Shown piece by piece: positions 1 through 64,000 of a stretch of 64,000 bases of DNA; positions within the stretch are counted from its first letter, which is position 1; every line of letters begins with the position of its first letter. The stretch comes from Ignavibacteriota bacterium (GTDB lineage: Bacteria; Bacteroidota; Ignavibacteria; SZUA-365). Under the pieces are notes generated by a model. The model did no database searches, was not told the DNA's origin, and saw only the letters and a list, made by a program, of their open reading frames with translations. A program made the translations under genes and the position numbers. The stretch spans positions 186,001 through 250,000 of the forward strand of contig JACRFB010000040.1 of the NCBI GenBank assembly GCA_016218045.1. Direction: 5' to 3'.

Positions 1-341
1 GCGAAAGTGAGAATCGCAAACCCCGCGAGCAGCAGGACTGTGAGTGGAAGCCCGAAACGCCAGTCGCCCGCACGCAGCCCGTAGTCAACCGGTTGCTCAT
101 GCAACACGCCTCGTACGATCATCATCGGCACCGCCCCGAACAGGAAGAATGTGCAAGCATAGTACGTCCACACTCGTATGCTCATGTCGCCGAGCACTCC
201 CGTCGCGGGCAGCGCGTCGACCGCGCACAGGTCGCGGTGCAGCAGAGTGACGAGCAGCGCGGGCAACAGCACAAACGCCACTCGCACGTCCGTCACGCCG
301 GACTGCGGCAGTAAGCGGGGAATCGAAAGTGCGCTTTTCAT
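1..341 (-). CDS. CPBP-type intramembrane protease-like protein, N-terminal part (runs off window)
   Basis: Only the first 113 codons are present; the frame is open to the window edge. Hydrophobic stretches at about residues 20-35 and 55-75 and one beginning near 100 indicate a polytopic membrane protein. The segment reading DYGLRAGDWRFGL between membrane spans resembles the loop of CPBP (CAAX protease/bacteriocin-processing) family proteins, whose catalytic Glu-Glu/His motifs would lie beyond the window. The ATG overlaps the stop of the upstream epimerase gene by 4 bp (ATGA), so the two are translationally coupled. The family call rests on the N-terminus alone. Confidence 0.45.
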   Translation of the reverse strand, partial: MKSALSIPRLLPQSGVTDVRVAFVLLPALLVTLLHRDLCAVDALPATGVLGDMSIRVWTYYACTFFLFGAVPMMIVRGVLHEQPVDYGLRAGDWRFGLPLTVLLLAGFAILTF

Positions 342-1333
342 GACAATGCCTCCTTCGGGCCACGCAACCATGCAACGGTTGCTCGCAGCGCCTCGTCGAG
401 GGATGTGGGACGATATCCGAGTTCGCGTTCAGCCCGTGCGCTCGAACAGATCCAATCGTCGTAAAACACATCGACCCACGCGGGCGTGATCGCCGGATGT
501 TTGAGGCCGATCCGCCCAAGCAACACTTCGACGGCGGCAAACATTCTCGCCGCACCGTACGGAATGCCGATAAGCACACGCTTCTTCCCCGCGGCGCGGC
601 CGATGCTGTCATAGAACTCGCTGTACGTTGCGTTTGTACCGCCGAGTATATAATGTCCGCCGCGGACGCCTCGATCCATGGCCGCGATGCAGCCGCGCAC
701 CACATCGTCCACAAACACATAGTTCCCGGCCGCACTGCCATTGCCCGGCATACTGCGCCATGTGCCGCGCATGTACCCGCGTATCATCAGCGACCCGGAA
801 TTTGCCTCCGTGAGTTTCCCCGGACCAAACACGCGGGTCGGATGGACGGTCACGACATCGAGCCCTGCACGCACCGCCTGCGCCACGATCTCCTCGCCCT
901 CGATCTTGCTGCGCTCGTATAGCGTGTCGGCGGCAGTGCTGCGTGTGGTGTCCTCGGTTATCACCGATCCGCGGCTCGGACCGTATGTCATGATCGTCGA
1001 TGTATACACCACGCGTGACACCGACTCGGCGCGGGCCGCGTCGAAGAGCATGCGCAGTGCATCAGTATTGACCCGTCGGGCGGCCGCCTCGTCGCGCGCC
1101 CAGGTTGCGGCAAACGCCGCCAGGTGATAGATGTGATCACATCCGTGCATCGCTGCACGAAGATCGGACGTCGAGTCGAGGGAGCCGCGGCGGACGTCCA
1201 CTCCGAGCGCTTCCAGCCGTGTTGTGTCGGAGCTGTGCCTGCACAGGGCAACCACAATCTCACCGTGACGAAGCAGTTCTTCGACGAGCCGGGCTCCGAT
1301 GAAGCCCGATGCTCCGGTGACCAGGGTTTTCAT
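338..1333 (-). CDS. NAD(P)-dependent epimerase/dehydratase (extended SDR)
   Basis: 331 residues, a normal length for extended short-chain dehydrogenases acting on nucleotide-sugar or related substrates. The N-terminus has the Rossmann motif TGASGFIG (residues 7-14), then the STIMTYG strand with the catalytic Ser/Thr and the YxxxK pair in LYERSK. The C-terminal half carries the usual substrate-side HPTRVFGPG and YVFVDDV motifs. It resembles the hopanoid-associated HpnA-like subgroup, but substrate cannot be read from sequence. It overlaps both the DUF3108 gene upstream and the CPBP-like gene downstream by 4 bp, so it is the middle of a tight operon. Confidence 0.85.
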   Translation of the reverse strand: MKTLVTGASGFIGARLVEELLRHGEIVVALCRHSSDTTRLEALGVDVRRGSLDSTSDLRAAMHGCDHIYHLAAFAATWARDEAAARRVNTDALRMLFDAARAESVSRVVYTSTIMTYGPSRGSVITEDTTRSTAADTLYERSKIEGEEIVAQAVRAGLDVVTVHPTRVFGPGKLTEANSGSLMIRGYMRGTWRSMPGNGSAAGNYVFVDDVVRGCIAAMDRGVRGGHYILGGTNATYSEFYDSIGRAAGKKRVLIGIPYGAARMFAAVEVLLGRIGLKHPAITPAWVDVFYDDWICSSARAERELGYRPTSLDEALRATVAWLRGPKEALS

Positions 1334-2208
1334 TGTCCACCTCCCGCCTGTGCCGCGCGCGACCCCGTCGCGTCACCAAGCGTGCCGCGGCTCCAGCCGG
1401 GCCGCGTGCACGATTCGAGTTCTATCACGATCGATCCCAGGGCGATCTCGATTTCCGCGCGAAGTGGGATGGCCGCTGCATCGGTCGTGCACCAGAGATC
1501 GAAATTGCCGCCCATGCCGCCCGCGGATTCGTCGGTCCACGACGAGCGCACCTCCACGCGATGCGCGGGCACTTCCTCGTCGTCAAATGCCGGCACTTCC
1601 AGCGTCTCGACGGCGCGCGGGAACGAGACCCGCGAGCGCTGAATCGTGAAATCCATAAGTGTGGGCACGGTGAATGTGGCGCCACTTCCGGCATACCCTC
1701 GAAGCATCATCAGCAGTCCGGCCGCGTCGTGCGGACGCTGTGCCTCGCGCCGCTGCTGTCGCGTTGCCGGTTTCCCATCGGGTCGCAGCTCGAGGGCGAA
1801 GAGTTCGTTGAGAATGTCGTAGGTATAGTGTTTCACTTCGCGCGGATCATGCTCGCGCCGCACGAGACAGTCGCGTAGGCGCGGATCTGCCACGTCGAGC
1901 TGTGACTCCTCGCGCAGGCGCACATCGATGAACGGCAAGCCCGAGGCCGAGAGCACCGTGAGACGCACGGGGCGGATCGGCCCGCCACCCTGCGCCGGCG
2001 CACCCTGGCGCAGTTCGATGGTGCCCAGGCGGACAAAGCTCCATTTCACCGAGTACCGCAGCACCTCGCCCGCGCGAAAGGGCGCCGACGAGTAGACCGC
2101 GGATGGGGAGGACACCGTTGGCACCGGAGGATTCGGGGTGTACGGCAATGACGCGCCGAGACCCAGCAGCAATGCGTTTAGCACAATTCCGAACATGAGG
2201 GCTTTCAT
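1330..2208 (-). CDS. DUF3108 domain protein, exported
   Basis: 292 residues. A hydrophobic N-terminus (MKALMFGIVLNALLLGLGASL) looks like a signal peptide or anchor. The following FRAGEVLRYSVKWSFVRLG segment is the characteristic start of DUF3108, a periplasmic/outer-membrane-facing beta-rich family of unknown function; related proteins occur near lipid or polysaccharide export genes. GGAG-type ribosome binding site (GAAGGAG, 8 nt before ATG). Overlaps the epimerase start by 4 bp. The C-terminus (about 270-292) is low-complexity Gly/Ala/Gln. Confidence 0.75.
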   Translation of the reverse strand: MKALMFGIVLNALLLGLGASLPYTPNPPVPTVSSPSAVYSSAPFRAGEVLRYSVKWSFVRLGTIELRQGAPAQGGGPIRPVRLTVLSASGLPFIDVRLREESQLDVADPRLRDCLVRREHDPREVKHYTYDILNELFALELRPDGKPATRQQRREAQRPHDAAGLLMMLRGYAGSGATFTVPTLMDFTIQRSRVSFPRAVETLEVPAFDDEEVPAHRVEVRSSWTDESAGGMGGNFDLWCTTDAAAIPLRAEIEIALGSIVIELESCTRPGWSRGTLGDATGSRAAQAGGGQ

Positions 2209-2223
2209 CGTCTCAACTCCTTC

Positions 2224-2352
2224 TTACTCGTGCCACATGAGCGAGCCCGGGCCCGAGCCCCGGATCGCGAAATACAACAACGTGCACGCGGTGACCACCA
2301 CCGAGACGGCCAACGCGAAACCGGTCCAGAACAGCATACCCTGCGTTTCCAT
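2224..2352 (-). CDS. 42-residue single-pass membrane peptide
   Basis: An ATG preceded by a near-perfect Shine-Dalgarno (AAGGAGG, 7 nt spacing) opens a 43-codon frame. The product has one transmembrane segment at about residues 7-29 (FWTGFALAVSVVVTACTLLY) followed by FAIRGSG and an acidic end. The stop is 15 bp before the DUF3108 ATG, so it is the first gene of the minus-strand operon. The size and topology resemble small accessory subunits of transporters or oxidases, but I recognise no family. Confidence 0.6.
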   Translation of the reverse strand: METQGMLFWTGFALAVSVVVTACTLLYFAIRGSGPGSLMWHE

Positions 2353-2456
2353 GACCGTTCCTCCTTGCTGCGTGATGAGTGCGTGAATTACAGTACAAAG
2401 CTACCCTGCACGCACAGGGCGCATGTCACAGGGATGTCAAATCCGCGTGACACGGT

Positions 2457-2485
2457 TTGGATACGGTTCAGGGAGTGTTTACTAT
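2457..2485 (+). promoter_or_regulatory. Candidate promoter for the transglutaminase-like gene
   Basis: TTGGAT, a 17-bp spacer and TACTAT, placed so that transcription would start near 2492, about 29 nt before the ATG at 2521. It fits the TTGnnn-17-TAnnTT pattern seen repeatedly in this window. Confidence 0.5.
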
Positions 2486-2520
2486 TTTGCTCGATTCCCG
2501 GAAATCCTTCAGGAGGCAAC

Positions 2521-4071
2521 ATGTGTCTTCACCCCAGCCCGATTGCTCTGGCAGGCGCGGCATACGATGGCGGAATGATTGTGCACGACTGCGTCGTCCC
2601 CTCCGCGCGGCCCGTGGTAGGCCGTCGATCATCCCCCTCGTACGACATCGATGTGCGGGAATTTCTTACCGACACCAATAATGCGGTCATTCACGCGACC
2701 TTGAGATATGAACTCCGCCAGAAGCTGGCTCGAGGGACAGGGCCGGGCGGACCGCGGCGCCTGTTCGGTCGGTATGCGGATATGTGGGACTTCTTCAGAT
2801 CGAATGATCCGGGCTCCTTTGATTACCGCGTCGAGGCCATCCGCCACATTGTGTCGCAGCGAGTACGCTATCGCCGCGATTCCGGCAAGGGGTATTGGCA
2901 ATTCCCCGACGAGACCCTCCGGCTCGGAACCGGTGATTGTGAGGATCTGGCCTTCCTCCTCGCATCGATGATGCTCGCATCGGGCGTCAGCGGCTATAAC
3001 GTACGGGTATGCCTCGGCACCGTGACAGTACATGGACAACGGAGTGCGCGCAGCTACGATCACATGTGGGTCGTTTATAAAAACGAACTCGGCCGCTGGT
3101 GCATCGTCGAACCTCTCGCGCCATCGGCAGCGGACAGTACACAACGCGGCGTCCTTCCGACCGAGAAAATCGAATACACACCATCCTTCGGTTTTAATGC
3201 GGATCATCTCTGGACCTACGCGGCCGCTTCAGGTCACTCGTTCCGCGACCGCGTCGGTCTCCGCGCGCAATGGACACGTTTTAATCCGCGCTTCGCGGGA
3301 AAGGTGCACAAAAGCATCGTGCTGGATGCGATCGCAGCGTGGAATCCATCCCTGCCTGTTCTCACCAATCTCCTGAATCAGGAATACATTGTGTTCCTGA
3401 ACGATCCCGAAAAAACGGTCGCCGAAATAGATCTGCCCTGGCAATACGATCCGCTTGATCACTTCGACAGCGGATATATCACGGAGAGCTGGAACCGCGC
3501 ACGCACGCGATTGGATTCGTGCCTCGATCCGGCGAACCGCGACATGGTACGAGTCTTTTCCCGCGCTGCGCACAGCATCGCCGATTTCTATGCGCACACC
3601 TCGTACGCCCACTTTGCACAGCGCGACCAGTCCGGCGCACTCCTGCTCGCCAAGGATACACAGTGGCGTGACGCGGCACTTGCGCGCCGTCCCGACTACG
3701 GCAACTCGAGCGACTTCGCGATAAACAGCTTCCGTCCCGCAACACCATGGCAGGGTACCGATGCACAGCGCGTGTCGGTGTGGGACGGAGCACTGCTCAG
3801 CGGACGCTGGCGGCTCCCGGGTGATTTCGGCGTCCCTCCCGAAGCATCCTCATGGGCGGATGGCATCCGTGACAGAAGGATGAAATGGCGTATGGCCCTT
3901 CCCCACCATGATGACATCGCTGTCGACGATCTCCCGGCAAGCGGCGCATCGAACGGACTATACAACCGTGGACGATTCGCGGAACAGTACACATTGCGGT
4001 ACAACGCCGCGGTGTCCCATATTCGTCAGGTCTTCGACACCTATGGCGCCGAGTTGAGAAAACTCGGCTGA
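2521..4071 (+). CDS. Transglutaminase-like protease domain fused to a zinc PLC/Het-C-like domain
   Basis: 516 residues from an ATG with AGGAGG 4 nt upstream; no signal peptide is evident. The first half has a transglutaminase-like core: the Cys in LGTGDCEDLAFLL and a His in SYDHMWVVY match the catalytic Cys/His order. The second half contains DHFDSGY and AAHSIADFYAHTSY, an HxxxD/H pattern like the zinc ligands of phospholipase C/P1 nuclease and Het-C type alpha-helical domains. I know of no standard family joining the two. It is divergent from the operon at 1-2352. The function could be proteolytic processing, crosslinking or lipid/nucleic-acid hydrolysis; none is proved. Confidence 0.65.
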   Translation: MCLHPSPIALAGAAYDGGMIVHDCVVPSARPVVGRRSSPSYDIDVREFLTDTNNAVIHATLRYELRQKLARGTGPGGPRRLFGRYADMWDFFRSNDPGSFDYRVEAIRHIVSQRVRYRRDSGKGYWQFPDETLRLGTGDCEDLAFLLASMMLASGVSGYNVRVCLGTVTVHGQRSARSYDHMWVVYKNELGRWCIVEPLAPSAADSTQRGVLPTEKIEYTPSFGFNADHLWTYAAASGHSFRDRVGLRAQWTRFNPRFAGKVHKSIVLDAIAAWNPSLPVLTNLLNQEYIVFLNDPEKTVAEIDLPWQYDPLDHFDSGYITESWNRARTRLDSCLDPANRDMVRVFSRAAHSIADFYAHTSYAHFAQRDQSGALLLAKDTQWRDAALARRPDYGNSSDFAINSFRPATPWQGTDAQRVSVWDGALLSGRWRLPGDFGVPPEASSWADGIRDRRMKWRMALPHHDDIAVDDLPASGASNGLYNRGRFAEQYTLRYNAAVSHIRQVFDTYGAELRKLG

Positions 4072-4182
4072 GATGGAAAAGGCAACTGTGCCTGTAGCAG
4101 TTCCCTCGCGCACATTATCCGGTGTGCCGATACACGCGTCTCTCTTCGTTCCATGCGGCCGGAATCCGGACTACACGGTGCA

Positions 4183-5871
4183 TCACCGCAGCAGCACGCC
4201 CGCCCATCGGGTACTCCCTTCGGCGCGTATGATGTAGTAGCCGGGTGCGATTCCGTGAAGGTCAAGCTGCTGAGGAGACGATCCCTCGACGTGCCAACGC
4301 CGTGTGATCCGCCCATCGATCGTCGAAAGTGTGAATGCTCCGACGTGTCCGTGCTGCGGGATTTCAACAGTGATGAGCCCACGCGCCGGGTTTGGAAACA
4401 CACGCGGCCATTCCACATCTGCTTCCGTCGGAAACTGTTCCGCGTGTGTTGGATCGGCCGCCCGGAAACGCCCGGTGTTGCTCCACGCCCCCTGCACACC
4501 CCTGTAGAGAAATGGATTCAGCGCCTTCACGCGCCAGTGATACGTGGCGCCCAGACGCAGTGACGCGCGCAGCGATTCCGTCGTGCGCACGGTGTCGCTC
4601 CTCGCCACGGTGAACTGCGCTGTTGTGTCGATTTGTACGATGTAGCGGTCCGCAAATGCGACGTCCCCCCACTGCAGTCGTGCGGTCGATGTCTGGACGA
4701 TGTCGTCCTGGGCCGGCAAATGCAGGAGTGGCGCAGGCAGCGTGTCCGGTGGCGGCGTGTATTCCGGTCCCTCGGGCTGCAGTGACGCGAGAAGATCGAG
4801 CAGCGTGTTGCCGAGTGCCGTGGCGGGCGCCTGGAGTGTGTTCGTCATCACGGCCACGCCGTTACCCGTGGCAGGTTCACAGATGATATAGGTGGACGTT
4901 TTTAATTGTCCGCCCGCGTGATGCAAGGTCCGGTTGCCGTTGTGTGATGCGACAAACATGCCGAGTCCCATCGAAGCTTCGGGCGACATTACCGTGCCCA
5001 TAATTTCGAGAGTCCCGGCACTGTCGTAGAGACGGCCGCCCATGAGTCCGTTCATGAAGCCGCAGAGATCCACCACTGTGCAAATCAGGCCGCCGCCGGG
5101 CACTTTATAGAGGATGCCCACATCGTCCTTGGTTTCGTACGGTGTATTCGAGAGCAGGTGGTATCCTTTTGCTTCTCCGGGATAGGGACGAAGGACGGCC
5201 ACTTCCGGCTGCAGATAGGGCAGCGCAAGGCGTCGGCGGATGCGGGTCTCGAGCAATTCCTGATACGGCACACCCGACGCGCGTTCGATTGCAGCGCCGA
5301 GCAGATTGAAACCGAAGGTCGAGTATTGATACGAGGTGCCGGGAACAAAGGACAGACTTCCGTTCCTGAAGATGGAGAGTGCATCCAGTGCATTATACGC
5401 GCGATGGGCCGGTTCGTAGGCGCGCATGGCGGTGGAATCGAGTTCGTCGTAATTGCGGATGCCCGATCGATGCGTGAGCAGATGTCCGATCTTGATCATG
5501 CCCTGTGGTTTTGCTGGATATTCCGGCACGAGCGTCCGCACGTCGGCGGCGAGTTGCAGTCGCTGTTCTTCCGCGAGTTGCAGGGCGAGCACGGCCGTAA
5601 AGGGTTTGGCGACAGAAGCCGTGCGGTACATCGTGTATTCCGTGGCCGGGATTCGGAGTACCAGATCCCGATATCCGAATCCATTCAAGTACACAATCCG
5701 TCCGGCCTTTACGAGCCCCACCGAGCAGCCGACCGTTCTGCTGCGCTGCATCCAATCAGCGACCGTCTCCTCCACCTGCGCCGCTCCGGCCGCATCTATC
5801 CCCACATATTGCGCCCGAACAATACCGGTCGCGATTCCGAAACTTACAACGATAAGTACCGCCACACGCAT
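4183..5871 (-). CDS. T9SS-exported serine beta-lactamase-fold hydrolase
   Basis: 562 residues. A signal peptide (MRVAVLIVVSFGIATGIVRAQ) is followed by a class C beta-lactamase/DD-peptidase-type domain. The nucleophile motif is SVAK (in TASVAKPF), LLTHRSGI is typical of the family, the second motif reads YST instead of the more usual YSN, and HHAGG sits at the third-motif position. A fibronectin-like linker (about 385-470) precedes a C-terminal sorting domain beginning RVFPNPARGLITVEIP. The start at 5871 has GGAGG 7 nt upstream; a longer in-frame extension to 6078 lacks a signal peptide and was not used. Likely acts at the cell surface on an unknown ester or peptide. Confidence 0.85.
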   Translation of the reverse strand: MRVAVLIVVSFGIATGIVRAQYVGIDAAGAAQVEETVADWMQRSRTVGCSVGLVKAGRIVYLNGFGYRDLVLRIPATEYTMYRTASVAKPFTAVLALQLAEEQRLQLAADVRTLVPEYPAKPQGMIKIGHLLTHRSGIRNYDELDSTAMRAYEPAHRAYNALDALSIFRNGSLSFVPGTSYQYSTFGFNLLGAAIERASGVPYQELLETRIRRRLALPYLQPEVAVLRPYPGEAKGYHLLSNTPYETKDDVGILYKVPGGGLICTVVDLCGFMNGLMGGRLYDSAGTLEIMGTVMSPEASMGLGMFVASHNGNRTLHHAGGQLKTSTYIICEPATGNGVAVMTNTLQAPATALGNTLLDLLASLQPEGPEYTPPPDTLPAPLLHLPAQDDIVQTSTARLQWGDVAFADRYIVQIDTTAQFTVARSDTVRTTESLRASLRLGATYHWRVKALNPFLYRGVQGAWSNTGRFRAADPTHAEQFPTEADVEWPRVFPNPARGLITVEIPQHGHVGAFTLSTIDGRITRRWHVEGSSPQQLDLHGIAPGYYIIRAEGSTRWAGVLLR

Positions 5872-6267
5872 CGAATCCTCCAGGAAAACACTGCTATGAT
5901 ACACATTCCCCGGGAAACTCGATTCCCGCGCGCAAAAGTCACGCGGCGGCATCACACACCGCGATTCCAACGAGAATACTTCCGCACACTGCATCACACC
6001 GCGCTCGGCGAGAAAAATCCCTGCATGTCTTCTTTGTTCGCACTGGCCCGCGGCACATCCGCGACAGCGCGCACGCAAAAGAGGTTACAGCGCATCCAAG
6101 TATATTTTTTTCCCTGTAACCACCGGGCCGCATCGTGCATCATTCCTGTGTCCGATGCGCAGAGACATCGCCACTCGCCGGAACCGAACTGCAGCGGTTC
6201 CATGGGCCCGGAGTCGGAGGATGCGCACGCGCGAACAACCAACATCATCATCCAAGGAAGCAATACA
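5872..6267. other. Intergenic region between divergent genes
   Basis: 396 bp without a convincing gene. It holds the ribosome site of the serine hydrolase, an inverted repeat near 5908-5925 (CGGGAA, 6 nt, TTCCCG) and an AT-rich run around 6101-6115 (TATATTTTTTT). No clear -35/-10 pair was found for either gene. Confidence 0.5.
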
Positions 6268-7188
6268 ATGAAGCACTCACTTTTTGCCGCACTCATCGTC
6301 GCCGCGCTTGCCATCAGCGCGTGCAGCAAGGACTCGTCGCTGAATGCACCCGGCGCGGGTTCGTCCGATATCTCGGCAAACGCGCCCGCACTCCTGACAA
6401 CTGCCGCGCAGGAAGCAGAACTCGCAGAAATGTTTTATCTGGACGAAGATTTCTCGTCGATCATGAGCAGCGACTTGAGCTCGAAGGTGAACGGATTCAT
6501 CGACGGCGTCGCCCCTTCGCTGCTCGACGACCGCGGTGTGCACCCCCGCCGCTACTTCGACATGGCGGCACTGATGTACCTCCGCGCGGCCCTGAAAGCC
6601 GACACCACCATCACGCAGGAACAGATCGACTTGATCAAGGCGGCCATCAACGCGTCGAACGCCACGCGCGCCGTCATTGCGGCCGACTCCACTCTCGACG
6701 CGACAGCCAAGGCGGCCGCGCTCAAGGCCGAACATGACAAGCTCATGGAGATCATCAAGGGCGCCAATAACAGCGGCGGCATCCTCACGGCCGAACAGGT
6801 TGCAAAAACCGAGGAACTGCTCGCCAAGATCGAGGCCGAACGCCAGGCCCGTCATCAGAAGATGCTGGAACTCCGCATTGCCGGACAGATCGCGCGCTGG
6901 GATGCCGTTGTGACCTTCACCGCGGAACAGAAGCTTTCCGTCGCCGATCTGCTTCGTGCGCAGGATGCACAGATCCAGGCCGCACGCCTACAGTATAAGG
7001 GCGATCCCGAAGGCTTCCGCGCCGCGGTGCTCGCAATCAACCAGGCCACGCTCGATGCCATCCGCGCCCTCCTCACAGCGGAACAGCAGGCGCTCTGGGA
7101 TGCCATGCTCGCCGCGGGCGGCACAGGCGGCAAGGACGGTGGTCATCGCGGGAAGGGCGGCCGCCATGGTGGACGTCACGGCGGCTGA
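6268..7188 (+). CDS. Lipoprotein with Spy/CpxP-like helices and His/Gly-rich tail
   Basis: 306 residues. The N-terminus (MKHSLFAALIVAALAISACSKD) ends in a lipobox with Cys at residue 19, so the protein is probably a lipoprotein. The body is almost wholly helical and rich in Ala/Gln/Glu, with repeated LTAEQ-type elements (TAEQVAKTEELL, TAEQKLSVADLL, LTAEQQALWDAM) that recall Spy/CpxP periplasmic chaperone helices. The last 20 residues are Gly/His/Lys/Arg (GGHRGKGG, RHGGRHGG), a plausible metal or polyanion binder. Stress or metal response is inferred only. A hairpin terminator follows at 7223. Confidence 0.65.
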   Translation: MKHSLFAALIVAALAISACSKDSSLNAPGAGSSDISANAPALLTTAAQEAELAEMFYLDEDFSSIMSSDLSSKVNGFIDGVAPSLLDDRGVHPRRYFDMAALMYLRAALKADTTITQEQIDLIKAAINASNATRAVIAADSTLDATAKAAALKAEHDKLMEIIKGANNSGGILTAEQVAKTEELLAKIEAERQARHQKMLELRIAGQIARWDAVVTFTAEQKLSVADLLRAQDAQIQAARLQYKGDPEGFRAAVLAINQATLDAIRALLTAEQQALWDAMLAAGGTGGKDGGHRGKGGRHGGRHGG

Positions 7189-7222
7189 GTCCGTGCTCCA
7201 CACTCGTTCTCTCACTGTTCAC

Positions 7223-7259
7223 ACCGCGCGCGGGACTCATTCCTGCGCGCGGTTGTTTT
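7223..7259 (+). terminator. Hairpin terminator after the lipoprotein gene
   Basis: 13-bp arms (ACCGCGCGCGGGA and TCCTGCGCGCGGT, one G-T pair), 5-nt loop, followed by TGTTTT. Confidence 0.65.
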
Positions 7260-7393
7260 ATGCGTCCCTCGTCTACCGTGACTGAGGTATTGCGACTTTG
7301 GCGTATCTTGCATGCAGTAGTCCGCTGCCGCCGGAACGCCCTCATCGAGGCGACCGCCTCCGCCGCGAATGTCCCACACTCCATACCACGCAC

Positions 7394-9070
7394 ATGACAA
7401 CACGAGTTTGCTTTCTCGCTGTTTCACTCCTCCTTTGTTCCGGATACTCCCTTCAATCGCAGAATACAATCGGAACCATACACAACGAGTCGGCCGCCTT
7501 TAACGGCTATACGCTGTTCTCGCCCATCCCTTCCACCACCACATACCTCATCGATAACGACGGCCGTGTGATCCGCTCCTGGGTGAGTGCGCATCAGCCC
7601 GGCCAATCGGTCTATCTTCTCGAGGACGGGTCGGTGCTCCGCGCCGCGCAGATCGACAATACGGTGTTTGGCGCGGGCGGCGGCGGCGGCAAGCTCGAGA
7701 AATTCGCGTGGGACGGGACAAAGACCTGGGAGTACATATACAGCAGCGATCTGGTCTGCACACATCACGACGCAACACCGCTGCCGAACGGCAATGTGCT
7801 CGCCATCGCGTGGGAGTATAAATCCCTGGACTCGTGCATCGCCGCGGGCCGGGATCCGCGCCGGCTGCCCGCCAAATCACTCTGGCCCGATCATATCATC
7901 GAACTGCAGCCCGAAGGCGTCAAAGACGCGCGTATCGTCTGGGAATGGCATGCATGGGATCATCTCGTGCAGTCGGTCGATGCAACAAAAGCGAACTATG
8001 GCGTGCCGGCCGAACATCCCGAGCGCATCGACATCAATGCCCCGTTCCAGAGCCCGGCCGACTGGATGCACTCCAACGGCATCGCGTACAATGCCGAGCT
8101 GGATCAGATCGTACTCTGCGTGCACAACTTCAATGAGTTCTGGGTGATCGATCACAGCACCACCACCGAGGAAGCGCGCGGCAGCACGGGAGGCCGGCGC
8201 GGTCGGGGCGGCGATCTGCTGTACCGATGGGGCAATCCACGCATGTACGGTGCGGGTGCACAGGCCGATCAACAGCTCTTCGGCATGCACGACGCGCAGT
8301 GGATAGCGCCCGGACGCCCCGGCGCGGGCAACATCCTCGTCTTTAACAATGGTCTGAACAAACCCGGCGCGGCTTCGTCGTCGGTGGATGAAATTGTGCC
8401 GCCGCTGCGAGCCGACGGCCTGTACGACCTCGTGCCCGCATCGGCGTACGGTCCTGCCGCACCGCTCTGGCGCTACGAAGCGGATCCGCCCGCGTCGATG
8501 TTTTCGAAGGCGATTTCCGGCGCGCAGCGCCTACCCAACGGCAACACCATCATCTGTGTCGGACAGAACGGTCGCTTCGTTGAGGTCACGCAGGACAAAC
8601 GGGTTGTGTGGGAATACTTGAACCCCGTCACCAACACCGGAATCATGCGGCAGGGTGATACGTTGCGACAGGGGCCAAGCGGCGGCGGAAATCTGGTCTT
8701 CAAGACACGGAAGTACGCACCCGACTTCGCGGGCTTTGCCGACCGGAACCTCGCTCCCGGAGCGGTGATCGAACTTGCTCCCACCGCCGTCGAACGGCCC
8801 GGCGCAACACCCGTCCTCGCGCTCGACGTGTATCCGCAGCCCGCGTCCGAGCTGCTCACCGCACGCCTCTCACTACCGTCCCCCGCTGCGGTCGACGTCT
8901 CCCTCGTCGACGCGCTCGGCCGAGTGGTCGCCCGTCAATCCTCGCCTTCCGGAGTATCGGATCCGATCATCCGTTTTCCTGTCGCGCATCTTCCCGCGGG
9001 CGTGTATCACCTGCAGGCGACGGCCGCGTCCCTGCGTGTCGCGCGCGCCGTCGTGCTGCGCGGAAGGTAA
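7394..9070 (+). CDS. Arylsulfotransferase (ASST)-like secreted protein with T9SS domain
   Basis: 558 residues with signal peptide (MTTRVCFLAVSLLLCSGYSLQSQ). The opening NGYTLFSPIPSTTTYLIDNDGRVIRSW and later HHDATPLPNGNVL and RLPNGNTIICVGQNGRF match the beta-propeller of aryl-sulfate sulfotransferase-like proteins, which in the true enzymes transfer sulfate between phenols in the periplasm. Whether the catalytic His is retained I cannot establish. From about residue 475 a C-terminal sorting domain begins (LDVYPQPASELLTARLS) and ends PAGVYHLQATA...LRGR. That tail closely resembles the tail of the next gene. The upstream frame to 7298 lacks a signal peptide; ATG 7394 is preferred. Confidence 0.8.
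   Translation: MTTRVCFLAVSLLLCSGYSLQSQNTIGTIHNESAAFNGYTLFSPIPSTTTYLIDNDGRVIRSWVSAHQPGQSVYLLEDGSVLRAAQIDNTVFGAGGGGGKLEKFAWDGTKTWEYIYSSDLVCTHHDATPLPNGNVLAIAWEYKSLDSCIAAGRDPRRLPAKSLWPDHIIELQPEGVKDARIVWEWHAWDHLVQSVDATKANYGVPAEHPERIDINAPFQSPADWMHSNGIAYNAELDQIVLCVHNFNEFWVIDHSTTTEEARGSTGGRRGRGGDLLYRWGNPRMYGAGAQADQQLFGMHDAQWIAPGRPGAGNILVFNNGLNKPGAASSSVDEIVPPLRADGLYDLVPASAYGPAAPLWRYEADPPASMFSKAISGAQRLPNGNTIICVGQNGRFVEVTQDKRVVWEYLNPVTNTGIMRQGDTLRQGPSGGGNLVFKTRKYAPDFAGFADRNLAPGAVIELAPTAVERPGATPVLALDVYPQPASELLTARLSLPSPAAVDVSLVDALGRVVARQSSPSGVSDPIIRFPVAHLPAGVYHLQATAASLRVARAVVLRGR
8850..9068 (+). repeat. T9SS tail module, copy 1 (pairs with 11135-11362)
   Basis: The coding DNA for the last ~70 residues of the ASST-like gene shares long identical stretches with the end of the next gene, including TCCGGAGTATCGGATCC and CATCTTCCCGCGGG. 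The proteins share DVSLVDALGRVV, SGVSDPxIRF and HLPAGVYHLQA. Confidence 0.75.
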
Positions 9071-9177
9071 GGCGACGGGGACACGGCGCATCCCTTTTTC
9101 CCCCGCGCGGGCGTAACTTCCGGTCACTCCGTGCACTCATTCCGACGTACGGTTTTGTCCCCCATTCACCGACGTCC

Positions 9178-11364
9178 ATGCGCCTTCTTCCAGCCCTTCT
9201 TCTTCTGCCCACCCTGCTCTGCGCACAGGAGTGGTTTCACACCGGCCAGCGCGCCGATCGTATGCTCTCGGGCCGCGGTTTTAACGACGCCGGCGGAGCT
9301 CTGCTGTTCCATCACCCGAGCGGACTCGCAAGCGACGGCTCGCGGCTCCTGCTCTGCGACCGCTTCAACAACCGTATTCTCGTCTGGAACGCGGCGCCCT
9401 CGCGCTGGGACGCACAACCGGATCTTGTGCTCGGACAGGGGACGTTTTTGTCCAACAATCCGGGCACGGGAAAGGACGGCCTGAACTGGCCCGGCAACGC
9501 CTCTCTTTCTCAGAACGGAGTGCTTGCAGTTGCAGATACGGAAAATGACAGAATACTGCTTTGGACGCGTCCGCTCGCGGAAAACGCGCAGGCCGCGGAT
9601 ATTGCCATTTCGTTGCCGGCGATAAGTCCGCCGCAGCGCCGCTATGCGTGGCCGTGGGGCGTGTGGACCGACGGCCGCCGTCTCGCCGCTGTGGCTACAC
9701 AGGGATCGGCGCTGCTGTTCTGGAACACACTTCCGCTTCGCGACGATCAGCCGCCCGATTATACCATCACACTTCCGGAATTCGGCACTCCGCGCAACAT
9801 CTCGAGTGATGGAACCACATACTTCTTTGTCGGCGATCACAACGCGAAGGTCGCACGCGGCGTGCCTTCCACGTTCTTCTGGAACGACTGGCCTGCGCGG
9901 CAGGATCAGCCCTTCGACTTTTCCCTCCCCGGCTGGATGAAAGGCACTGTTCTACCGAACGGCGTGTGTGTCGCGGCAGGCATGTTCACTGTCTCTGTAT
10001 GGAACGCAATACCGCGCGACAGTACGGCACAACCGTCCTTTGTACTTGCGAATCCTTTCTATTCGAACGGCGACGGTCCCGATGTTGTGATGGCGGACGG
10101 CCGCATGTACGTGTGCAACTACAACGGGAACAATGTGCAGGTCTACAACACCGTGCCCGCGTCAAATCGTGATCCCGATTTTGTTCTCGGGAGTCCTGCA
10201 ATTGACCACAACACTCTCGCCGATCTGCACTACATACAGAATCCCGTTGTGGCAAGCGACGGCCGGGTTCTGCTCGCTTCGTCGGACTTCGATCGTACGG
10301 TGTGGATCTGGAAAACGGCGGATCCCACGATGGGCCAGGCGGCGGACGTGCGCATCTCCCTGCAGGGCCGCGACATTTTTCCGTGGGACAACGCCCTGCA
10401 TGGAGGCCGGCTGGTGCTCGCGGGAAAGAACCGCGTCGCCGTGTGGGATGCGCTTCCTCTCAACGGCGAAGCGCCGTCGTACACGATTTCGAACCACCTC
10501 GGAAGCTTCGAGTTCCGTGAATTGAAGGGAGTGGCTCTCGACAGCATGTATTTCTACCTCGCCGATGCCGACGGACGGATCGGCATGTGGCACGGTCTGC
10601 CTCGTAGTGCGGACGCTGAGCCGTTCCTCGTTTTTCGTGCACCCGCTTCCCCCCTCAACCACCTGCACAGCGACGGCACATGGCTGTGCGCGGCCGCACA
10701 CACCGGCGCAACCGCGGTGTACGTGCATCGTGTTGCCGACCTCGAGGCGCAGCGGACCACACCGTATAAAACCATCACGCGCACTGCGCAGCTTCCGCTG
10801 AATCTCGCGTCAGGCGCGATCACGTTCGGCGGAAGTCTTGCCGTGGCAAACACCAGCGGCAACGCGGTGTATCTGTGGAAGAACATCGACGATGTGCCTG
10901 ATCCCTCCCGCGCGGTTGTGCTGGGACAAAGCTCCGTTTCGGAGACGAAGCCGGGCATCGGCGACAACCGGCTGTTTATGCCCGCATCGCTGTGTATGTT
11001 GGGAAATGACCTCTGGGTTGGTGAATTGAAATTTTCGTCCCGCATACTGCGCTTCCGTTCCGGCATCACGGGCGTCCGCGATACGGACGCCGACGCGGCC
11101 ACCGGTCTGCGCTTTAAAACCGTCGCGCCGAATCCGGCCCGGGACCTGCTCACCGCGCGTATCAGTCACGACGGTCACGGATCGGTTGACGTTTCACTCG
11201 TCGACGCACTCGGCCGTGTGGTTGACCGCGTCGTGCTTCCATCCGGAGTATCGGATCCATTCATCCGATTTGCTGTGCGGCATCTTCCCGCGGGAGTGTA
11301 TCATCTCCAGGCGTTTTCCGCATCCTCACGCGCGGTGTCCGCCGTGGTGATCGGCGGCCGCTGA
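9178..11364 (+). CDS. Secreted NHL/beta-propeller repeat protein with T9SS domain
   Basis: 728 residues, signal peptide MRLLPALLLLPTLLCAQ. Roughly ten repeats carry a signature such as ILVWNAAPSRWDAQPDLVLGQ, LLFWNTLPLRDDQPPDYTI or VQVYNTVPASNRDPDFVLG, each about 55-60 residues, consistent with one or two beta-propellers related to NHL proteins. The C-terminus (about 650-728) is a T9SS sorting domain (VAPNPARDLLTARIS) nearly duplicate with that of the preceding gene. No catalytic motif is visible; a surface binding or adhesion role is inferred. Confidence 0.8.
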   Translation: MRLLPALLLLPTLLCAQEWFHTGQRADRMLSGRGFNDAGGALLFHHPSGLASDGSRLLLCDRFNNRILVWNAAPSRWDAQPDLVLGQGTFLSNNPGTGKDGLNWPGNASLSQNGVLAVADTENDRILLWTRPLAENAQAADIAISLPAISPPQRRYAWPWGVWTDGRRLAAVATQGSALLFWNTLPLRDDQPPDYTITLPEFGTPRNISSDGTTYFFVGDHNAKVARGVPSTFFWNDWPARQDQPFDFSLPGWMKGTVLPNGVCVAAGMFTVSVWNAIPRDSTAQPSFVLANPFYSNGDGPDVVMADGRMYVCNYNGNNVQVYNTVPASNRDPDFVLGSPAIDHNTLADLHYIQNPVVASDGRVLLASSDFDRTVWIWKTADPTMGQAADVRISLQGRDIFPWDNALHGGRLVLAGKNRVAVWDALPLNGEAPSYTISNHLGSFEFRELKGVALDSMYFYLADADGRIGMWHGLPRSADAEPFLVFRAPASPLNHLHSDGTWLCAAAHTGATAVYVHRVADLEAQRTTPYKTITRTAQLPLNLASGAITFGGSLAVANTSGNAVYLWKNIDDVPDPSRAVVLGQSSVSETKPGIGDNRLFMPASLCMLGNDLWVGELKFSSRILRFRSGITGVRDTDADAATGLRFKTVAPNPARDLLTARISHDGHGSVDVSLVDALGRVVDRVVLPSGVSDPFIRFAVRHLPAGVYHLQAFSASSRAVSAVVIGGR
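11135..11362 (+). repeat. T9SS tail module, copy 2 (pairs with 8850-9068)
   Basis: See copy 1: the two tails share blocks of 14-17 identical bases in the same order, while the propeller parts of the genes are unrelated. This suggests duplication or gene conversion of the sorting module. Confidence 0.75.
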
Positions 11365-11380
11365 TCCGGCCGCGCCGCGC

Positions 11381-11409
11381 TTCCGCGCATCGTCCGCGTG
11401 TTGTATCTT
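11381..11409 (+). promoter_or_regulatory. Candidate promoter for the DUF5995 gene
   Basis: TTCCGC, 17-bp spacer, TATCTT; the start of transcription would be about 40 nt before the ATG at 11455. The -35 is weaker than others in the window. Confidence 0.3.
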
Positions 11410-11454
11410 CCACCCTGTTTCGAAATTCCGGACACTTCAGTCTCAATCCTCTCC

Positions 11455-12162
11455 ATGCCCCTTCTCGTCCAGATGCGCGACACGATCGCCCGCTGGGAAG
11501 CCGCGCAGGACCGCCGCGCGATTTTCCTCAGTTGTTATGCCATGATGACCGAAAACATGCTGGCGGCCATCGAGAGGGACGAATTCCACGACGGCCCCTG
11601 GGTGCGCCGCCTCTTGCACCGCTTTGCGGAATACTACTTCGATGCGCTCGCGGAATACGAACAGTCGCCGGAGACCTCTCCCGCTCCCTGGCGCATCGCC
11701 CATGACGCGGCGGCTCGGCACGAGACCATGACTCTGCAGAACCTTTTTCTGGGCATCAACGCGCACATCAACAACGATCTCGCGTTGACGCTTGTCGACG
11801 TGCTGGAAGACTGGGACGTCTTGCCGCAGCAGATCCGTCGCACGAGACACGAGGATTACACGCTCGTGAACCACGTCATTGCAGAAACGATCGATGCCGT
11901 CCAGCAGCAGGTAGTTGAGCGCTACACGCCCTCGCTGCACCTCGTGGACACACTGCTCGGCCACGCCGATGAATGGGCGCTGGCGCATTTTGTCGCGCGG
12001 TGGCGCGAACAGGTGTGGATGAACGCGGAATCGCTCCTTGCGACTCCGCGGCACTCCGAGCAACGCGCGGGCATCGAGGCGCTTTTCGAAGCCATGTCCG
12101 CCGAACGCGCCAATGCCGTGCTTCTCACTGGAGGAGTGAAAGCGCTAAAAACGCTCTGGTAA
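11455..12162 (+). CDS. DUF5995 family protein
   Basis: 235 residues, cytoplasmic, almost all alpha-helical. The central LFLGINAHINNDLALTLVDV and the N-terminal region FAEYYFDAL match the DUF5995 family, an uncharacterised helical family with conserved His/Asn/Asp that could bind a metal. The chosen ATG (MPLLVQMRDTIARWE) starts the conserved part; 19 upstream in-frame codons overlap the promoter candidate. It converges on the STAS gene at 12215 with a 52-bp gap containing only a short GCCCG/CGGGC hairpin. Confidence 0.7.
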   Translation: MPLLVQMRDTIARWEAAQDRRAIFLSCYAMMTENMLAAIERDEFHDGPWVRRLLHRFAEYYFDALAEYEQSPETSPAPWRIAHDAAARHETMTLQNLFLGINAHINNDLALTLVDVLEDWDVLPQQIRRTRHEDYTLVNHVIAETIDAVQQQVVERYTPSLHLVDTLLGHADEWALAHFVARWREQVWMNAESLLATPRHSEQRAGIEALFEAMSAERANAVLLTGGVKALKTLW

Positions 12163-12214
12163 CGTTCTCGGGCACTCGCACCGCACGACGCCCGGCGCCT
12201 GCGGGCAACGCGTC

Positions 12215-12541
12215 TTACGCCGGGGCGCCCTCGAAGCTCGCTATGGCCGCGGGCTGATCGGGATGTATCTCGAGGATCCGCTGCATGCCGGAGATGGTGA
12301 AGACCTGGACGACGGCGTCGTTGAGCGAGCAGAGCTTGAGATCGCCGCCGGCGTCGCGCGCGGCTTTCAGGCATGCCGCCACGACACTCACCCCCGTGCT
12401 GTTGATACGTTTCACGAGCGCGAAATCGAGAACGATGCGCGTCGCATCGCTTTCGACCTGCCTGCGCACGTCCTCGAGCAGTTCCCAGTGATTTCCTCCC
12501 CACATATCGACTTTCACTTTCACGACAGCCACGTCTTCCAT
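12215..12541 (-). CDS. STAS-domain protein (anti-sigma factor antagonist-like)
   Basis: 108 residues from an ATG with AAGGAG upstream. The fold is the RsbV/SpoIIAA STAS domain: alternating strands and helices with VLDFALVKRINSTGVSV carrying the switch Ser that, in this family, is phosphorylated by an RsbW-type kinase. It is the last gene of the 18-gene minus-strand run, 23 bp after the metallo-beta-lactamase-fold gene, and one of three STAS genes in that run. Its target (sigma factor or another enzyme) is not visible in the window. Confidence 0.85.
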   Translation of the reverse strand: MEDVAVVKVKVDMWGGNHWELLEDVRRQVESDATRIVLDFALVKRINSTGVSVVAACLKAARDAGGDLKLCSLNDAVVQVFTISGMQRILEIHPDQPAAIASFEGAPA

Positions 12542-12564
12542 GCTGGGTCCTGCTCCTTCTTGTT

Positions 12565-13395
12565 TCAATTCGCGGTGGATTGGTAGATCATAAAGCTCGA
12601 CATGGCAAGCATCAGCTCGATGCCATGCGTGGGGTAGGCCGACTTCACGCGCGACACAAACTCCTCGCCCGTGGTGGCGGTGTGCAGCACTTCCTGCACA
12701 TGGTGAAGATAGGAAATACACTCGTCGAACACACTGTTGTCCGCGGCGGGCCCGTGGCCGGGAATCACCGTCTCGTACCCGTGCTTCTTGTTCTGCTCGA
12801 GAGCCTTGATCCAGTTTCCCACGGTGAAACCGCCGTCCGTCGTTCTGGTCGCAACATACATGTGGCAGCCGTTGTACACGAGGTCCTGCGCGATGAGCGT
12901 CTTGATCGATGGAATCTCAACGGTCATCAATGTGTTCGCCTCGATGTTCTCGTAGCGGTGCAGGATGAATTCCACGCCATCGATGATGATGGAACCTGGT
13001 TCGATGGTTTCGCTCGGAAGCACGACATTCTCGGGCATCAGATCCGCGTGCAGCGACGTGTGATAACCGACTGCTATATCCTTGAGCGCGGCCATCTCGT
13101 TGATGGCGCCCTGATAGGCCCGGATTTTCCTGTCGGTGAAATACCCCAGCGAAAACCAGTGGTCGGGATGCGCGTGTGTCGCGAGGACCAGTTCTACCGG
13201 CTTGCCGAGCGACTCGATGTACGCGCGTAATTCCAACGCGTACGGCTTCAGCAGAGGAACATCGATCTGCACCAGCGCGTTTTGTGTCTCAATGATTTGC
13301 GAATTCACGGACTCGCCCTCTTCCGGGCTGGTAAACATGTGAATTGTTACGTCGCCCTTTGTCACGCGTGTAACGCGGCAGAGTTGTGTGTCCAT
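12565..13395 (-). CDS. MBL-fold metallo-hydrolase
   Basis: 276 residues, no signal peptide. The metal site signature THAHPDHWFSLGYF (HxHxDH) is present, with further ligands in AQDLVYNG and VIPGHGPAAD, typical of cytoplasmic metallo-beta-lactamase superfamily hydrolases (glyoxalase II, quinol-oxidase-like, lactonase and others). Start at 13395 has AGGAG 7 nt upstream. It lies between the receiver-phosphatase gene and the last STAS gene; the 78-bp gap upstream may hold a weak internal promoter. Substrate unknown. Confidence 0.85.
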   Translation of the reverse strand: MDTQLCRVTRVTKGDVTIHMFTSPEEGESVNSQIIETQNALVQIDVPLLKPYALELRAYIESLGKPVELVLATHAHPDHWFSLGYFTDRKIRAYQGAINEMAALKDIAVGYHTSLHADLMPENVVLPSETIEPGSIIIDGVEFILHRYENIEANTLMTVEIPSIKTLIAQDLVYNGCHMYVATRTTDGGFTVGNWIKALEQNKKHGYETVIPGHGPAADNSVFDECISYLHHVQEVLHTATTGEEFVSRVKSAYPTHGIELMLAMSSFMIYQSTAN

Positions 13396-13473
13396 GATGT
13401 CGCTCCTGAGTGTATAAATGATCTTTCTGTGCTGGTGAATCAACTGGTGACGCAAACGTGTGGATTGAACCGG

Positions 13474-14640
13474 TCAGACCGGGAGGCGTCGCACGCAGTA
13501 CATGGTGATGTCGTCGTACTGTTTCGCCGTGCCGATGTGTTCGTCGAGGGCGTTCATCATGCGGTCCACAACTTCCTTGGCCGACGAGGCGGGTTGTTCA
13601 AGCAGGGCCTCGAGACGATGTTCGCCGAAGAAGGCGCCGCTCGAGTCGCGGGCTTCGGGCACACCGTCGGTGAAGGCGAACACAAATTCGCCGGGCTCGA
13701 TGGTGATCTCTTTCGAATTAAAGACCACGTTCGGGAACATGCCGACGGCCGGACTTGTCGGCTTGAGCAGTTCCTTCGTGCCGTCGTTCTTCATGTGGAT
13801 GGGCGGATTGTGTCCGCCGTTCATCCACACAAAACGATTCTCGGTGGGATGCAGCACGGCAAAAAACAGCGTCGCAAACATGTTTGCATTCAGATGATTG
13901 CGCAGCAGATAGTCGTTGGTGCGCTGAATCGCCATGCTCGACGGACCTTCGCCCGTCAGAATCGACTCGCTGAACGCGCGGATCAGGCTGCGGATCAGGG
14001 CCATAAACAATGCGGCGCCAACACCCTTGTCGCACACGTCGGCAATCACGAGTCCGACTCGGTCACTTCCTTCGAGGCAGAAACCGTCGTAGAAATCGCC
14101 GGCCACCTCGCGCGCGGGCCTGAAGCGCGCATCGATTTCCCACCCCTCGGGCTGCGGGAGCGAGTCGGGAAGAAAGCTCTCCTGAATCGTCCGGCCGATG
14201 GAGAGTTCCTGGCGCACGGAAACGAGCTGATCACGCGCGGTCAACGCTTCGCGTAATGTCTCGACCTCCTTCAGGGTTTTCGACATCGTGATCTCGAGAT
14301 CGTCGAAGTCGATCGGTTTGTTGATGAAATCGAACGCGCCGCGATTCATCGCCGTGCGCACGTTTTTTGTGTCACCGTACGCGGTCACAACAACCGACTT
14401 GATGGTGGGATTCACGTCGGGCACGTGTTTGAGGAGCGTCAGCCCGTCCATCACGGGCATGTTGATATCGGACAGAAGCAATTCGATCTGCGGATCGGAC
14501 TTCAAGATATTGAGCGCCTCCTCGCCGTTGAGAGCGAACGAGAACTGATACTGTCCGGCGCGGATCTGCGTGCGAAAATTCTGCTTAATCAGCAGTTGCA
14601 AATCAGGTTCATCGTCCACAACGAGGATTTTGTTAGCCAT
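13474..14640 (-). CDS. Response regulator with PP2C (RsbU/SpoIIE-type) phosphatase output
   Basis: 388 residues. Residues 1-125 are a receiver domain: acidic pair D9/D10, phospho-acceptor D58 (LLLSDINMPVMDG), conserved Thr/Lys in VVTAYGD and FINKPIDF. A coiled coil (about 125-160) leads to a PP2C domain with metal-binding Asp in EVAGDFYD, IADVCDKGVGAALFMA, FTDGVPEA and QYDDITM. Such proteins dephosphorylate STAS antagonists when their receiver is phosphorylated. The gene directly follows the RsbW-like kinase (16-bp gap) and, with the three STAS genes, completes a partner-switching module. The cognate histidine kinase is not adjacent in the run; the orphan kinases at 28890 and 31918 are candidates by inference. 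Confidence 0.93.
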   Translation of the reverse strand: MANKILVVDDEPDLQLLIKQNFRTQIRAGQYQFSFALNGEEALNILKSDPQIELLLSDINMPVMDGLTLLKHVPDVNPTIKSVVVTAYGDTKNVRTAMNRGAFDFINKPIDFDDLEITMSKTLKEVETLREALTARDQLVSVRQELSIGRTIQESFLPDSLPQPEGWEIDARFRPAREVAGDFYDGFCLEGSDRVGLVIADVCDKGVGAALFMALIRSLIRAFSESILTGEGPSSMAIQRTNDYLLRNHLNANMFATLFFAVLHPTENRFVWMNGGHNPPIHMKNDGTKELLKPTSPAVGMFPNVVFNSKEITIEPGEFVFAFTDGVPEARDSSGAFFGEHRLEALLEQPASSAKEVVDRMMNALDEHIGTAKQYDDITMYCVRRLPV

Positions 14641-14656
14641 GGTTTTCTCCGGGTGC

Positions 14657-15097
14657 TTATCCGGCGCTTTCGCTGCCGGGTCGGTTCATGACGAAGATGT
14701 ATCGGTTCCCGTCTTCGAGTTGTTCGTAGCGGAAATCGTCGACACTTCGCACGGTGAGGAAAATTCCGAGTCCGCCGATCGGCCGCTCGTCGAGCGACTG
14801 ATTGATGCTGTCGGGCACGGTGTCCACATCAGGTTCATAGGGCACGCCGCTGTCTTCCATCGTGATCGTGAGCGTTGCATCGTCGATGCGCGCGTCGAGC
14901 ACTATGTCGCCTTCGCGGCCGGCTTCCTCGTATCCATGCGTGATGATGTTCGTGGCGATTTCATCCACTGCGAGCCGCAGTTTGTACGCGGTGCGCTTGT
15001 CGAGTCCGGCCTCATCCGACGCCTCCATGATGAAGGCGCCGATGTCCGTAAGGGAATCGAGTATCCCCGGAACTGCAATGCGTTCCATCCGGGGCAT
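14657..15097 (-). CDS. Anti-sigma factor serine kinase, RsbW-like ATPase
   Basis: 146 residues with the GHKL ATPase fold: N-box VDEIATNIITHGYEE, G1 box MEDSGVPYEP and G2 GGLGIFLTVRSVDDF. In this family the protein binds a sigma factor or other target and phosphorylates its STAS antagonist. It sits 6 bp after the STAS gene at 15104 and 16 bp before the receiver-phosphatase gene, the usual RsbV-RsbW-RsbU neighbourhood. A second ATG three codons in (15088) is an alternative start. Confidence 0.9.
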   Translation of the reverse strand: MPRMERIAVPGILDSLTDIGAFIMEASDEAGLDKRTAYKLRLAVDEIATNIITHGYEEAGREGDIVLDARIDDATLTITMEDSGVPYEPDVDTVPDSINQSLDERPIGGLGIFLTVRSVDDFRYEQLEDGNRYIFVMNRPGSESAG

Positions 15098-15103
15098 CCG
15101 GCG

Positions 15104-15445
15104 TCAGACGGTTTCGATCACGGACGCATCGTACGACGGGAGCACGCGCAGACTGTAGTGCAATCCCGTCATTTCGATGGTCTCGTTCACCTGCGGCGTC
15201 GGCGCGACGGCGAAGATCTCCACGTCGGATCCCATTTTCTGACGGGCGAACACCAGCACGCGGATGCCCGCGGAGGCGATGTAGTCGAGCCCGCTCAACA
15301 TGAGAGCGACACGTTTCGCGCCGTGTGTGTGCGCTTCCTCGACCTTGTCGCGGAAGGTTGTGGCGACGCTCGCGTCGAGTTCGCCGGTAAGCGTGATTTT
15401 AGCGATGCCGTTTGCCGTCATCTCGAGTGATGCATCGAAAGCCAT
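15104..15445 (-). CDS. STAS-domain protein (RsbV-like)
   Basis: 113 residues, start MAFDASLEM with AGGAG upstream. The STAS motif reads LMLSGLDYIASAGIRVLV, with the Ser of ASAG in the phosphorylation position. It immediately precedes the RsbW-like kinase gene, making it the most probable direct partner of that kinase. Confidence 0.88.
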   Translation of the reverse strand: MAFDASLEMTANGIAKITLTGELDASVATTFRDKVEEAHTHGAKRVALMLSGLDYIASAGIRVLVFARQKMGSDVEIFAVAPTPQVNETIEMTGLHYSLRVLPSYDASVIETV

Positions 15446-15480
15446 GGAGGAACTCCTGAAATGATATTCTGAATATTGCG

Positions 15481-17655
15481 TTAACGTCCAACGAGAACGA
15501 CGACCGAACGGTCGCCGACTAAAATCGACGACTGATCGTCGAGGCGCGGTTCGGAACCGGGCTCGAAGGCATCCGCCCCGGAGCCGGCGCCGGTGTTCGC
15601 GAACACATGCCACGAGCGCCCGTCGGGCAGACCCGGCAACTCGAAACTGTGTCCTTCCCAGTGCATGTTCATGGCCACGTAGATGTAGTCGTCGGCGTGT
15701 CCGGCCCGCACTGCATGTTTGCCGCACAGCATGAAGGCGATCGTGCGGCTGAAAGCCGACCAGTCCGCGTTCCATGCCTTGGTGCCGTGCCACGTGATGT
15801 CGGCGTAGCCGCTGCCCACCACGTCGCGGTTCTGCAGGTGATCCTTGCGGCGCAGCGCCTGATGCGCGTGCCGGAAGGCGATGCAGCGCGAGAAGAAACG
15901 GGTCAGTTCCGCGTTCTCGCCCGCCTCGTTCCAATCGAACCACGAGAGCGGCGTGTCGTGACAGTAGGCGTTGTTGTTGCCACCCTGCGAACGCGCCGCT
16001 TCGTCGCCCATGAGTATCATCGGGACGCCCTGGCTCACCATCATGATGGCCGCGGCGTTTTTCATCTGTCGCAGACGCAGGCGCGTGATGCCCGGATCGT
16101 CGCTCGGACCTTCCCACCCGCAATTCCAACTGTTGTTGTCGTTTGCGCCGTCGTTGTTGTTCTCACCGTTCGCGTCGTTGTGTTTGCCGTCGAACATGAA
16201 GAGATCGGCCAGCGTAAAACCGTCGTGGCAGGTGATGAAGTTGATCGAGGCCGACGTGCCGCGCGTCGAGTACAGGTCCGGTGACCCTTGTATGCGCTGC
16301 GCGATGTCTCCGACCGTGCCGGGTTCGCCCTTGAGAAAGCGGCGCAGCCCGTCACGGTATTTGCCGTTCCACTCGGCCCAGCGCCCGTATGCGGGGAAGG
16401 ACCCGACCTGGTACAGTCCGCCCGCATCCCATGCTTCGGCAATGAGTTTGCACTTCCCGAGGATGGGATCGTAGGCGAGCGCCTCGAGGAGCGGCGGATT
16501 CGCCATCGGCGCGCCCCACGGATCACGCCCGAGAATCGCGGCGAGATCGAAGCGGAAACCGTCGATGTGAAATTCCGACGCCCAGTAGCGCAGCGCGTCG
16601 AGCACCATGCTCCGTACGATCGGGTTGTTGCAGTTCAGCGTGTTGCCCGTGCCGCTGAAGTTGTAGTAGTAGCCGTCGGGCGTGAGCATGTAGTACGTGG
16701 CGTTGTCGATGCCGCGGTACGAGATGGTCGGACCATGCTCGTTGCCCTCGGCCGTATGATTAAACACCACATCGAGTATTACTTCGATGCCGTTCTCGTG
16801 CAGCTCCTTGATGAGCGACTTGAGTTCGTCGGCCACCATGGTTCCGTCGCCCGATTTGCCCGTTGCCGCAAATCCCGCCTTCGGCGCGAAGAAGCCCATC
16901 GTGCTGTAGCCCCAGTAGTTGAGCAGCAGCTCGCCGGTGTCGGGATGTGTGCGGCTGTTCTCGAATTCGTCGAATTCGTAAATGGGCATCAGCTCGATGC
17001 AGTTGATGCCAAGCGATTTGAGATACGGGATCTTCTCGCGTATCGCGGCAAAGGTGCCGGGATATTTTGCGCCCGACGACGGGTGCCGCGTGAAACCGCG
17101 CACATGCATCTCATAGATGACGAGGTCTTCCATCGGAATCTCGGGCGGAGCGCTCGATTCCCAGTCGAAGTCGTCGTAAATGATGCGCGCGCGATGCGGA
17201 TAGGGTTTGTCCCAATCGGGCGTCGCGCCCCAGACGTCGCGGCCGCCGATCGCCTTGGCGTAGGGATCAAGCAGCACTATCGAGGGATCGAAGCGGTGCA
17301 CGCCCGGCATGCCGCGCGCGACGCGGCCTCCGGGCCCGTCGATCTTGAAGCCGTATTCGATCTCCTCGTAGTCGAGATCGAAGACGGTCATGGTCCACAC
17401 ATTGCCGATGCGGAATTCGTTCCAGACGGGTTCCCCCGTACCGGCATGTTCGAACATGCCGCGGAACGGAATTTCCACAAACGGCGCGTCGTCTCCCTTG
17501 TGGAAGAGCACCAGCACGCAGTAGGATGCGTGCCGGGAAAATACGGAGAAGTTGATGCCGCCTGGCACCACGCTCGCGCCGAATGGCGAGGGCCGGCCGA
17601 AACGCAGCTTGTGGCCCTCGAAGAGATGTGTGGGATATATGTCTATGCGGTCCAT
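15481..17655 (-). CDS. glgX: Glycogen debranching enzyme / isoamylase-type glucanase
   Basis: 724 residues, the usual length for GlgX. An N-terminal CBM48-like domain (PSPFGASVVPGGINFSVFS) precedes a GH13 barrel: VVFNHTAEGNE, GFRFDLAAILGRD with the nucleophile Asp, IAEAWDAGGLY with the acid/base Glu and NFITCHDGFTL with the transition-state Asp. It should cleave alpha-1,6 branches of glycogen or limit dextrin in the cytoplasm. It lies between two STAS genes (5 bp and 35 bp gaps) and near an AGE-fold protein; no other glycogen genes are in the window. Confidence 0.93.
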   Translation of the reverse strand: MDRIDIYPTHLFEGHKLRFGRPSPFGASVVPGGINFSVFSRHASYCVLVLFHKGDDAPFVEIPFRGMFEHAGTGEPVWNEFRIGNVWTMTVFDLDYEEIEYGFKIDGPGGRVARGMPGVHRFDPSIVLLDPYAKAIGGRDVWGATPDWDKPYPHRARIIYDDFDWESSAPPEIPMEDLVIYEMHVRGFTRHPSSGAKYPGTFAAIREKIPYLKSLGINCIELMPIYEFDEFENSRTHPDTGELLLNYWGYSTMGFFAPKAGFAATGKSGDGTMVADELKSLIKELHENGIEVILDVVFNHTAEGNEHGPTISYRGIDNATYYMLTPDGYYYNFSGTGNTLNCNNPIVRSMVLDALRYWASEFHIDGFRFDLAAILGRDPWGAPMANPPLLEALAYDPILGKCKLIAEAWDAGGLYQVGSFPAYGRWAEWNGKYRDGLRRFLKGEPGTVGDIAQRIQGSPDLYSTRGTSASINFITCHDGFTLADLFMFDGKHNDANGENNNDGANDNNSWNCGWEGPSDDPGITRLRLRQMKNAAAIMMVSQGVPMILMGDEAARSQGGNNNAYCHDTPLSWFDWNEAGENAELTRFFSRCIAFRHAHQALRRKDHLQNRDVVGSGYADITWHGTKAWNADWSAFSRTIAFMLCGKHAVRAGHADDYIYVAMNMHWEGHSFELPGLPDGRSWHVFANTGAGSGADAFEPGSEPRLDDQSSILVGDRSVVVLVGR

Positions 17656-17660
17656 GCGGT

Positions 17661-17993
17661 TCAGGCGAGTGCCGCCTTAGCGGCGTCAAGCGTGTCACAG
17701 ACCGTAAAATGATGCAGAAATCCGGTCATCGACATCGTGTCGCGGATCTCCTCCGACAGGCCCGACAGCACCAGCCGCGCCTTCTGCGCGGTGATCTGCC
17801 TGTACGTCGAAAGAAGCATGCGCAAACCGGCGCTCGACATGTACGGTACACCCGTCATGTCGAGCAGCAGCTTGCCTTCCGCCTTGATGAGCGGGAGAAT
17901 CTTCTCCTGCACTTCCGGCGCCGTCTTGCCGTCGATCTCGCCAAGGATCGTCGCAATGTCGATGCCGCTGTCGCTCGTGATCGTAATGTCCAT
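17661..17993 (-). CDS. STAS-domain protein (RsbV-like)
   Basis: 110 residues, start with GAGGAG 6 nt upstream. STAS signature LLLDMTGVPYMSSAGLRMLLSTY with the SSAG switch Ser. It is wedged between the AGE-fold gene (9 bp) and glgX (5 bp), so it is almost certainly co-transcribed with carbohydrate enzymes, which is unusual for a sigma-regulator antagonist. Confidence 0.88.
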   Translation of the reverse strand: MDITITSDSGIDIATILGEIDGKTAPEVQEKILPLIKAEGKLLLDMTGVPYMSSAGLRMLLSTYRQITAQKARLVLSGLSEEIRDTMSMTGFLHHFTVCDTLDAAKAALA

Positions 17994-18002
17994 GATAACT
18001 CC

Positions 18003-19829
18003 TCAGGAACCGCTGGTGGGGATGACGCGCACTTTGACGCGCAGATCGGTGTCGGAGGCCGGCAGTTTCACTGTCAGGGCCTCGGCGTTGAAATCGGTGT
18101 ACGGCGCGCCGTCGATCGTGACACTCTCGATGCGGATCGACTTCGGCGGAAGGATGTCGGGCGACACACGCAGGATGTTGCGCTTGAATCCGTTCGGCTT
18201 CGGCTTGAAGTGCAGGTCGAGCGGCTTCTTGGTGAGCAGAAGATTCGTGTATGTCTGCGCGAGGTAACACAACTCGAACGAGTGGTATCCGCTCATCGAG
18301 TGGCTGCCCTTGAATCGCTCGGTGCCCATGAGGTAGGGAATGCCGTTTGCAAGCACGTTGAAGAACACCGCGCCATCGTCATGATCAAGGAAGAACGCGT
18401 TGTAGAACGCGCTCGACTCGCGCGAGATTTTCCGGTACTCGTCGCCGCCGAGAACACCCGCGAGAATCAGATAGGCCAGAATGCCCTGCTCCTGCTGCCA
18501 CCAGGCCTTGCGGTCGTGGAAGGCGAATCGGTGCCAATCCTGTCCGGCCTGACGCACACGCTCCATCACATCGTACCAGCCGCCGCGCTGACGGTCGCCG
18601 CCGATCGGAGGCATCACCTCGCCGATCTTGCGCGCGACTTCCTCGTAACTCTGTTTCGGCTCGAGTCCGTACATGCGCAGGAGATTCCACGCGATCTTGA
18701 GGTTGTGTCCCACGACGCCGCGGTTCTGCTGCCACATGTGTGTGCTGTCGTGCGACCAGTCCTCGTAAAACTTCTCCTGCACAAAGGGCGAATTGGCGTA
18801 GTCGGGGAAGTACTGCACGATGGTGTCGAACGTGTATTCGAGCATCTTTGCGTAGCGCTCCTCGCCGGTCGCAAGGTACAGGTTGATGAGGTACGCAGGC
18901 GCGTGATCACCCACCGAGTTCCAGTTCTTCTTGCCCTTGTTGGGTCCGAGCGCTTCGCTGCGCGGATCAAGTGTGATCGGATCGAGATGCGAGAAATACC
19001 CGCCCTTGTGACGGTCGAGATAAAAACGGTCGAAGAGATCCACCGTCATCTCCGCGTCCTGCAGAATGCGCGGATCACCCGTGATACGGTACGTCTGAAT
19101 CGGACCCGCGAGCGCGTAAATCTGCTCGTAGGCGGGGATGGCGTCGAAATCGTCACCGAACTCGGAGGCGAACACCTTGTCCTCGCGCGAGCCGTGTACG
19201 TCGATGCCGTGATACCAGTACACGATCTTCTCGTCCTGATCGTAGAAGCGCATGTGCTCGCGCAGATACTCCGTGCCCTTCTCGGCGCCGACGAGGTACT
19301 CGTCCTTGCCCGTAAGCAGATATGCGGACGCAAAACCGTAGACGAGACGCGAGATCGTGTCGGTCTCCTGTCGGTAATTGTCGGCTTCCTTCTCGCCGTT
19401 CAGCGTGATGGTCGTGCGGTAGTTCTTGTAGTCAACCGTATTCGTGCCGAACTGCGCCTTGAGATAAAAACGGCCGAGTGAATCGATCTGATTCACCCAC
19501 CAGTCCTGCTTCTCGAATCCGTACTCCTCGATCTTGCGGCCGAGGAACATGAGGAACTGCGCCTCGAACGAGTTGCCGCCCGCTTCGGGATAGTAGGTGC
19601 CGTAGGTGAAAACGAAACGGCCCGGCTCGAGCATGTCGCGCATCTGGCCAGTGCAATCCTGATACGGCTCCTCGAGATTGCGGACGAGCTGCGCGTAGGT
19701 GTTGCTCTTGAACTTGATCACGTAGCTGTCGCCGCCCGGTGTCGTGATGGTGTATGTGTCCGCCGCGCGATCGAAGCTGGACACGTATCCGGCGATGGTG
19801 TCAGAGAAGGTGAAATGTATGTCGTTCAC
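18003..19829 (-). CDS. AGE-family epimerase/isomerase-like (alpha/alpha)6-barrel protein
   Basis: 608 residues from GTG 19829, which has AGGAGG 7 nt upstream; the reading frame continues open upstream into the VOC gene without a good start. Motifs WQQNRGVVGHNLKIAWNLLRMYG, WWQQEQGILAYLILAGV and GYHSFELCYLAQTY are those of N-acylglucosamine 2-epimerase/cellobiose epimerase-type barrels. The protein is longer than a typical 390-420-residue AGE enzyme, with about 90 extra residues at the N-terminus and a beta-rich C-terminal domain (about 530-608). Sugar substrate unknown. It starts the carbohydrate/signalling half of the gene run. Confidence 0.75.
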   Translation of the reverse strand: MNDIHFTFSDTIAGYVSSFDRAADTYTITTPGGDSYVIKFKSNTYAQLVRNLEEPYQDCTGQMRDMLEPGRFVFTYGTYYPEAGGNSFEAQFLMFLGRKIEEYGFEKQDWWVNQIDSLGRFYLKAQFGTNTVDYKNYRTTITLNGEKEADNYRQETDTISRLVYGFASAYLLTGKDEYLVGAEKGTEYLREHMRFYDQDEKIVYWYHGIDVHGSREDKVFASEFGDDFDAIPAYEQIYALAGPIQTYRITGDPRILQDAEMTVDLFDRFYLDRHKGGYFSHLDPITLDPRSEALGPNKGKKNWNSVGDHAPAYLINLYLATGEERYAKMLEYTFDTIVQYFPDYANSPFVQEKFYEDWSHDSTHMWQQNRGVVGHNLKIAWNLLRMYGLEPKQSYEEVARKIGEVMPPIGGDRQRGGWYDVMERVRQAGQDWHRFAFHDRKAWWQQEQGILAYLILAGVLGGDEYRKISRESSAFYNAFFLDHDDGAVFFNVLANGIPYLMGTERFKGSHSMSGYHSFELCYLAQTYTNLLLTKKPLDLHFKPKPNGFKRNILRVSPDILPPKSIRIESVTIDGAPYTDFNAEALTVKLPASDTDLRVKVRVIPTSGS

Positions 19830-19888
19830 GAAATATCCTCCTGGATGAAAGAATGTGTCGATCGATCGCGTGCGGGCGGACGCTGCGC

Positions 19889-20320
19889 TTACATGTCGAG
19901 AGGGGGCGGATTCAGTTCGTCCACGTACCCCTGGCTGATTTCCACGATGTTGCCTTCCGGATCCGCGACCCACACGGTCTTCCAACCCGGGATAAACGCG
20001 CCGAAGTCGAAGGGACCGTGGGTGATCCGCGCGTCCGCGCCCATCTCCGCAAGCTTCGCGTCGATGTCGTCGACCTTGAAGGCGATGTGCCTCCATTCGG
20101 GATACCACGGACCGTCCTGCACCTTCGGGCCGACTGGCGACTCCTCCTTCGCGGAGAATAGTTCAAGATAGGCGCCGCCGGACTTGATGAAGACGATGGC
20201 CTCGTCGCCGAGCGGTATGTAGCGCGCGCGCACGAAGCCGAAATGTTTGGTGTACCAGCGCTCGAGCGCGAGCGGATCCTTGCAGGCGACGGCCATGTGA
20301 TGGAACGCGAGGTCGGCCAT
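19889..20320 (-). CDS. VOC family (glyoxalase/dioxygenase-fold) protein
   Basis: 143 residues with the paired beta-alpha-beta-beta-beta modules of the vicinal oxygen chelate superfamily: FHHMAVACKDPLALERWYTKHFGF at the start, AYLELFSA mid-protein, HIAFKVDDIDA, and WVADPEGNIVEISQ at the end. The metal ligands are probably His8 (HHMAV), Glu of YLELF, His of HIAF and Glu of NIVEI. It starts 1 bp after the stop of the small DJ-1 gene, so they are translationally linked. Confidence 0.85.
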   Translation of the reverse strand: MADLAFHHMAVACKDPLALERWYTKHFGFVRARYIPLGDEAIVFIKSGGAYLELFSAKEESPVGPKVQDGPWYPEWRHIAFKVDDIDAKLAEMGADARITHGPFDFGAFIPGWKTVWVADPEGNIVEISQGYVDELNPPPLDM

Positions 20321-20321
20321 G

Positions 20322-20897
20322 TCATCGCCCTCCGTCAGCAAGCATGTCGATGATGCGGCGCGCGAACACGTTGCAGTGCCCGCCCGTGCGGCCGGTGACG
20401 AGATCGCCATCCACCACCACATCCTCGTTTACGTACTCGGCGCCCATGTTGCGCGCATCGCCGATGAGGTTGTTGTGCACGACGACGCGGCGCCCGCGCA
20501 CGAGGTCGGGACGCGGCGCCACCAGCCACATGCCGTGGCAGATGATGCCCTTGAGTATCGTCGGCTCGGCGAACGCCCGCGCGAGGAACTCGGTTGCTGG
20601 CGGGATTTTTGTGACGTCCTCGGTGTAACGCAGCCGGTCGGAGACCATGCCCGCGGGCACGATGATCGCGGAGAAGCTGCGCAAGGTGGCGTCGTCCATG
20701 CCCTCGAAGCTCTCGCGGCATTCGAAGGGCGTCCGGAATTCATGTCCGCTGAAGGTGATCGCCTGCTGGCCCCACAAGCGTGTGAAGAAATGCACGTCGG
20801 CGCCCTCTTCGGCGAAGCGGAAACGGTAATACCAGATTTCCGGATCGTAAAAGTCGCTTTCTATGAAGATGCCGATCTTTTTTCCTGCGAGTCTCAT
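20322..20897 (-). CDS. DJ-1/PfpI family protein (smaller of two)
   Basis: 191 residues, start MRLAGKKIGIFIESDFYDPE with GGAAGGA upstream. Flavodoxin-like fold with the nucleophile elbow KGIICHGMWLVAP (Cys-His) and the conserved acidic residue in IGIFIESDFYDPEIWYY. Family members are glyoxalase III, protease/chaperone or isonitrile hydratase enzymes. A second member heads the same gene run at 27763. Confidence 0.85.
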   Translation of the reverse strand: MRLAGKKIGIFIESDFYDPEIWYYRFRFAEEGADVHFFTRLWGQQAITFSGHEFRTPFECRESFEGMDDATLRSFSAIIVPAGMVSDRLRYTEDVTKIPPATEFLARAFAEPTILKGIICHGMWLVAPRPDLVRGRRVVVHNNLIGDARNMGAEYVNEDVVVDGDLVTGRTGGHCNVFARRIIDMLADGGR

Positions 20898-20923
20898 GTG
20901 TGTCCTTCCTGCGTGGTCGTGTG

Positions 20924-21316
20924 TCAGGCCAGCGAACCGTCGGGATGCTGCACCATGCCCGCGAAATGAATGGCGATTTTTCCGTCGCGGAGTACCCAAC
21001 TGTCGGCGAAGCGCATCTGCAACTGCTGGCCGCCCGCCGTCATGGTGATCTGCTCGGTTATCATGAGCGTCTCGGGATTTTCGGTTTCGCCCCAGAACAC
21101 AATCTCGGTCTCGAGACCCTCGATGCCGAGAATGCCCTGCATGTGCTCACGCAGGCCGTCGCGGCCGCGGTAATACTTCGGCGTCTTCATGAACGAGCTG
21201 ATCAGCAGCGCGTCGTCGGTGTACTGATCGAGAAGCGCCTCGATGTTCTTGTCAAGAATCAACTGTATGTGCTCGCGGTACATCGCGCCGAGCTTGGTGT
21301 TCGGTACATTCTTCAT
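20924..21316 (-). CDS. SnoaL/NTF2-like protein, single domain
   Basis: 130 residues, no signal peptide. The pattern NIEALLDQYTDDALLIS ... YRGRDGLREHMQGIL ... WVLRDGKIAIHFAGM is the alpha+beta cone fold of SnoaL-like cyclases/isomerases and NTF2 proteins. No certain catalytic residues. It lies 22 bp downstream of the GMC oxidoreductase gene and 26 bp upstream of the DJ-1 gene; one of five SnoaL-like genes in this run. Confidence 0.8.
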   Translation of the reverse strand: MKNVPNTKLGAMYREHIQLILDKNIEALLDQYTDDALLISSFMKTPKYYRGRDGLREHMQGILGIEGLETEIVFWGETENPETLMITEQITMTAGGQQLQMRFADSWVLRDGKIAIHFAGMVQHPDGSLA

Positions 21317-21338
21317 GGTGTGGTTCCGGTGATGTATG

Positions 21339-22874
21339 TCAATTCGTATTGTCGTGGAGAATCATGTCGGCCGCTTTCTCGCCGATCATGAAGCAGCCCG
21401 CGACGGTGTTGCCGCTCGGTACTGTCGGCATGACGGAGGCGTCGGCAACACGCAAGCCGGCAACGCCGTACACGCGGAGCCGCGGATCGACCACCGCCAT
21501 CGCGTCGCGGCCGATTTTGCATGTCCCTGCGGGGTGCCACAGAGTTGAACTCTGCGTGCGGATGTACCCGTCCAAGTCCCCGTCACCCGGAGCAAGCTCG
21601 CCACCGTTGACGCCCGCAAAGGCCTTCGAGTTGGCCATATCGCGGATGAGCGCCACCGCCTTGCGGAAGACCTCCACGTCGGCGTCGCGCTGCAGATAGT
21701 TGGGATTGATGACGGGTTTGTCGAAGGGATTCGACGAGCGCAGCGATACGCTTCCGATGCTGAACGGCTGCACGAGAATCGGAAGGAAAATCGCCACGGG
21801 TCCACCAAGATCCGGCAGTATCGGAGCCAGCGGTTTCGGAATCGCGGGAGTAAAATTGAGCTGCAGATCGGGGACAGCCGCGGTCATGCCCTCGCGTGTT
21901 TTGACGAACAACACGTTCCCCGTGAGCAGCGTGGTCCGCGGTGTGTCGACCTTCGAGCGGAAGATGACCGGCAACTGCATGTGGTCCTGCAGATTCTTGC
22001 CGACACCCGGCAGATCGGCCACCACGGGAATGCCCAGCGCGCGCAGTTCATCGGCGGGTCCGATGCCCGAGAGCAGCAGCAGCTTCGGCGACAGGAACGC
22101 ACCCGCGCTCACGACAATCTCGCGCGCGGCTCTCGCGGTCTGTGTCGCACCGTCCTTGCTGTATTCGACTGCCACCGCGCGTCCGTTTTCGATGAGTAGA
22201 CGTGTGGCTTCGGCGCCGGTGGTGATTGTGAGATTCGTGCGCGACCGCACGGGATCGAGGAAGGCCGTGGCAGTGCTGGCGCGCGTGCCGTCGTCGTTGA
22301 TGTGGAATTGCAGTAGACCCGCGCCGTGTTCCTGGCGCGCGCCGTTATAGTCCCAATGCGGACCGTCGAATCCGACTTCCACACCCGCGTTCATGAATGC
22401 GTCGGAACGCATGTCGTTGTCGGGGCACACGCGGATGCGGAGCGGTCCGCCCGCGCCGTGGTACTTCGACGGACCGTCTTCGAAGTCTTCCGACTTCTTG
22501 AAGTACGGCAGCACGTCGTCGTATCCCCAGCCGTCGGCGCCCATCATGTTCCACTGATCGAAGTTCCCGCGGTTGCCGCGCACGTACATCATCGCGTTGA
22601 TCGATGTGCTGCCGCCGAGCACCTTGCCCTGATTGATCGTGATCGCGCGGTCCGCAAGAGCGGGCTGCGATTCCGTCCCGAGCGTCCAGTCGATCTCCGA
22701 GCCCCAGAGGCGCACGAAGCCGCCCGGATCCTTGATGTCGGCTGCGCTGTCGGGAACTCCTGCCTCGAGCAGGAGAACGTGGTTGCCCGCCGCCGCGCTG
22801 AGCCGGTTGGCGACAACGGCGCCCGATGCGCCGCTGCCGATCACGATGTAATCAAACAAGTCTGTATCTGCCAT
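21339..22874 (-). CDS. GMC-family FAD oxidoreductase (choline dehydrogenase-like)
   Basis: 511 residues. The dinucleotide fold DYIVIGSGASGAVVANRLS (residues 8-26), the GMC signature VLGGSTSINAMMYVRG, and the catalytic His/Asn in WHPAGTCKIG and VPSGNTVAGCFMIGEKAADMI are all present. Such flavoenzymes oxidise primary or secondary alcohols using FAD. It has no export signal. Its position between SnoaL-like genes suggests that it acts on the same metabolite as the ThDP enzyme, which is inference. Confidence 0.92.
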   Translation of the reverse strand: MADTDLFDYIVIGSGASGAVVANRLSAAAGNHVLLLEAGVPDSAADIKDPGGFVRLWGSEIDWTLGTESQPALADRAITINQGKVLGGSTSINAMMYVRGNRGNFDQWNMMGADGWGYDDVLPYFKKSEDFEDGPSKYHGAGGPLRIRVCPDNDMRSDAFMNAGVEVGFDGPHWDYNGARQEHGAGLLQFHINDDGTRASTATAFLDPVRSRTNLTITTGAEATRLLIENGRAVAVEYSKDGATQTARAAREIVVSAGAFLSPKLLLLSGIGPADELRALGIPVVADLPGVGKNLQDHMQLPVIFRSKVDTPRTTLLTGNVLFVKTREGMTAAVPDLQLNFTPAIPKPLAPILPDLGGPVAIFLPILVQPFSIGSVSLRSSNPFDKPVINPNYLQRDADVEVFRKAVALIRDMANSKAFAGVNGGELAPGDGDLDGYIRTQSSTLWHPAGTCKIGRDAMAVVDPRLRVYGVAGLRVADASVMPTVPSGNTVAGCFMIGEKAADMILHDNTN

Positions 22875-22912
22875 TCTCTGAGATCCTCGCTGCGCGGCAT
22901 GGCCGCTGATTC

Positions 22913-23824
22913 TTATTTCTCTTTGAGTTGGTTGATGAGGCCGGTGTCGTCCCAGTTGGCCCATGCGTGGATGAGCTTGAAGTCCTTCAACTGGTAGAGG
23001 ACGAGGCCCTTCCACACGACTTTTTTGCCGGTCGGGGCAATGCCGATGAACTCGCCGGTGTGTGTGCCGGGCGCCTCGAAGCGCACGAGCACCTTGTCGT
23101 TCGACGCGATCATGTCCGCAATCTGGATATCCAGATCCGGAAATGCTTTATACAGCATGTCCATCTGCGCGTTGAGTCCCGCCGCTCCCGCAATGGCCTC
23201 GGGCACCGCGCTGCGGTCGATCTTGAACGTCGGTTCGGCGAACTTCGAGAACTGCGAGAAGTCGCGCTTGCCGAGAATGGCAGCGGCGTATTCGCGCACA
23301 ACCTGCTTGTTCTTCTCGACGATCTCGGGCGGGGAAACAAAACCGAGCTGCCGCAGCATGCTGAACACGTCGTTCTGCACACGAATCTCAGCGATTTTGC
23401 CGTCCTTGAACTTGTAATAGCTCATACCCTGAATGGCGACGGGCTTTCCCGACGCGGGTACACCGCGCCACGCGCCGATGTTTTTTGTGGTGGACATCTG
23501 CCAATACGCCACGGCGCCGCCTTCATCCGCGACAATATCGGTCGGAACGTAGGTCAGGTTTTCAAAAATGGTGCGGTTGCGACGCACGAGGGCCATGAAA
23601 TCCTCGAGGCCGTTCACCGTTGTAAAGGCAAGGATGAACTTGAAATCGGGCTGAAGGATTTTATTCGCAACGTCCGCGTTACCCTTGGTCCAGACTTCGG
23701 ACAGAAACTGGCCTGCCATCGCACGATACGATTCGGCCTTGCTTCCGACCTGCGCCTCGGCGCTGCGCGGAGCAAGCGTGCTCAGCACAATCACAGCGGC
23801 CGCGATCAGATATATTTTTTTCAC
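22913..23824 (-). CDS. Exported tandem SnoaL-like (ester cyclase) protein
   Basis: 303 residues from GTG 23824 (AAAGGA 6 nt upstream). A signal peptide (to about residue 25, RSAEAQ) is followed by two SnoaL-like domains, about 30-160 and 165-300. Repeated signatures are DGKIAEIRVQNDVFSMLRQLGFV after domain 1 and LIHAWANWDDTGLINQL after domain 2, like the [W/D]..LMQQLG end of ester cyclases. It is exported, unlike the cytoplasmic tandem protein encoded two genes upstream. Confidence 0.8.
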   Translation of the reverse strand: MKKIYLIAAAVIVLSTLAPRSAEAQVGSKAESYRAMAGQFLSEVWTKGNADVANKILQPDFKFILAFTTVNGLEDFMALVRRNRTIFENLTYVPTDIVADEGGAVAYWQMSTTKNIGAWRGVPASGKPVAIQGMSYYKFKDGKIAEIRVQNDVFSMLRQLGFVSPPEIVEKNKQVVREYAAAILGKRDFSQFSKFAEPTFKIDRSAVPEAIAGAAGLNAQMDMLYKAFPDLDIQIADMIASNDKVLVRFEAPGTHTGEFIGIAPTGKKVVWKGLVLYQLKDFKLIHAWANWDDTGLINQLKEK

Positions 23825-23869
23825 GTCGATTCCTTTCTATGGGATGATGCCTGCTCGGAGGAAGGGAAT

Positions 23870-23892
23870 GCGCCCCGGAAGTACCGGGGCGC
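23870..23892 (-). other. Intergenic hairpin inside the gene run
   Basis: GCGCCCCGG, loop AAGTA, CCGGGGCGC: a perfect 9-bp stem in the 79-bp gap between two SnoaL-like genes. No U-tract follows, so full termination is not expected. Confidence 0.5.
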
Positions 23893-23903
23893 CCCGCTGC
23901 ATG

Positions 23904-24440
23904 TTATTTCTTCGGACCGCCCGGAGGAGGAACGAGACCGAGCTGACGTGCGAGCGCCATCTCGTCCACGTTCGACCAGCGCTCCATCACCTTGCCGTTG
24001 GCAATACGGACGATTGTTGTGCCGCCGAACTCGAGCGTCTTGCCCGATGCGGGTACACCGAACAGCGGTGTGCCGGTGTGTGTGCCCTTCAGTGTCCAGC
24101 GGTGGACAACCTTGTCGCCTTCGGCGATCTCATCGTGCACGGTGAGCTTGACATCGGGAATCGCGGCGCGGAACATGCCGATGATCGACTTGAAGCTCGC
24201 GGGACCCTTCTCGGGGGACTTGCCGGGAATGGTCGAATGATCGAGCGCATCTGCGGGAATCATCTCGTCGAGCACGGCGAAATCGCCACGGTCCCAGCCC
24301 GCGTGGAACAGCTTCGTTGCCGCGGCCTTGTTCTTTGCGATCTGTTCGGGATCGTACTTCTGCGCAAACCCGCTGTTCAGGGAAACGAGCAGTCCGAGCG
24401 CGAATGCAGCAAGTGTGACACGGCGCATTGTATGGTTCAT
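23904..24440 (-). CDS. Exported single-domain SnoaL-like (ester cyclase) protein
   Basis: 178 residues. Signal peptide MNHTMRRVTLAAFALGLLVSLNSGFAQ, then one SnoaL-like domain with LKGTHTGTPLFGVPASGKTLEF and ending MERWSNVDEMALARQLGLVP, a textbook ester-cyclase end. A second in-frame ATG (24428) would also work. The 127-bp gap upstream is the longest in the run and could hold an internal start or processing site. Confidence 0.82.
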   Translation of the reverse strand: MNHTMRRVTLAAFALGLLVSLNSGFAQKYDPEQIAKNKAAATKLFHAGWDRGDFAVLDEMIPADALDHSTIPGKSPEKGPASFKSIIGMFRAAIPDVKLTVHDEIAEGDKVVHRWTLKGTHTGTPLFGVPASGKTLEFGGTTIVRIANGKVMERWSNVDEMALARQLGLVPPPGGPKK

Positions 24441-24567
24441 TTTCTTGTCCACTGTTTTGTGAGTGAGAAGGAAAGTATTGTACTGTTCAATTAGTGGTCT
24501 CCAGAAGCACGGCGGCATTTGCTTCCGAGAAAGGCAATGCGCCGCGTACCGTCTGGACGCTCAAACA

Positions 24568-25437
24568 TTATCCCATCATGCCGAGTTGCTGCATGAGACC
24601 GAAGTCGTTTTCGTTCACATGCACCGAGACGATCTTGCCGCCGCGGATCGTGAAAATGTCGATGCCCCAATCCTTGATCGCGTGACCTGTCGCGGGCATG
24701 CCGAGGAACTCGCCCTTGTGCGTGCCTTCGATCGACCAGCGCGATGCGACCTTCTCGCCCTCGCAGGTGTGACGATGCGAAGTGAACTTGATGTCGGGGA
24801 ACGCGTTGCGCAGGTAGCTCACGAATCCTTTGAATGCCTCGTGACCCACGATGGGCGCGGGTTGTGTCGGGATGATGAATGCAAAACTCGGATCGAGGAT
24901 TTCCTCCACGACCTCGAGCTTGCCCTGGCTCATGATCTCGTTGAAATAGCGCAGAGCGAGCTGTATGTTCTGCTCTCCGCTTGTCGGCGGCTCGGGCGCG
25001 GGAGGCGCGGGAATGACGCCAAGCTGGAAGAGCAATCCCAGCGTGTCTTCGTGACCGATCGATTCGACGATCTTTCCGTTCTTGATGGTGTGCCAGGTCA
25101 TGCCGTCGATCTCAAAGGCCTGACCCGTCGGGGGCAGGTCGCCCTTGATCGTAACGAGGGCGCCGCCTGTATGAGCACCGCCGCCGCGCCAGCGCGTGAC
25201 AACCCAGTCGTCACCGGCAACCATGTCGGCAGGGAAGATGTAGAAATCGGGAAACGCGTCGTGCAACATCTTGGTGAGGCCGAGAAATCCGTCCGGTCCC
25301 TTGAACGGCTCGGGATGTGTGGGAAGCGTGAAAACAAAATCGTCGGAAAGTATCTCGTGCGCTGTCTGCGCATTCTGGCCGTTCAGGATTTCGAGGAAGT
25401 ACCGGCGTGCAAGCTGCTTGTTCGGATTCGGTGTCAT
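24568..25437 (-). CDS. Cytoplasmic tandem SnoaL-like (ester cyclase) protein
   Basis: 289 residues from the ATG with AGGAG upstream (25437). Two SnoaL-like domains (about 5-140 and 152-289) joined by a proline-rich linker (PAPPAPEPPTSG). Both domains show the (G)THxGxxLGxPxTGxxxxxxGxD core and end in DTLGLLFQLGVIP and NDFGLMQQLGMMG. An upstream open frame to 25860 overlaps the next gene and is not the real start. Confidence 0.85.
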   Translation of the reverse strand: MTPNPNKQLARRYFLEILNGQNAQTAHEILSDDFVFTLPTHPEPFKGPDGFLGLTKMLHDAFPDFYIFPADMVAGDDWVVTRWRGGGAHTGGALVTIKGDLPPTGQAFEIDGMTWHTIKNGKIVESIGHEDTLGLLFQLGVIPAPPAPEPPTSGEQNIQLALRYFNEIMSQGKLEVVEEILDPSFAFIIPTQPAPIVGHEAFKGFVSYLRNAFPDIKFTSHRHTCEGEKVASRWSIEGTHKGEFLGMPATGHAIKDWGIDIFTIRGGKIVSVHVNENDFGLMQQLGMMG

Positions 25438-25460
25438 ATCGCGAAGTCTCCTGTCGGGAT

Positions 25461-25910
25461 TTAGAGGCGGGCAAAGCCCGGTGCGTATTTGAAGGGTTCG
25501 ACGGTGGCGTTGTACGAAACGATCTCGAGACCGAAGGCGTTGCGTGTCGTGGCGCGCACAGTCCAGCGCTGTGTCGCATCCATCGAGACACGCTTGCTCT
25601 TTGCCGCGGGCGCTTCCCACCAACTGGCCTGCCATCCCACGACAATGTCGAGTACGGCTTCGTCGCCCTTGATGTCGGCCACGACCGACTGCACGTAGTG
25701 ATTCTCGTCGAAGAACAGATTGGTGACACGGTCGTACCAGACCTTGAACGACGCGAAGTCCTTGATGTCGCCGTCGGGAAACTGCACGTTCAAGCCCGTC
25801 TCGGCGAGCATCGGATACACCTGTTCGATGGGAATGTGGAAGTCGAGCGCCTGATACCACGCCGCCACAAAGCGGTTGATCTGCTCGACGGTGATTGCTG
25901 TATTACTCAT
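25461..25910 (-). CDS. SnoaL/NTF2-like protein, single domain
   Basis: 149 residues, AGAGGA before the ATG. NTF2-like fold with FVAAWYQALDFHIPIEQVYPML and FKVWYDRVTNLFF near the start and a strand ending QRWTVRATTRNAFGLEIVSYNATVEPF. More diverged than the ester-cyclase-type members. Separated by 67 bp from the ThDP enzyme gene and 23 bp from the tandem gene. Confidence 0.75.
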   Translation of the reverse strand: MSNTAITVEQINRFVAAWYQALDFHIPIEQVYPMLAETGLNVQFPDGDIKDFASFKVWYDRVTNLFFDENHYVQSVVADIKGDEAVLDIVVGWQASWWEAPAAKSKRVSMDATQRWTVRATTRNAFGLEIVSYNATVEPFKYAPGFARL

Positions 25911-25977
25911 GAAGTCGGTTCCTCTATGTTTCGGTTTACTCTGATGATGCTATTCATGACCCGGCGCGGCTGGCGCT

Positions 25978-27669
25978 TCAGCTCTTGGTCGAACCCGGCA
26001 CGGTGTTCGACACAACAACATCGAGCAGGTATGGACCGTCGGTCGCGAGCATCTCCGCGATGGCCGGACCCACTTCCGCGGGCGTCGCGACACGGCGCGC
26101 GGGCACGCCCATCGCATGCGCCATCGCTGCGAAATCCACGACGGGACCCTGCAGATCGAAGCACTCGGGGAAGGTGTGCTCCTCGATTCCGCGCTCTTTC
26201 CAGTACTCCATGATGTTCAGCTTGAGCAGCATGTAGCTCTGGTTGTTGCAGACGATGAACTTGGCGCCGATCTTGTGCCGCACTGCGGTCCACAGCGCCT
26301 GTATCGTGTACATGCAGCCGCCGTCGCCGGAAAAACCGAGCACGGTTTTTTCGGGATGCGCGAGCTTCAGGCCCAGCGCGCCGGGAAAACCGACGCCGAG
26401 GGAGCCGCCGCGCGTCTGGAAAAAATGGCCGGGCAGATGCGGGTGCAGATAGCGCTCGAGCGCGGGACTCGACGTCAGCGCCTCGTCGAAAATGACCGCG
26501 TCGTCGGGCAGCGCATGCGCCAGCTCCGACATGAAACGCGAGATATCCAGCGGCGTGCGGTCCGCGACCGTCGCGTCATGCGCGAGCGCAGTCGCGAGCG
26601 CGTCGTGTTTTGCCTTCTCCGCGACGCCGATTCGTGCCCGCGCGGCGGACTTCTGCTCCGCGTTCATGCGCGCCGCAAGCGACGCGGTGATCGCTGCGAG
26701 TGTGGGCTTCGGATCCGCGACGATACCGAGGTCCACACGATGATTCTTTGCGATCTCGTATGCGTTGAGATCGACGTGTACGATTTTTGCATCCGACGCG
26801 AACACGCCGTCGAGTGCGGGAAACACTTCGGGAAATATGTATGTGCCCGCGATCAGAACCGCGTCGGCGCGCGAGGTGATCGGGCTGCTGTGTGTGCCGA
26901 ACATGTGTCCGAGCGCGCCCTTGTACAGGGGATGTGTGAAGGGGATGTTGACCTCGGATGCATCGGCGCCCCACACGTCGGCGCCGAGCGTCTCGGCAAT
27001 CGTGCGCAGTTCGTCGTGCGCTCCTGCGTAAGCGATGCCGTCGCCCATGATGATGATGGGCCGCGAGGCGCCCGCCAGCATCGCCGCGGCCTGGTCGATC
27101 ACGTCGGCCGAAGGTGTGACGCGGGAGACGGGAATGACGGTCTTTTCAACGCGCTCTTCCGAGATGGCGTCGAGCACATCCATCGGAAGCGCGACAAAGA
27201 CGGGACCCATGGGCGGTGTTGCCGCAATCTTGATCGCGCGGCGCACAACGCGGAGCAGCGAGGAGGGATGCACAACACGTGTGGACCACTTCGTGACCGG
27301 CCGCGCCATGGCGACAAGGTCCGCGGCCATCTGCGCGTCGGTTGCGTCGTACTGTGTTCCGGCTTCCCCCGCAATCACGACCAGCGGCGCATGACCGCGG
27401 TAGGCCTGATACATCATGCCGATGCCGTTGCCGAGTCCCACGCCGCTGTGCAACTGCACAAGCGTGGGCTTTTTCGTGGAGCGCGCGTAGGCGTCGGCCA
27501 TGGCCACCGCGATCGTCTCCTGCAGCGTGGTGATGTATTGCAATCCGGGATACTTCTCCAGCGCATCGAGGAATCCCTGCTCCACGGTGCCCGGATTACC
27601 GAACATGTATGTCATGCCGTCGGCGAGGAACTGCTCGAGTATCGCGTATCGCCCTGTCTTGCCGCTCAT
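25978..27669 (-). CDS. ThDP-dependent decarboxylase/carboligase (benzoylformate-decarboxylase-like)
   Basis: 563 residues with the three ThDP-enzyme domains. The cofactor motif is GFSGDGGCMYTIQAL...FIVCNNQSY. The proposed activating Glu51 lies in TTLQETIAVAMADAYA, and His74 in LVQLHSGVGLGNG corresponds to the active-site His70 of benzoylformate decarboxylase (BFDC). The BFDC Ser26 position is Thr28 (GNPGTVEQ). I see no His at the position of BFDC His281; the corresponding stretch reads GTYIFPEVFPALDG. Those changes suggest another substrate or carboligation. Start at 27669 follows AGAAAGG; the in-frame extension upstream runs through the hairpin at 27719. Second gene of the run. Confidence 0.88.
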   Translation of the reverse strand: MSGKTGRYAILEQFLADGMTYMFGNPGTVEQGFLDALEKYPGLQYITTLQETIAVAMADAYARSTKKPTLVQLHSGVGLGNGIGMMYQAYRGHAPLVVIAGEAGTQYDATDAQMAADLVAMARPVTKWSTRVVHPSSLLRVVRRAIKIAATPPMGPVFVALPMDVLDAISEERVEKTVIPVSRVTPSADVIDQAAAMLAGASRPIIIMGDGIAYAGAHDELRTIAETLGADVWGADASEVNIPFTHPLYKGALGHMFGTHSSPITSRADAVLIAGTYIFPEVFPALDGVFASDAKIVHVDLNAYEIAKNHRVDLGIVADPKPTLAAITASLAARMNAEQKSAARARIGVAEKAKHDALATALAHDATVADRTPLDISRFMSELAHALPDDAVIFDEALTSSPALERYLHPHLPGHFFQTRGGSLGVGFPGALGLKLAHPEKTVLGFSGDGGCMYTIQALWTAVRHKIGAKFIVCNNQSYMLLKLNIMEYWKERGIEEHTFPECFDLQGPVVDFAAMAHAMGVPARRVATPAEVGPAIAEMLATDGPYLLDVVVSNTVPGSTKS

Positions 27670-27718
27670 GGAAAACCTTTCTTTCAGAAGTTCGTGTGTA
27701 TCGTGCTCAGAATGCCGG

Positions 27719-27753
27719 TTGCCGTCCGCGCCCGTCGCGGGCGCGGACGGCAA
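27719..27753 (-). other. 16-bp perfect stem-loop between the first two genes of the run
   Basis: TTGCCGTCCGCGCCCG, a 3-nt loop, then CGGGCGCGGACGGCAA, 10 bp after the DJ-1 stop codon and 50 bp before the ThDP-enzyme start. No U-tract follows on the transcribed strand, so an attenuator, RNase barrier or 3'-end stabiliser is more likely than a full terminator. Confidence 0.7.
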
Positions 27754-27762
27754 CGGGGCGTG

Positions 27763-28602
27763 TTACCAGCCGTAGCGTTTCAAACCCTTCTCGAGAACCG
27801 CCACAAGCAGTTCACCCGTCGCTACCGACGATTCCGTCGAGCGGCCTGTGATGAAGGGATAGTCGACAAGCGCCGACACGTTGCGCCCGACGCCGCTGTG
27901 GAAGCCGCCGTCCGGTCCCGTTGCGTCGCGCAGGATGTACTCCAGCGTGTAAGGCGGCGGTCCCATGTTGAAATCCACCCACTCCTGCTTCACCGCATTG
28001 TAGAAACCGGTGCCGTCGTGGTAATCGTATTCGATCGGATGGCCCGTGACGTGTTTGCCCCAGATGATGCTGCGGCGCACATACCAGTCGCGCGCAAAGG
28101 CAAGAACTGCAACGCCGTAACATTCGGCCGCGATCGGCTTGCCCGCGTTGTAGAACCCGAGGATCACATCGTGCAGACGCTGGTTGTTCACCATGTCGAC
28201 GATGGGACCGCTGCCGCCGACAAGCAGCAGCGCGTCGTACTTCGCAAGTTCCGACTGTGCCTTGTCGACACCGTCGTTGTAGGCCTCCATCGCGCGCAGA
28301 TAATTGGTCGCGCTGTAATACGGACGCTCGGGGAACCAGTCCTTCAGACTGATCGGATTCGTCAGACGATCCGACTCGTCCACTTCCTTCGTCCGCTTCG
28401 CCATGTATTCGCTCGTCACAGATTTTCCGAGGGGCGGATCCATGAACGTCGGGTCCATGCTCACGGGAAGCGCGCGCGGGCGCTTGCCCGTAGGCGTCAT
28501 GAAGTCGACCTGATAGCCGGCTTTGTCCATCGCGTCCAACGGACCGATGAGTTCTTCGCCCCAATACCCGTACTCTGAAAGCACGGTGAGAATTTTTTTC
28601 AT
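27763..28602 (-). CDS. DJ-1/PfpI family protein (larger, amidotransferase-like)
   Basis: 279 residues, ATG with AGGAG upstream. Flavodoxin-like class I glutamine-amidotransferase fold; nucleophile elbow AAECYGVAVLAF with Cys, nearby KILTVLSEYGYWGEEL holding the family's conserved Glu. Longer than the 170-190-residue core family, with an insert around residues 60-110 and a C-terminal extension GPDGGFHSGVGRN. First gene of the 18-gene run, 240 nt after the predicted transcription start. The 5' leader is open in frame for 58 codons but carries no ribosome site at its ATG. Confidence 0.85.
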   Translation of the reverse strand: MKKILTVLSEYGYWGEELIGPLDAMDKAGYQVDFMTPTGKRPRALPVSMDPTFMDPPLGKSVTSEYMAKRTKEVDESDRLTNPISLKDWFPERPYYSATNYLRAMEAYNDGVDKAQSELAKYDALLLVGGSGPIVDMVNNQRLHDVILGFYNAGKPIAAECYGVAVLAFARDWYVRRSIIWGKHVTGHPIEYDYHDGTGFYNAVKQEWVDFNMGPPPYTLEYILRDATGPDGGFHSGVGRNVSALVDYPFITGRSTESSVATGELLVAVLEKGLKRYGW

Positions 28603-28825
28603 GCGATGTGACTCCTGTGTGATGATCAATGATGGACGATGCTTGGAAGCCGCGTGGCGACGCTGATACGGCAGCCGGCCATCGGCATGGTCGCGAACGG
28701 TGCACATGATGCGGACATCATCCGACAGGTCGCGTGGGCAGTGCTCCGTGCGTCCGCGCACGTGGCAGTGCACCATGGAAAGTGCGTTTTATGGGCGTAA
28801 CCGCCCGGGTATAGCGCGTGTGTTC

Positions 28826-28843
28826 TTACGTAAAGTGACGTAA
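28826..28843. promoter_or_regulatory. Palindrome 2 at the predicted transcription start
   Basis: TTACGT, 6 bp, ACGTAA: perfect 6-bp arms sitting on the expected +1 of the promoter at 28848-28876. It resembles a dimeric repressor site. Confidence 0.55.
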
Positions 28844-28866
28844 TTCGAATATATCATATCCGAATT
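28842..28866. promoter_or_regulatory. 25-bp palindrome overlapping the -10 (operator candidate)
   Basis: Symmetric pattern AATTCG-N-ATAT-N3-ATAT-N-CGAATT; 10 of 11 arm positions pair. It covers the -10 and part of the spacer of the promoter below, so a bound dimer would block polymerase. No TetR, MarR or LysR-type regulator gene is in the window. Confidence 0.65.
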
Positions 28867-28876
28867 TGCCTGTCAA
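28848..28876 (-). promoter_or_regulatory. Consensus promoter of the 18-gene run
   Basis: TTGACA, 17-bp spacer, TATATT: the best -35/-10 pair seen in the window. The -35 lies 13 bp after the stop codon of the haem-sensor kinase gene. It drives a ~240-nt leader before the first DJ-1 gene. Confidence 0.75.
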
Positions 28877-28889
28877 GCAAGGTCTCGAT

Positions 28890-30728
28890 TTATTTTGTGT
28901 GAGTTTCGTCTTCCGCCGGTGCGGGACTGAGCTGCGTGCGGATGGGAAGGCGGATGATAAACTCGGTGAACTCGCCGATGGCGGATTCGACGCGGATGGT
29001 CCCGAAGTGCCGCTTGATCACTTCGTAACTGAGCGACAGGCCGAGACCGGTGCCCTCGCCCGCGGGTTTTGTTGTGAAGAATGGTTCGAAGATTTTTTCC
29101 CGAAGCTCATCCGGGATGCCCGGACCGTTGTCGCGAATGCGTATTTCGATGTCGTCGTCGTACCGCTTGGTCGAAACCGACACGTCGGGGGCGTACTCCT
29201 CGCCGAGCCAGAGTCGCTTCTGATGTGTGGCATACATGCCGTTCTTGAGAATGTTCAGGAACACGCGGCTCACATCCTGCGGCGCGATCAGAATCAACGG
29301 CAGTCCTTCCTCGTAGGAGGCGTGCAGCGACACGTTGAAATCCTGCATCTGCGCCCGCATGCCGTGATACGAGAGATCGACGTACTCCTTCAACAGGGCG
29401 TTCACATCGGTGGGCATAAGCTCCTCCGAAATGCCCCGCGAGTGCATCAGCATGCCGCGGATGATGCTGTCCGCGCGCTGCCCGTGCTCGTTGATCTTCT
29501 CCAGATTTTCGTCGATATCGTTGTTAATGTCGCGGAGATCGTCGACGGTGGCCGGTGTAAACTGCGTTTCCGACTGCGAAAGTATGTCGCGCACCTCGGC
29601 GGTCAGCTTGCGCGCGAGTTTGGCGAAGTTCGTCACAAAGTTCAGGGGATTCTTAATTTCGTGCGATATGGCGGCGGTCAGTTCACCGAGCGACGCGAGC
29701 TTCTCCTGCACGATGAGCTGATCCTGTGCGGCCTTGAGTTTGTCGAGTGTGGTCTGCAGCGTTTCGAGAGTGGAACTCAGCTCCGCGTTCTTGTCCGACA
29801 GTTCGCGCGTCCTTTCATCCACCTTTGTCTCGAGCGTGCGATTCGTTTCCTCGAGCTGCATTTCCGCGCGGGTGCGTTCGGCGATCTGCACCTGTAATTC
29901 CTCGTTGATGACCCGCTGCTTCTCGGCAAGGTCCTGGGTTTGCGCCAGCGACCGTCGCATGCCGCCGATCGCAACCCACAACACGCCGAGTCCGAGCAGC
30001 GTGATCGTCATCATGATGAGGAACGACTCCAGCAGGCCGCTCTTTATCTCGCCGAGCTGTTTCTCGAGCGGGATGGTGATCTCCTGCACGCCGCGCACGT
30101 CGCCGACTTTCCAGTCCTTCTTCGGCGAATCGGGATGCGTGTTGTGACAGGATACACAGGCCTTTTCCATCAGCATCGGACTCGCGTACCGGAGCGACAA
30201 CACACCGTTCATTTCCTCAAATCGCGAAAAGGCCTTCGTGCCTGTGCGCCGCAATTCATACAATGCTGCCCGCTCGTAATCGTCGCGCGGACCGCCCTCC
30301 TTCACGCGCCAGGGGAACGGGTAGTCGCTGAATACGCGGATGCCGTAACCCTGTTCCGTCGCGCTCAGGCGCTTGCTGAGATCGATGCTCATCGTGGCGG
30401 GAATCGGCAGCGCGCGTGGATCGCGCAGGTAATCATGTGTCACCGGCACACCGTTCAGCTTGACACGCGGCAACAGCTCCTCGGCATAGAAGGTGCGGAA
30501 TTCGCCGAGAGTGCGCGCGTACACGTCCGCGCTCTCGAGCGATACCGATTCCTTGATCTTCATCGAGAACCGTTCGAGGTGCACGAGAATCGCGGCCATT
30601 CCCACAAAGAGGAGGAGGCCGATCATCGCGATCGGATGACGCTGAAGCAGACGGATCAACGCATCACGCGGACCGCGTTCCCGGGGATTCGTGTCTGCCG
30701 GCGTGTCTGAGACTGTATCGTGATCCAT
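28890..30728 (-). CDS. Haem-c (DUF3365) sensor histidine kinase
   Basis: 612 residues from ATG 30728. Membrane segment 33-51, periplasmic DUF3365-like domain with the c-type haem attachment motif CVSCH at 191-195, second membrane segment about 235-256, a coiled coil (260-345), HisKA with phospho-accepting His356 in [11 protein letters not shown], and HATPase ([23 protein letters not shown]). Such Tll0287-like domains sense redox, NO or similar ligands through haem. No response regulator is adjacent. The cluster promoter starts 13 bp after its stop codon. Confidence 0.92.
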
Positions 30729-30870
30729 TGCCTGCTGCTGCTGTGTGGGTAGCCGACCGCCCTGCAAAACATCCACGCTCCTCGGAGCGTTGTGTATCAC
30801 GAGGCGGGAAGGGTGTGAAAACACGCGCCATGCGCGTGCCTTCGCGAATTGGAAGTACGTAGACGCCGTG

Positions 30871-30900
30871 AAAGTACATCGAAAGTGTAATACGATCCAA
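30871..30900 (-). promoter_or_regulatory. Candidate promoter of the haem-sensor kinase gene
   Basis: TTGGAT, 18-bp spacer, TACTTT; leader of about 136 nt before ATG 30728. The -35 matches that of the promoter at 2457. Confidence 0.45.
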
Positions 30901-31003
30901 CACCTCCGAATACAGTCGCGTTCCCGGGAATCCTCGGTCCACGCTCGATGTTGGAACATTATCACCCGGAATGCCACTTTAAAGCAGTCTCGTCGGTTAT
31001 ACT

Positions 31004-31891
31004 ATGACACGTTCACGGTTTCTATCACTCCTTGCACTCGCGCCTTTCGCTCCAGCCATGACACTTCGCGCCCTTGATTCGCTTGCCGCCCACCCCTCCA
31101 CTCCGCGTCTGCCGGCGCTTTTTATCGGACACGGCAGTCCGATGAACGCGCTCGAGGACAATCGCTTCACACGCCATCTCGGCGCCCTGGGCGCGCGTCT
31201 CGACGGCGAACTCCGCCCGCGCGCGATTCTTGTTGTGTCGGCGCATTGGCTGACCCGCGGCACCTTCGTGCAGGCGGGCGCCCGCCCCGAAACCATCCAC
31301 GACTTCGGCGGATTTCCGCCCGCGCTGTTCGAGATGCGGTATGCCGCTCCGGGTGCGCCGGAACTGGCGCGCGAAACAGCCGCGCTCGCGCCCGGCGCCA
31401 CGCCGACGGAGGATTGGGGACTCGACCATGGAGCGTGGACCATCCTCCATCATATTTTCCCGCGGGCCGATATCCCGGTCTATCAGCTCAGCATCGATTA
31501 CGGCCGCAGCATGCAATACCACTACGAACTTGCCGCGCGCCTCGCCACGCTGCGTGAGAAGGGTGTGCTTGTCGTCGGAAGCGGCAACGTCGTCCACAAC
31601 CTGACCGAGAGTTTCGCGGCGATGTCGCGCGACGACTCCTCGCCCGCTCCGTGGGCGGTGGAGTTTGACGACTGGGTCGGATCCGCGCTCCGCGCGCGCA
31701 ACGACGACGCACTGCTCCGCTTCGCGACGCATCCCGCGGCCCGGCGTGCCGTCCCCACGCCCGACCACTACATCCCGCTCCTCTACGCGCTCGGCATCTC
31801 AAAAAAGGACGAGTCTGTCTCTTTTACGCACGAGGAGGTGTACTACGGCGGATTGAGCATGCGCAGTGTCGCCTTCGGGTTGCCGGACTGA
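31004..31891 (+). CDS. ygiD: DODA-type extradiol aromatic ring-opening dioxygenase
   Basis: 295 residues. Motifs LFIGHGSPMNALEDN, LVVSAHWLTRG, HDFGGFPPALFEMRY, LDHGAWTILHHIFP and NVVHNL are those of the YgiD/DODA family of class III extradiol dioxygenases, which use a divalent metal to open catechol-type rings such as 4,5-DOPA. The N-terminus MTRSRFLSLLALAPFAPAMTL may be a signal peptide, or the start may lie nearer the conserved part. Placed divergently from one sensor kinase and convergent with another; no other aromatic-pathway gene is seen. Confidence 0.88.
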   Translation: MTRSRFLSLLALAPFAPAMTLRALDSLAAHPSTPRLPALFIGHGSPMNALEDNRFTRHLGALGARLDGELRPRAILVVSAHWLTRGTFVQAGARPETIHDFGGFPPALFEMRYAAPGAPELARETAALAPGATPTEDWGLDHGAWTILHHIFPRADIPVYQLSIDYGRSMQYHYELAARLATLREKGVLVVGSGNVVHNLTESFAAMSRDDSSPAPWAVEFDDWVGSALRARNDDALLRFATHPAARRAVPTPDHYIPLLYALGISKKDESVSFTHEEVYYGGLSMRSVAFGLPD

Positions 31892-31917
31892 CACCGCGGC
31901 CCCACCGGAGATCCGCT

Positions 31918-34530
31918 TCATCCTTCCTGTCCCACCGCGGATTCTTCGGCCGGCCGGACGCCGTCCTCCTTGGTGAAACGTATCACAAACATCGCGGATT
32001 GGCCCGAAGCAGATTCCAGGTCGATGGTCGCGCCGTGCGCGACGGCTATGTCGTGCGCAAGCGACAGTCCCAAACCGGTGCCCACACCCGCGGCCTTGGT
32101 CGTGAAGAACGGCTGGAAAATGCGCCCGCGGATGTCGTCCGGAATGCCGGGACCGTTGTCGCTGATGTGCACCACCGCGCCTTCCGCCGTCATCTCCGAG
32201 CGAACCGTCAGCGCCGGGTGATCGATCGCGCCGCTGTGTGCGTACTCGGCCGAGGCCTGCAGGCCGTTGAGCATGACATTGATGAAAAGACGCAGCAGAT
32301 CCGGCCGCACTGCATCGACGGACCCGGCCGCGTCATCCAGTTCGAACGTGACGACCGGTTCGGCGTCCGGCGCCGATTCGCGGAGCTGCAAGGTGGCCAT
32401 GTGCGCCGCCTGGCGCAGAAACTCGTTGATGTCGGTGGGCTTGCGCGCCTCGTCCTCACCGCGCGAGTGCTGCATCATGTTTGTGACAATCGCATCGACA
32501 CGCCCGCCATGCGCGCGAATACGCGAAACACTCTCGCGCAGTTCGCCGACAAGCTCCGCTGCCTCTCCCGCGCGCGCCGTATCTCCCTGCGCGGCATCCC
32601 GCAGCGCCTCGTCCAGATCGTCGAGCAGGCGCGCCGAGCCCGATGCAAAATTATTGATGAAATTGAGCGGGTTCTTGATCTCGTGCGCGATGCCCGCTGT
32701 GAGCTGGCCGAGCGAGGCGAGTTTCTCCTGCTGCACAAGCTGCTTCTGCGCCGCTTCCAGTTTCGCCGTCCTCTCGCGCACAAGTTCCTCGAGGTTGTCG
32801 GCATAGGCGCGAAGCTGCTGCTGTGCGTCGCGCAACGAATGAGTCATCCTGTTGAAACTGGCGGACACATGGCCGATCTCGTCACGGATGACGACGGGCG
32901 TCCATGCGTCGAGGCGGCCGTGGTCAACGGATTCGACCGCGTACAGCAGCGCTTCGAGCGGCGCGATGAGGCCGCTGCGGTAAAAGCGCGGGAACACCAG
33001 GATGACAAACAGCGCGGTGCCCACCAGCATCCACGCGATCGGGAGATGTTTCCCGTGCAGGAGTGCGAGGAACGTTTCATGGGTGTCGATGCGAAGGCGC
33101 GTACCCGCGGCAAGTACAAAGGGCGCGTCCGCGTCCGCGCGTCGTGTCTCACGTTCGGTTGTGTCGCCGTCCTGCGCGACGATCACGCCAGGTGCGTTGA
33201 TGGTGTCGTAGCGGTACTCGAAGCGTCCGTCGCGGTAGAGGACCAGGCGGAAACTGCTCCGTGCCATTGTTCCGTAGAATTGCAACCGCGACCACGTGAT
33301 CACCACACTGTCGGCGGCGCGCAAAATGCTGATCTCGCGCCGCTGCCCCTTGTCGGCATCCATCGCATATGGGGCGAGTATGGGCGCCGGCTCGCGCGCG
33401 AGGAAGTCGCCGATATGATTGGGCACGAGTGTTGCGGCTTCGCGACCGAAGACGGCATACCCGTATAGCGACACATGGACGCTGTCGTGCGTCGTGCCGA
33501 AGAGCGGGAACGGAAAACCGATCGGCACGGCCGCATAGGTCGCGCGTCCCATCTCGAGCGGCTCACCGGCCGGACTTGCGGCGGCACGTTGCGCCGGTCG
33601 CACCTGATACGCGCCCCCATCCAGGGGTGTGAACCGCAGTACAGGGGCGGGGGGAGACGACACGCGGTCGTCGTCCGCGATCTCGTGCTCAGGCACAAGT
33701 GCGAGCGGAAGCAGCGACAACACCATGAAGACGGCCATCAGTGTGAGTCCGATCAGTTTCACCTGGAAGGTCGACGACTCGGGGCCATGTAGAAGATACA
33801 CGATCACAAATCCGCCGCTGTACAGCAGCAGGCACACGACAATCACTATCACGTTCACGGTGCTCGAGTACAATCCCGCGTCGCGCAGCATCGACGAGGC
33901 CGATACAAAGAGGATCAACAGAAGAAACACGCTGAACGACACGCAGGCCGATGCCCGGTGGCTGCGCAGCTTCTCGGCGCTCGCCTGCACCGCCGCGCTG
34001 TCCACGGGCAGCGCAAAGCGCGTGTCGGTGCCGGCATCCGACTCAAGCCCCCCTCCAAGAATCATCCGCCGCTTGCGGAGGAACACTGTCACAATGACCG
34101 CGTATTGCACGACCGCGAGATACCCCACGGCCTGCAGCGGCAGGTCGTAGCGTGCCCCGCGGCTCAGAAGTTCCACGGCGCTCCATCCGAGGAAGCCCGC
34201 GGCGACGAGACCCGATGCCGTGACGACTACACGCTTCTCGGTCGGATAAATATCGGCGAGATACTCGTAGGCAAACCAGAGCGCCGTGGTGCAGAACACC
34301 AGCGCCATGCTGTATATCAGCGGATTGTACGCGTACGAATGGGGGGAGAACGCCGATGTGAGCATCAGCTCAAGACCGCTGAACACCATCGCCGCGGCCA
34401 TGTTCGCGGCAAGAGCGGTGGTTGCCCGCGACTTCCCGCGCGCCAGCAGCAAATAGGCGACGATTATCGCCATGAACAGGGTGCACGCGAAATATGCAAT
34501 CGAGATGGATCGGAAATACAGTGGTGGCAT
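31918..34530 (-). CDS. Histidine kinase with 7-8 TM region and large extracytoplasmic beta domain
   Basis: 870 residues. The N-terminus (about 10-280) has seven to eight hydrophobic segments, like 7TM-type membrane sensors. Residues 295-465 form a periplasmic beta-rich domain with IGFPFPLFGTTHDSVHVSLYGYAVFG, a motif found in secreted Ig-like/nidogen-like domains. A further TM (500-515) and HAMP-like segment lead to HisKA with His616 ([11 protein letters not shown]) and HATPase ([23 protein letters not shown]). No receiver protein is adjacent. The kinase core is closely related to that of the haem-sensor kinase. Confidence 0.88.
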   Translation of the reverse strand: MPPLYFRSISIAYFACTLFMAIIVAYLLLARGKSRATTALAANMAAAMVFSGLELMLTSAFSPHSYAYNPLIYSMALVFCTTALWFAYEYLADIYPTEKRVVVTASGLVAAGFLGWSAVELLSRGARYDLPLQAVGYLAVVQYAVIVTVFLRKRRMILGGGLESDAGTDTRFALPVDSAAVQASAEKLRSHRASACVSFSVFLLLILFVSASSMLRDAGLYSSTVNVIVIVVCLLLYSGGFVIVYLLHGPESSTFQVKLIGLTLMAVFMVLSLLPLALVPEHEIADDDRVSSPPAPVLRFTPLDGGAYQVRPAQRAAASPAGEPLEMGRATYAAVPIGFPFPLFGTTHDSVHVSLYGYAVFGREAATLVPNHIGDFLAREPAPILAPYAMDADKGQRREISILRAADSVVITWSRLQFYGTMARSSFRLVLYRDGRFEYRYDTINAPGVIVAQDGDTTERETRRADADAPFVLAAGTRLRIDTHETFLALLHGKHLPIAWMLVGTALFVILVFPRFYRSGLIAPLEALLYAVESVDHGRLDAWTPVVIRDEIGHVSASFNRMTHSLRDAQQQLRAYADNLEELVRERTAKLEAAQKQLVQQEKLASLGQLTAGIAHEIKNPLNFINNFASGSARLLDDLDEALRDAAQGDTARAGEAAELVGELRESVSRIRAHGGRVDAIVTNMMQHSRGEDEARKPTDINEFLRQAAHMATLQLRESAPDAEPVVTFELDDAAGSVDAVRPDLLRLFINVMLNGLQASAEYAHSGAIDHPALTVRSEMTAEGAVVHISDNGPGIPDDIRGRIFQPFFTTKAAGVGTGLGLSLAHDIAVAHGATIDLESASGQSAMFVIRFTKEDGVRPAEESAVGQEG

Positions 34531-34614
34531 GATGCTCTTTGAACCTCAGCGAATACGGGTCCGCGTCTCTGCCGCGGACGGGACAGTCATGATGTGCGGG
34601 AAGTCGTGTGCGAT

Positions 34615-34643
34615 AAACTACGCCACCTCGTATCCGGAATCAA
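34615..34643 (-). promoter_or_regulatory. Candidate promoter of the large kinase gene
   Basis: TTGATT, 17-bp spacer, TAGTTT, about 85 nt before ATG 34530. Confidence 0.5.
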
Positions 34644-34675
34644 CAAACGCTGGAACGAATCCATCCGGGGGCGTA

Positions 34676-34704
34676 TTGCTTCTTTCGATAACGGTGGATA
34701 GTTT
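34676..34704 (+). promoter_or_regulatory. Candidate promoter of the secreted hypothetical gene
   Basis: TTGCTT, 17-bp spacer, TAGTTT; leader of about 158 nt before ATG 34869. It shares its -10 hexamer with the opposite-facing promoter. Confidence 0.5.
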
Positions 34705-34868
34705 GTACCCCATACACGGATACACTTTCCGACATACAATTGTCCCCGGGGAACGAGGACAGAAACAAAACTTCCATACTGCCATGCCGCTTGCGCACCA
34801 TCACGCGCGCCATGGCGCACCATTCCGCAAACACCGCACATCCCACACATAACGCACAGGTGATCTTC

Positions 34869-35801
34869 ATGTCACGACGCGTCTCGTGTTCACCGCTCCT
34901 CCCGCTTCTGTGTCTCGCGCTGCTGCCCTTTGTTGCAGCGGATGCACAATACTCGCCCAGTGTCATGTTCTCGTCGCTTCTCAACAATATCTCGTTGCAG
35001 GAGAAGGACGGCACGTTCGATCTCGGCAACCAGATCCAGGTCGTGTTTGTCAAGGAAAACCAAAACGGGACTCTTGTGGTTCGGAAAGCCGACGGTACCG
35101 AGCTGTACAAACAGGACTGGCATACGGAACTCGTCCGCGAACCTTACTACCTCGTCGCACAGACAAAAACGATCGATGCCGCCACCGGCGAAACAATCTA
35201 TGGCATGAAACTCCAGGAAGGCGACTACGTGCTCGACTTCTACCTCGAGGGTGTGAAGTTCTACGCGTATCCATTTTCTGTAAAAAAGCGCACTCCGTCG
35301 GACCCGTTCGCGGGCGGACCCTTCTATACGCTTGATGGTGATTGGCAGGACTGGGGCTACCTCATCTATCCCGAGGCACGGCCGGATCAGACTCTGTATT
35401 GGAAAATCTTCCTGCGGCACCTCGATACGGAGAGGATGGAAAAGGACTTCAAAATCGACGTGCGTATCGTGCGTGACAAGGACAAGAAACTCGTCTGCGG
35501 CGGACCCGGACCCGGCACCACCATCTCGTTGTTCCACCGCTGGGTGCGCTACGAGTTCATGATGTCGCACCCCGAGAAGGAACAAAAGTACGGGGAGTAC
35601 TTCAAGGCGCAGAACCTCCTCGCCGTCGATGGCGACTATACGCTGACCTTGTACCTCGATGAAAAACCCTACGGCGTCTGGAAATTCAAGGTGCAGGGAA
35701 ACAAACTCGCGTATGACGGTCGCACTGTCCGCGGACAGGCGGATCCTCTGTCCTTTATCGAAGGAGGACGCGACGCCTGGTGGTTCAAACGTGTAAAATA
35801 A
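34869..35801 (+). CDS. Secreted hypothetical protein
   Basis: 310 residues. Signal peptide MSRRVSCSPLLPLLCLALLPFVAADAQ. The mature part is beta-rich with many aromatic residues (LDGDWQDWGYLIYPEA, LYWKIFLRHLD, ISLFHRWVRYEFMM). I do not recognise the family. It may be a periplasmic/outer-membrane carbohydrate- or protein-binding sandwich. Its frame is open upstream to 34740 but that extension has no signal peptide. It is followed 61 bp later by a STAS gene in the same direction. Confidence 0.7.
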   Translation: MSRRVSCSPLLPLLCLALLPFVAADAQYSPSVMFSSLLNNISLQEKDGTFDLGNQIQVVFVKENQNGTLVVRKADGTELYKQDWHTELVREPYYLVAQTKTIDAATGETIYGMKLQEGDYVLDFYLEGVKFYAYPFSVKKRTPSDPFAGGPFYTLDGDWQDWGYLIYPEARPDQTLYWKIFLRHLDTERMEKDFKIDVRIVRDKDKKLVCGGPGPGTTISLFHRWVRYEFMMSHPEKEQKYGEYFKAQNLLAVDGDYTLTLYLDEKPYGVWKFKVQGNKLAYDGRTVRGQADPLSFIEGGRDAWWFKRVK

Positions 35802-35862
35802 CCCCACCAACTCGCCCAAAACTCTGATATCACGCACCTGGAAACATCATACCCTGAAGTAC

Positions 35863-36207
35863 ATGGAATTGACGATCCGAAATTTCCGCGATGACATCCG
35901 TCTCATCGAACTGCGGGGCCGCCTCGATCTGAAAGGCACGCTCGGAATCGAAAAACTCTTCTCGCTTCACACGCTCGGTTCGCCGCAAGGCAAGGTGATC
36001 GTCGATCTGCAGAAGCTTGAATTTCTCACATCGGCCGGCATCTGTATGCTTGTGCGGAATGCGCGCGAGCTGAATGAGAGAAAGGGCCGTATGGTCCTAA
36101 TACATGCATCCTCCATGATCGAGGATGTGCTGCGTGTGGCACACGTCGACTCGCTGCTCCCGCATACGCAGTCCATCGAGAGCGCCGTGCGGTATCTGGA
36201 CACCTGA
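35863..36207 (+). CDS. STAS-domain protein (RsbV-like), unlinked to kinase genes
   Basis: 114 residues with STAS motif VIVDLQKLEFLTSAGICMLV. The position usually holding Ser is TSAG, with the Ser retained. It is not next to an RsbW or phosphatase gene, so it probably joins a partner-switch encoded elsewhere, possibly the one at 13-15 kb. Confidence 0.85.
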   Translation: MELTIRNFRDDIRLIELRGRLDLKGTLGIEKLFSLHTLGSPQGKVIVDLQKLEFLTSAGICMLVRNARELNERKGRMVLIHASSMIEDVLRVAHVDSLLPHTQSIESAVRYLDT

Positions 36208-36254
36208 CCCGGCGTATACACGGCCCGCCGTTTCAAACGCCCGAGGCCGTATGG

Positions 36255-36301
36255 AACAACAACGGCGGAGGTGGTTGTATCCCACCCCCGCCGTTGTTGT
36301 T
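36255..36301. terminator. Long bidirectional hairpin terminator
   Basis: Arms AACAACAACGGCGG and CCGCCGTTGTTGTT (14 bp), extended by an inner GGTGG/CCACC, give a ~19-bp interrupted stem between the convergent STAS and TonB-type genes. The U/A-rich outer ends fit bidirectional termination. Confidence 0.75.
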
Positions 36302-36335
36302 GGGACGCGGACGCTGCCGCGCGACTCGCTTCTGT

Positions 36336-39242
36336 TTACGGACGCATCGGGGGACCGTCGCCATGGCGAGGCCCGCGGTCAGGCGACATGCCCGACGTGA
36401 AGTTGCGCAGGTTGTACGAGAACGTGAGCAGCGCATAGCGCTGAAGCACTTCCGTCCGGTTATCCTCGATGTACAGCTCGTTGCTTGTCTGCGAAATGCT
36501 GCGGTTCTGATTGAGCAGATCGAAGAAGGTGAGCCGCAGCTCGGCCGCATCGTTCGCCAGGAATTTTTTTCCGAGACCGATATTCCAGATCACGAAGTCC
36601 TGATTGTATCCGGTCGTCTGACCCGACGAGTATGTGTGGCTTACATCGCTCGAGAGAACGAAGCCCTCCCAGAAGGTCCAGCTCAGACGCACACGTGTCG
36701 ACTGCATGAAGTAGTCCGAATTCAACTGCGACTGAAGCGAGTTGCGCGTGGTCGTCAGAATCGAAAGCGAGGATAGGGTATAATCCAGCTCGGGGCTGAT
36801 ATTGCTGGCGAACACCAGGCTGAAGCCGTACGAGGGCGACGATGCGTAATTGGTCGCGCCGTTGATCAGGCCGGGTGTGCGCGACATGTTCACAAACGCC
36901 GAGACGTTCATGTTGGTTTTCAGGAACTCGACGGGCAGGCCGTACGTCATCATCGTGCGCAGCGACATCGCTCCGTCGACGTTCACCGGCCGCGTGAACT
37001 GCGCGCCGCGCGGAATGGTGATCGTCCGGCCTCCGAGAAGGATGTCCGTTTCCTGATCCGCGTACAGTGTGCTGTTCGCCACGCTGTTGTATGTGTACGA
37101 GCCGTAGAGCATCGCGAAGAAGTAGTTCAAACGCGCCATGTCGGCCGCGGTATATCGCAGCATGACGGTATGCTGGTAATCCTGCGTGAGGTCGGGATTT
37201 CCCGCGCGCAATTGCAGCGGGTTCGAATTGTCGAGCACGTTCTGGAGCTGTTCCACGCTCGGCGCGTTTGTCCGCGTCCGGTAAAAGAAATTCAGATTCT
37301 TTTCTCGTGTAATCCTCCACCGCAATTGCGCGTTCGGCAGGACGTCGGTGAACGTTGTGCTCAAATCGGCCGTGTAGGGAAAGGTCTGCGTCCCTGCGAG
37401 TGTTGCGACCTGATACGAGACTCCCGCGGAACCGTTCAATTCCTCGTCGTTCCAGCGCAGATCCGCCCCGCCTGCATGGGTGGTGTACCTGTTGTCGTAC
37501 GTGTTTGTGAGCGTCGTGTCGAGCGCGTCGTACAGGCCCGAATTCGAGAGGTTGAAGGTCTGTTTGTCGGACTCGCTGCGGTTCTGGTTTACGTTGTACG
37601 ATACCTGCGCCAGCAGTTTCTCGGTGATCGGTTCCGTCCACGCGATGTTGCCGCCGAGTGTCCATCCGGCGCGGTCGAGCGTTGCAGTCTGGTCGATAAG
37701 GTCGCTGGATCCGTTTACACCGAACACCGTGTAATTGGATTTGGCTCCGGATGTGCCGGTGCTCGAGTTGTACGCCTGATTGAAACTCAACGAAAACGTG
37801 CGTCCGCGCGTCTCGAATTTCCGGCGGTATAAAATGTCATTCGAGAGATTCAAGCCGTCGAGATCGCTCGTCCGGTTGATATTGGTGTTATTCAGGCGCG
37901 CGGTATCCTGCATGGTCTCGCCGAACAGCACGCTCGAACCTTCGTTTTGTTGGAATGTGAACCGCGGACGAATGAGCACGGAATTCAACGTGTCGATGGT
38001 CCACTCGGCCCGCATGTTGAAACGATGGTTCATGTTGTCGTTCGCCGCTGTTTCTGTTTCGCCGTACGTCTGCGCCGCGGGTGCTTCGAACACGTAGCGA
38101 CGGAGCAGCGACGAGGTTGCGTCGTTCTTGCTCAGGTTGAAGAAATAACTGCCCGACACTTCAACGGCATCCGTCCATTTATCGGAATAATTCAGGCCCA
38201 GCGCATGCGTTGTTGCGACACCGCCGCGCGGCTGCACCATGAAGTTGCCGATATCACCGCCGCCGAAACCGCCGCCGCGGCCGCCCATCTGAAAGAGGCG
38301 CCCCGCACCGCTCGACGCCAGACTGCTGATCATGCGGAATCCCTGTCCGCCCGGTCCGCTGCCGCCGCCTGTCGCTCCAAGAATGTCCTCAACGGCGAAA
38401 TTCTGCTCGTTGACGTTGTTCGACATTCCGAGTATGGTGAGGCGCCTGTCGCCGCTGAAGAGGTTCAGCGATCCGCCAACCTTGTATTCACCCGGCTGAT
38501 ATTCATCGTCGGCCCCGTACCCTGCGTAGAACTTGCCGAACTGGCCGTTTCGCATGCCGGCGCGTGTGATGAAGTTGATGGTCTTCTGCGTGTTTCCGTC
38601 GTCAAATCCGGTAAAACGCGACTGTTCACTGCGCTCGTCGTAGAACTGGACGCTGGATATCACTTCCGCGGGCAGATTTTTGAGCGCCGCGGTCGGATCG
38701 TTGCCGAAAAAGGGCTTGTTATCCACAAGCACCTTCTGCACCGCTTGCCCCTGCGCCTGGACCTGGCCATTCTGCACCACCACGCCGGGAATCTTTGTGA
38801 CGAGGTCCTCCGCGGTGGCGTCCTTGTTTACCTTGAACGCGTCTGCGGAGACCTCCGTGGTGTCGTCCTTCACACGTGCCACCGGAAGTCGGCCTTCGAT
38901 CTCCACCTCACCCAGTTTCACGCTCGTTTCGGCGAGACGGATTTTCCCGAGAGCGATCGATTTATCCGTGATCTGCACGGGTCTGCTGTATGTGGTATAG
39001 CCGATGTAGGTGATGCGCATGATGTAACGGCCGCGCACGAGTTCCTTCACCTCGAAAGAGCCGTCCGAGCTGGTCACGTCACCCTTGCGGGTGGAATCGG
39101 GGAGATGGATGAAAACGACGTTCGCATTGCGAAGGCCCGTGCCGTTGCCGCTGTCGACAACGGTGCCGCTGACGCTGAATTCCTGCGCGAAAGAGACGGC
39201 GCTCAGCAGAAGTGCGAGGATGGTGATGCGGAAGAAAGTCAT
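36336..39242 (-). CDS. Outer-membrane beta-barrel receptor with CarboxypepD-reg domain
   Basis: 968 residues from ATG 39242 (a TTG seven codons upstream is the alternative). Signal peptide MTFFRITILALLLSAVSFAQ, a carboxypeptidase-regulatory-like domain (about 22-105: VSGTVVDSGNGTGLRNANVVF), a plug region (AEDLVTKIPGVVVQNGQVQAQG, VDNKPFFGNDPTAALKNLP) and a ~700-residue barrel, as in the TonB-dependent OMP_b-brl_3 group. A Gly-rich loop (about 290-330) is a probable extracellular insertion. It lies immediately downstream of a secreted GH5 enzyme, so it may import its oligosaccharide products; this is an inference and no SusD-like gene is present. Confidence 0.9.
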   Translation of the reverse strand: MTFFRITILALLLSAVSFAQEFSVSGTVVDSGNGTGLRNANVVFIHLPDSTRKGDVTSSDGSFEVKELVRGRYIMRITYIGYTTYSRPVQITDKSIALGKIRLAETSVKLGEVEIEGRLPVARVKDDTTEVSADAFKVNKDATAEDLVTKIPGVVVQNGQVQAQGQAVQKVLVDNKPFFGNDPTAALKNLPAEVISSVQFYDERSEQSRFTGFDDGNTQKTINFITRAGMRNGQFGKFYAGYGADDEYQPGEYKVGGSLNLFSGDRRLTILGMSNNVNEQNFAVEDILGATGGGSGPGGQGFRMISSLASSGAGRLFQMGGRGGGFGGGDIGNFMVQPRGGVATTHALGLNYSDKWTDAVEVSGSYFFNLSKNDATSSLLRRYVFEAPAAQTYGETETAANDNMNHRFNMRAEWTIDTLNSVLIRPRFTFQQNEGSSVLFGETMQDTARLNNTNINRTSDLDGLNLSNDILYRRKFETRGRTFSLSFNQAYNSSTGTSGAKSNYTVFGVNGSSDLIDQTATLDRAGWTLGGNIAWTEPITEKLLAQVSYNVNQNRSESDKQTFNLSNSGLYDALDTTLTNTYDNRYTTHAGGADLRWNDEELNGSAGVSYQVATLAGTQTFPYTADLSTTFTDVLPNAQLRWRITREKNLNFFYRTRTNAPSVEQLQNVLDNSNPLQLRAGNPDLTQDYQHTVMLRYTAADMARLNYFFAMLYGSYTYNSVANSTLYADQETDILLGGRTITIPRGAQFTRPVNVDGAMSLRTMMTYGLPVEFLKTNMNVSAFVNMSRTPGLINGATNYASSPSYGFSLVFASNISPELDYTLSSLSILTTTRNSLQSQLNSDYFMQSTRVRLSWTFWEGFVLSSDVSHTYSSGQTTGYNQDFVIWNIGLGKKFLANDAAELRLTFFDLLNQNRSISQTSNELYIEDNRTEVLQRYALLTFSYNLRNFTSGMSPDRGPRHGDGPPMRP

Positions 39243-39543
39243 GGGGTCCAGGGTTCGGTTCAACTGCGGTATGACACGCGGCAGTTGTAAAAGTTTAGCA
39301 TGTGTTCGATGCAGTAGCGTTCACGCGGATTCTTTCCACATAGTGAACAGCCTGTAAAGTACTGCGAAATGCGGTCTCAACAAGGGCATTTCGCCATCGA
39401 TCCTTCAACATTGAAATATCTGGATTGGTGCCGCGGGGTGCACTCGCGACTTCCCGCGCCGCCTGTGTGCTGGAAAAAACTCCTCCACGGGCGCGCCGTT
39501 GCGCGATCCGTGGTTGAGTGCGGGAGCGGCTTCGTGAGGACGG
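39243..39543. other. Gap between GH5 and TonB-type genes
   Basis: 301 bp. No gene or convincing hairpin is seen. A TAAACTTTTA stretch upstream of the receptor start is a possible -10, with no clear -35. Confidence 0.4.
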
Positions 39544-40881
39544 CTATTCGAGGGGAAGGTGCAGTACCGGTGCCGTGGTTCCGCCAACCGCGGTCTGTAC
39601 ACGAACGAAATACAAACCCGCCGCGGGCGTCGTTGCGAGGCGGAATGGAATACTGTTTGAACCTGGTGCAAGATCAACGAATCGCTCTTGAACCACTTCC
39701 CTTCCAAGTGGATCCACGAGACTCACTCGCGCCGCGGCGGCCGCGGCGGAGCGCACCGTCGCGATGATGTACCCGCGTGACGGATTGGGATACACAGTGA
39801 CTGCAAGTGAATGTGGCGCGGGGAATGGCTCCCGCACGCGTGACGGGTCACACATTCCGCCGTTCTTGATGTAGGTGCTGACAGTCGAGGTCTGACGTAT
39901 CGATCCGGGGAGATCGAGGGCCAGATCACGCGCCCATCCCGCCTTTAATGTCGCGTACGTGCCGTCGAGCGTCATGTTCATGACATCGCAGCTCGGATGC
40001 GCGAACTCGTTGCCCGGACCCCACTCCCACGCGAGCCAGCCGATGTCGAGATCCTTGCATGCCTTTGCGATGGCCTTGTAATCCGTCTCCAGATTGCACG
40101 GCCCGCCCCGCGGGAACAGATGCGCGAACTCGCCCACGATGAGCGGCAGCCCCATCGCTGCGGATTGCTCCAGCTCCTGTGTGATAAACGCGTCGGTCGC
40201 GCCATCGCTGATCGCCCAGTACATGTGCGCTGAAAAAAGGATATTGTGCTCCGGATCCTGCTCAAATAGATCCGGGCCTGTCGCCTGAAGCATGTCTATA
40301 TTTTTTCCCCAGTCCGAACCGTCGATGACCAGCGGCAGCTTGAGGCCCGCGTTGCGCAGTCGAAGAATCGCGTCGCCGTACCCGGCGCGGAACATGGCCT
40401 CTGTGACCGTGTCGTCACCGATTTCATTGCCGATGTTGAGCAGCAGATACTTCTCGTGTTTTTGAATCACGGCCAGCACCTCCGGCCGCAGCCAATAATC
40501 GACCATTGCGCCGAGCTTCGACCAGTCTCCCGTTGCGTCGTGCACTTCTATTATAGGAATCAGGTCGGCATCGATGCAGTCCTGAATCGTGCGGTCGAGG
40601 CCGTCGGGCCCCGCGTCCGGCTCCGCCGGTGATGGATTCGCGAGCCACACAATTCGCACGGTGTTTGCGCCGGTCTTTGCGATCTCCTCGTACGAACGTT
40701 TCCGCAGCGCGAGATCTCCGGTCCACACAATCATCTTGTTGACGCCGCGTATCACGACGCGTTCATTGCAGGGTGTGTAGAGATGCCGCCCCGCGATAAA
40801 GAGTGTGCTTCGCTGCTGGGCGCCCGTGTTGAGCGTTCCTGCGGCGAGGAGCAGACCGAGAAGGACGAGTCGATGTATCAT
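39544..40881 (-). CDS. GH5-type glycoside hydrolase (mannanase/cellulase-like) with T9SS domain
   Basis: 445 residues. Signal peptide MIHRLVLLGLLLAAGTLNTGAQ. The GH5 barrel has RGVNKMIVW at the start, acid/base Glu in LNIGNEIGDD and nucleophile Glu in LIVGEFAHLFP, and a WLAWEWGPG strand. The C-terminal tail VTVYPNPSRGYIIATV ... GLYFVRVQ is a T9SS sorting domain. It should hydrolyse beta-1,4-linked mannan or glucan at the cell surface. Start 40881 has AAAGGA upstream; a TTGCGC/TAGATT promoter lies about 125 nt upstream. Confidence 0.9.
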   Translation of the reverse strand: MIHRLVLLGLLLAAGTLNTGAQQRSTLFIAGRHLYTPCNERVVIRGVNKMIVWTGDLALRKRSYEEIAKTGANTVRIVWLANPSPAEPDAGPDGLDRTIQDCIDADLIPIIEVHDATGDWSKLGAMVDYWLRPEVLAVIQKHEKYLLLNIGNEIGDDTVTEAMFRAGYGDAILRLRNAGLKLPLVIDGSDWGKNIDMLQATGPDLFEQDPEHNILFSAHMYWAISDGATDAFITQELEQSAAMGLPLIVGEFAHLFPRGGPCNLETDYKAIAKACKDLDIGWLAWEWGPGNEFAHPSCDVMNMTLDGTYATLKAGWARDLALDLPGSIRQTSTVSTYIKNGGMCDPSRVREPFPAPHSLAVTVYPNPSRGYIIATVRSAAAAAARVSLVDPLGREVVQERFVDLAPGSNSIPFRLATTPAAGLYFVRVQTAVGGTTAPVLHLPLE

Positions 40882-41012
40882 GAGTGTTCCTTTCTGATGG
40901 GCCTCAGGGCATTTAGCGGCACAAACGCAATGCGCCGCCGCTGCCAGATGTCCGCGGATCCTTCGGTCGCGGTGTGGCAAATCCAATTCCATGTGCGGGG
41001 ATCAACGGCCTG

Positions 41013-41041
41013 AATCTACACCTGGGCCATCTGCCGCGCAA
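41013..41041 (-). promoter_or_regulatory. Candidate promoter of the GH5 gene
   Basis: TTGCGC, 17-bp spacer, TAGATT; both hexamers and the spacing are identical to the promoter at 52863. Confidence 0.55.
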
Positions 41042-41120
41042 GAAATTCGACCGGTGTCAAGCACCATTAATAAAGACTCCGACGTCCTAAACTCCTGCAC
41101 TGGTCAGCTTATTCAGACCT

Positions 41121-41162
41121 TTTCGCATCAAATACATGCGTGTTATACGAGAATTAATTCTC
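41121..41162 (+). promoter_or_regulatory. Candidate promoter with start-site palindrome
   Basis: TTTCGC, 17-bp spacer, TATACG, directly followed by the perfect 14-bp palindrome GAGAATTAATTCTC (41149-41162) over the expected +1. The -35 is poor, so an activator may be needed. Confidence 0.4.
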
Positions 41163-41328
41163 AATGAAGGCGCTAATCAGCGAAGTGTAGGATGCAATAA
41201 TATGTAAGGAATTTCCAGATGAAAGCCGTATGTTAATAGAGTTTCCTGCAAATGCATTTATTACGTGCAGAAACACAAGATTACGCACCTCCCACCACCG
41301 ATGTCCTCCATCGCAATCCAATCCTACC

Positions 41329-42882
41329 ATGAGTACGGTTCAAGAAAAAATTCACTTTCTTGGTGAAAAGAACGCCCATATTAATTTGGGCGGGGGGCTG
41401 GACAAACTCCAGGCGCAGCATAATTTCGGGAAAATGACGGCGCACGAACGCCTGCACCTTCTTTTCGACAATGGTTTCTACGACGAGCTGTATCGCTTCG
41501 TTCAGCATCAGGCGACCACGTTCGGCATGGAAGGGAAGGACCTGCCAGCCGAAGGTGTGGTCACAGGCCTCGGCGCCATCGGCGGGCGCCTCGTGTACGC
41601 ATCGTCTCAGGACTTCACCGTCATGGGCGGAAGTGTCGGAGGTATGCACGCGTGGAAAATCTGTGAGATGATGGATATGGCGCTCAAAGCAGGCGCCCCA
41701 TACGTATCGATCAATGACAGCGGCGGCGCGCGAATACAGGAAGGCGTCGACTCGCTGCGCGGATACGGACGAATCTTCTACTACAACACGTTGCTTTCGG
41801 GTGTCGTGCCGCAGATTGCCGTCATCGCCGGACCCTGTGCCGGCGGCGCCGCGTATTCTCCCGCACTGATGGATTTTATCATCATGGTCAACAAGACGGG
41901 CCAGCTTTTTATCGCGGGACCGCAGGTGATAAAAGAAGCGACGGGTGAGGACATCACCGCCGAGGAACTCGGCGGTGCCATGGCGCAGGCCACCTACAGC
42001 GGCAACGCACATTTCATCGCGCGCGACGACGCGGACGCGATCGAAATCGTGCAGAGGCTGCTCAGTTATCTTCCCTCGAATAACACGGAGGATCCGCCGT
42101 CGCTCGCAACGGGCGAACTCACGCTCATCGACGATGAAGGCCTCAATCACGCGGTGCCCGACGATCCGCGCGAGGCCTTCAACATGATGAATATTCTCGA
42201 GCGCGTGTTCGATCCCGATTCGATATTCGAAGTGCATGCGCACTACGCGCGCAACATCATCGTCGCGCTCGCGCGGTTGAACGGCCGCGTTGTTGGCGTC
42301 GTCGCAAATCAGCCCGTGGAAAAATTCGGCGCCATCGACATCGACGCATCCGACAAGGCCTCGCGTTTCATCCGCTTCTGCAACGCGTTTAACATTCCGT
42401 TGGTGAGTTTTGTCGACGTGCCCGGATTCCTCCCTGGAGTGGAACAGGAATTCGGCGGCATCATCCGCCATGGCGCAAAGATGCTGTTCTCCTTCTCCGC
42501 CGCCACGGTCCCGAAAATCACCATCGTCGTGCGCAAGGCCTACGGCGGAGCATATCTGGCGATGTGCGCAAAGAGTCTGGGGGCCGACCGCGTTGCCGCA
42601 TGGCCCACTGCCGAGATTGCCGTGATGGGCGCGGAGGGCGCCGTGAGTGTGCTGTTCCGTGACGAGATCAAATCCGCCGAACGGCCGCAGGAACGGCGCC
42701 GCGAGCTGATCGAGCAATACCGTGCCGAGTTTGCCACGCCGTATCTGGCCGCCGCCCGCGGCATGGTCGATGCGGTCATCGAGCCACGTACAACCCGCGC
42801 CTACCTATCGGTTGCTCTCGAAAGCTTGCGCAGTAAACGTGACCAACGGCCGCAGAAGAAGCACGGCCTCATCCCCTTATAG
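41329..42882 (+). CDS. mmdA: Acyl-CoA carboxyltransferase subunit (methylmalonyl-CoA decarboxylase alpha-like)
   Basis: 517 residues of the propionyl-CoA carboxylase beta/methylmalonyl-CoA decarboxylase alpha family. It has QHNFGKMTAHERL, SINDSGGARIQEGVDSL and GPCAGGAAYSPALMDFI in the N-terminal half and VDVPGFLPGVEQEFGGIIRHGAKML and RKAYGGAYLAM in the C-terminal half. The enzyme moves the carboxyl group of an acyl-CoA to biotin. The three following genes encode the membrane and biotin subunits, so the complex is a Na+-pumping decarboxylase rather than a carboxylase. The chosen ATG (MSTVQEKIHFLGEKN) fits the family; no clear Shine-Dalgarno precedes it. Confidence 0.9.
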   Translation: MSTVQEKIHFLGEKNAHINLGGGLDKLQAQHNFGKMTAHERLHLLFDNGFYDELYRFVQHQATTFGMEGKDLPAEGVVTGLGAIGGRLVYASSQDFTVMGGSVGGMHAWKICEMMDMALKAGAPYVSINDSGGARIQEGVDSLRGYGRIFYYNTLLSGVVPQIAVIAGPCAGGAAYSPALMDFIIMVNKTGQLFIAGPQVIKEATGEDITAEELGGAMAQATYSGNAHFIARDDADAIEIVQRLLSYLPSNNTEDPPSLATGELTLIDDEGLNHAVPDDPREAFNMMNILERVFDPDSIFEVHAHYARNIIVALARLNGRVVGVVANQPVEKFGAIDIDASDKASRFIRFCNAFNIPLVSFVDVPGFLPGVEQEFGGIIRHGAKMLFSFSAATVPKITIVVRKAYGGAYLAMCAKSLGADRVAAWPTAEIAVMGAEGAVSVLFRDEIKSAERPQERRRELIEQYRAEFATPYLAAARGMVDAVIEPRTTRAYLSVALESLRSKRDQRPQKKHGLIPL

Positions 42883-42890
42883 GAGTGCGC

Positions 42891-43235
42891 ATGTTCGAAC
42901 GTCTCTCCGAAAGTTCGCTTCTGCTCGTCGTTGGCATGGGCGGAGTCTTTGCATCGCTGCTCTTCCTCGCGGGGATGATCTGGGTCTTCAAGTTTGTCGA
43001 TGAGACCCTCAACTCCAGACGTGTCAAGAAGTATGCGCAGAAAGTGGAGCAGAAGTCGGTTGACCCGGATCACAACGACGAATTGATCGCCGTTGTGAGC
43101 GCGGCAGTCGCCGCTACGCTGCAACAGCCCGTCACTGTACGCCGGATACGTTTCCTAGGCGATACGAGTGGAGAATCCTGGACCAGCGCCGGGCGTGGAT
43201 CAATAATGGCATCTCACACAATCAAGAAGAAGTGA
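42891..43235 (+). CDS. OadG-family small membrane subunit (gamma/delta) of Na+-pumping decarboxylase
   Basis: 114 residues: one transmembrane helix (about 10-33, LLLVVGMGGVFASLLFLAGMIWVF), then a polar cytoplasmic tail with AVVSAAVAATL, a motif typical of the OadG-like subunits that anchor the carboxyltransferase to the beta subunit. TAGGAG lies 5 nt before the ATG. It ends 5 bp before the biotin-carrier ATG. Confidence 0.85.
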   Translation: MFERLSESSLLLVVGMGGVFASLLFLAGMIWVFKFVDETLNSRRVKKYAQKVEQKSVDPDHNDELIAVVSAAVAATLQQPVTVRRIRFLGDTSGESWTSAGRGSIMASHTIKKK

Positions 43236-43240
43236 TCGAC

Positions 43241-43636
43241 ATGAAGAAGCTCCTCATCACCGTCAACGGAAAACGGTATGAAGTGGATGTGGAAGTGCTG
43301 GAGGACGACGATGTGATTCAAACACAGCCGGCGTTCCGCCCCCCAACCCGCTCGATTGAAAGCTATAGCGGAGCAACGCCGGTTGCGCTCTCTCCGCGCT
43401 CGAAAAAGAAGGAAACTCTTGATCAGAAGACCCTCGCTTCGCCACTTAACGGTGTAGTCCTCGAGGTGAAAATTAGCGACGGACAAGATGTCACGGAAAA
43501 TGATGTCGTCATCGTTGTTGAGGCAATGAAAATGAAAACCAATATCGCCTCCCCGTTCACCGCCAAGGTGAAAAAGGTCCATGTGAAGGAGAAGGATGTA
43601 ATCGAGCAAGGTCATCCCCTGCTGACCTACGAATAG
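43241..43636 (+). CDS. mmdC: Biotin carrier protein of the decarboxylase
   Basis: 131 residues. Begins [19 protein letters not shown], then a Pro/Ser/Lys linker, and ends in a biotinyl domain with the biotinylated Lys in [10 protein letters not shown]. It carries CO2 from the carboxyltransferase to the membrane beta subunit. A GTG three codons earlier (43232) overlaps the previous stop and is an alternative start. Confidence 0.92.
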
Positions 43637-43644
43637 GCCGCGTT

Positions 43645-44778
43645 ATGCTCGAACATTTTATGAAGTTTCTCGAGGGCATGGGATTTTGGTCCCTCACTTG
43701 GGGGCAGGTCTCGATGCTCTGTGTTGCATCCCTGCTCATTTACCTTGCCATTCGCAGGGGTTTCGAACCCCTGCTTCTGCTCCCTATCGGACTCGGTGCC
43801 TTCTTAATCAATCTCCCGGGTAACGGTCTGCTCACACCACCGGCTGGTGAAACTATCGGTGGACTGTATTATTACCTTTCCAAGGGAATTGAACTCGAAA
43901 TTTTCCCTCCACTGATCTTTCTTGGAATCGGCGCGATGACCGACTTCGGACCGCTGCTGGCGAATCCCAAAACCTTTCTGCTCGGAGCAGCGGCTCAACT
44001 TGGCGTCTTCATCGCACTAATGACAGCGACGGCATTAGGATTCAACATGCAGGAGGCGGCTGCAATCGGTATCATCGGAGGTGCGGACGGACCAACCGCA
44101 ATCTATCTTACACTGAAGCTCGCTCCCCATTTACTCGGACCCATCGCCGTCTCGGCCTACTCATACATGGCTCTGGTACCGCTGATTCAGCCCCCGATCA
44201 TGCGTCTTTTGACAACGGAAAAGGAACGTATGGTTGTCATGGAAACGCCACGACCGGTGTCGAGGAAGGTGAAAATCGTTTTTCCCCTTGCTGTTGCAAT
44301 GGTCGGCGTTCTTATCGTGCCCCCTGCTGCGCCATTGTTGGCGATGCTTATGGGCGGCAATCTGTTGCGTGAGAGCGGGGTCGTGGAGCGTCTGACAAAC
44401 ATGGCCCAGAACGAGCTGATTAACATCGTAACATTCTTCCTCGGTACCTGCGTGGGAATGACGATGGCGGCAGATGTGTTCCTTCGCGTTGAGACACTGA
44501 AAATTCTCTCACTCGGAGTTGTCGCCTTCGGTTTCTCGACGGTGGGCGGGGTGTTGTTCGGAAAACTCATGTACCGCCTTTCGGGTGGAAAAATCAACCC
44601 TCTGATCGGTTCCGCCGGAGTCTCCGCTGTCCCGATGGCCGCGAGGGTATCACATAACGTCGGTCAGGAATACAATCCGCAAAATTATCTGCTCATGCAC
44701 GCTATGGGCCCGAACGTTGCTGGCGTCATAGGGACCGCAATCGCTGCCGGAGTCCTTCTCGCGATACTAGGAAAATAA
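43645..44778 (+). CDS. mmdB: Sodium-ion-translocating decarboxylase beta subunit
   Basis: 377 residues, polytopic membrane protein of the OadB/MmdB/GcdB family. Typical motifs are [56 protein letters not shown] and a closing [27 protein letters not shown]. It decarboxylates carboxybiotin and drives Na+ export. Codons are less G+C-rich than in neighbouring genes. A strong hairpin (43754-43774) lies inside its 5' coding part. Confidence 0.95.
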
Positions 44779-44800
44779 CCCAACTCATTACGGAATTATT

Positions 44801-44825
44801 GCCGGTGCGGTAGTCCCGCACCGGC
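44801..44825 (+). terminator. Hairpin terminator of the decarboxylase operon
   Basis: GCCGGTGCGG, 5-nt loop, CCGCACCGGC: a perfect 10-bp stem between convergent genes, followed by ATATTCTTGTT rather than a clean U-tract. Confidence 0.65.
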
Positions 44826-44872
44826 ATATTCTTGTTGCACTGCAGCCGAGGCTGTATTCTCACCGGGCTGGA

Positions 44873-46183
44873 CTACTGCGTCACCTCATCGAGCAACAGG
44901 GCCAGGCGATGTGTCACTTCCCTGCGCTCAAATCGCGCGATGGCCTCCCTGTCCTGTTCCAGACCCAGAGTGCCCTCACGCCATTCCGCATAGTAGGACG
45001 CAACGATGCGGGAGATTGCCTCGATATCGCCGGAACGGCAGACACGTCCCGATCGTGTATCGCGAATCACTTCGGCGACCGCGCCTTCGGGTGCGAGCGT
45101 GATGATGGGTTTGCCCGCGCCCATGTATTCGTACACCTTACCTGGCACGATTTCCTCATTCCCCTGAAAGTCGTCGACGATCATCAACAGCGCGTTCGAC
45201 TGGAAAAGGTGCCTCACACTTTCCGCGTGCGGCATGTACTCCTTCACGACAATCGACGACTGCAACGTCGGGTGGTTGAACATCGCGCGCACTTCGGCAC
45301 CGAAACGGCCGATAAACTGCAGCCGGATGCGCGCCGGATCCACATCGCCGCGCTCCACCGCCATCGCAACACCTGCAAGGAAACTCTCGGGATTGCGTTT
45401 CCCATACATGGATCCCGTGTACGTGATCGTAAACAGGTCGCGCGTGTGGAACTCGACGCTCGGGAAATCGGCGCTGTCGTAGCCGTTCGGCAGGTGGTGA
45501 ACCTTCCCGGTCGGAATATCGGGATACTTCGCGTGAAAGTCCTTCAATATCCCGATCCACGCTACTTCCATACGATCACAATCGTTGAAAGTCCCGCATT
45601 CGAAATGTCTGTCGATCATGGCGGGCAAAAACCAGCGTTTAGGCGTGGAAAGAAAACCGCGCCAGGGATCGCGGAAACCCGCGATCCAAGGGAGACCTGT
45701 TTTCTTTTTCAACGCCCGGGCAATGACGGAGCATGTGTATGGAGGGGACGATGAATAAATGGCATGGATATTCTCCCGCCGGATGATGTCGAGCCCCTCT
45801 CGCACGGCGTGCCTGTACCAACCGATTCGTGCATCGGGGATAAAAAACGTTGCCCGTATGAACTCGGCCATCGTCTCGCTCAACGAGCGCTTCTCGCCCG
45901 GTTTCGGGATGGTATTGACGTCAACCGGCGTTCCCACCTTTTTCCCCGTCACTTTCCGGTACACGTCGTACGGCTCGAATATCTTTGTGCGGTACACGGG
46001 CATATCAGGCGGGATTTCATCCAGCAGGGACTCGTCCCTCGCGGGGTAGTCGGCGTCCTTGACAGTGAGAATGACCGGCCTCCATCCGAAGGAACGCAGG
46101 TATTTGGCGAATTTCAGTACCCTTTGAACGCCGGGTCCGCCGGAAGGCGGGAAGTAATACGAGATAATGAGAACGTTTTTCAT
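44873..46183 (-). CDS. Glycosyltransferase, GT4-like
   Basis: 436 residues from ATG 46183 (MKNVLIISYYFPPSGGPGVQRV). GT-B fold: glycine loop SGGPGVQR near the N-terminus, FRDPWRG mid-domain and, in the C-terminal domain, EEIVPGKVYEYMGAGKPIITL with the E-x7-E pattern. Probably transfers a sugar during surface polysaccharide synthesis; donor and acceptor unknown. No Shine-Dalgarno is evident. An in-frame extension to 46375 has no family match and was not used. Confidence 0.85.
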   Translation of the reverse strand: MKNVLIISYYFPPSGGPGVQRVLKFAKYLRSFGWRPVILTVKDADYPARDESLLDEIPPDMPVYRTKIFEPYDVYRKVTGKKVGTPVDVNTIPKPGEKRSLSETMAEFIRATFFIPDARIGWYRHAVREGLDIIRRENIHAIYSSSPPYTCSVIARALKKKTGLPWIAGFRDPWRGFLSTPKRWFLPAMIDRHFECGTFNDCDRMEVAWIGILKDFHAKYPDIPTGKVHHLPNGYDSADFPSVEFHTRDLFTITYTGSMYGKRNPESFLAGVAMAVERGDVDPARIRLQFIGRFGAEVRAMFNHPTLQSSIVVKEYMPHAESVRHLFQSNALLMIVDDFQGNEEIVPGKVYEYMGAGKPIITLAPEGAVAEVIRDTRSGRVCRSGDIEAISRIVASYYAEWREGTLGLEQDREAIARFERREVTHRLALLLDEVTQ

Positions 46184-46547
46184 GGATTTTTGCTCAGTAT
46201 CAACGAATGTATCCAACTCGCCTCCAAGAACAAAAAGGGAAACCTGCATCACGTTTCCGACAGACTCGATCTCCTTTCTCTCGATTTTCAGATTTGGGAA
46301 GGGCTCGGGGCGCTTTGACCCGGAAGACAGAAATTCCAGCCCGGAATTCAGGCAATTCGTACACGAGTTATCCACATTAGGTACTTATTTTTATTCATTT
46401 TCGCTGTTTCTTTTGAGACATAGGGATGCCGAATTGTCTTAATTAAACTAAAAAGAGGTGGTATATCTTTTGTCGTGTATGAAGGACCGGAACTGCAACA
46501 AAGGCGCCGTTCCGGTCTGAAGCACTTTAACCACCGGAGGTTTTATT
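46184..46547. other. AT-rich intergenic region before the cytochrome gene
   Basis: 364 bp, A+T-rich at 46370-46475. It ends with a ribosome site (CCGGAGG) for the cytochrome gene. GTATATCTTTTG at 46461-46472 resembles a -10, but no matching -35 at 16-18 bp was found. Confidence 0.4.
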
Positions 46548-48641
46548 ATGAAGAGAGTCGCACCAATTGCGATGATCCTGCTCGGCCTGTTCCTGGCGGG
46601 ATTCGTGCAGGATGCGGGAGCACAGTCCATCGCGGTGAAGGTCCACAGGGTCGCCATGTCGCCGCGGCTCTACGGAACTGCCCCAGCAGGCACATTCCCT
46701 GTTTCGACGGGTCTGCGGGTCGTGCCGATCAACATGAAAGTGTACCTGAGCACGGAGGAATCAGGCGCGATCACCACGCACGCGTGGACGATTGTCGCCA
46801 AACCCGCAAATTCGACCGCGGCGATTGACACGCCCGCGAATCGTTTCGTGCGCTTCATCCCCGACATTGCCGGCGAGTACATCGTCCAGGTTGAAGTCGA
46901 CAGCGGCAAGGTCGCTCTCGACACCTTGCAGGCGTCGACCTACGTCGGTATGCCGAGCACGGGCCTGAACTGCGGCACCTGCCACGCGGCCGTGAAAACG
47001 GAATGGGAGAAGACCCGCCACGCCACAATGTTTACACGTGGCATCAGCGGTCAGCTCGAAGTCGAGGGATACGGCTCGACCTTTATGGGCGTGTACAGCA
47101 AAAACTGCGTCCGCTGCCACACGACGGGTTGGGATCAGAACGCCGACAACGGCAACTACGGCTTCCTCGCGAAACAGACGGGTTTTGACACCACATGGTA
47201 CAAACCGTTTACGTTCTGGAACAACGAATACCTGATTCCGCTGAACGACTCCACGTCGGTCCGCAACATGAATACCAACTTCCCGGCTGTTGCTGCGGTT
47301 GCGAATATCATGTGCGAAGCGTGTCACGGCCCCGGCCAGGCGCACGTTTCCGGCGGCGGCAACAAGAAACTCATCGGTGTGAATTCCGAGGCCGGTTCCT
47401 GCATGCAGTGCCACGATGCGCCGAACAAGCATCGCATCGGCAGCTACTGGGCGGCATCGAGCCACGCGACCATGCCTCTCTCCGGCGAAGAAGCCGGCCG
47501 CACCTCCTGCTGGCCGTGCCATAACGGCGACGCTTTCGCCAGGTTCGCGAAGAACCCCGCGGCGCCGAACTATGCCGGTGTCGAAATCGTCGAATCGATC
47601 TCCTGCGTTGCCTGCCACGATCCGCACAGCGAAGCCAATCCCTATCAGCTTCGTATCGTGACCCGTGACAAACTTGCCAACGGCTATGTTGTTCCCGCGG
47701 AAGTGGGCGGCAAGGGCCAGCTCTGTATGAACTGCCACCGCGCGCGCACCGATAACAAGATCGTTGTGGAAATGCAGAAGCTCGTCTTCCGCGATCGCTT
47801 CTACCCGCACTACAGCCCGCAGGCCGACATGTACCTCGGCACCAACGGCTACGACTACGGCACGCCCATTCAGGGCATCGGCACACACCAGGGTCTCGAT
47901 GACGGTTGCGTCACCTGCCACATGGCCACTCGTATCAACGGCTCGAGCGTCCATTCGAACCATGAAATGGAAATGAAGGACGCTGCCGGCAATGACATCG
48001 TCACGTCCTGCAAGACCTGCCACGGCTCAAAGGTCGACTCGTTCGACGACATCCAGGCCGGTGCGGACTACGACGGCAACGGTTCGATCGAAGCCGTTGT
48101 GAAGGAAATCGACGGTATGCTCGCCACACTGAAGAGCATCCTCCCGAAGGGCGCCGACGGTGAACCCATCAACATGTCGGTCGACTTCAAGAAGGATTCG
48201 CTTACCTACAAGTCGCATCCCGAATGGTACGGCGCAACGTGGAACTACTACTTCGTAAAGAACGATTGGAGCCACGGTATCCACAATACAAAGTATGCTG
48301 TCGCTCTCCTTCGTGCCTCCCTCGGCGCGCAGACGGGCGTGCAGCCCATCGATCAGACCGTGCCGGGAAGCTTCTCGCTCGAGCAGAACTACCCGAATCC
48401 GTTCAACCCGAGCACCACGATCAAGTTCGACGTGGCCCGCACGGCAACGGTGTTTGTCGGTGTGTACAACACCGCGGGACAGCTTGTCGCCACTCTGGCC
48501 GACGGCATCCTCGCCCCGGGCAAGTACAGCACCCAGTTCACCGGAAACGACCTGAACAGCGGCACATATTTCTACCGCCTGAGCAGCACGGTGGACGGAA
48601 AGACCACCTCGATCACCAAGAAGATGGTTCTGGTCAAATAA
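46548..48641 (+). CDS. Nine-haem c-type cytochrome with T9SS sorting domain
   Basis: 697 residues. Signal peptide to about residue 26 (DAGAQ), a beta-sandwich-like domain (30-135), then nine CxxCH motifs at 142, 187, 256, 285, 321, 353, 393, 454 and 488, with extra His residues as distal ligands. Residues 608-697 are a T9SS tail (EQNYPNPFNPSTTIKFDV ... GTYFYRLSS). The combination places a multihaem electron carrier on the outer cell surface, suggesting extracellular electron transfer or surface redox chemistry. A strong terminator follows 22 bp after the stop. Confidence 0.92.
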   Translation: MKRVAPIAMILLGLFLAGFVQDAGAQSIAVKVHRVAMSPRLYGTAPAGTFPVSTGLRVVPINMKVYLSTEESGAITTHAWTIVAKPANSTAAIDTPANRFVRFIPDIAGEYIVQVEVDSGKVALDTLQASTYVGMPSTGLNCGTCHAAVKTEWEKTRHATMFTRGISGQLEVEGYGSTFMGVYSKNCVRCHTTGWDQNADNGNYGFLAKQTGFDTTWYKPFTFWNNEYLIPLNDSTSVRNMNTNFPAVAAVANIMCEACHGPGQAHVSGGGNKKLIGVNSEAGSCMQCHDAPNKHRIGSYWAASSHATMPLSGEEAGRTSCWPCHNGDAFARFAKNPAAPNYAGVEIVESISCVACHDPHSEANPYQLRIVTRDKLANGYVVPAEVGGKGQLCMNCHRARTDNKIVVEMQKLVFRDRFYPHYSPQADMYLGTNGYDYGTPIQGIGTHQGLDDGCVTCHMATRINGSSVHSNHEMEMKDAAGNDIVTSCKTCHGSKVDSFDDIQAGADYDGNGSIEAVVKEIDGMLATLKSILPKGADGEPINMSVDFKKDSLTYKSHPEWYGATWNYYFVKNDWSHGIHNTKYAVALLRASLGAQTGVQPIDQTVPGSFSLEQNYPNPFNPSTTIKFDVARTATVFVGVYNTAGQLVATLADGILAPGKYSTQFTGNDLNSGTYFYRLSSTVDGKTTSITKKMVLVK

Positions 48642-48662
48642 GATCCTCTACACCCGTTTTGC

Positions 48663-48694
48663 AAAAACCGCCGCATTCGCGGCGGTTTTTGTTT
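48663..48694 (+). terminator. Intrinsic terminator after the cytochrome gene
   Basis: AAAAACCGCCGC, ATTC, GCGGCGGTTTTT followed by GTTT: perfect 12-bp stem with A- and U-rich flanks. Confidence 0.9.
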
Positions 48695-48701
48695 ATATGC
48701 C

Positions 48702-48730
48702 TTGACGCCGCGGGGAGGAACCGGTATTTT
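48702..48730 (+). promoter_or_regulatory. Promoter of the repeat-protein gene
   Basis: TTGACG, 17-bp spacer, TATTTT, directly after the cytochrome terminator; leader of about 90 nt before ATG 48827. Confidence 0.65.
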
Positions 48731-48826
48731 ATCCTCGCCATCCGTAACCGGTTTCACCTCCGCGTTGTCAATCCTGAGTTATCAGGACCCCTGCGGTTGT
48801 TACATCATGAAGAGAGGAGTATAGCC

Positions 48827-51800
48827 ATGGTCAAGACGCTACGACTCGGATTACTGCTGCTACTCTGCCTAACCGGCCTCGCCGCCGCGCAGAACCGTGT
48901 TTTTCTCACGATAGAACCCGCCTCCCCCGATCCCTCGAAACCGCTCATCTTCAAGATGGGTACCACTGTACACTTCACGGTTCGTGGCTTCGAATATCAA
49001 GCGAGCAACCTTCCGCCCGTGGAAGTGCCCGTGATCAATGTGATGTGGTCCGTTGAGCCAAAATATATAGGCACAATCACTCCCGACGGCGACTTCACGC
49101 CGATGCCCCACCCGTCTTCGCCCGTCCTCATTCAAGCGGGTCATGTGATAGTCAACGGCACAGTCGGCTCCACGACACTGACGGCCATAGCGCCGTTTAT
49201 GGTCGACTACGACATCTCCGGCGCCCGCGACTACACTATATCGGGCACGGTGAATGATGCAACGGGACAGCCGATCGCAGGCGCTCGCGTCTCCGCCTTT
49301 GATCCCATGATCCCCACCCTCGTGCCGATCGAAACGACCACGGACGCGCATGGCGCCTACTCGCTCCGCACGATGTTTGGCAACTTCTACGTCATCGCGG
49401 ACGCGCAGGGCTTCCTCGCGGAATATTACGATAACGCCGCGGACCAAACGACGGCCACACGCATACAGAGCGACAGCACGCAACCGCAGCGAAGCGGGGT
49501 CGACTTCGTTCTCGCAAAAGCTGCCGGCATCACGGGCCGTGTCGTCAATGTGAAGGACAGCACGCCCATCATCGGCGTAGAGGTTCAGGCGGTCCTGCAC
49601 TCGAGTCAGCCCAACACGATGCCTGTGTACAACGGCAAGACGGATCACAACGGCGTGTATTCCATCGAAGGTATGACCCCGGGCTCCTATATCCTCGCCG
49701 CGTATGCGCAGGGATATGCCACCCAGTATTATGACATGAAATCGAATCCGCGCGATGCGGACACTGTTGTCGTCTCGGCGAATGCGACGATCGACCATAT
49801 CGACTTTATGCTCACAAGGGATCCGATCATACATCCCGCCACGTATCTGATCACCGGAATTGTCAAGACCGCCGCTGGAACTCCGGTCCAGGGGGCTCTG
49901 ATCTACGCCGAGAACATGCTTCCCGTCCCGCCGGTGTCGCGGCCCTTTGTGGCGCGAAGCGCGGCAGACGGCTCGTATCAGCTTCCCGTCAGCGGCGGAT
50001 CCTTTACCGTTCGCGCCGAGGCGCAGGGATTTGTCACCGAGTATTTCAACAATACCCACGACCCCGCTCTGGCAACTCAACTTCAGCTCGATGCCTCACA
50101 CCCCCGCCGCGATAATGTCGACTTCTCTCTCGGAACGGGTGGACGAATCAGCGGACGCGTCGTGCGGGCCCGTGATAACACGCCCGTGGAGGGCGCATAC
50201 GTGTCTTTGTATCCCGGCGTGAAAAATCCGACAAACAGCTCCGGTATTGTTCCCGGCGTGGTGACCGACCCCGACGGGAAATACACCCTCGGTGGCCTGG
50301 CACCCGGATCCTACGTCGTCACCGCCTCGAAAGAAGGATATGCTGTGCAGTACTTCGATCAGGCAACCGACCCCGTAAACGCGACGAAGGTCCATGTCGC
50401 CGACGGCAATACCACTACCGGAATCGACTTTGCTCTCGCGGGCCTGCCTGCAATCACGGGCACTGTGAGAAGCTCCAACGCGACGCCGATCCCATACGCG
50501 CACATTTTCGCGACGACGGTACCGCATACCAACACGCAGCCCATCGCGCGCTACGGCACACGCGCCGGGCAGGATGGCACGTACGCGCTTGCACTTCCCG
50601 GAGGTGTGTACAAGCTGGAGGCCTCCGCACCCGGCTTCCTGTCTGAATACTACGACAACAAGCGCGCGTACGATTCCGCAACGGCTGTCACTCTGAACGC
50701 CGCCGGACCCGATGTCACAGGCATAGACTTTTCGCTGGGCACGGGAGGCATCATCAGCGGTCGTGTGACAAATGCGTCTGACAACAGCCCGCTCGCGGCC
50801 TCGACGGTGACGGTCATCCTCCATTCCAGCACCGATCCATCCCGACCGTCCAACGGCGGCATGTCGGCTGTCACTGATTCGAATGGCGTGTACAATATCA
50901 CGGGCTTGCCTTCAGGCGAGTATTATGTGGCCGCGTATCACGACGGATTCTCGCAGGTGTTCTTCGACGGTGCGGTTGATCTGGCACATGCAACCAAGGT
51001 AGCCGTGGTCGAGGATCAGACAACCGACAATATAGACTTTGCGCTGACGCGTCTGCCCGGCATAAGCGGCCGTGTTGTTGACGCGTCCGACAATACACCG
51101 GTCGCGCATGCGGAGATCTGGATACAATCCGGCAATGCAACCACGAAGCCGATCATGTTTGCATACACCGACCGCAATGGCGAGTTCCACGCGGCAGTCC
51201 CCGCCGGCACATACAAGGTGCGCGCCACCGCCATGCAGTACAATGCCGAGTGGTACAACGAGAAGCTTGATGCGGCGACCGCCGACGCTGTTGTTGTACC
51301 CGGTTCAGGCATAGTCAGTGGCATCAATTTCACCCTCTCGCGTTTCGGCGGTGCGATCGGCGGCGTCGTGACCGACGGCTCCTTGCATGTTGCCGGTGCA
51401 GCGGTGAAAGTATGGGCCGTCCCCGACGTCACACTGCCTCCGCAGAACACGCGTCGCTTTTTCGCGAGCACTCTCACCGCGGCTGATGGCACGTATGAAC
51501 TGAAGGGCCTGCCCTCCGGACAATACTACGTCGCGGCGGGTGGCCAGGGCTTCCTGCAGGAGTACTACGACGACGCGGCAACACTGCAGACCGCCACGAC
51601 CGTGCAGGTCGGCACACTTCCGGTCGGCGGCATCAACTTCGTGCTCGCCGCGGGTGGAAGCATCAGTGGAACAGTGACAAGTGCGAAGGACAATTCGCCG
51701 ATCGCCCATGCGTATGTGTCCGTGCGCGGCAAAACCGTTGCATACGAAATCGGCACACGAACGGATTCGAGCGGCGCATACTCAATCATCGGGCTCCCCT

Positions 51801-52789
51801 CGGGTGAATACACCGTGTTTGCCGTGGCCCATGGTTTCGATGCCCAGTACTACAACAACGTGATCGATCCGGCACTCGCGACCGCCGTGGTGGTGGTTGC
51901 TCCCGCAAACACGAACGGCATTGACTTCGCGCTCGCGACAGCGGCCCCGGCCGGCACGCGTTTCGCTGGCACGGTCGTCAGCGCCGCCGACAAGTCCCCC
52001 GTCCCGCTCGCACTGGTCGAAGCGGTTCATCCGCAGACCGGCGCAACACGTACCACCACGACACGCATCGACGGCTCCTTCTCGTTCGACGCGCCCGAGG
52101 GTTCCGTCCTTCGCGCACGAGGTATCGGATTCGTCGGCGCGTATATGTACGGCAATCGCGACTGGTCGGGTGTTCCGGGTTTCACGTCTCCCAGCGAATA
52201 CACCTTCGAACTCGAACCGCAGCAGGAGTCCGGCCTTGCCGTCCTCACTGGACGCGTCAACGATGCGTATACCGGCCAGGCGCTGCCGAACGCCTGGGTG
52301 TTCGCGAGCAATGAAGAGGGCGTCACATGGTTCGGAACCACCGATCAGAGGGGCAGCTTCGCGCTCAATGGCCTCTCGGACGGATCGATGAACATCATGG
52401 TTTCGAACGTGCTGTATACCCCCGCAAACGGCAACACCGATGTGATGGCGGGCGCCGGAAACGCGGAGATGTCCGCCCGCAGAAGCAACGGCACAACCGG
52501 CGCAGAGACTCCGGTTGCCATCCCGGATAAGATCACGCTATCCCAGAATTTCCCGAATCCTTTTAACCCGTCCACGACCATCCTGTTCACACTTCCGACG
52601 AAGGGCCGCGTTTCTCTGCGTGTGTACTCGCTGCTCGGCACGGAAGTGGCCACCCTGGTCGACGGCGAAAAGGACGCGGGCAGCCATACCGCTGTATGGC
52701 ACGCAGACACTGCGCCCTCAGGCCTCTACCTTTATCGGCTCGAGTCTCAAGGCACAGTCATCATACGTCGTATGACGCTGATGAAGTGA
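48827..52789 (+). CDS. Large CnaB/CarboxypepD-reg repeat surface protein with T9SS domain
   Basis: 1320 residues from an ATG with GAGGAG upstream; signal peptide MVKTLRLGLLLLLCLTGLAAAQ. After an N-terminal domain (25-135), about eleven repeats of ~90-100 residues follow, each opening with (I/L)(S/T)GxVxxAxDxxPIxxAxV and most ending in YxVxAxAxGFxxEYYDNAxDxxxATxV, as in carboxypeptidase-regulatory-like or CnaB-type beta-sandwiches. The C-terminus has NFPNPFNPSTTILFTLP ... GLYLYRLESQ, a T9SS sorting domain. Likely a stalk or adhesin on the cell surface. The reading frame is open far upstream through the cytochrome gene, but promoter and ribosome site fix this start. Confidence 0.88.
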   Translation: MVKTLRLGLLLLLCLTGLAAAQNRVFLTIEPASPDPSKPLIFKMGTTVHFTVRGFEYQASNLPPVEVPVINVMWSVEPKYIGTITPDGDFTPMPHPSSPVLIQAGHVIVNGTVGSTTLTAIAPFMVDYDISGARDYTISGTVNDATGQPIAGARVSAFDPMIPTLVPIETTTDAHGAYSLRTMFGNFYVIADAQGFLAEYYDNAADQTTATRIQSDSTQPQRSGVDFVLAKAAGITGRVVNVKDSTPIIGVEVQAVLHSSQPNTMPVYNGKTDHNGVYSIEGMTPGSYILAAYAQGYATQYYDMKSNPRDADTVVVSANATIDHIDFMLTRDPIIHPATYLITGIVKTAAGTPVQGALIYAENMLPVPPVSRPFVARSAADGSYQLPVSGGSFTVRAEAQGFVTEYFNNTHDPALATQLQLDASHPRRDNVDFSLGTGGRISGRVVRARDNTPVEGAYVSLYPGVKNPTNSSGIVPGVVTDPDGKYTLGGLAPGSYVVTASKEGYAVQYFDQATDPVNATKVHVADGNTTTGIDFALAGLPAITGTVRSSNATPIPYAHIFATTVPHTNTQPIARYGTRAGQDGTYALALPGGVYKLEASAPGFLSEYYDNKRAYDSATAVTLNAAGPDVTGIDFSLGTGGIISGRVTNASDNSPLAASTVTVILHSSTDPSRPSNGGMSAVTDSNGVYNITGLPSGEYYVAAYHDGFSQVFFDGAVDLAHATKVAVVEDQTTDNIDFALTRLPGISGRVVDASDNTPVAHAEIWIQSGNATTKPIMFAYTDRNGEFHAAVPAGTYKVRATAMQYNAEWYNEKLDAATADAVVVPGSGIVSGINFTLSRFGGAIGGVVTDGSLHVAGAAVKVWAVPDVTLPPQNTRRFFASTLTAADGTYELKGLPSGQYYVAAGGQGFLQEYYDDAATLQTATTVQVGTLPVGGINFVLAAGGSISGTVTSAKDNSPIAHAYVSVRGKTVAYEIGTRTDSSGAYSIIGLPSGEYTVFAVAHGFDAQYYNNVIDPALATAVVVVAPANTNGIDFALATAAPAGTRFAGTVVSAADKSPVPLALVEAVHPQTGATRTTTTRIDGSFSFDAPEGSVLRARGIGFVGAYMYGNRDWSGVPGFTSPSEYTFELEPQQESGLAVLTGRVNDAYTGQALPNAWVFASNEEGVTWFGTTDQRGSFALNGLSDGSMNIMVSNVLYTPANGNTDVMAGAGNAEMSARRSNGTTGAETPVAIPDKITLSQNFPNPFNPSTTILFTLPTKGRVSLRVYSLLGTEVATLVDGEKDAGSHTAVWHADTAPSGLYLYRLESQGTVIIRRMTLMK
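49230..52440 (+). repeat. Tandem ~285-bp coding repeats (about eleven)
   Basis: Diverged DNA repeats encoding the beta-sandwich modules of the surface protein; the best-conserved bases encode EYYDN and ISGRV. Confidence 0.8.
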
Positions 52790-52812
52790 CACAGCTACAC
52801 CTCCTGTAAGGC

Positions 52813-52846
52813 ACAAGAGGCGGCGCGGGCCGCCTCTTGTTTTTTC
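52813..52846 (+). terminator. Intrinsic terminator after the repeat-protein gene
   Basis: ACAAGAGGCGGC, GCGG, GCCGCCTCTTGT then TTTTT: perfect 12-bp stem with U-tract. Confidence 0.92.
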
Positions 52847-52862
52847 TTCCGAAAAATCTGCC

Positions 52863-52891
52863 TTGCGCATCCGGTTGAACCGGTGTAGATT
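52863..52891 (+). promoter_or_regulatory. Promoter of the small envelope-protein gene
   Basis: TTGCGC, 17-bp spacer, TAGATT, just after the terminator at 52813; leader of about 105 nt. Confidence 0.6.
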
Positions 52892-53001
52892 TCTTGTCCA
52901 CACGCCGCATTCCTGCCGGGGATGTGGACGATTGCAGCACTGCTGCTGAACCGGCTCCCGGCGCGGAAAACGTTGATCAGTATTTGCATCAGGAGGGTAT
53001 C

Positions 53002-53442
53002 ATGAGCATTCCAAAATTTGAAAGCGAATGGGACGGTTTCAAGGGCCACGTTGCAGTGACCTGGGATCGGCTCAGCGAAGAGGAACTCCTGCGTGTGCAG
53101 GGCAACTTCGCGGAACTCGTCGCCTTGATCGGCGAGAGGTACGGCGAACAGAAACAGGCGGTGGAGGAGAAGCTGCGCGGCCTGTACACGGCGTACATCC
53201 AGAAAAAGAACGACCTCCAGTCGCGTTCGCAGCAGTTTGTCGAAGGTCTCAAACAGAAGGCGCAGGAATTTCAGAGCGGCGCAAAAGAGAAGATCCAGCG
53301 CATTCGCGAGGAGAGTCTGGAACCGGCGGTCGAGAAAACCGAGGAGTACATCAAGGTGCATCCCTTCACTGCAGTGCTTGGCGCTTTGGGCGTCGGACTG
53401 CTCGTGGGCGGCATCATCGGCTACCTAAGCAAGAAGCAGTAA
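53002..53442 (+). CDS. CsbD-like / DUF883-type small membrane-anchored protein
   Basis: 146 residues, AGGAGG before the ATG. N-terminal CsbD-like stretch (FKGHVAVTWDRLSEEELLRVQGN), a long charged coiled coil (about 45-115) and a C-terminal transmembrane helix with glycine motifs (LGALGVGLLVGGIIGYLSKKQ) typical of ElaB/YqjD (DUF883) proteins, some of which bind ribosomes to the inner membrane. The fusion of CsbD and DUF883-like parts suggests a stress-related envelope protein; function otherwise unknown. Confidence 0.8.
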   Translation: MSIPKFESEWDGFKGHVAVTWDRLSEEELLRVQGNFAELVALIGERYGEQKQAVEEKLRGLYTAYIQKKNDLQSRSQQFVEGLKQKAQEFQSGAKEKIQRIREESLEPAVEKTEEYIKVHPFTAVLGALGVGLLVGGIIGYLSKKQ

Positions 53443-53459
53443 CAACAGGCGGCGCGGTA

Positions 53460-54608
<1,149 letters not shown>

Positions 54609-54661
54609 GGTTGTCGGGAATTGTGCGGAGAGTGGTAGATACGGGAGTGTATCGGTGACTA

Positions 54662-54689
54662 TGGATACGTGTCGGTGTGTGCGGCGCAA
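54662..54689 (-). promoter_or_regulatory. Candidate promoter of the aminotransferase gene
   Basis: TTGCGC, 16-bp spacer, TATCCA, about 55 nt before ATG 54608. The -35 matches the two TTGCGC promoters elsewhere. Confidence 0.35.
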
Positions 54690-54746
54690 TTTCGGGAGAC
54701 GGCACCTGCGCGTCACGCGGATGCCGACACGCGTCAGGGTTTGCGC

Positions 54747-57230
54747 TCAGAGCATCTGCTGCGGATCAACATCCACATCCACGCGAACGCTGCGCGCCGT
54801 CTTCACACGCATGACATCCTCTTCGGCATCCCGGAGAATCCGTGCAAAGATGCTGCCGTCAGGATCCTTCGACTTGCTGACACGGACAAGTATCTGATGC
54901 CGGTAACGATTGTTGAGGCGTTGTATCACCGCCGGCTGCGGCGGGTACATCGTGAAGCAGGTCGCCCTACGCTGAAGCGCGGCATGCCAGGCGCGCGCGG
55001 CGCCGGAGACGGCGTCCTCCCGCGATCCGGAGAACAGAAGCAGCACGAGCCGCGAATACGGGGGATACGTAAACGCCTTCCTGCTCTCGAGCTCCGCGGC
55101 GATGAATCCTTCGAAGTCGTGCGCGACGACGCGCTGCAGCACCGGATGGTCCGGCCGCACGCTCTGTATCAGAACTTCACCCGGTGCCGTACCACGCCCC
55201 GATCTGCCTGCAACCTGCGTCAACAACTGGAAGGCGCGTTCGCCTGCGCGAAAATCCGGCAGCATGAGCGACTGCTCCGCCGAGACAACTCCCACCAGGG
55301 TCACCCGCTCGAAATCGAGCCCCTTTGCCACCATCTGCGTGCCGAGAAGCACGTCGGCCTCGCCCTCGCCGAAAGACGAGAGAATAAGATCGTGTGATCC
55401 CTTTTTCCGGGTTGTGTCGAAGTCCATGCGCAGCAACCGCGCCGCAGGGAGTACCGATGCAAGTTCCTCCTCGACGCGCTGTGTGCCCGCGCCCACGGGA
55501 TCGAGCGCCGTTCCGCCGCAGCGCGGGCACACGCCCGGTGGCGTGCGCGATGCGCCGCAGTAATGGCAGCGCAACTGGTTCCGGTCCTTGTGCACAACCA
55601 TCGTGACGCTGCAGTTGGTGCACTCCTCCACATGCCCGCAGTCGCGGCATTCGAGAAAGGGCGCGTACCCGCGTCGGTTGTGGAGCACGATGCTCGACTC
55701 GTTCCGCGCGATCCGTTCGCCGATGCCGCGCAGCAGTTCGTCGGAGAAAGGGCCGCGTGCACGCGACTGGCGACGCTGTTCCGTCATGTCCACGATGCTT
55801 ACCGTGGGCAGGACGGCGGCATCGATGCGGCGCGGCATGCGAAGCAGATCCAGTTTGCCGTTCGCGGCGTTGTGCCAGCTCTCGGCGGATGGGGTGGCCG
55901 TACCGAGCAGCACTGTGGCATTCTCGAAACGCCCGCGCATCAGGGCGGCATCCCGCGCGTGATAACGCGGCTGCTGGTCCGTCTGTTTGTAGCTCGACTC
56001 GTGCTCTTCGTCGACCACGATGAGGCCGACGTTTTCGAGAGGCGCGAACACCGCGGAACGGACGCCGACCACGATGCGGTATCGCCCCGCAAGTGTGTTG
56101 CGCCAGGCGTCATATCGCTCACCCACCGACATGCGGCTGTGCAGCACCGCGACGTCCTTGCCGAACGCGTGCCGGAACCGGAACACCAGTTGCGGTGTGA
56201 GCGCGATCTCGGGCACGAGCACAAGCGCGCGCCTGTCCTTCGTCAGGGTGTGGCGGATCGCCTCGATGTACACCTGCGTCTTCCCGCTCGCAGTGACGCC
56301 GTGCAAGAGCAGTCCGTGATACCCGCCCGCGTCGATGCATGAGCTGACCGCGGCAAGCACCTGCGTCTGATCCTCCGTGAGTGTAAACGACTTCGGTACT
56401 TCTTCATACAACAGGCGCGGCTCACGCGTCACTTCCTCCTGCAGCACCTCGACGATTTCCTTTTCCTCGAGAGCACGGACGGCTGCGGCGCTGGCACGCG
56501 CTGTTGCAAGCACTTCGGGCATGGGCACTGTCGGACGACTGCGCGAGAGTGCGGACCAGAGTACCGCGAGTACGTCCACCTGTTTCGGCGCGCGCTTCTC
56601 GAGCAGTTCCATCAGCTCGGAGATCTTCTCCTGCCTGTTCCATGGCGGAAGAAGCCGCACGACATTGATCATTTTTTTCCGCGCCTGCGGCACGCCGATG
56701 ACCGATTCCACGGTCACCGCGCCGTCCTTTTCAAGCGCATGCAACTGTGCACTTATTGATGTGAGCCCGGCGATATCGCGCAGCACGGCTTCCGACAGCA
56801 GCTCCCCGGTCAGCAGCGCCTCCACGATCATACGTTTCGTTTTTGAAGTGCCGATCGCGCGGGCCAGCACCCGCTCGTCATCGGACGCAAGCGATACGTA
56901 CCGTTCCGATCCGATGTCCATGCCTTTCGGCAATGCAGCTTTCAGCGCGTCGCCGAGACCACAGCAATAATACCGCGCCACCCAGTCGCAGAGCCGCATC
57001 AACAACGGCGAAAAAACGGGAGACGGATCCAGGACCTCCTCGATCGCCTTGACACGGAACGCCGGCGCCGTATCGTGCACCGCGAGAACAAATCCCATGA
57101 CCGGACGACGTCCGAGCGGCACGACAACACGCCGGCCCGCCTCAACCGACGAGGCCAGTCCCTCCGGCACACCGTATGTCAGCGCATGTTTTGGGACGTT
57201 GGGGATCGCAATATCTGCAAAAGAGGCCAT
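54747..57230 (-). CDS. priA: Primosomal protein N' (replication restart helicase)
   Basis: 827 residues. PriA-type DNA-binding N-terminus, then superfamily 2 helicase motifs: Walker A GVTASGKT, DEEH box (VDEEHESSYKQ), motif III LGTATPSAESW. The zinc-binding insert has the Cys pattern CRDCGHVEECTNC ... CHYCGASRTPPGVCPRCGG, and motifs V/VI read GTQMVAKGLDFERV and QVAGRSGRG. It reloads the replisome at stalled forks. Complete and normal length. Confidence 0.95.
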   Translation of the reverse strand: MASFADIAIPNVPKHALTYGVPEGLASSVEAGRRVVVPLGRRPVMGFVLAVHDTAPAFRVKAIEEVLDPSPVFSPLLMRLCDWVARYYCCGLGDALKAALPKGMDIGSERYVSLASDDERVLARAIGTSKTKRMIVEALLTGELLSEAVLRDIAGLTSISAQLHALEKDGAVTVESVIGVPQARKKMINVVRLLPPWNRQEKISELMELLEKRAPKQVDVLAVLWSALSRSRPTVPMPEVLATARASAAAVRALEEKEIVEVLQEEVTREPRLLYEEVPKSFTLTEDQTQVLAAVSSCIDAGGYHGLLLHGVTASGKTQVYIEAIRHTLTKDRRALVLVPEIALTPQLVFRFRHAFGKDVAVLHSRMSVGERYDAWRNTLAGRYRIVVGVRSAVFAPLENVGLIVVDEEHESSYKQTDQQPRYHARDAALMRGRFENATVLLGTATPSAESWHNAANGKLDLLRMPRRIDAAVLPTVSIVDMTEQRRQSRARGPFSDELLRGIGERIARNESSIVLHNRRGYAPFLECRDCGHVEECTNCSVTMVVHKDRNQLRCHYCGASRTPPGVCPRCGGTALDPVGAGTQRVEEELASVLPAARLLRMDFDTTRKKGSHDLILSSFGEGEADVLLGTQMVAKGLDFERVTLVGVVSAEQSLMLPDFRAGERAFQLLTQVAGRSGRGTAPGEVLIQSVRPDHPVLQRVVAHDFEGFIAAELESRKAFTYPPYSRLVLLLFSGSREDAVSGAARAWHAALQRRATCFTMYPPQPAVIQRLNNRYRHQILVRVSKSKDPDGSIFARILRDAEEDVMRVKTARSVRVDVDVDPQQML

Positions 57231-57302
57231 GTCGGAACAAAGATGCGTCTTCCCGCGATGCTCCGCAATGGCGGGCGGGCGGGCGTCGTGCCCGTGCCCC
57301 GT

Positions 57303-59903
57303 TTACTCGACGAGAAGAAGTGTCGACGCGCTGTGTTCTTGTGTCGCAACACGAAGCACATACACCCCGGCAGCGAGTCCGTGCAGCGGCACAACACAAT
57401 CCGCGCGTCCATCGTGCGATACGGAGACGTCCTCCAGCCGCGCAATACGGACGCCGAGCACCGAGAACAGCGAGGTCTCGAGTATCTGTCCTTCCGGTGC
57501 GGAGACGAGCAGCCGTGTCTGCTCGCGCGCGGGATTGGGATAGGCCTTGAGCACGAGTCCGTGCGGGGCAGGAGCAAGATCGGGGATACCCAGCGCCTTG
57601 TCGTCCCATTCCCCGAGGTGGAGCGATGTTTTTGCTCCTGCCTGTGTAAACGAGCCGCCGGCGAAAACACTGTATGCCTCCACATCGAGCGAAAGAACGG
57701 GTGCGTCCGTACCCGATCCGAGCGGCTGCCATTTCCAACCGTTCCAGCGTGCGATGTTCGACGCGGGATCCGCGCCCGCCTGTGTAAATTCGCCTGCCGC
57801 AAAGACACGCCCGTCGCGCGCGGCGAGTGTGCGGACGGGCCCGTCTGTTCCTTCACCCAACGCGGAGAAGCGAAGGGTGATCCTGTTCCAGGACGCGACA
57901 TTATTCGCTGGCACATTGTCGATGTCCGTGAACTCGCCTCCGATGTACACATTGTCACCGTCAACACGCAGCGCGGCGACGGTGCCGCTGATCCCTCGTG
58001 TCATGGTACGCCAGGCCTGTTTCTCGTATCGCGCGAGGGCCGTGTAGGCAATGCCTGCGAGGGGTTCGAAGAATCCTGTGACGTAGAGCACACTGTCGTC
58101 CGCATCAATCGCGTCGATGGTGGCGGAACGATACAGATATTTAAGTCCAAGATCCGCCGCCTGCCATGAAAGCGTACGCATGTTCCAGGCGGACAGGCCG
58201 AGCACGGCAAAAGTGTCCACCGTCGAAAACGCGCCCGCGGCGAAGAGAAGATCGCGATCGACGGCGAGCGCGGTCACCGCGCCGTTCGGATGCGCGATGG
58301 AGGCCGGTCCCAGCCGGCTCCATGCACCCGCACGCGAATCCCATCGTGCGATGTGCTGCGCATCGGTCGGACCGGCGCCGAAAAAGAATCCGCCGATGTA
58401 CAGATCGCTCCCGCTGCTTCGCATGGTATACACTTCGCCGTACACTCCGCGCGCAGTGTCGGGGCCGAGCGCGGACCATGTCCTCGTGGTTCTATTCCAT
58501 CGTGCAATGTTGTTTGTGATCACCGTGTCGGCAGAGCGGAACGCCCCGGCGACATACACGTCGTCTCCGATGCGCGCGATGGCGTCGACAAAGACGTTCG
58601 CCGAAGCCCATACGCCGCCGCGGAAATCGGTGCGCGAGACAGGCACGGATCCGCCCGCATCGACATGTGCAATGGTGGCAGCCGGAGTACCCTCCATCGA
58701 GAGGAACGAGCCGCCGCACAGGATGGTGCCGTCGGACAGTGGAACGATTGTTTCGACGAGTCCCGGCATCCTGCGGCCGCACTGCTGCCACGCGCCGTCG
58801 AAGCGGTACAGGTGCGACGCATCACCGCGTTCGTCCGCCGCGGTCGCGAGCATGCGCGTGGGGTGTGAGGAGAAAGCCACCGGAATTTCCGCCACGTGAG
58901 GAGTCGGCGCGCGCCATGTGCGCTGCGCCGGTTCCCACTCCAGAAGATTTGACTGCGCTGCGGGGGATGCGGACAGGAAGGCGCCGCCCACGACAATGCG
59001 GTCCGACGATGTATCCTTGGCCAGCAGTGTCACGAGGTTCGGGACACCGTTGCCGGATGCATCGCTGAGTGGCTCCCATGCACCTCTGCGAAAATCGTAT
59101 GCGGCGATATTCGCCGCAGCTTTGCCTCCGGCGTGAGTGAAGGATCCTGCAACGTACAACACACTGTCGTACAGCAAATGTGCGGCGTACGCGGGACCAT
59201 GTGTGTGTGACAACGTGCCGGTAAGACCGGACCACACGCGGCCTGCAGAATTCCACACGGCCACATTACGCGCAAGTACACCGCCCGCTTCATTAAACGC
59301 GCCGCCGACGAGGATAGAGTCCGCCCCGACCGCTGTGATGGTGTACACCGCACCCGCGACGCCCGTCTTTACCGAGCCGAGGGCCTCCCATGAGACGCCG
59401 TTCCAGTGTGCAACACCATTCAGCGTAAGTGATCCTGAACGACGGAACGCGCCGACTGCATAGAGGCCGGAAGGAGCCCAGACGAGGCCGTTCACAGGAC
59501 CGTCGAAGCCGCTGCCGACAGACGCCCATGTCGCTGTGGCGGGATCCCATGATGCGATATTCCGCGCGCGAACACCGCCTGCCACCGTGAAATCACCTCC
59601 GACATAGAAACGGCCGTCCGCGCCGCGCGCGATGGCACGCACACTCGCGGCATCGATGCCCGGCCGCCCGAAGCCGTCGCTCCACGAATTGTCGTCGAAG
59701 ATCACCCGCGCGGCATGTGAGAACTCCTGGCGCTGCTCCGGCGCACCCTGCGCCGCTGCGCCTGGCAATGATCCGCCCTTCCAGCGTTCGTAGCCCTCGG
59801 GCCTGGACAATTGCGCGTGCGCCGTCAGAAAAGCTGCCGCGAATATCCACAGTGCCGCCGCACTCGTCGTGCGTGCTCGAAGAGATCTGCGATGCTGTGC
59901 CAT
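57303..59903 (-). CDS. Secreted Kelch-like propeller protein with T9SS domain
   Basis: 866 residues from ATG 59903 (GGAG upstream). Signal peptide MAQHRRSLRARTTSAAALWIFAAAFLTAHAQ. A long series of ~50-55-residue repeats with ARNIASWDPATATWASVGSGFDGPVNGL and YVGGDFTVAGG motifs, the Kelch/delta-60-like propeller pattern; at least ten are visible. The tail LKAYPNPAREQTRLLVSA ... GVYVLRVATQ is a T9SS sorting domain. No catalytic motif; a surface binding role is likely. The frame is open upstream to 60776 opposite the MFS gene, which is not coding. Confidence 0.85.
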   Translation of the reverse strand: MAQHRRSLRARTTSAAALWIFAAAFLTAHAQLSRPEGYERWKGGSLPGAAAQGAPEQRQEFSHAARVIFDDNSWSDGFGRPGIDAASVRAIARGADGRFYVGGDFTVAGGVRARNIASWDPATATWASVGSGFDGPVNGLVWAPSGLYAVGAFRRSGSLTLNGVAHWNGVSWEALGSVKTGVAGAVYTITAVGADSILVGGAFNEAGGVLARNVAVWNSAGRVWSGLTGTLSHTHGPAYAAHLLYDSVLYVAGSFTHAGGKAAANIAAYDFRRGAWEPLSDASGNGVPNLVTLLAKDTSSDRIVVGGAFLSASPAAQSNLLEWEPAQRTWRAPTPHVAEIPVAFSSHPTRMLATAADERGDASHLYRFDGAWQQCGRRMPGLVETIVPLSDGTILCGGSFLSMEGTPAATIAHVDAGGSVPVSRTDFRGGVWASANVFVDAIARIGDDVYVAGAFRSADTVITNNIARWNRTTRTWSALGPDTARGVYGEVYTMRSSGSDLYIGGFFFGAGPTDAQHIARWDSRAGAWSRLGPASIAHPNGAVTALAVDRDLLFAAGAFSTVDTFAVLGLSAWNMRTLSWQAADLGLKYLYRSATIDAIDADDSVLYVTGFFEPLAGIAYTALARYEKQAWRTMTRGISGTVAALRVDGDNVYIGGEFTDIDNVPANNVASWNRITLRFSALGEGTDGPVRTLAARDGRVFAAGEFTQAGADPASNIARWNGWKWQPLGSGTDAPVLSLDVEAYSVFAGGSFTQAGAKTSLHLGEWDDKALGIPDLAPAPHGLVLKAYPNPAREQTRLLVSAPEGQILETSLFSVLGVRIARLEDVSVSHDGRADCVVPLHGLAAGVYVLRVATQEHSASTLLLVE

Positions 59904-59930
59904 GGGGCTCCAAGCGTTGGTGAAAAGACC

Positions 59931-59959
59931 AATGTAGCAGGATGATGGATGATCAGGAA
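59931..59959 (-). promoter_or_regulatory. Candidate promoter of the Kelch-like protein gene
   Basis: TTCCTG, 17-bp spacer, TACATT, about 28 nt before ATG 59903. Confidence 0.35.
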
Positions 59960-59985
59960 CTGCGCCCCTGACGCGTCTCGTAACC

Positions 59986-60016
59986 TTGGAATTGCCTCGC
60001 CGCGTCGATACCTTTG
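59986..60016 (+). promoter_or_regulatory. Promoter of the MFS-PP2C-yajQ unit
   Basis: TTGGAA, 17-bp spacer, TACCTTTG. The -10 fits both a sigma70-like TAnnTT and the Bacteroidota TAnnTTTG element. Leader of about 95 nt before 60118. Confidence 0.55.
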
Positions 60017-60117
60017 TTGATGCAGGAAAATGCGCACCTTTATCCTTCTCACCGACGGCGAAATCTGCACGCCATGCACACATGACCCCCTGTTCCGCGT
60101 AATCCTGACTGGCCTCG

Positions 60118-61272
60118 ATGAAAAAAACCCCGCTCTTCATCATCTTCATCATCGTGTTCGTCGACCTGCTCGGATTCGGCATCGTCATCCCCATCCTCCC
60201 GCTGTACGCACAAAGAGGATTCGGCGCATCCGATTTTACGGTCGGTCTGCTGGTGGCGTCATTTTCCCTCATGCAGTTGCTTTTTACGCCCCTGTGGGGC
60301 CGCTGGTCCGATCGTATCGGACGACGGCCGGTGCTGGCCGTCGGTCTCGTGTTTACGGTGATCGGGTATGTGCTCTTCGGTCTGGCCGGATCACTGTTCA
60401 TGCTCTTCGCTTCGCGTATGCTGGCCGGCATCGGCGGCTCCAACATCAGCGCCGCGCAGGCGTACATCGCCGATGTGACCCCCGTGCATGAACGCGCGAA
60501 AGGGATGGGACTGATCGGCGCCGCCTTCGGGCTGGGATTTGTGTTCGGACCCGTCATCGGCGGCCTGTTGAGCGTGTACGGGTACGAGATTCCCGGACTT
60601 GCCGCGGCGGGGCTGTCGTTCATCGCGCTGCTTCTCACGCTCACCATACTTCCGGAGCCGACGGTACACAGCGCCGACACAACCCGCGTCTCCATGGCGT
60701 TCAACGTGCAGGCACTCCGGGAGGCCGTCTCGCGGCCGAAGGTGGGCGTGCTCCTGCTGCTGTTCTTTCTCGTCACGTTCGGCTACGCAAACATCTACGC
60801 GACCTTCCCCATCCTGACCACGCGCGAATTCGGATATTCGGATCATGAGGTAGGATATCTCTTCGGGTACCTGGGCATTGTGGGCGCGATCACGCAGGGC
60901 GGACTGATCCGCATCCTCACACGCCGGGTCGGGGAGCGCACGCTCTTTTTCATCGGCGCCGCGCTCACCGCGGTCGGTCTCTCGCTGATCCCCTTCCGCA
61001 TGGGCACCTGGTACCTCCACGCGGTGCTGACCGTGCTGGCATTCGGATCCGGACTTGTCACACCCATGGTACTCGGCCTGCTCTCGAAATACGCCGACCC
61101 TCATGAACAGGGCAGCATCCTCGGTATCAACCAGTCGCTCGGCGCGCTGGGGCGTGCCGTCGGTCCTGTTTTCGGAAGCTTCATGTTTCAGGCCGCAGGC
61201 CATCAGTATCCTTTTTTCACAGGAGGAGCGGTGATGCTCGTCGTCCTCCTCATTGCATGGCGCACGCTCTGA
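60118..61272 (+). CDS. MFS transporter (drug:H+ antiporter type)
   Basis: 384 residues, about 12 transmembrane helices. The signature loop LWGRWSDRIGRRPVL between helices 2 and 3 and the helix-5 motif GAAFGLGFVFGPVIGG mark the DHA1/TetA-like group of the major facilitator superfamily, usually drug or metabolite exporters. Substrate not predictable. It is followed 31 bp later by the PP2C phosphatase gene. Confidence 0.92.
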   Translation: MKKTPLFIIFIIVFVDLLGFGIVIPILPLYAQRGFGASDFTVGLLVASFSLMQLLFTPLWGRWSDRIGRRPVLAVGLVFTVIGYVLFGLAGSLFMLFASRMLAGIGGSNISAAQAYIADVTPVHERAKGMGLIGAAFGLGFVFGPVIGGLLSVYGYEIPGLAAAGLSFIALLLTLTILPEPTVHSADTTRVSMAFNVQALREAVSRPKVGVLLLLFFLVTFGYANIYATFPILTTREFGYSDHEVGYLFGYLGIVGAITQGGLIRILTRRVGERTLFFIGAALTAVGLSLIPFRMGTWYLHAVLTVLAFGSGLVTPMVLGLLSKYADPHEQGSILGINQSLGALGRAVGPVFGSFMFQAAGHQYPFFTGGAVMLVVLLIAWRTL

Positions 61273-61303
61273 ACCGGCAGGCGCACGACCGAGAGGCACC
61301 CGT

Positions 61304-62539
61304 ATGACGATGACACAACGCACCTTGTACAAGACCATCGAGAAGATCGGTCTTATCGACTACGCCTCGGAAGAGGAGATGCTGATCGCGATCCTCCGCG
61401 AGTTTGTGTCGAACGACCGGATCAACATCATCGGCGGCCGCATCTGGCAACTGCGGCAGGAGACGCGCACCTACCGGCTCGTATATGAGCAGGGCACCAT
61501 CGAGGAAGTCGGCGTGGGTTTCGAGATCGCGCTGAAAGACTACGAGGTGTTCGACCAGGTGGCGCGCAGCCGCACAGTTCTCGCCGACGAAACCAACCGC
61601 ACGCTGAGGAAAAAAGGCATCAAGCGCTATTCCGCCACCGGCATGGGAGGCACCGTGCGCATCGGCAGAACCGCCTATTATGAATACCTGATGGCCTTCA
61701 ACACGGTAGTGAGCGACGAGGAACTGCGCTATACGATGAACATCGTGGCGCAGGCGGTCACGCAGCTCCTCGAACGCCGTCGCAGCGAGGCGGAAAAACG
61801 TATTCTGGAGAACGAACTCGAACACGCCGCCGAACTGCAGCGCCAGATCCTTCCGGCGCACGAATACCAGTTCGGCCGCTACGAGCTGTACGGCATCAGT
61901 ATGCCTGAACGCACGGTCGGCGGCGACTTCTTCAACTACTACACCACGCCGGGCGACTCCGACCGCCTCGGCGTCGCGGTGGGTGACGCGGCAAGCAAGG
62001 GCTTTCCCGCGGCCGTCCAAGCCCTGTTTGTCTCGGGCGCGTTGATGATGAGCGTCGAGTATGAGTCGAAAATCTCGTCCGCCATCAGGCGTATCAACAC
62101 CATCAACCGCAAAATTTTCCCCGACGACCGCCTGCTGTCCCTGTTCTACTGCGAATTATTCGACGTCAAGGACGGACTGCTCCTCTATGCAAACGCGGGG
62201 CATCCGGCGCCCATTCACTACCACGCGGCCACACGTTCGTGCAGCTCGTTGACGGTCACGGGTCCCATCATCGGCCTGCTTCCCGACGCGACGTTCACGG
62301 TGGCCGGCATCAACCTCGCTAAAAACGACATCCTGCTCCTGTATACCGACGGCATCACGGAAGCCAACAATGGCAGCGAGGAATACGGCGAACAGCGTCT
62401 CGCCGACATGCTCGCGGCGCGTGCGGACAAACCCGCAAAAACGATCTGCGCCGAGATTGTGCAGGACGCGCAGATTTTCGGCACACACGGCGTCTACGCC
62501 GACGACAAAACAGTTGTGGTAATTAAACGTCTACGGTGA
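61304..62539 (+). CDS. PP2C (SpoIIE-type) serine phosphatase
   Basis: 411 residues. N-terminal region (1-195) with no certain known domain but GAF-like spacing, a short coiled coil (RRRSEAEKRILENELEHAAELQRQ) and a PP2C domain with metal Asp residues in TVGGDFFNYY, VAVGDAASKG, LLYTDGITEANN and YADDKTVVV. It should dephosphorylate a STAS antagonist; the nearest STAS genes are far away in this window. Chosen start MTMTQRTLYK follows the stop of the MFS gene; the upstream frame overlapping that gene was not used. Confidence 0.9.
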   Translation: MTMTQRTLYKTIEKIGLIDYASEEEMLIAILREFVSNDRINIIGGRIWQLRQETRTYRLVYEQGTIEEVGVGFEIALKDYEVFDQVARSRTVLADETNRTLRKKGIKRYSATGMGGTVRIGRTAYYEYLMAFNTVVSDEELRYTMNIVAQAVTQLLERRRSEAEKRILENELEHAAELQRQILPAHEYQFGRYELYGISMPERTVGGDFFNYYTTPGDSDRLGVAVGDAASKGFPAAVQALFVSGALMMSVEYESKISSAIRRINTINRKIFPDDRLLSLFYCELFDVKDGLLLYANAGHPAPIHYHAATRSCSSLTVTGPIIGLLPDATFTVAGINLAKNDILLLYTDGITEANNGSEEYGEQRLADMLAARADKPAKTICAEIVQDAQIFGTHGVYADDKTVVVIKRLR

Positions 62540-62543
62540 AGCC

Positions 62544-63041
62544 ATGGCATCACAACATTCCTTCGACATCGTTTCCCGCATCGACATGCAGGAAGTGGAC
62601 AACGCGTTTCATCAGACCCAGAAGGAGATGCTCACGCGGTACGACTTCAAGGGATCGAAGAGCCGCATCGAGCTGAATCAGAAGGACCGCCAGATCGTGA
62701 TCCTGGCCGACGACGACTTCAAACGCAAGGCGATTCTCGACATGCTGCAGAACAAGCTGATCAAGCGCGGCATTCCGGTCAAGGCCCTGCAGTACGGGAA
62801 GATCGACGACGCGTCCGGAGGCATGCAGCGCCAAATCGTGACACTGCAAGCGGGCATCGACAAGGACAATGCGCGCGAACTCGTCCGCATGATCAAGGAT
62901 ACCAAGCTGAAGGTGCAGGCAGCGATACAAGAGGACCAGGTGCGCGTCACCGGCGCGAAGATCGACGACCTCCAGACCGTGATCCAGCATGTACGCGAAG
63001 CGGACCTTCCCTACGACACGCAGTTCGTGAACTTCCGCTAG
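62544..63041 (+). CDS. yajQ: YajQ family nucleotide-binding protein
   Basis: 165 residues, family length. Begins MASQHSFDIVSRIDMQEVDNA with the conserved RYDFKGSKSRIEL and VRVTGAKIDDLQTVI. Two ferredoxin-like domains; some members bind cyclic di-GMP and act with transcription regulators. 4 bp after the PP2C gene and 10 bp before the amidase gene. Confidence 0.95.
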   Translation: MASQHSFDIVSRIDMQEVDNAFHQTQKEMLTRYDFKGSKSRIELNQKDRQIVILADDDFKRKAILDMLQNKLIKRGIPVKALQYGKIDDASGGMQRQIVTLQAGIDKDNARELVRMIKDTKLKVQAAIQEDQVRVTGAKIDDLQTVIQHVREADLPYDTQFVNFR

Positions 63042-63051
63042 GAAGCCCGCA

Positions 63052-64000
63052 GTGATTCCGCTTCGAATCTTCCGCAGGAACAACCGCGCACGCGGCATGA
63101 TGATCCACATCCTGTTTGCCGTCGCGCTCATCGTGCCCTTGTGCTCGGCGGTGCCGCAACCCCTGCGTACCATCACAGTGCAGCAGGGCGGCACGAGTCA
63201 TTCAATCCAATCCTTTGCCGACCGCAGTGTGATATATGCCTCCGCCGATGAACTTGCAGCGGCGGGATCGTTTCGTCTCTTCTCGGATGCGTCCATGAAA
63301 CGCATCGAGCTGCTCGTAGGCACCCGGAGGTTGAAGCTTTCGGCCGAGAATCCCTTCGTTCCGGTGATCGATCACGCGTCGAATGTTATTCAGCGTGTGG
63401 AACAACTGCCTCTGCCCGTCCGTGTGAAGGACTCCCGCTTCTTTGTGCCGCTCGACGCCTTCCTCGCGCTTGTCAACAGGTACACGGAGCCGCCCCTTGT
63501 GCTTTCGACCCCGCAGCAGGCCGGCGGCACGCGTGAGGCACGCACTCCCACACCGGATGAACCCCGCGTCAGTGACCGCGGCAGCGAACGTCTCGCTCCG
63601 CACGTGATCGCCGAGGAAAGCGCGGCACATTTCGATATACCGCGCGCGACGGTCGACGTCCGTAAAAACGGCACGGTGCTGCGCATCCATGCAAAGAAGG
63701 TGTTGGAAAAGCCCGTGACTGAAGACGGTGACGGCGGCGTGTTTGTGCTCACTATTCCGCATGCCACTGTGGATGAAAACGAATTTCGTCAGACGCCGTT
63801 GGTCGGAAATGATGTACGATCGATTTCGGCGGTGCAGCTCGGTGATCAGGCCCGCATCGAAATTTCGCTTGGACCAGGCATCGAGGCGCGTTCCATCCTG
63901 AAGGACGCCGGCAGCGATGATCTGCTCCTTACCCTGTACCGGACCGCTGAAGTCGGCCGCATACTCTCGGATGAGGAGCAGGATAAAAAGCCGCGCAAGG
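63052..64000 (+). CDS. AMIN/copper-amine-oxidase-N-like domain protein, probable N-acetylmuramoyl-L-alanine amidase (cut by window end)
   Basis: GTG 63052 with GGAAG 6 nt upstream opens a frame running off the window (316 codons). A signal peptide (RARGMMIHILFAVALIVPLCSAVPQ) is followed by a domain with the copper amine oxidase N-like pattern (VKDSRFFVPLDAFLALVN) and, from about residue 200, an AMIN-like strand region (VRSISAVQLGDQARIEISL). In this phylum such proteins usually end in an amidase_3 catalytic domain that cuts peptidoglycan; that part is not visible. An ATG at 63097 is an alternative start. Confidence 0.6.
   Translation, partial: MIPLRIFRRNNRARGMMIHILFAVALIVPLCSAVPQPLRTITVQQGGTSHSIQSFADRSVIYASADELAAAGSFRLFSDASMKRIELLVGTRRLKLSAENPFVPVIDHASNVIQRVEQLPLPVRVKDSRFFVPLDAFLALVNRYTEPPLVLSTPQQAGGTREARTPTPDEPRVSDRGSERLAPHVIAEESAAHFDIPRATVDVRKNGTVLRIHAKKVLEKPVTEDGDGGVFVLTIPHATVDENEFRQTPLVGNDVRSISAVQLGDQARIEISLGPGIEARSILKDAGSDDLLLTLYRTAEVGRILSDEEQDKKPRK

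Follow-up and report, generated by a model that had tools for sequence, protein, structure and literature searches.

Genes of the locus

The window (the whole stretch of DNA that was analysed, 64,000 nucleotides) holds a run of minus-strand genes that begins at 28602 and extends to 12215, about 16 kb. From the common strand and the spacing we infer that the run (12215–28602) is a single transcript. Its genes are as follows:

27763–28602, minus strand: first gene, ThiJ/PfpI-like (DJ-1 superfamily), 279 aa, assigned with Pfam
25978–27753, minus strand: thiamine-diphosphate enzyme (benzoylformate decarboxylase/acetolactate synthase-like)
20924–25910, minus strand: NTF2/SnoaL-like proteins and a GMC oxidoreductase
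18003–20999, minus strand: DJ-1/PfpI, glyoxalase/VOC and GlcNAc 2-epimerase-like genes
17661–17993, minus strand: STAS anti-anti-sigma-like protein (slr1856-like)
15481–17655, minus strand: GlgX-type isoamylase (slr1857-like)
15104–15442, minus strand: second STAS protein (slr1859-like)
14657–15097, minus strand: RsbW/SpoIIAB-like anti-sigma kinase, HATPase_c_2 (slr1861-like)
13474–14640, minus strand: receiver-SpoIIE phosphatase (IcfG-like)
12215–13455, minus strand: metallo-beta-lactamase-fold protein and third STAS protein, last genes of the run

Genes for STAS proteins, an anti-sigma kinase, a SpoIIE phosphatase, GlgX and a GlcNAc 2-epimerase lie together on one strand. Judged by this content, the operon is an extended relative of the cyanobacterial icfG cluster, and its second half matches slr1852–slr1862. 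The icfG cluster of Synechocystis PCC 6803 shares the GlcNAc 2-epimerase, STAS, GlgX, STAS, SpoIIE phosphatase and anti-sigma kinase genes (PMC8670252, PMC12329169), whereas the operon described here is longer and adds the thiamine-diphosphate enzyme, the SnoaL/NTF2 repeats, the GMC oxidoreductase and the receiver domain of the phosphatase. In Synechocystis the operon acts in carbon and glucose regulation and contains an Rsb/Spo-like kinase–phosphatase pair (PMC12329169, PMC8670252); the action of this kinase and phosphatase on STAS proteins is known biochemically for Synechocystis only (PMC12329169). Related clusters were found in Nostoc, Streptomyces, Chloroploca, Opitutaceae and others. Clusters with a large part of the same gene set are spread over many phyla; the icfG type ranges over cyanobacteria, Streptomyces, Clostridia and Chloroflexota as well as the window organism's own phylum. 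No close relative of the first gene was found in the other compared genomes of the organism's own family. Multiple consecutive SnoaL/NTF2-like domains are present in the one operon between 20924 and 25910, some of them duplicated inside one protein.

Promoter and leader

The region ahead of the first gene contains the following features:

28871–28876, minus strand: −35 hexamer TTGACA (promoter scan; pattern counts across the genome)
28848–28853, minus strand: −10 hexamer TATATT with TG extension, TGATATATT (promoter scan)
about 28841, minus strand: predicted transcription start, an A 7 nt past the −10 (from promoter geometry)
28603–28841, minus strand: untranslated leader of about 239 nt, from the predicted start to the ATG
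28842–28866, no strand: palindrome 1, AATTCGgATATgatATATtCGAATT, probable repressor operator over spacer and −10 (symmetry, shuffles, likeness to ArsR operators)
28826–28843, no strand: palindrome 2, TTACGT-N6-ACGTAA, which spans the predicted start and is at chance level (shuffles, genome count)

An earlier note on this DNA had described a near-consensus promoter wrapped in two palindromes at the head of the gene run. The letters are present where it placed them; the strand, which it did not give, is minus, and reads TTGACA-GGCAAATTCGGATATGA-TATATT-CGAATTACGTCACTTTACGTAA. The promoter (28876–28848; TTGACA-17-TATATT, with TGaTATATT at the −10) carries 11 of the 12 consensus bases at 17-bp spacing, was the top sigma-70-like match in the 19 kb scanned, and does head the long same-strand run. 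Across the 4.77-Mb genome the pattern TTGACA-N16-18-TATNNT was counted 28 times, against twice for the reversed pattern, which indicates a promoter class in use by the host organism. By hexamers and spacing it is a real-looking promoter of the sigma-70 housekeeping type.

Translation of the first gene starts at the ATG at 28602, preceded by a Shine–Dalgarno sequence AGGAG at 28612–28616, and the orthologs begin at the same residue. Use of the in-frame ATG at 28776 would add 58 residues, an extension that is absent from the orthologs. An RNA element in the leader was rejected, since the interval 28603–28841 gave no match to an Rfam family and folded no better than its shuffles (z-score +0.5).

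Symmetry and copy number of the two palindromes

In palindrome 1, 10 of 11 arm positions pair, with one mismatch. An inverted repeat of at least 10/11 arose in 0.3–0.4% of dinucleotide shuffles of the local intergenic DNA (P 0.003–0.004), a repeat of equal score around the promoter was obtained with P about 0.01–0.02, and with the −35 and −10 hexamers held fixed in the shuffles the value for palindrome 1 was about 2%. The −10 lies inside it, as had been noted, at a position where a repressor would block RNA polymerase. A palindromic operator is supported by this combination of above-chance symmetry and overlap with the −10.

Palindrome 2 is perfect (six of six pairs across six bases), and the predicted start at about 28841 does lie under it, as the earlier note had it; its symmetry, in contrast, is at chance level, a perfect 6-bp repeat being present in 14–19% of local dinucleotide shuffles (P 0.14–0.19). 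At one mismatch it occurs at three sites in the genome against five for the reversed control. It was rejected as a regulon site for want of any genome-wide excess, and is taken to be incidental, with no function needed. The reading of the layout as two dimer sites is not borne out: since palindrome 1 beats chance and palindrome 2 does not, one operator is supported rather than two, and no second above-chance dimer site covers the start.

That the symmetry might act as nucleic-acid structure, as a DNA cruciform or an mRNA 5′ hairpin rather than a protein site, is very improbable. Palindrome 2 would give the transcript a 5′-terminal hairpin of 4 bp, but palindrome 1, being upstream of the predicted start, would not be transcribed, and the folding and Rfam results for the leader argue against such a structure.

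The earlier note had proposed a search for further copies of either palindrome. Only one copy of palindrome 1 exists in the 4.77-Mb genome when up to 2 mismatches in 20 are allowed, and one more site appears at 3; its core pattern (up to 2 mismatches) has one additional site, and its outer arms alone gave 31 matches, all of which, except palindrome 1 and one other, are coding. No second intergenic site supporting a palindrome 1 regulon was found in the strict, core-only or outer-arms-only genome searches, and palindrome 1 was rejected as a regulon site, being single-copy with further matches nearly all in coding sequence. A phylum-wide search with its pattern returned just scattered 2-mismatch matches in other genomes, and no plasmid or viral copies of the promoter region were found.

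Palindromes at other strong promoters of the genome

The principal rival to an operator is a symmetry that arose by chance in a strong, AT-rich promoter, which would be constitutive or otherwise controlled, for instance by the operon's own sigma-factor partner switch. This account is unlikely, if by some way the strongest of the alternatives. In its favour are the single site, the lack of a neighbouring regulator, the STAS/anti-sigma/SpoIIE set that the operon itself encodes, and the lack of conservation described below. Against it stand the shuffle values of palindrome 1 (P 0.003–0.02) and a genome-wide excess of such symmetry; the promoter, moreover, belongs to the common housekeeping type and not to a separate sigma class.

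The excess was seen among the 28 near-consensus promoters. Five of them, that of palindrome 1 included, have within 60 bp an inverted repeat scoring at least as high as palindrome 1, where shuffling leads one to expect 0.18–0.22 such promoters. Palindromes at strong promoters are on this count a real feature of the genome, and a chance (false-positive) share among them of about 5–10% is implied. All five repeats are positioned across or downstream of the −10, where repressors sit, and two are recognisable operators. One is a CIRCE element, TAGCACTC-N9-GAGTGCTA, immediately 3′ of a TTGACA-TATATT promoter before groES (L111, G000:C10:105265). This site for HrcA resembles palindrome 1 as a palindrome at the same kind of promoter in the same genome, but CIRCE is a conserved element of many genomes and palindrome 1 a single-copy site. 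The other is the arsR promoter of a complete arsenic operon, ArsR-ACR3-ArsM-ArsC with arsR first (L116/L186, G000:C18:65427-68573), in which the −10 lies under the operator-like repeats CGTATAT-GT-ATATTCG and ATATTCG-N6-CGAATAT.

At L124 (G000:C37:28535) a perfect 13-bp inverted repeat, GTATTTTTACTCA-N6-TGAGTAAAAATAC, was observed over a near-consensus promoter, with an extra copy of TTTTTACTCA alongside; the protein encoded downstream has 398 aa and begins in the manner of an ATPase (GARQVGKTTL). At L113 (G000:C14:58680) a symmetric element, ATGTGAAAAATTTTCACAT, lies shortly 3′ of a TTGACA-TATATT promoter.

Conservation in orthologous clusters

The closest ortholog examined (G455, locus L136) belongs to another family of the same order, and its first gene is 76% identical. 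At the same position it has a promoter, TTGACA-18-TACATT, followed by a leader of roughly 200 nt, and its spacer retains the 8-mer AAATTCGG (P 0.003 for a shared 8-mer). The symmetry is absent from it, the second half of the palindrome not being retained. In 1.4 Mb of related loci palindrome 1 gave six matches at 5 mismatches, against five for the control. The earlier note had made conservation upstream of orthologous clusters a test of its proposal, and in the clusters examined, of which this is the closest, the palindrome is not conserved. As operators diverge fast and the closest ortholog comes from another family, the result weakens the operator claim and does not refute it.

Palindromes in a genome of the same class and another family (G025; for example L102) were rejected as operators: its 26 AATTCAGATATCNGATATCTGAATT-like sites have the appearance of 7-bp repeat arrays, and some sit at contig ends.

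Candidate regulators

The absence of a regulator from the window, which the earlier note had stated, holds for the window proteins to which Pfam was applied: none was recognised as a DNA-binding regulator, whether of the TetR, MarR or another type. In the upstream ORFs of 16 orthologous loci, judged by eye, no regulator was evident beside the clusters.

The earlier note had suggested a tightly inducible operon under a TetR/MarR-type repressor. In this account two dimers of a repressor of that or another family would occupy both palindromes. The layout of a promoter with two symmetric elements fits this, and the length of the palindrome suits a TetR dimer. Palindrome 2 at chance level speaks against the second dimer. 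TetR genes usually autoregulate, and yet none of the three in the genome has a copy of palindrome 1, even at 3 mismatches in 20. TetR/MarR control is not supported by this result or by the Pfam scan of window proteins, the nearest look-alikes of palindrome 1 being ArsR operators, and a two-dimer repressor of any family is improbable.

Two histidine kinases are encoded directly upstream on the minus strand (28890–30977 and 31918–34530), one of them with a Tll0287-like sensor domain. Binding of the promoter by a response regulator that serves these two orphan kinases, or by a regulator in wide use whose consensus is loose, is a still less probable explanation. Sites of response regulators are usually direct repeats upstream of the −35 and not palindromes over the −10. 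The scanned window proteins include no DNA-binding response regulator for the pair, and the closest ortholog has no kinase within 1.5 kb.

The comparison with ArsR operators was made as follows. With the hexamers masked, the arsR promoter (TTGACAGCGCAACATCGTATATG-TATATTCG) was the nearest of the other 27 near-consensus promoters to the TTGACAGGCAAATTCGGATATGA-TATATTCG of palindrome 1. The two scored 10, the next promoter scored 7, and they were the best of 378 pairs; the shuffle P was 0.003, a modest value when uncorrected for the 27 comparisons. The pattern CGNATAT-N2/3-ATATNCG occurs three times in the stretches covered by the core-motif and ArsR scan (1.94 Mb, 41% of the genome), namely at the arsR promoter, at palindrome 1 and at one coding site. 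Measured against composition-matched palindromes as a control, palindrome 1 showed likeness to two ArsR sites: the operator at the genome's own arsR (P 0.001) and, in Pseudomonas putida, the ArsR1 operator CATATTCGAATAGTCATATATTCGGA at Pars1 (P 0.0015), which is known from footprinting and overlaps its −10 (PMC7994332); no resemblance was found to CIRCE or the two other palindromes (P 0.27–0.99). This likeness stems in part from the −10 sequence, which all of the compared operators cover. The TGAA...TTCA half-sites of the textbook SmtB/ArsR operator are, by inspection, absent from palindrome 1, and Pars1 departs from them too.

ArsR/CadC operators in general were rejected as a match: of ten more distant promoters of this type on plasmids, one reached P 0.02 against palindrome 1. 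As most of the plasmid operators are unlike it, the likeness is limited to a subset comprising the genome's own ArsR and ArsR1 of P. putida. A phmmer search across the 314 kb of the contig turned up no ArsR gene near the operon; elsewhere in the genome, ArsR proteins are encoded at C18:65469–65834 and by a gene that ends at C18:34780.

The ArsR1 and ArsR2 operators of P. putida are partly palindromic, AT-rich and 25–26 bp long, with TTCGAATA...ATATTCG-type halves over a sigma-70 −10, and repress through blockage of the −10 (PMC7994332). They differ from palindrome 1 by one base in half-site spacing; moreover, the P. putida operon begins with arsR and binding there has been footprinted, whereas palindrome 1 has no adjacent arsR. 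The genome's own arsR promoter (C18:65427, L116) shares TTGACA-17-TATATT and has CGNATAT-N2-ATATTCG over the −10, the core of palindrome 1 having N3 instead. It carries an additional perfect repeat, ATATTCG-N6-CGAATAT, downstream and has almost no leader, in contrast to the 239-nt leader at palindrome 1, which serves other genes.

Palindrome 1 is best explained as the operator of a repressor, with ArsR/SmtB the most likely type, given its resemblance to proven and predicted ArsR sites over a −10. The assignment to ArsR is a lead with moderate support, not a statement of membership.

Proposed mechanism and significance

The icfG-type operon of roughly 16 kb would be driven from the minus strand by a housekeeping promoter of the sigma-70 type. 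Palindrome 1 would be the operator of a dimeric repressor, which when bound would cover the spacer and the −10 and exclude RNA polymerase, and from which an effector would release it. The repressor would be encoded elsewhere in the genome and would most likely belong to the ArsR/SmtB family. The operon's STAS, anti-sigma kinase and SpoIIE proteins may form a separate layer of control, probably post-translational, as in cyanobacterial icfG. Taken as a whole, with palindrome 2 incidental, we hold this reading to be slightly short of an even chance. The earlier observation was sound in half its parts, and its interpretation is partly supported: right in kind, but unsupported in regulator class and in the claim of two sites.

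A further step, that an ArsR/SmtB sensor, perhaps the organism's own arsenite-sensing ArsR, controls an icfG-type carbon and partner-switching operon in trans, is doubtful.

A repressor–operator layout is in itself ordinary; what is unusual is to find an ArsR-like operator at an operon of the icfG type. Little was found in the literature searched on transcriptional control of icfG-type clusters, and the promoter region has no known counterpart at icfG of Synechocystis. A single operator at an icfG-type promoter, together with a candidate regulator family that can be named, would offer a handle on what switches the cluster on. If ArsR control in trans were true, it would tie metal or thiol stress to the control of glycogen and carbon.
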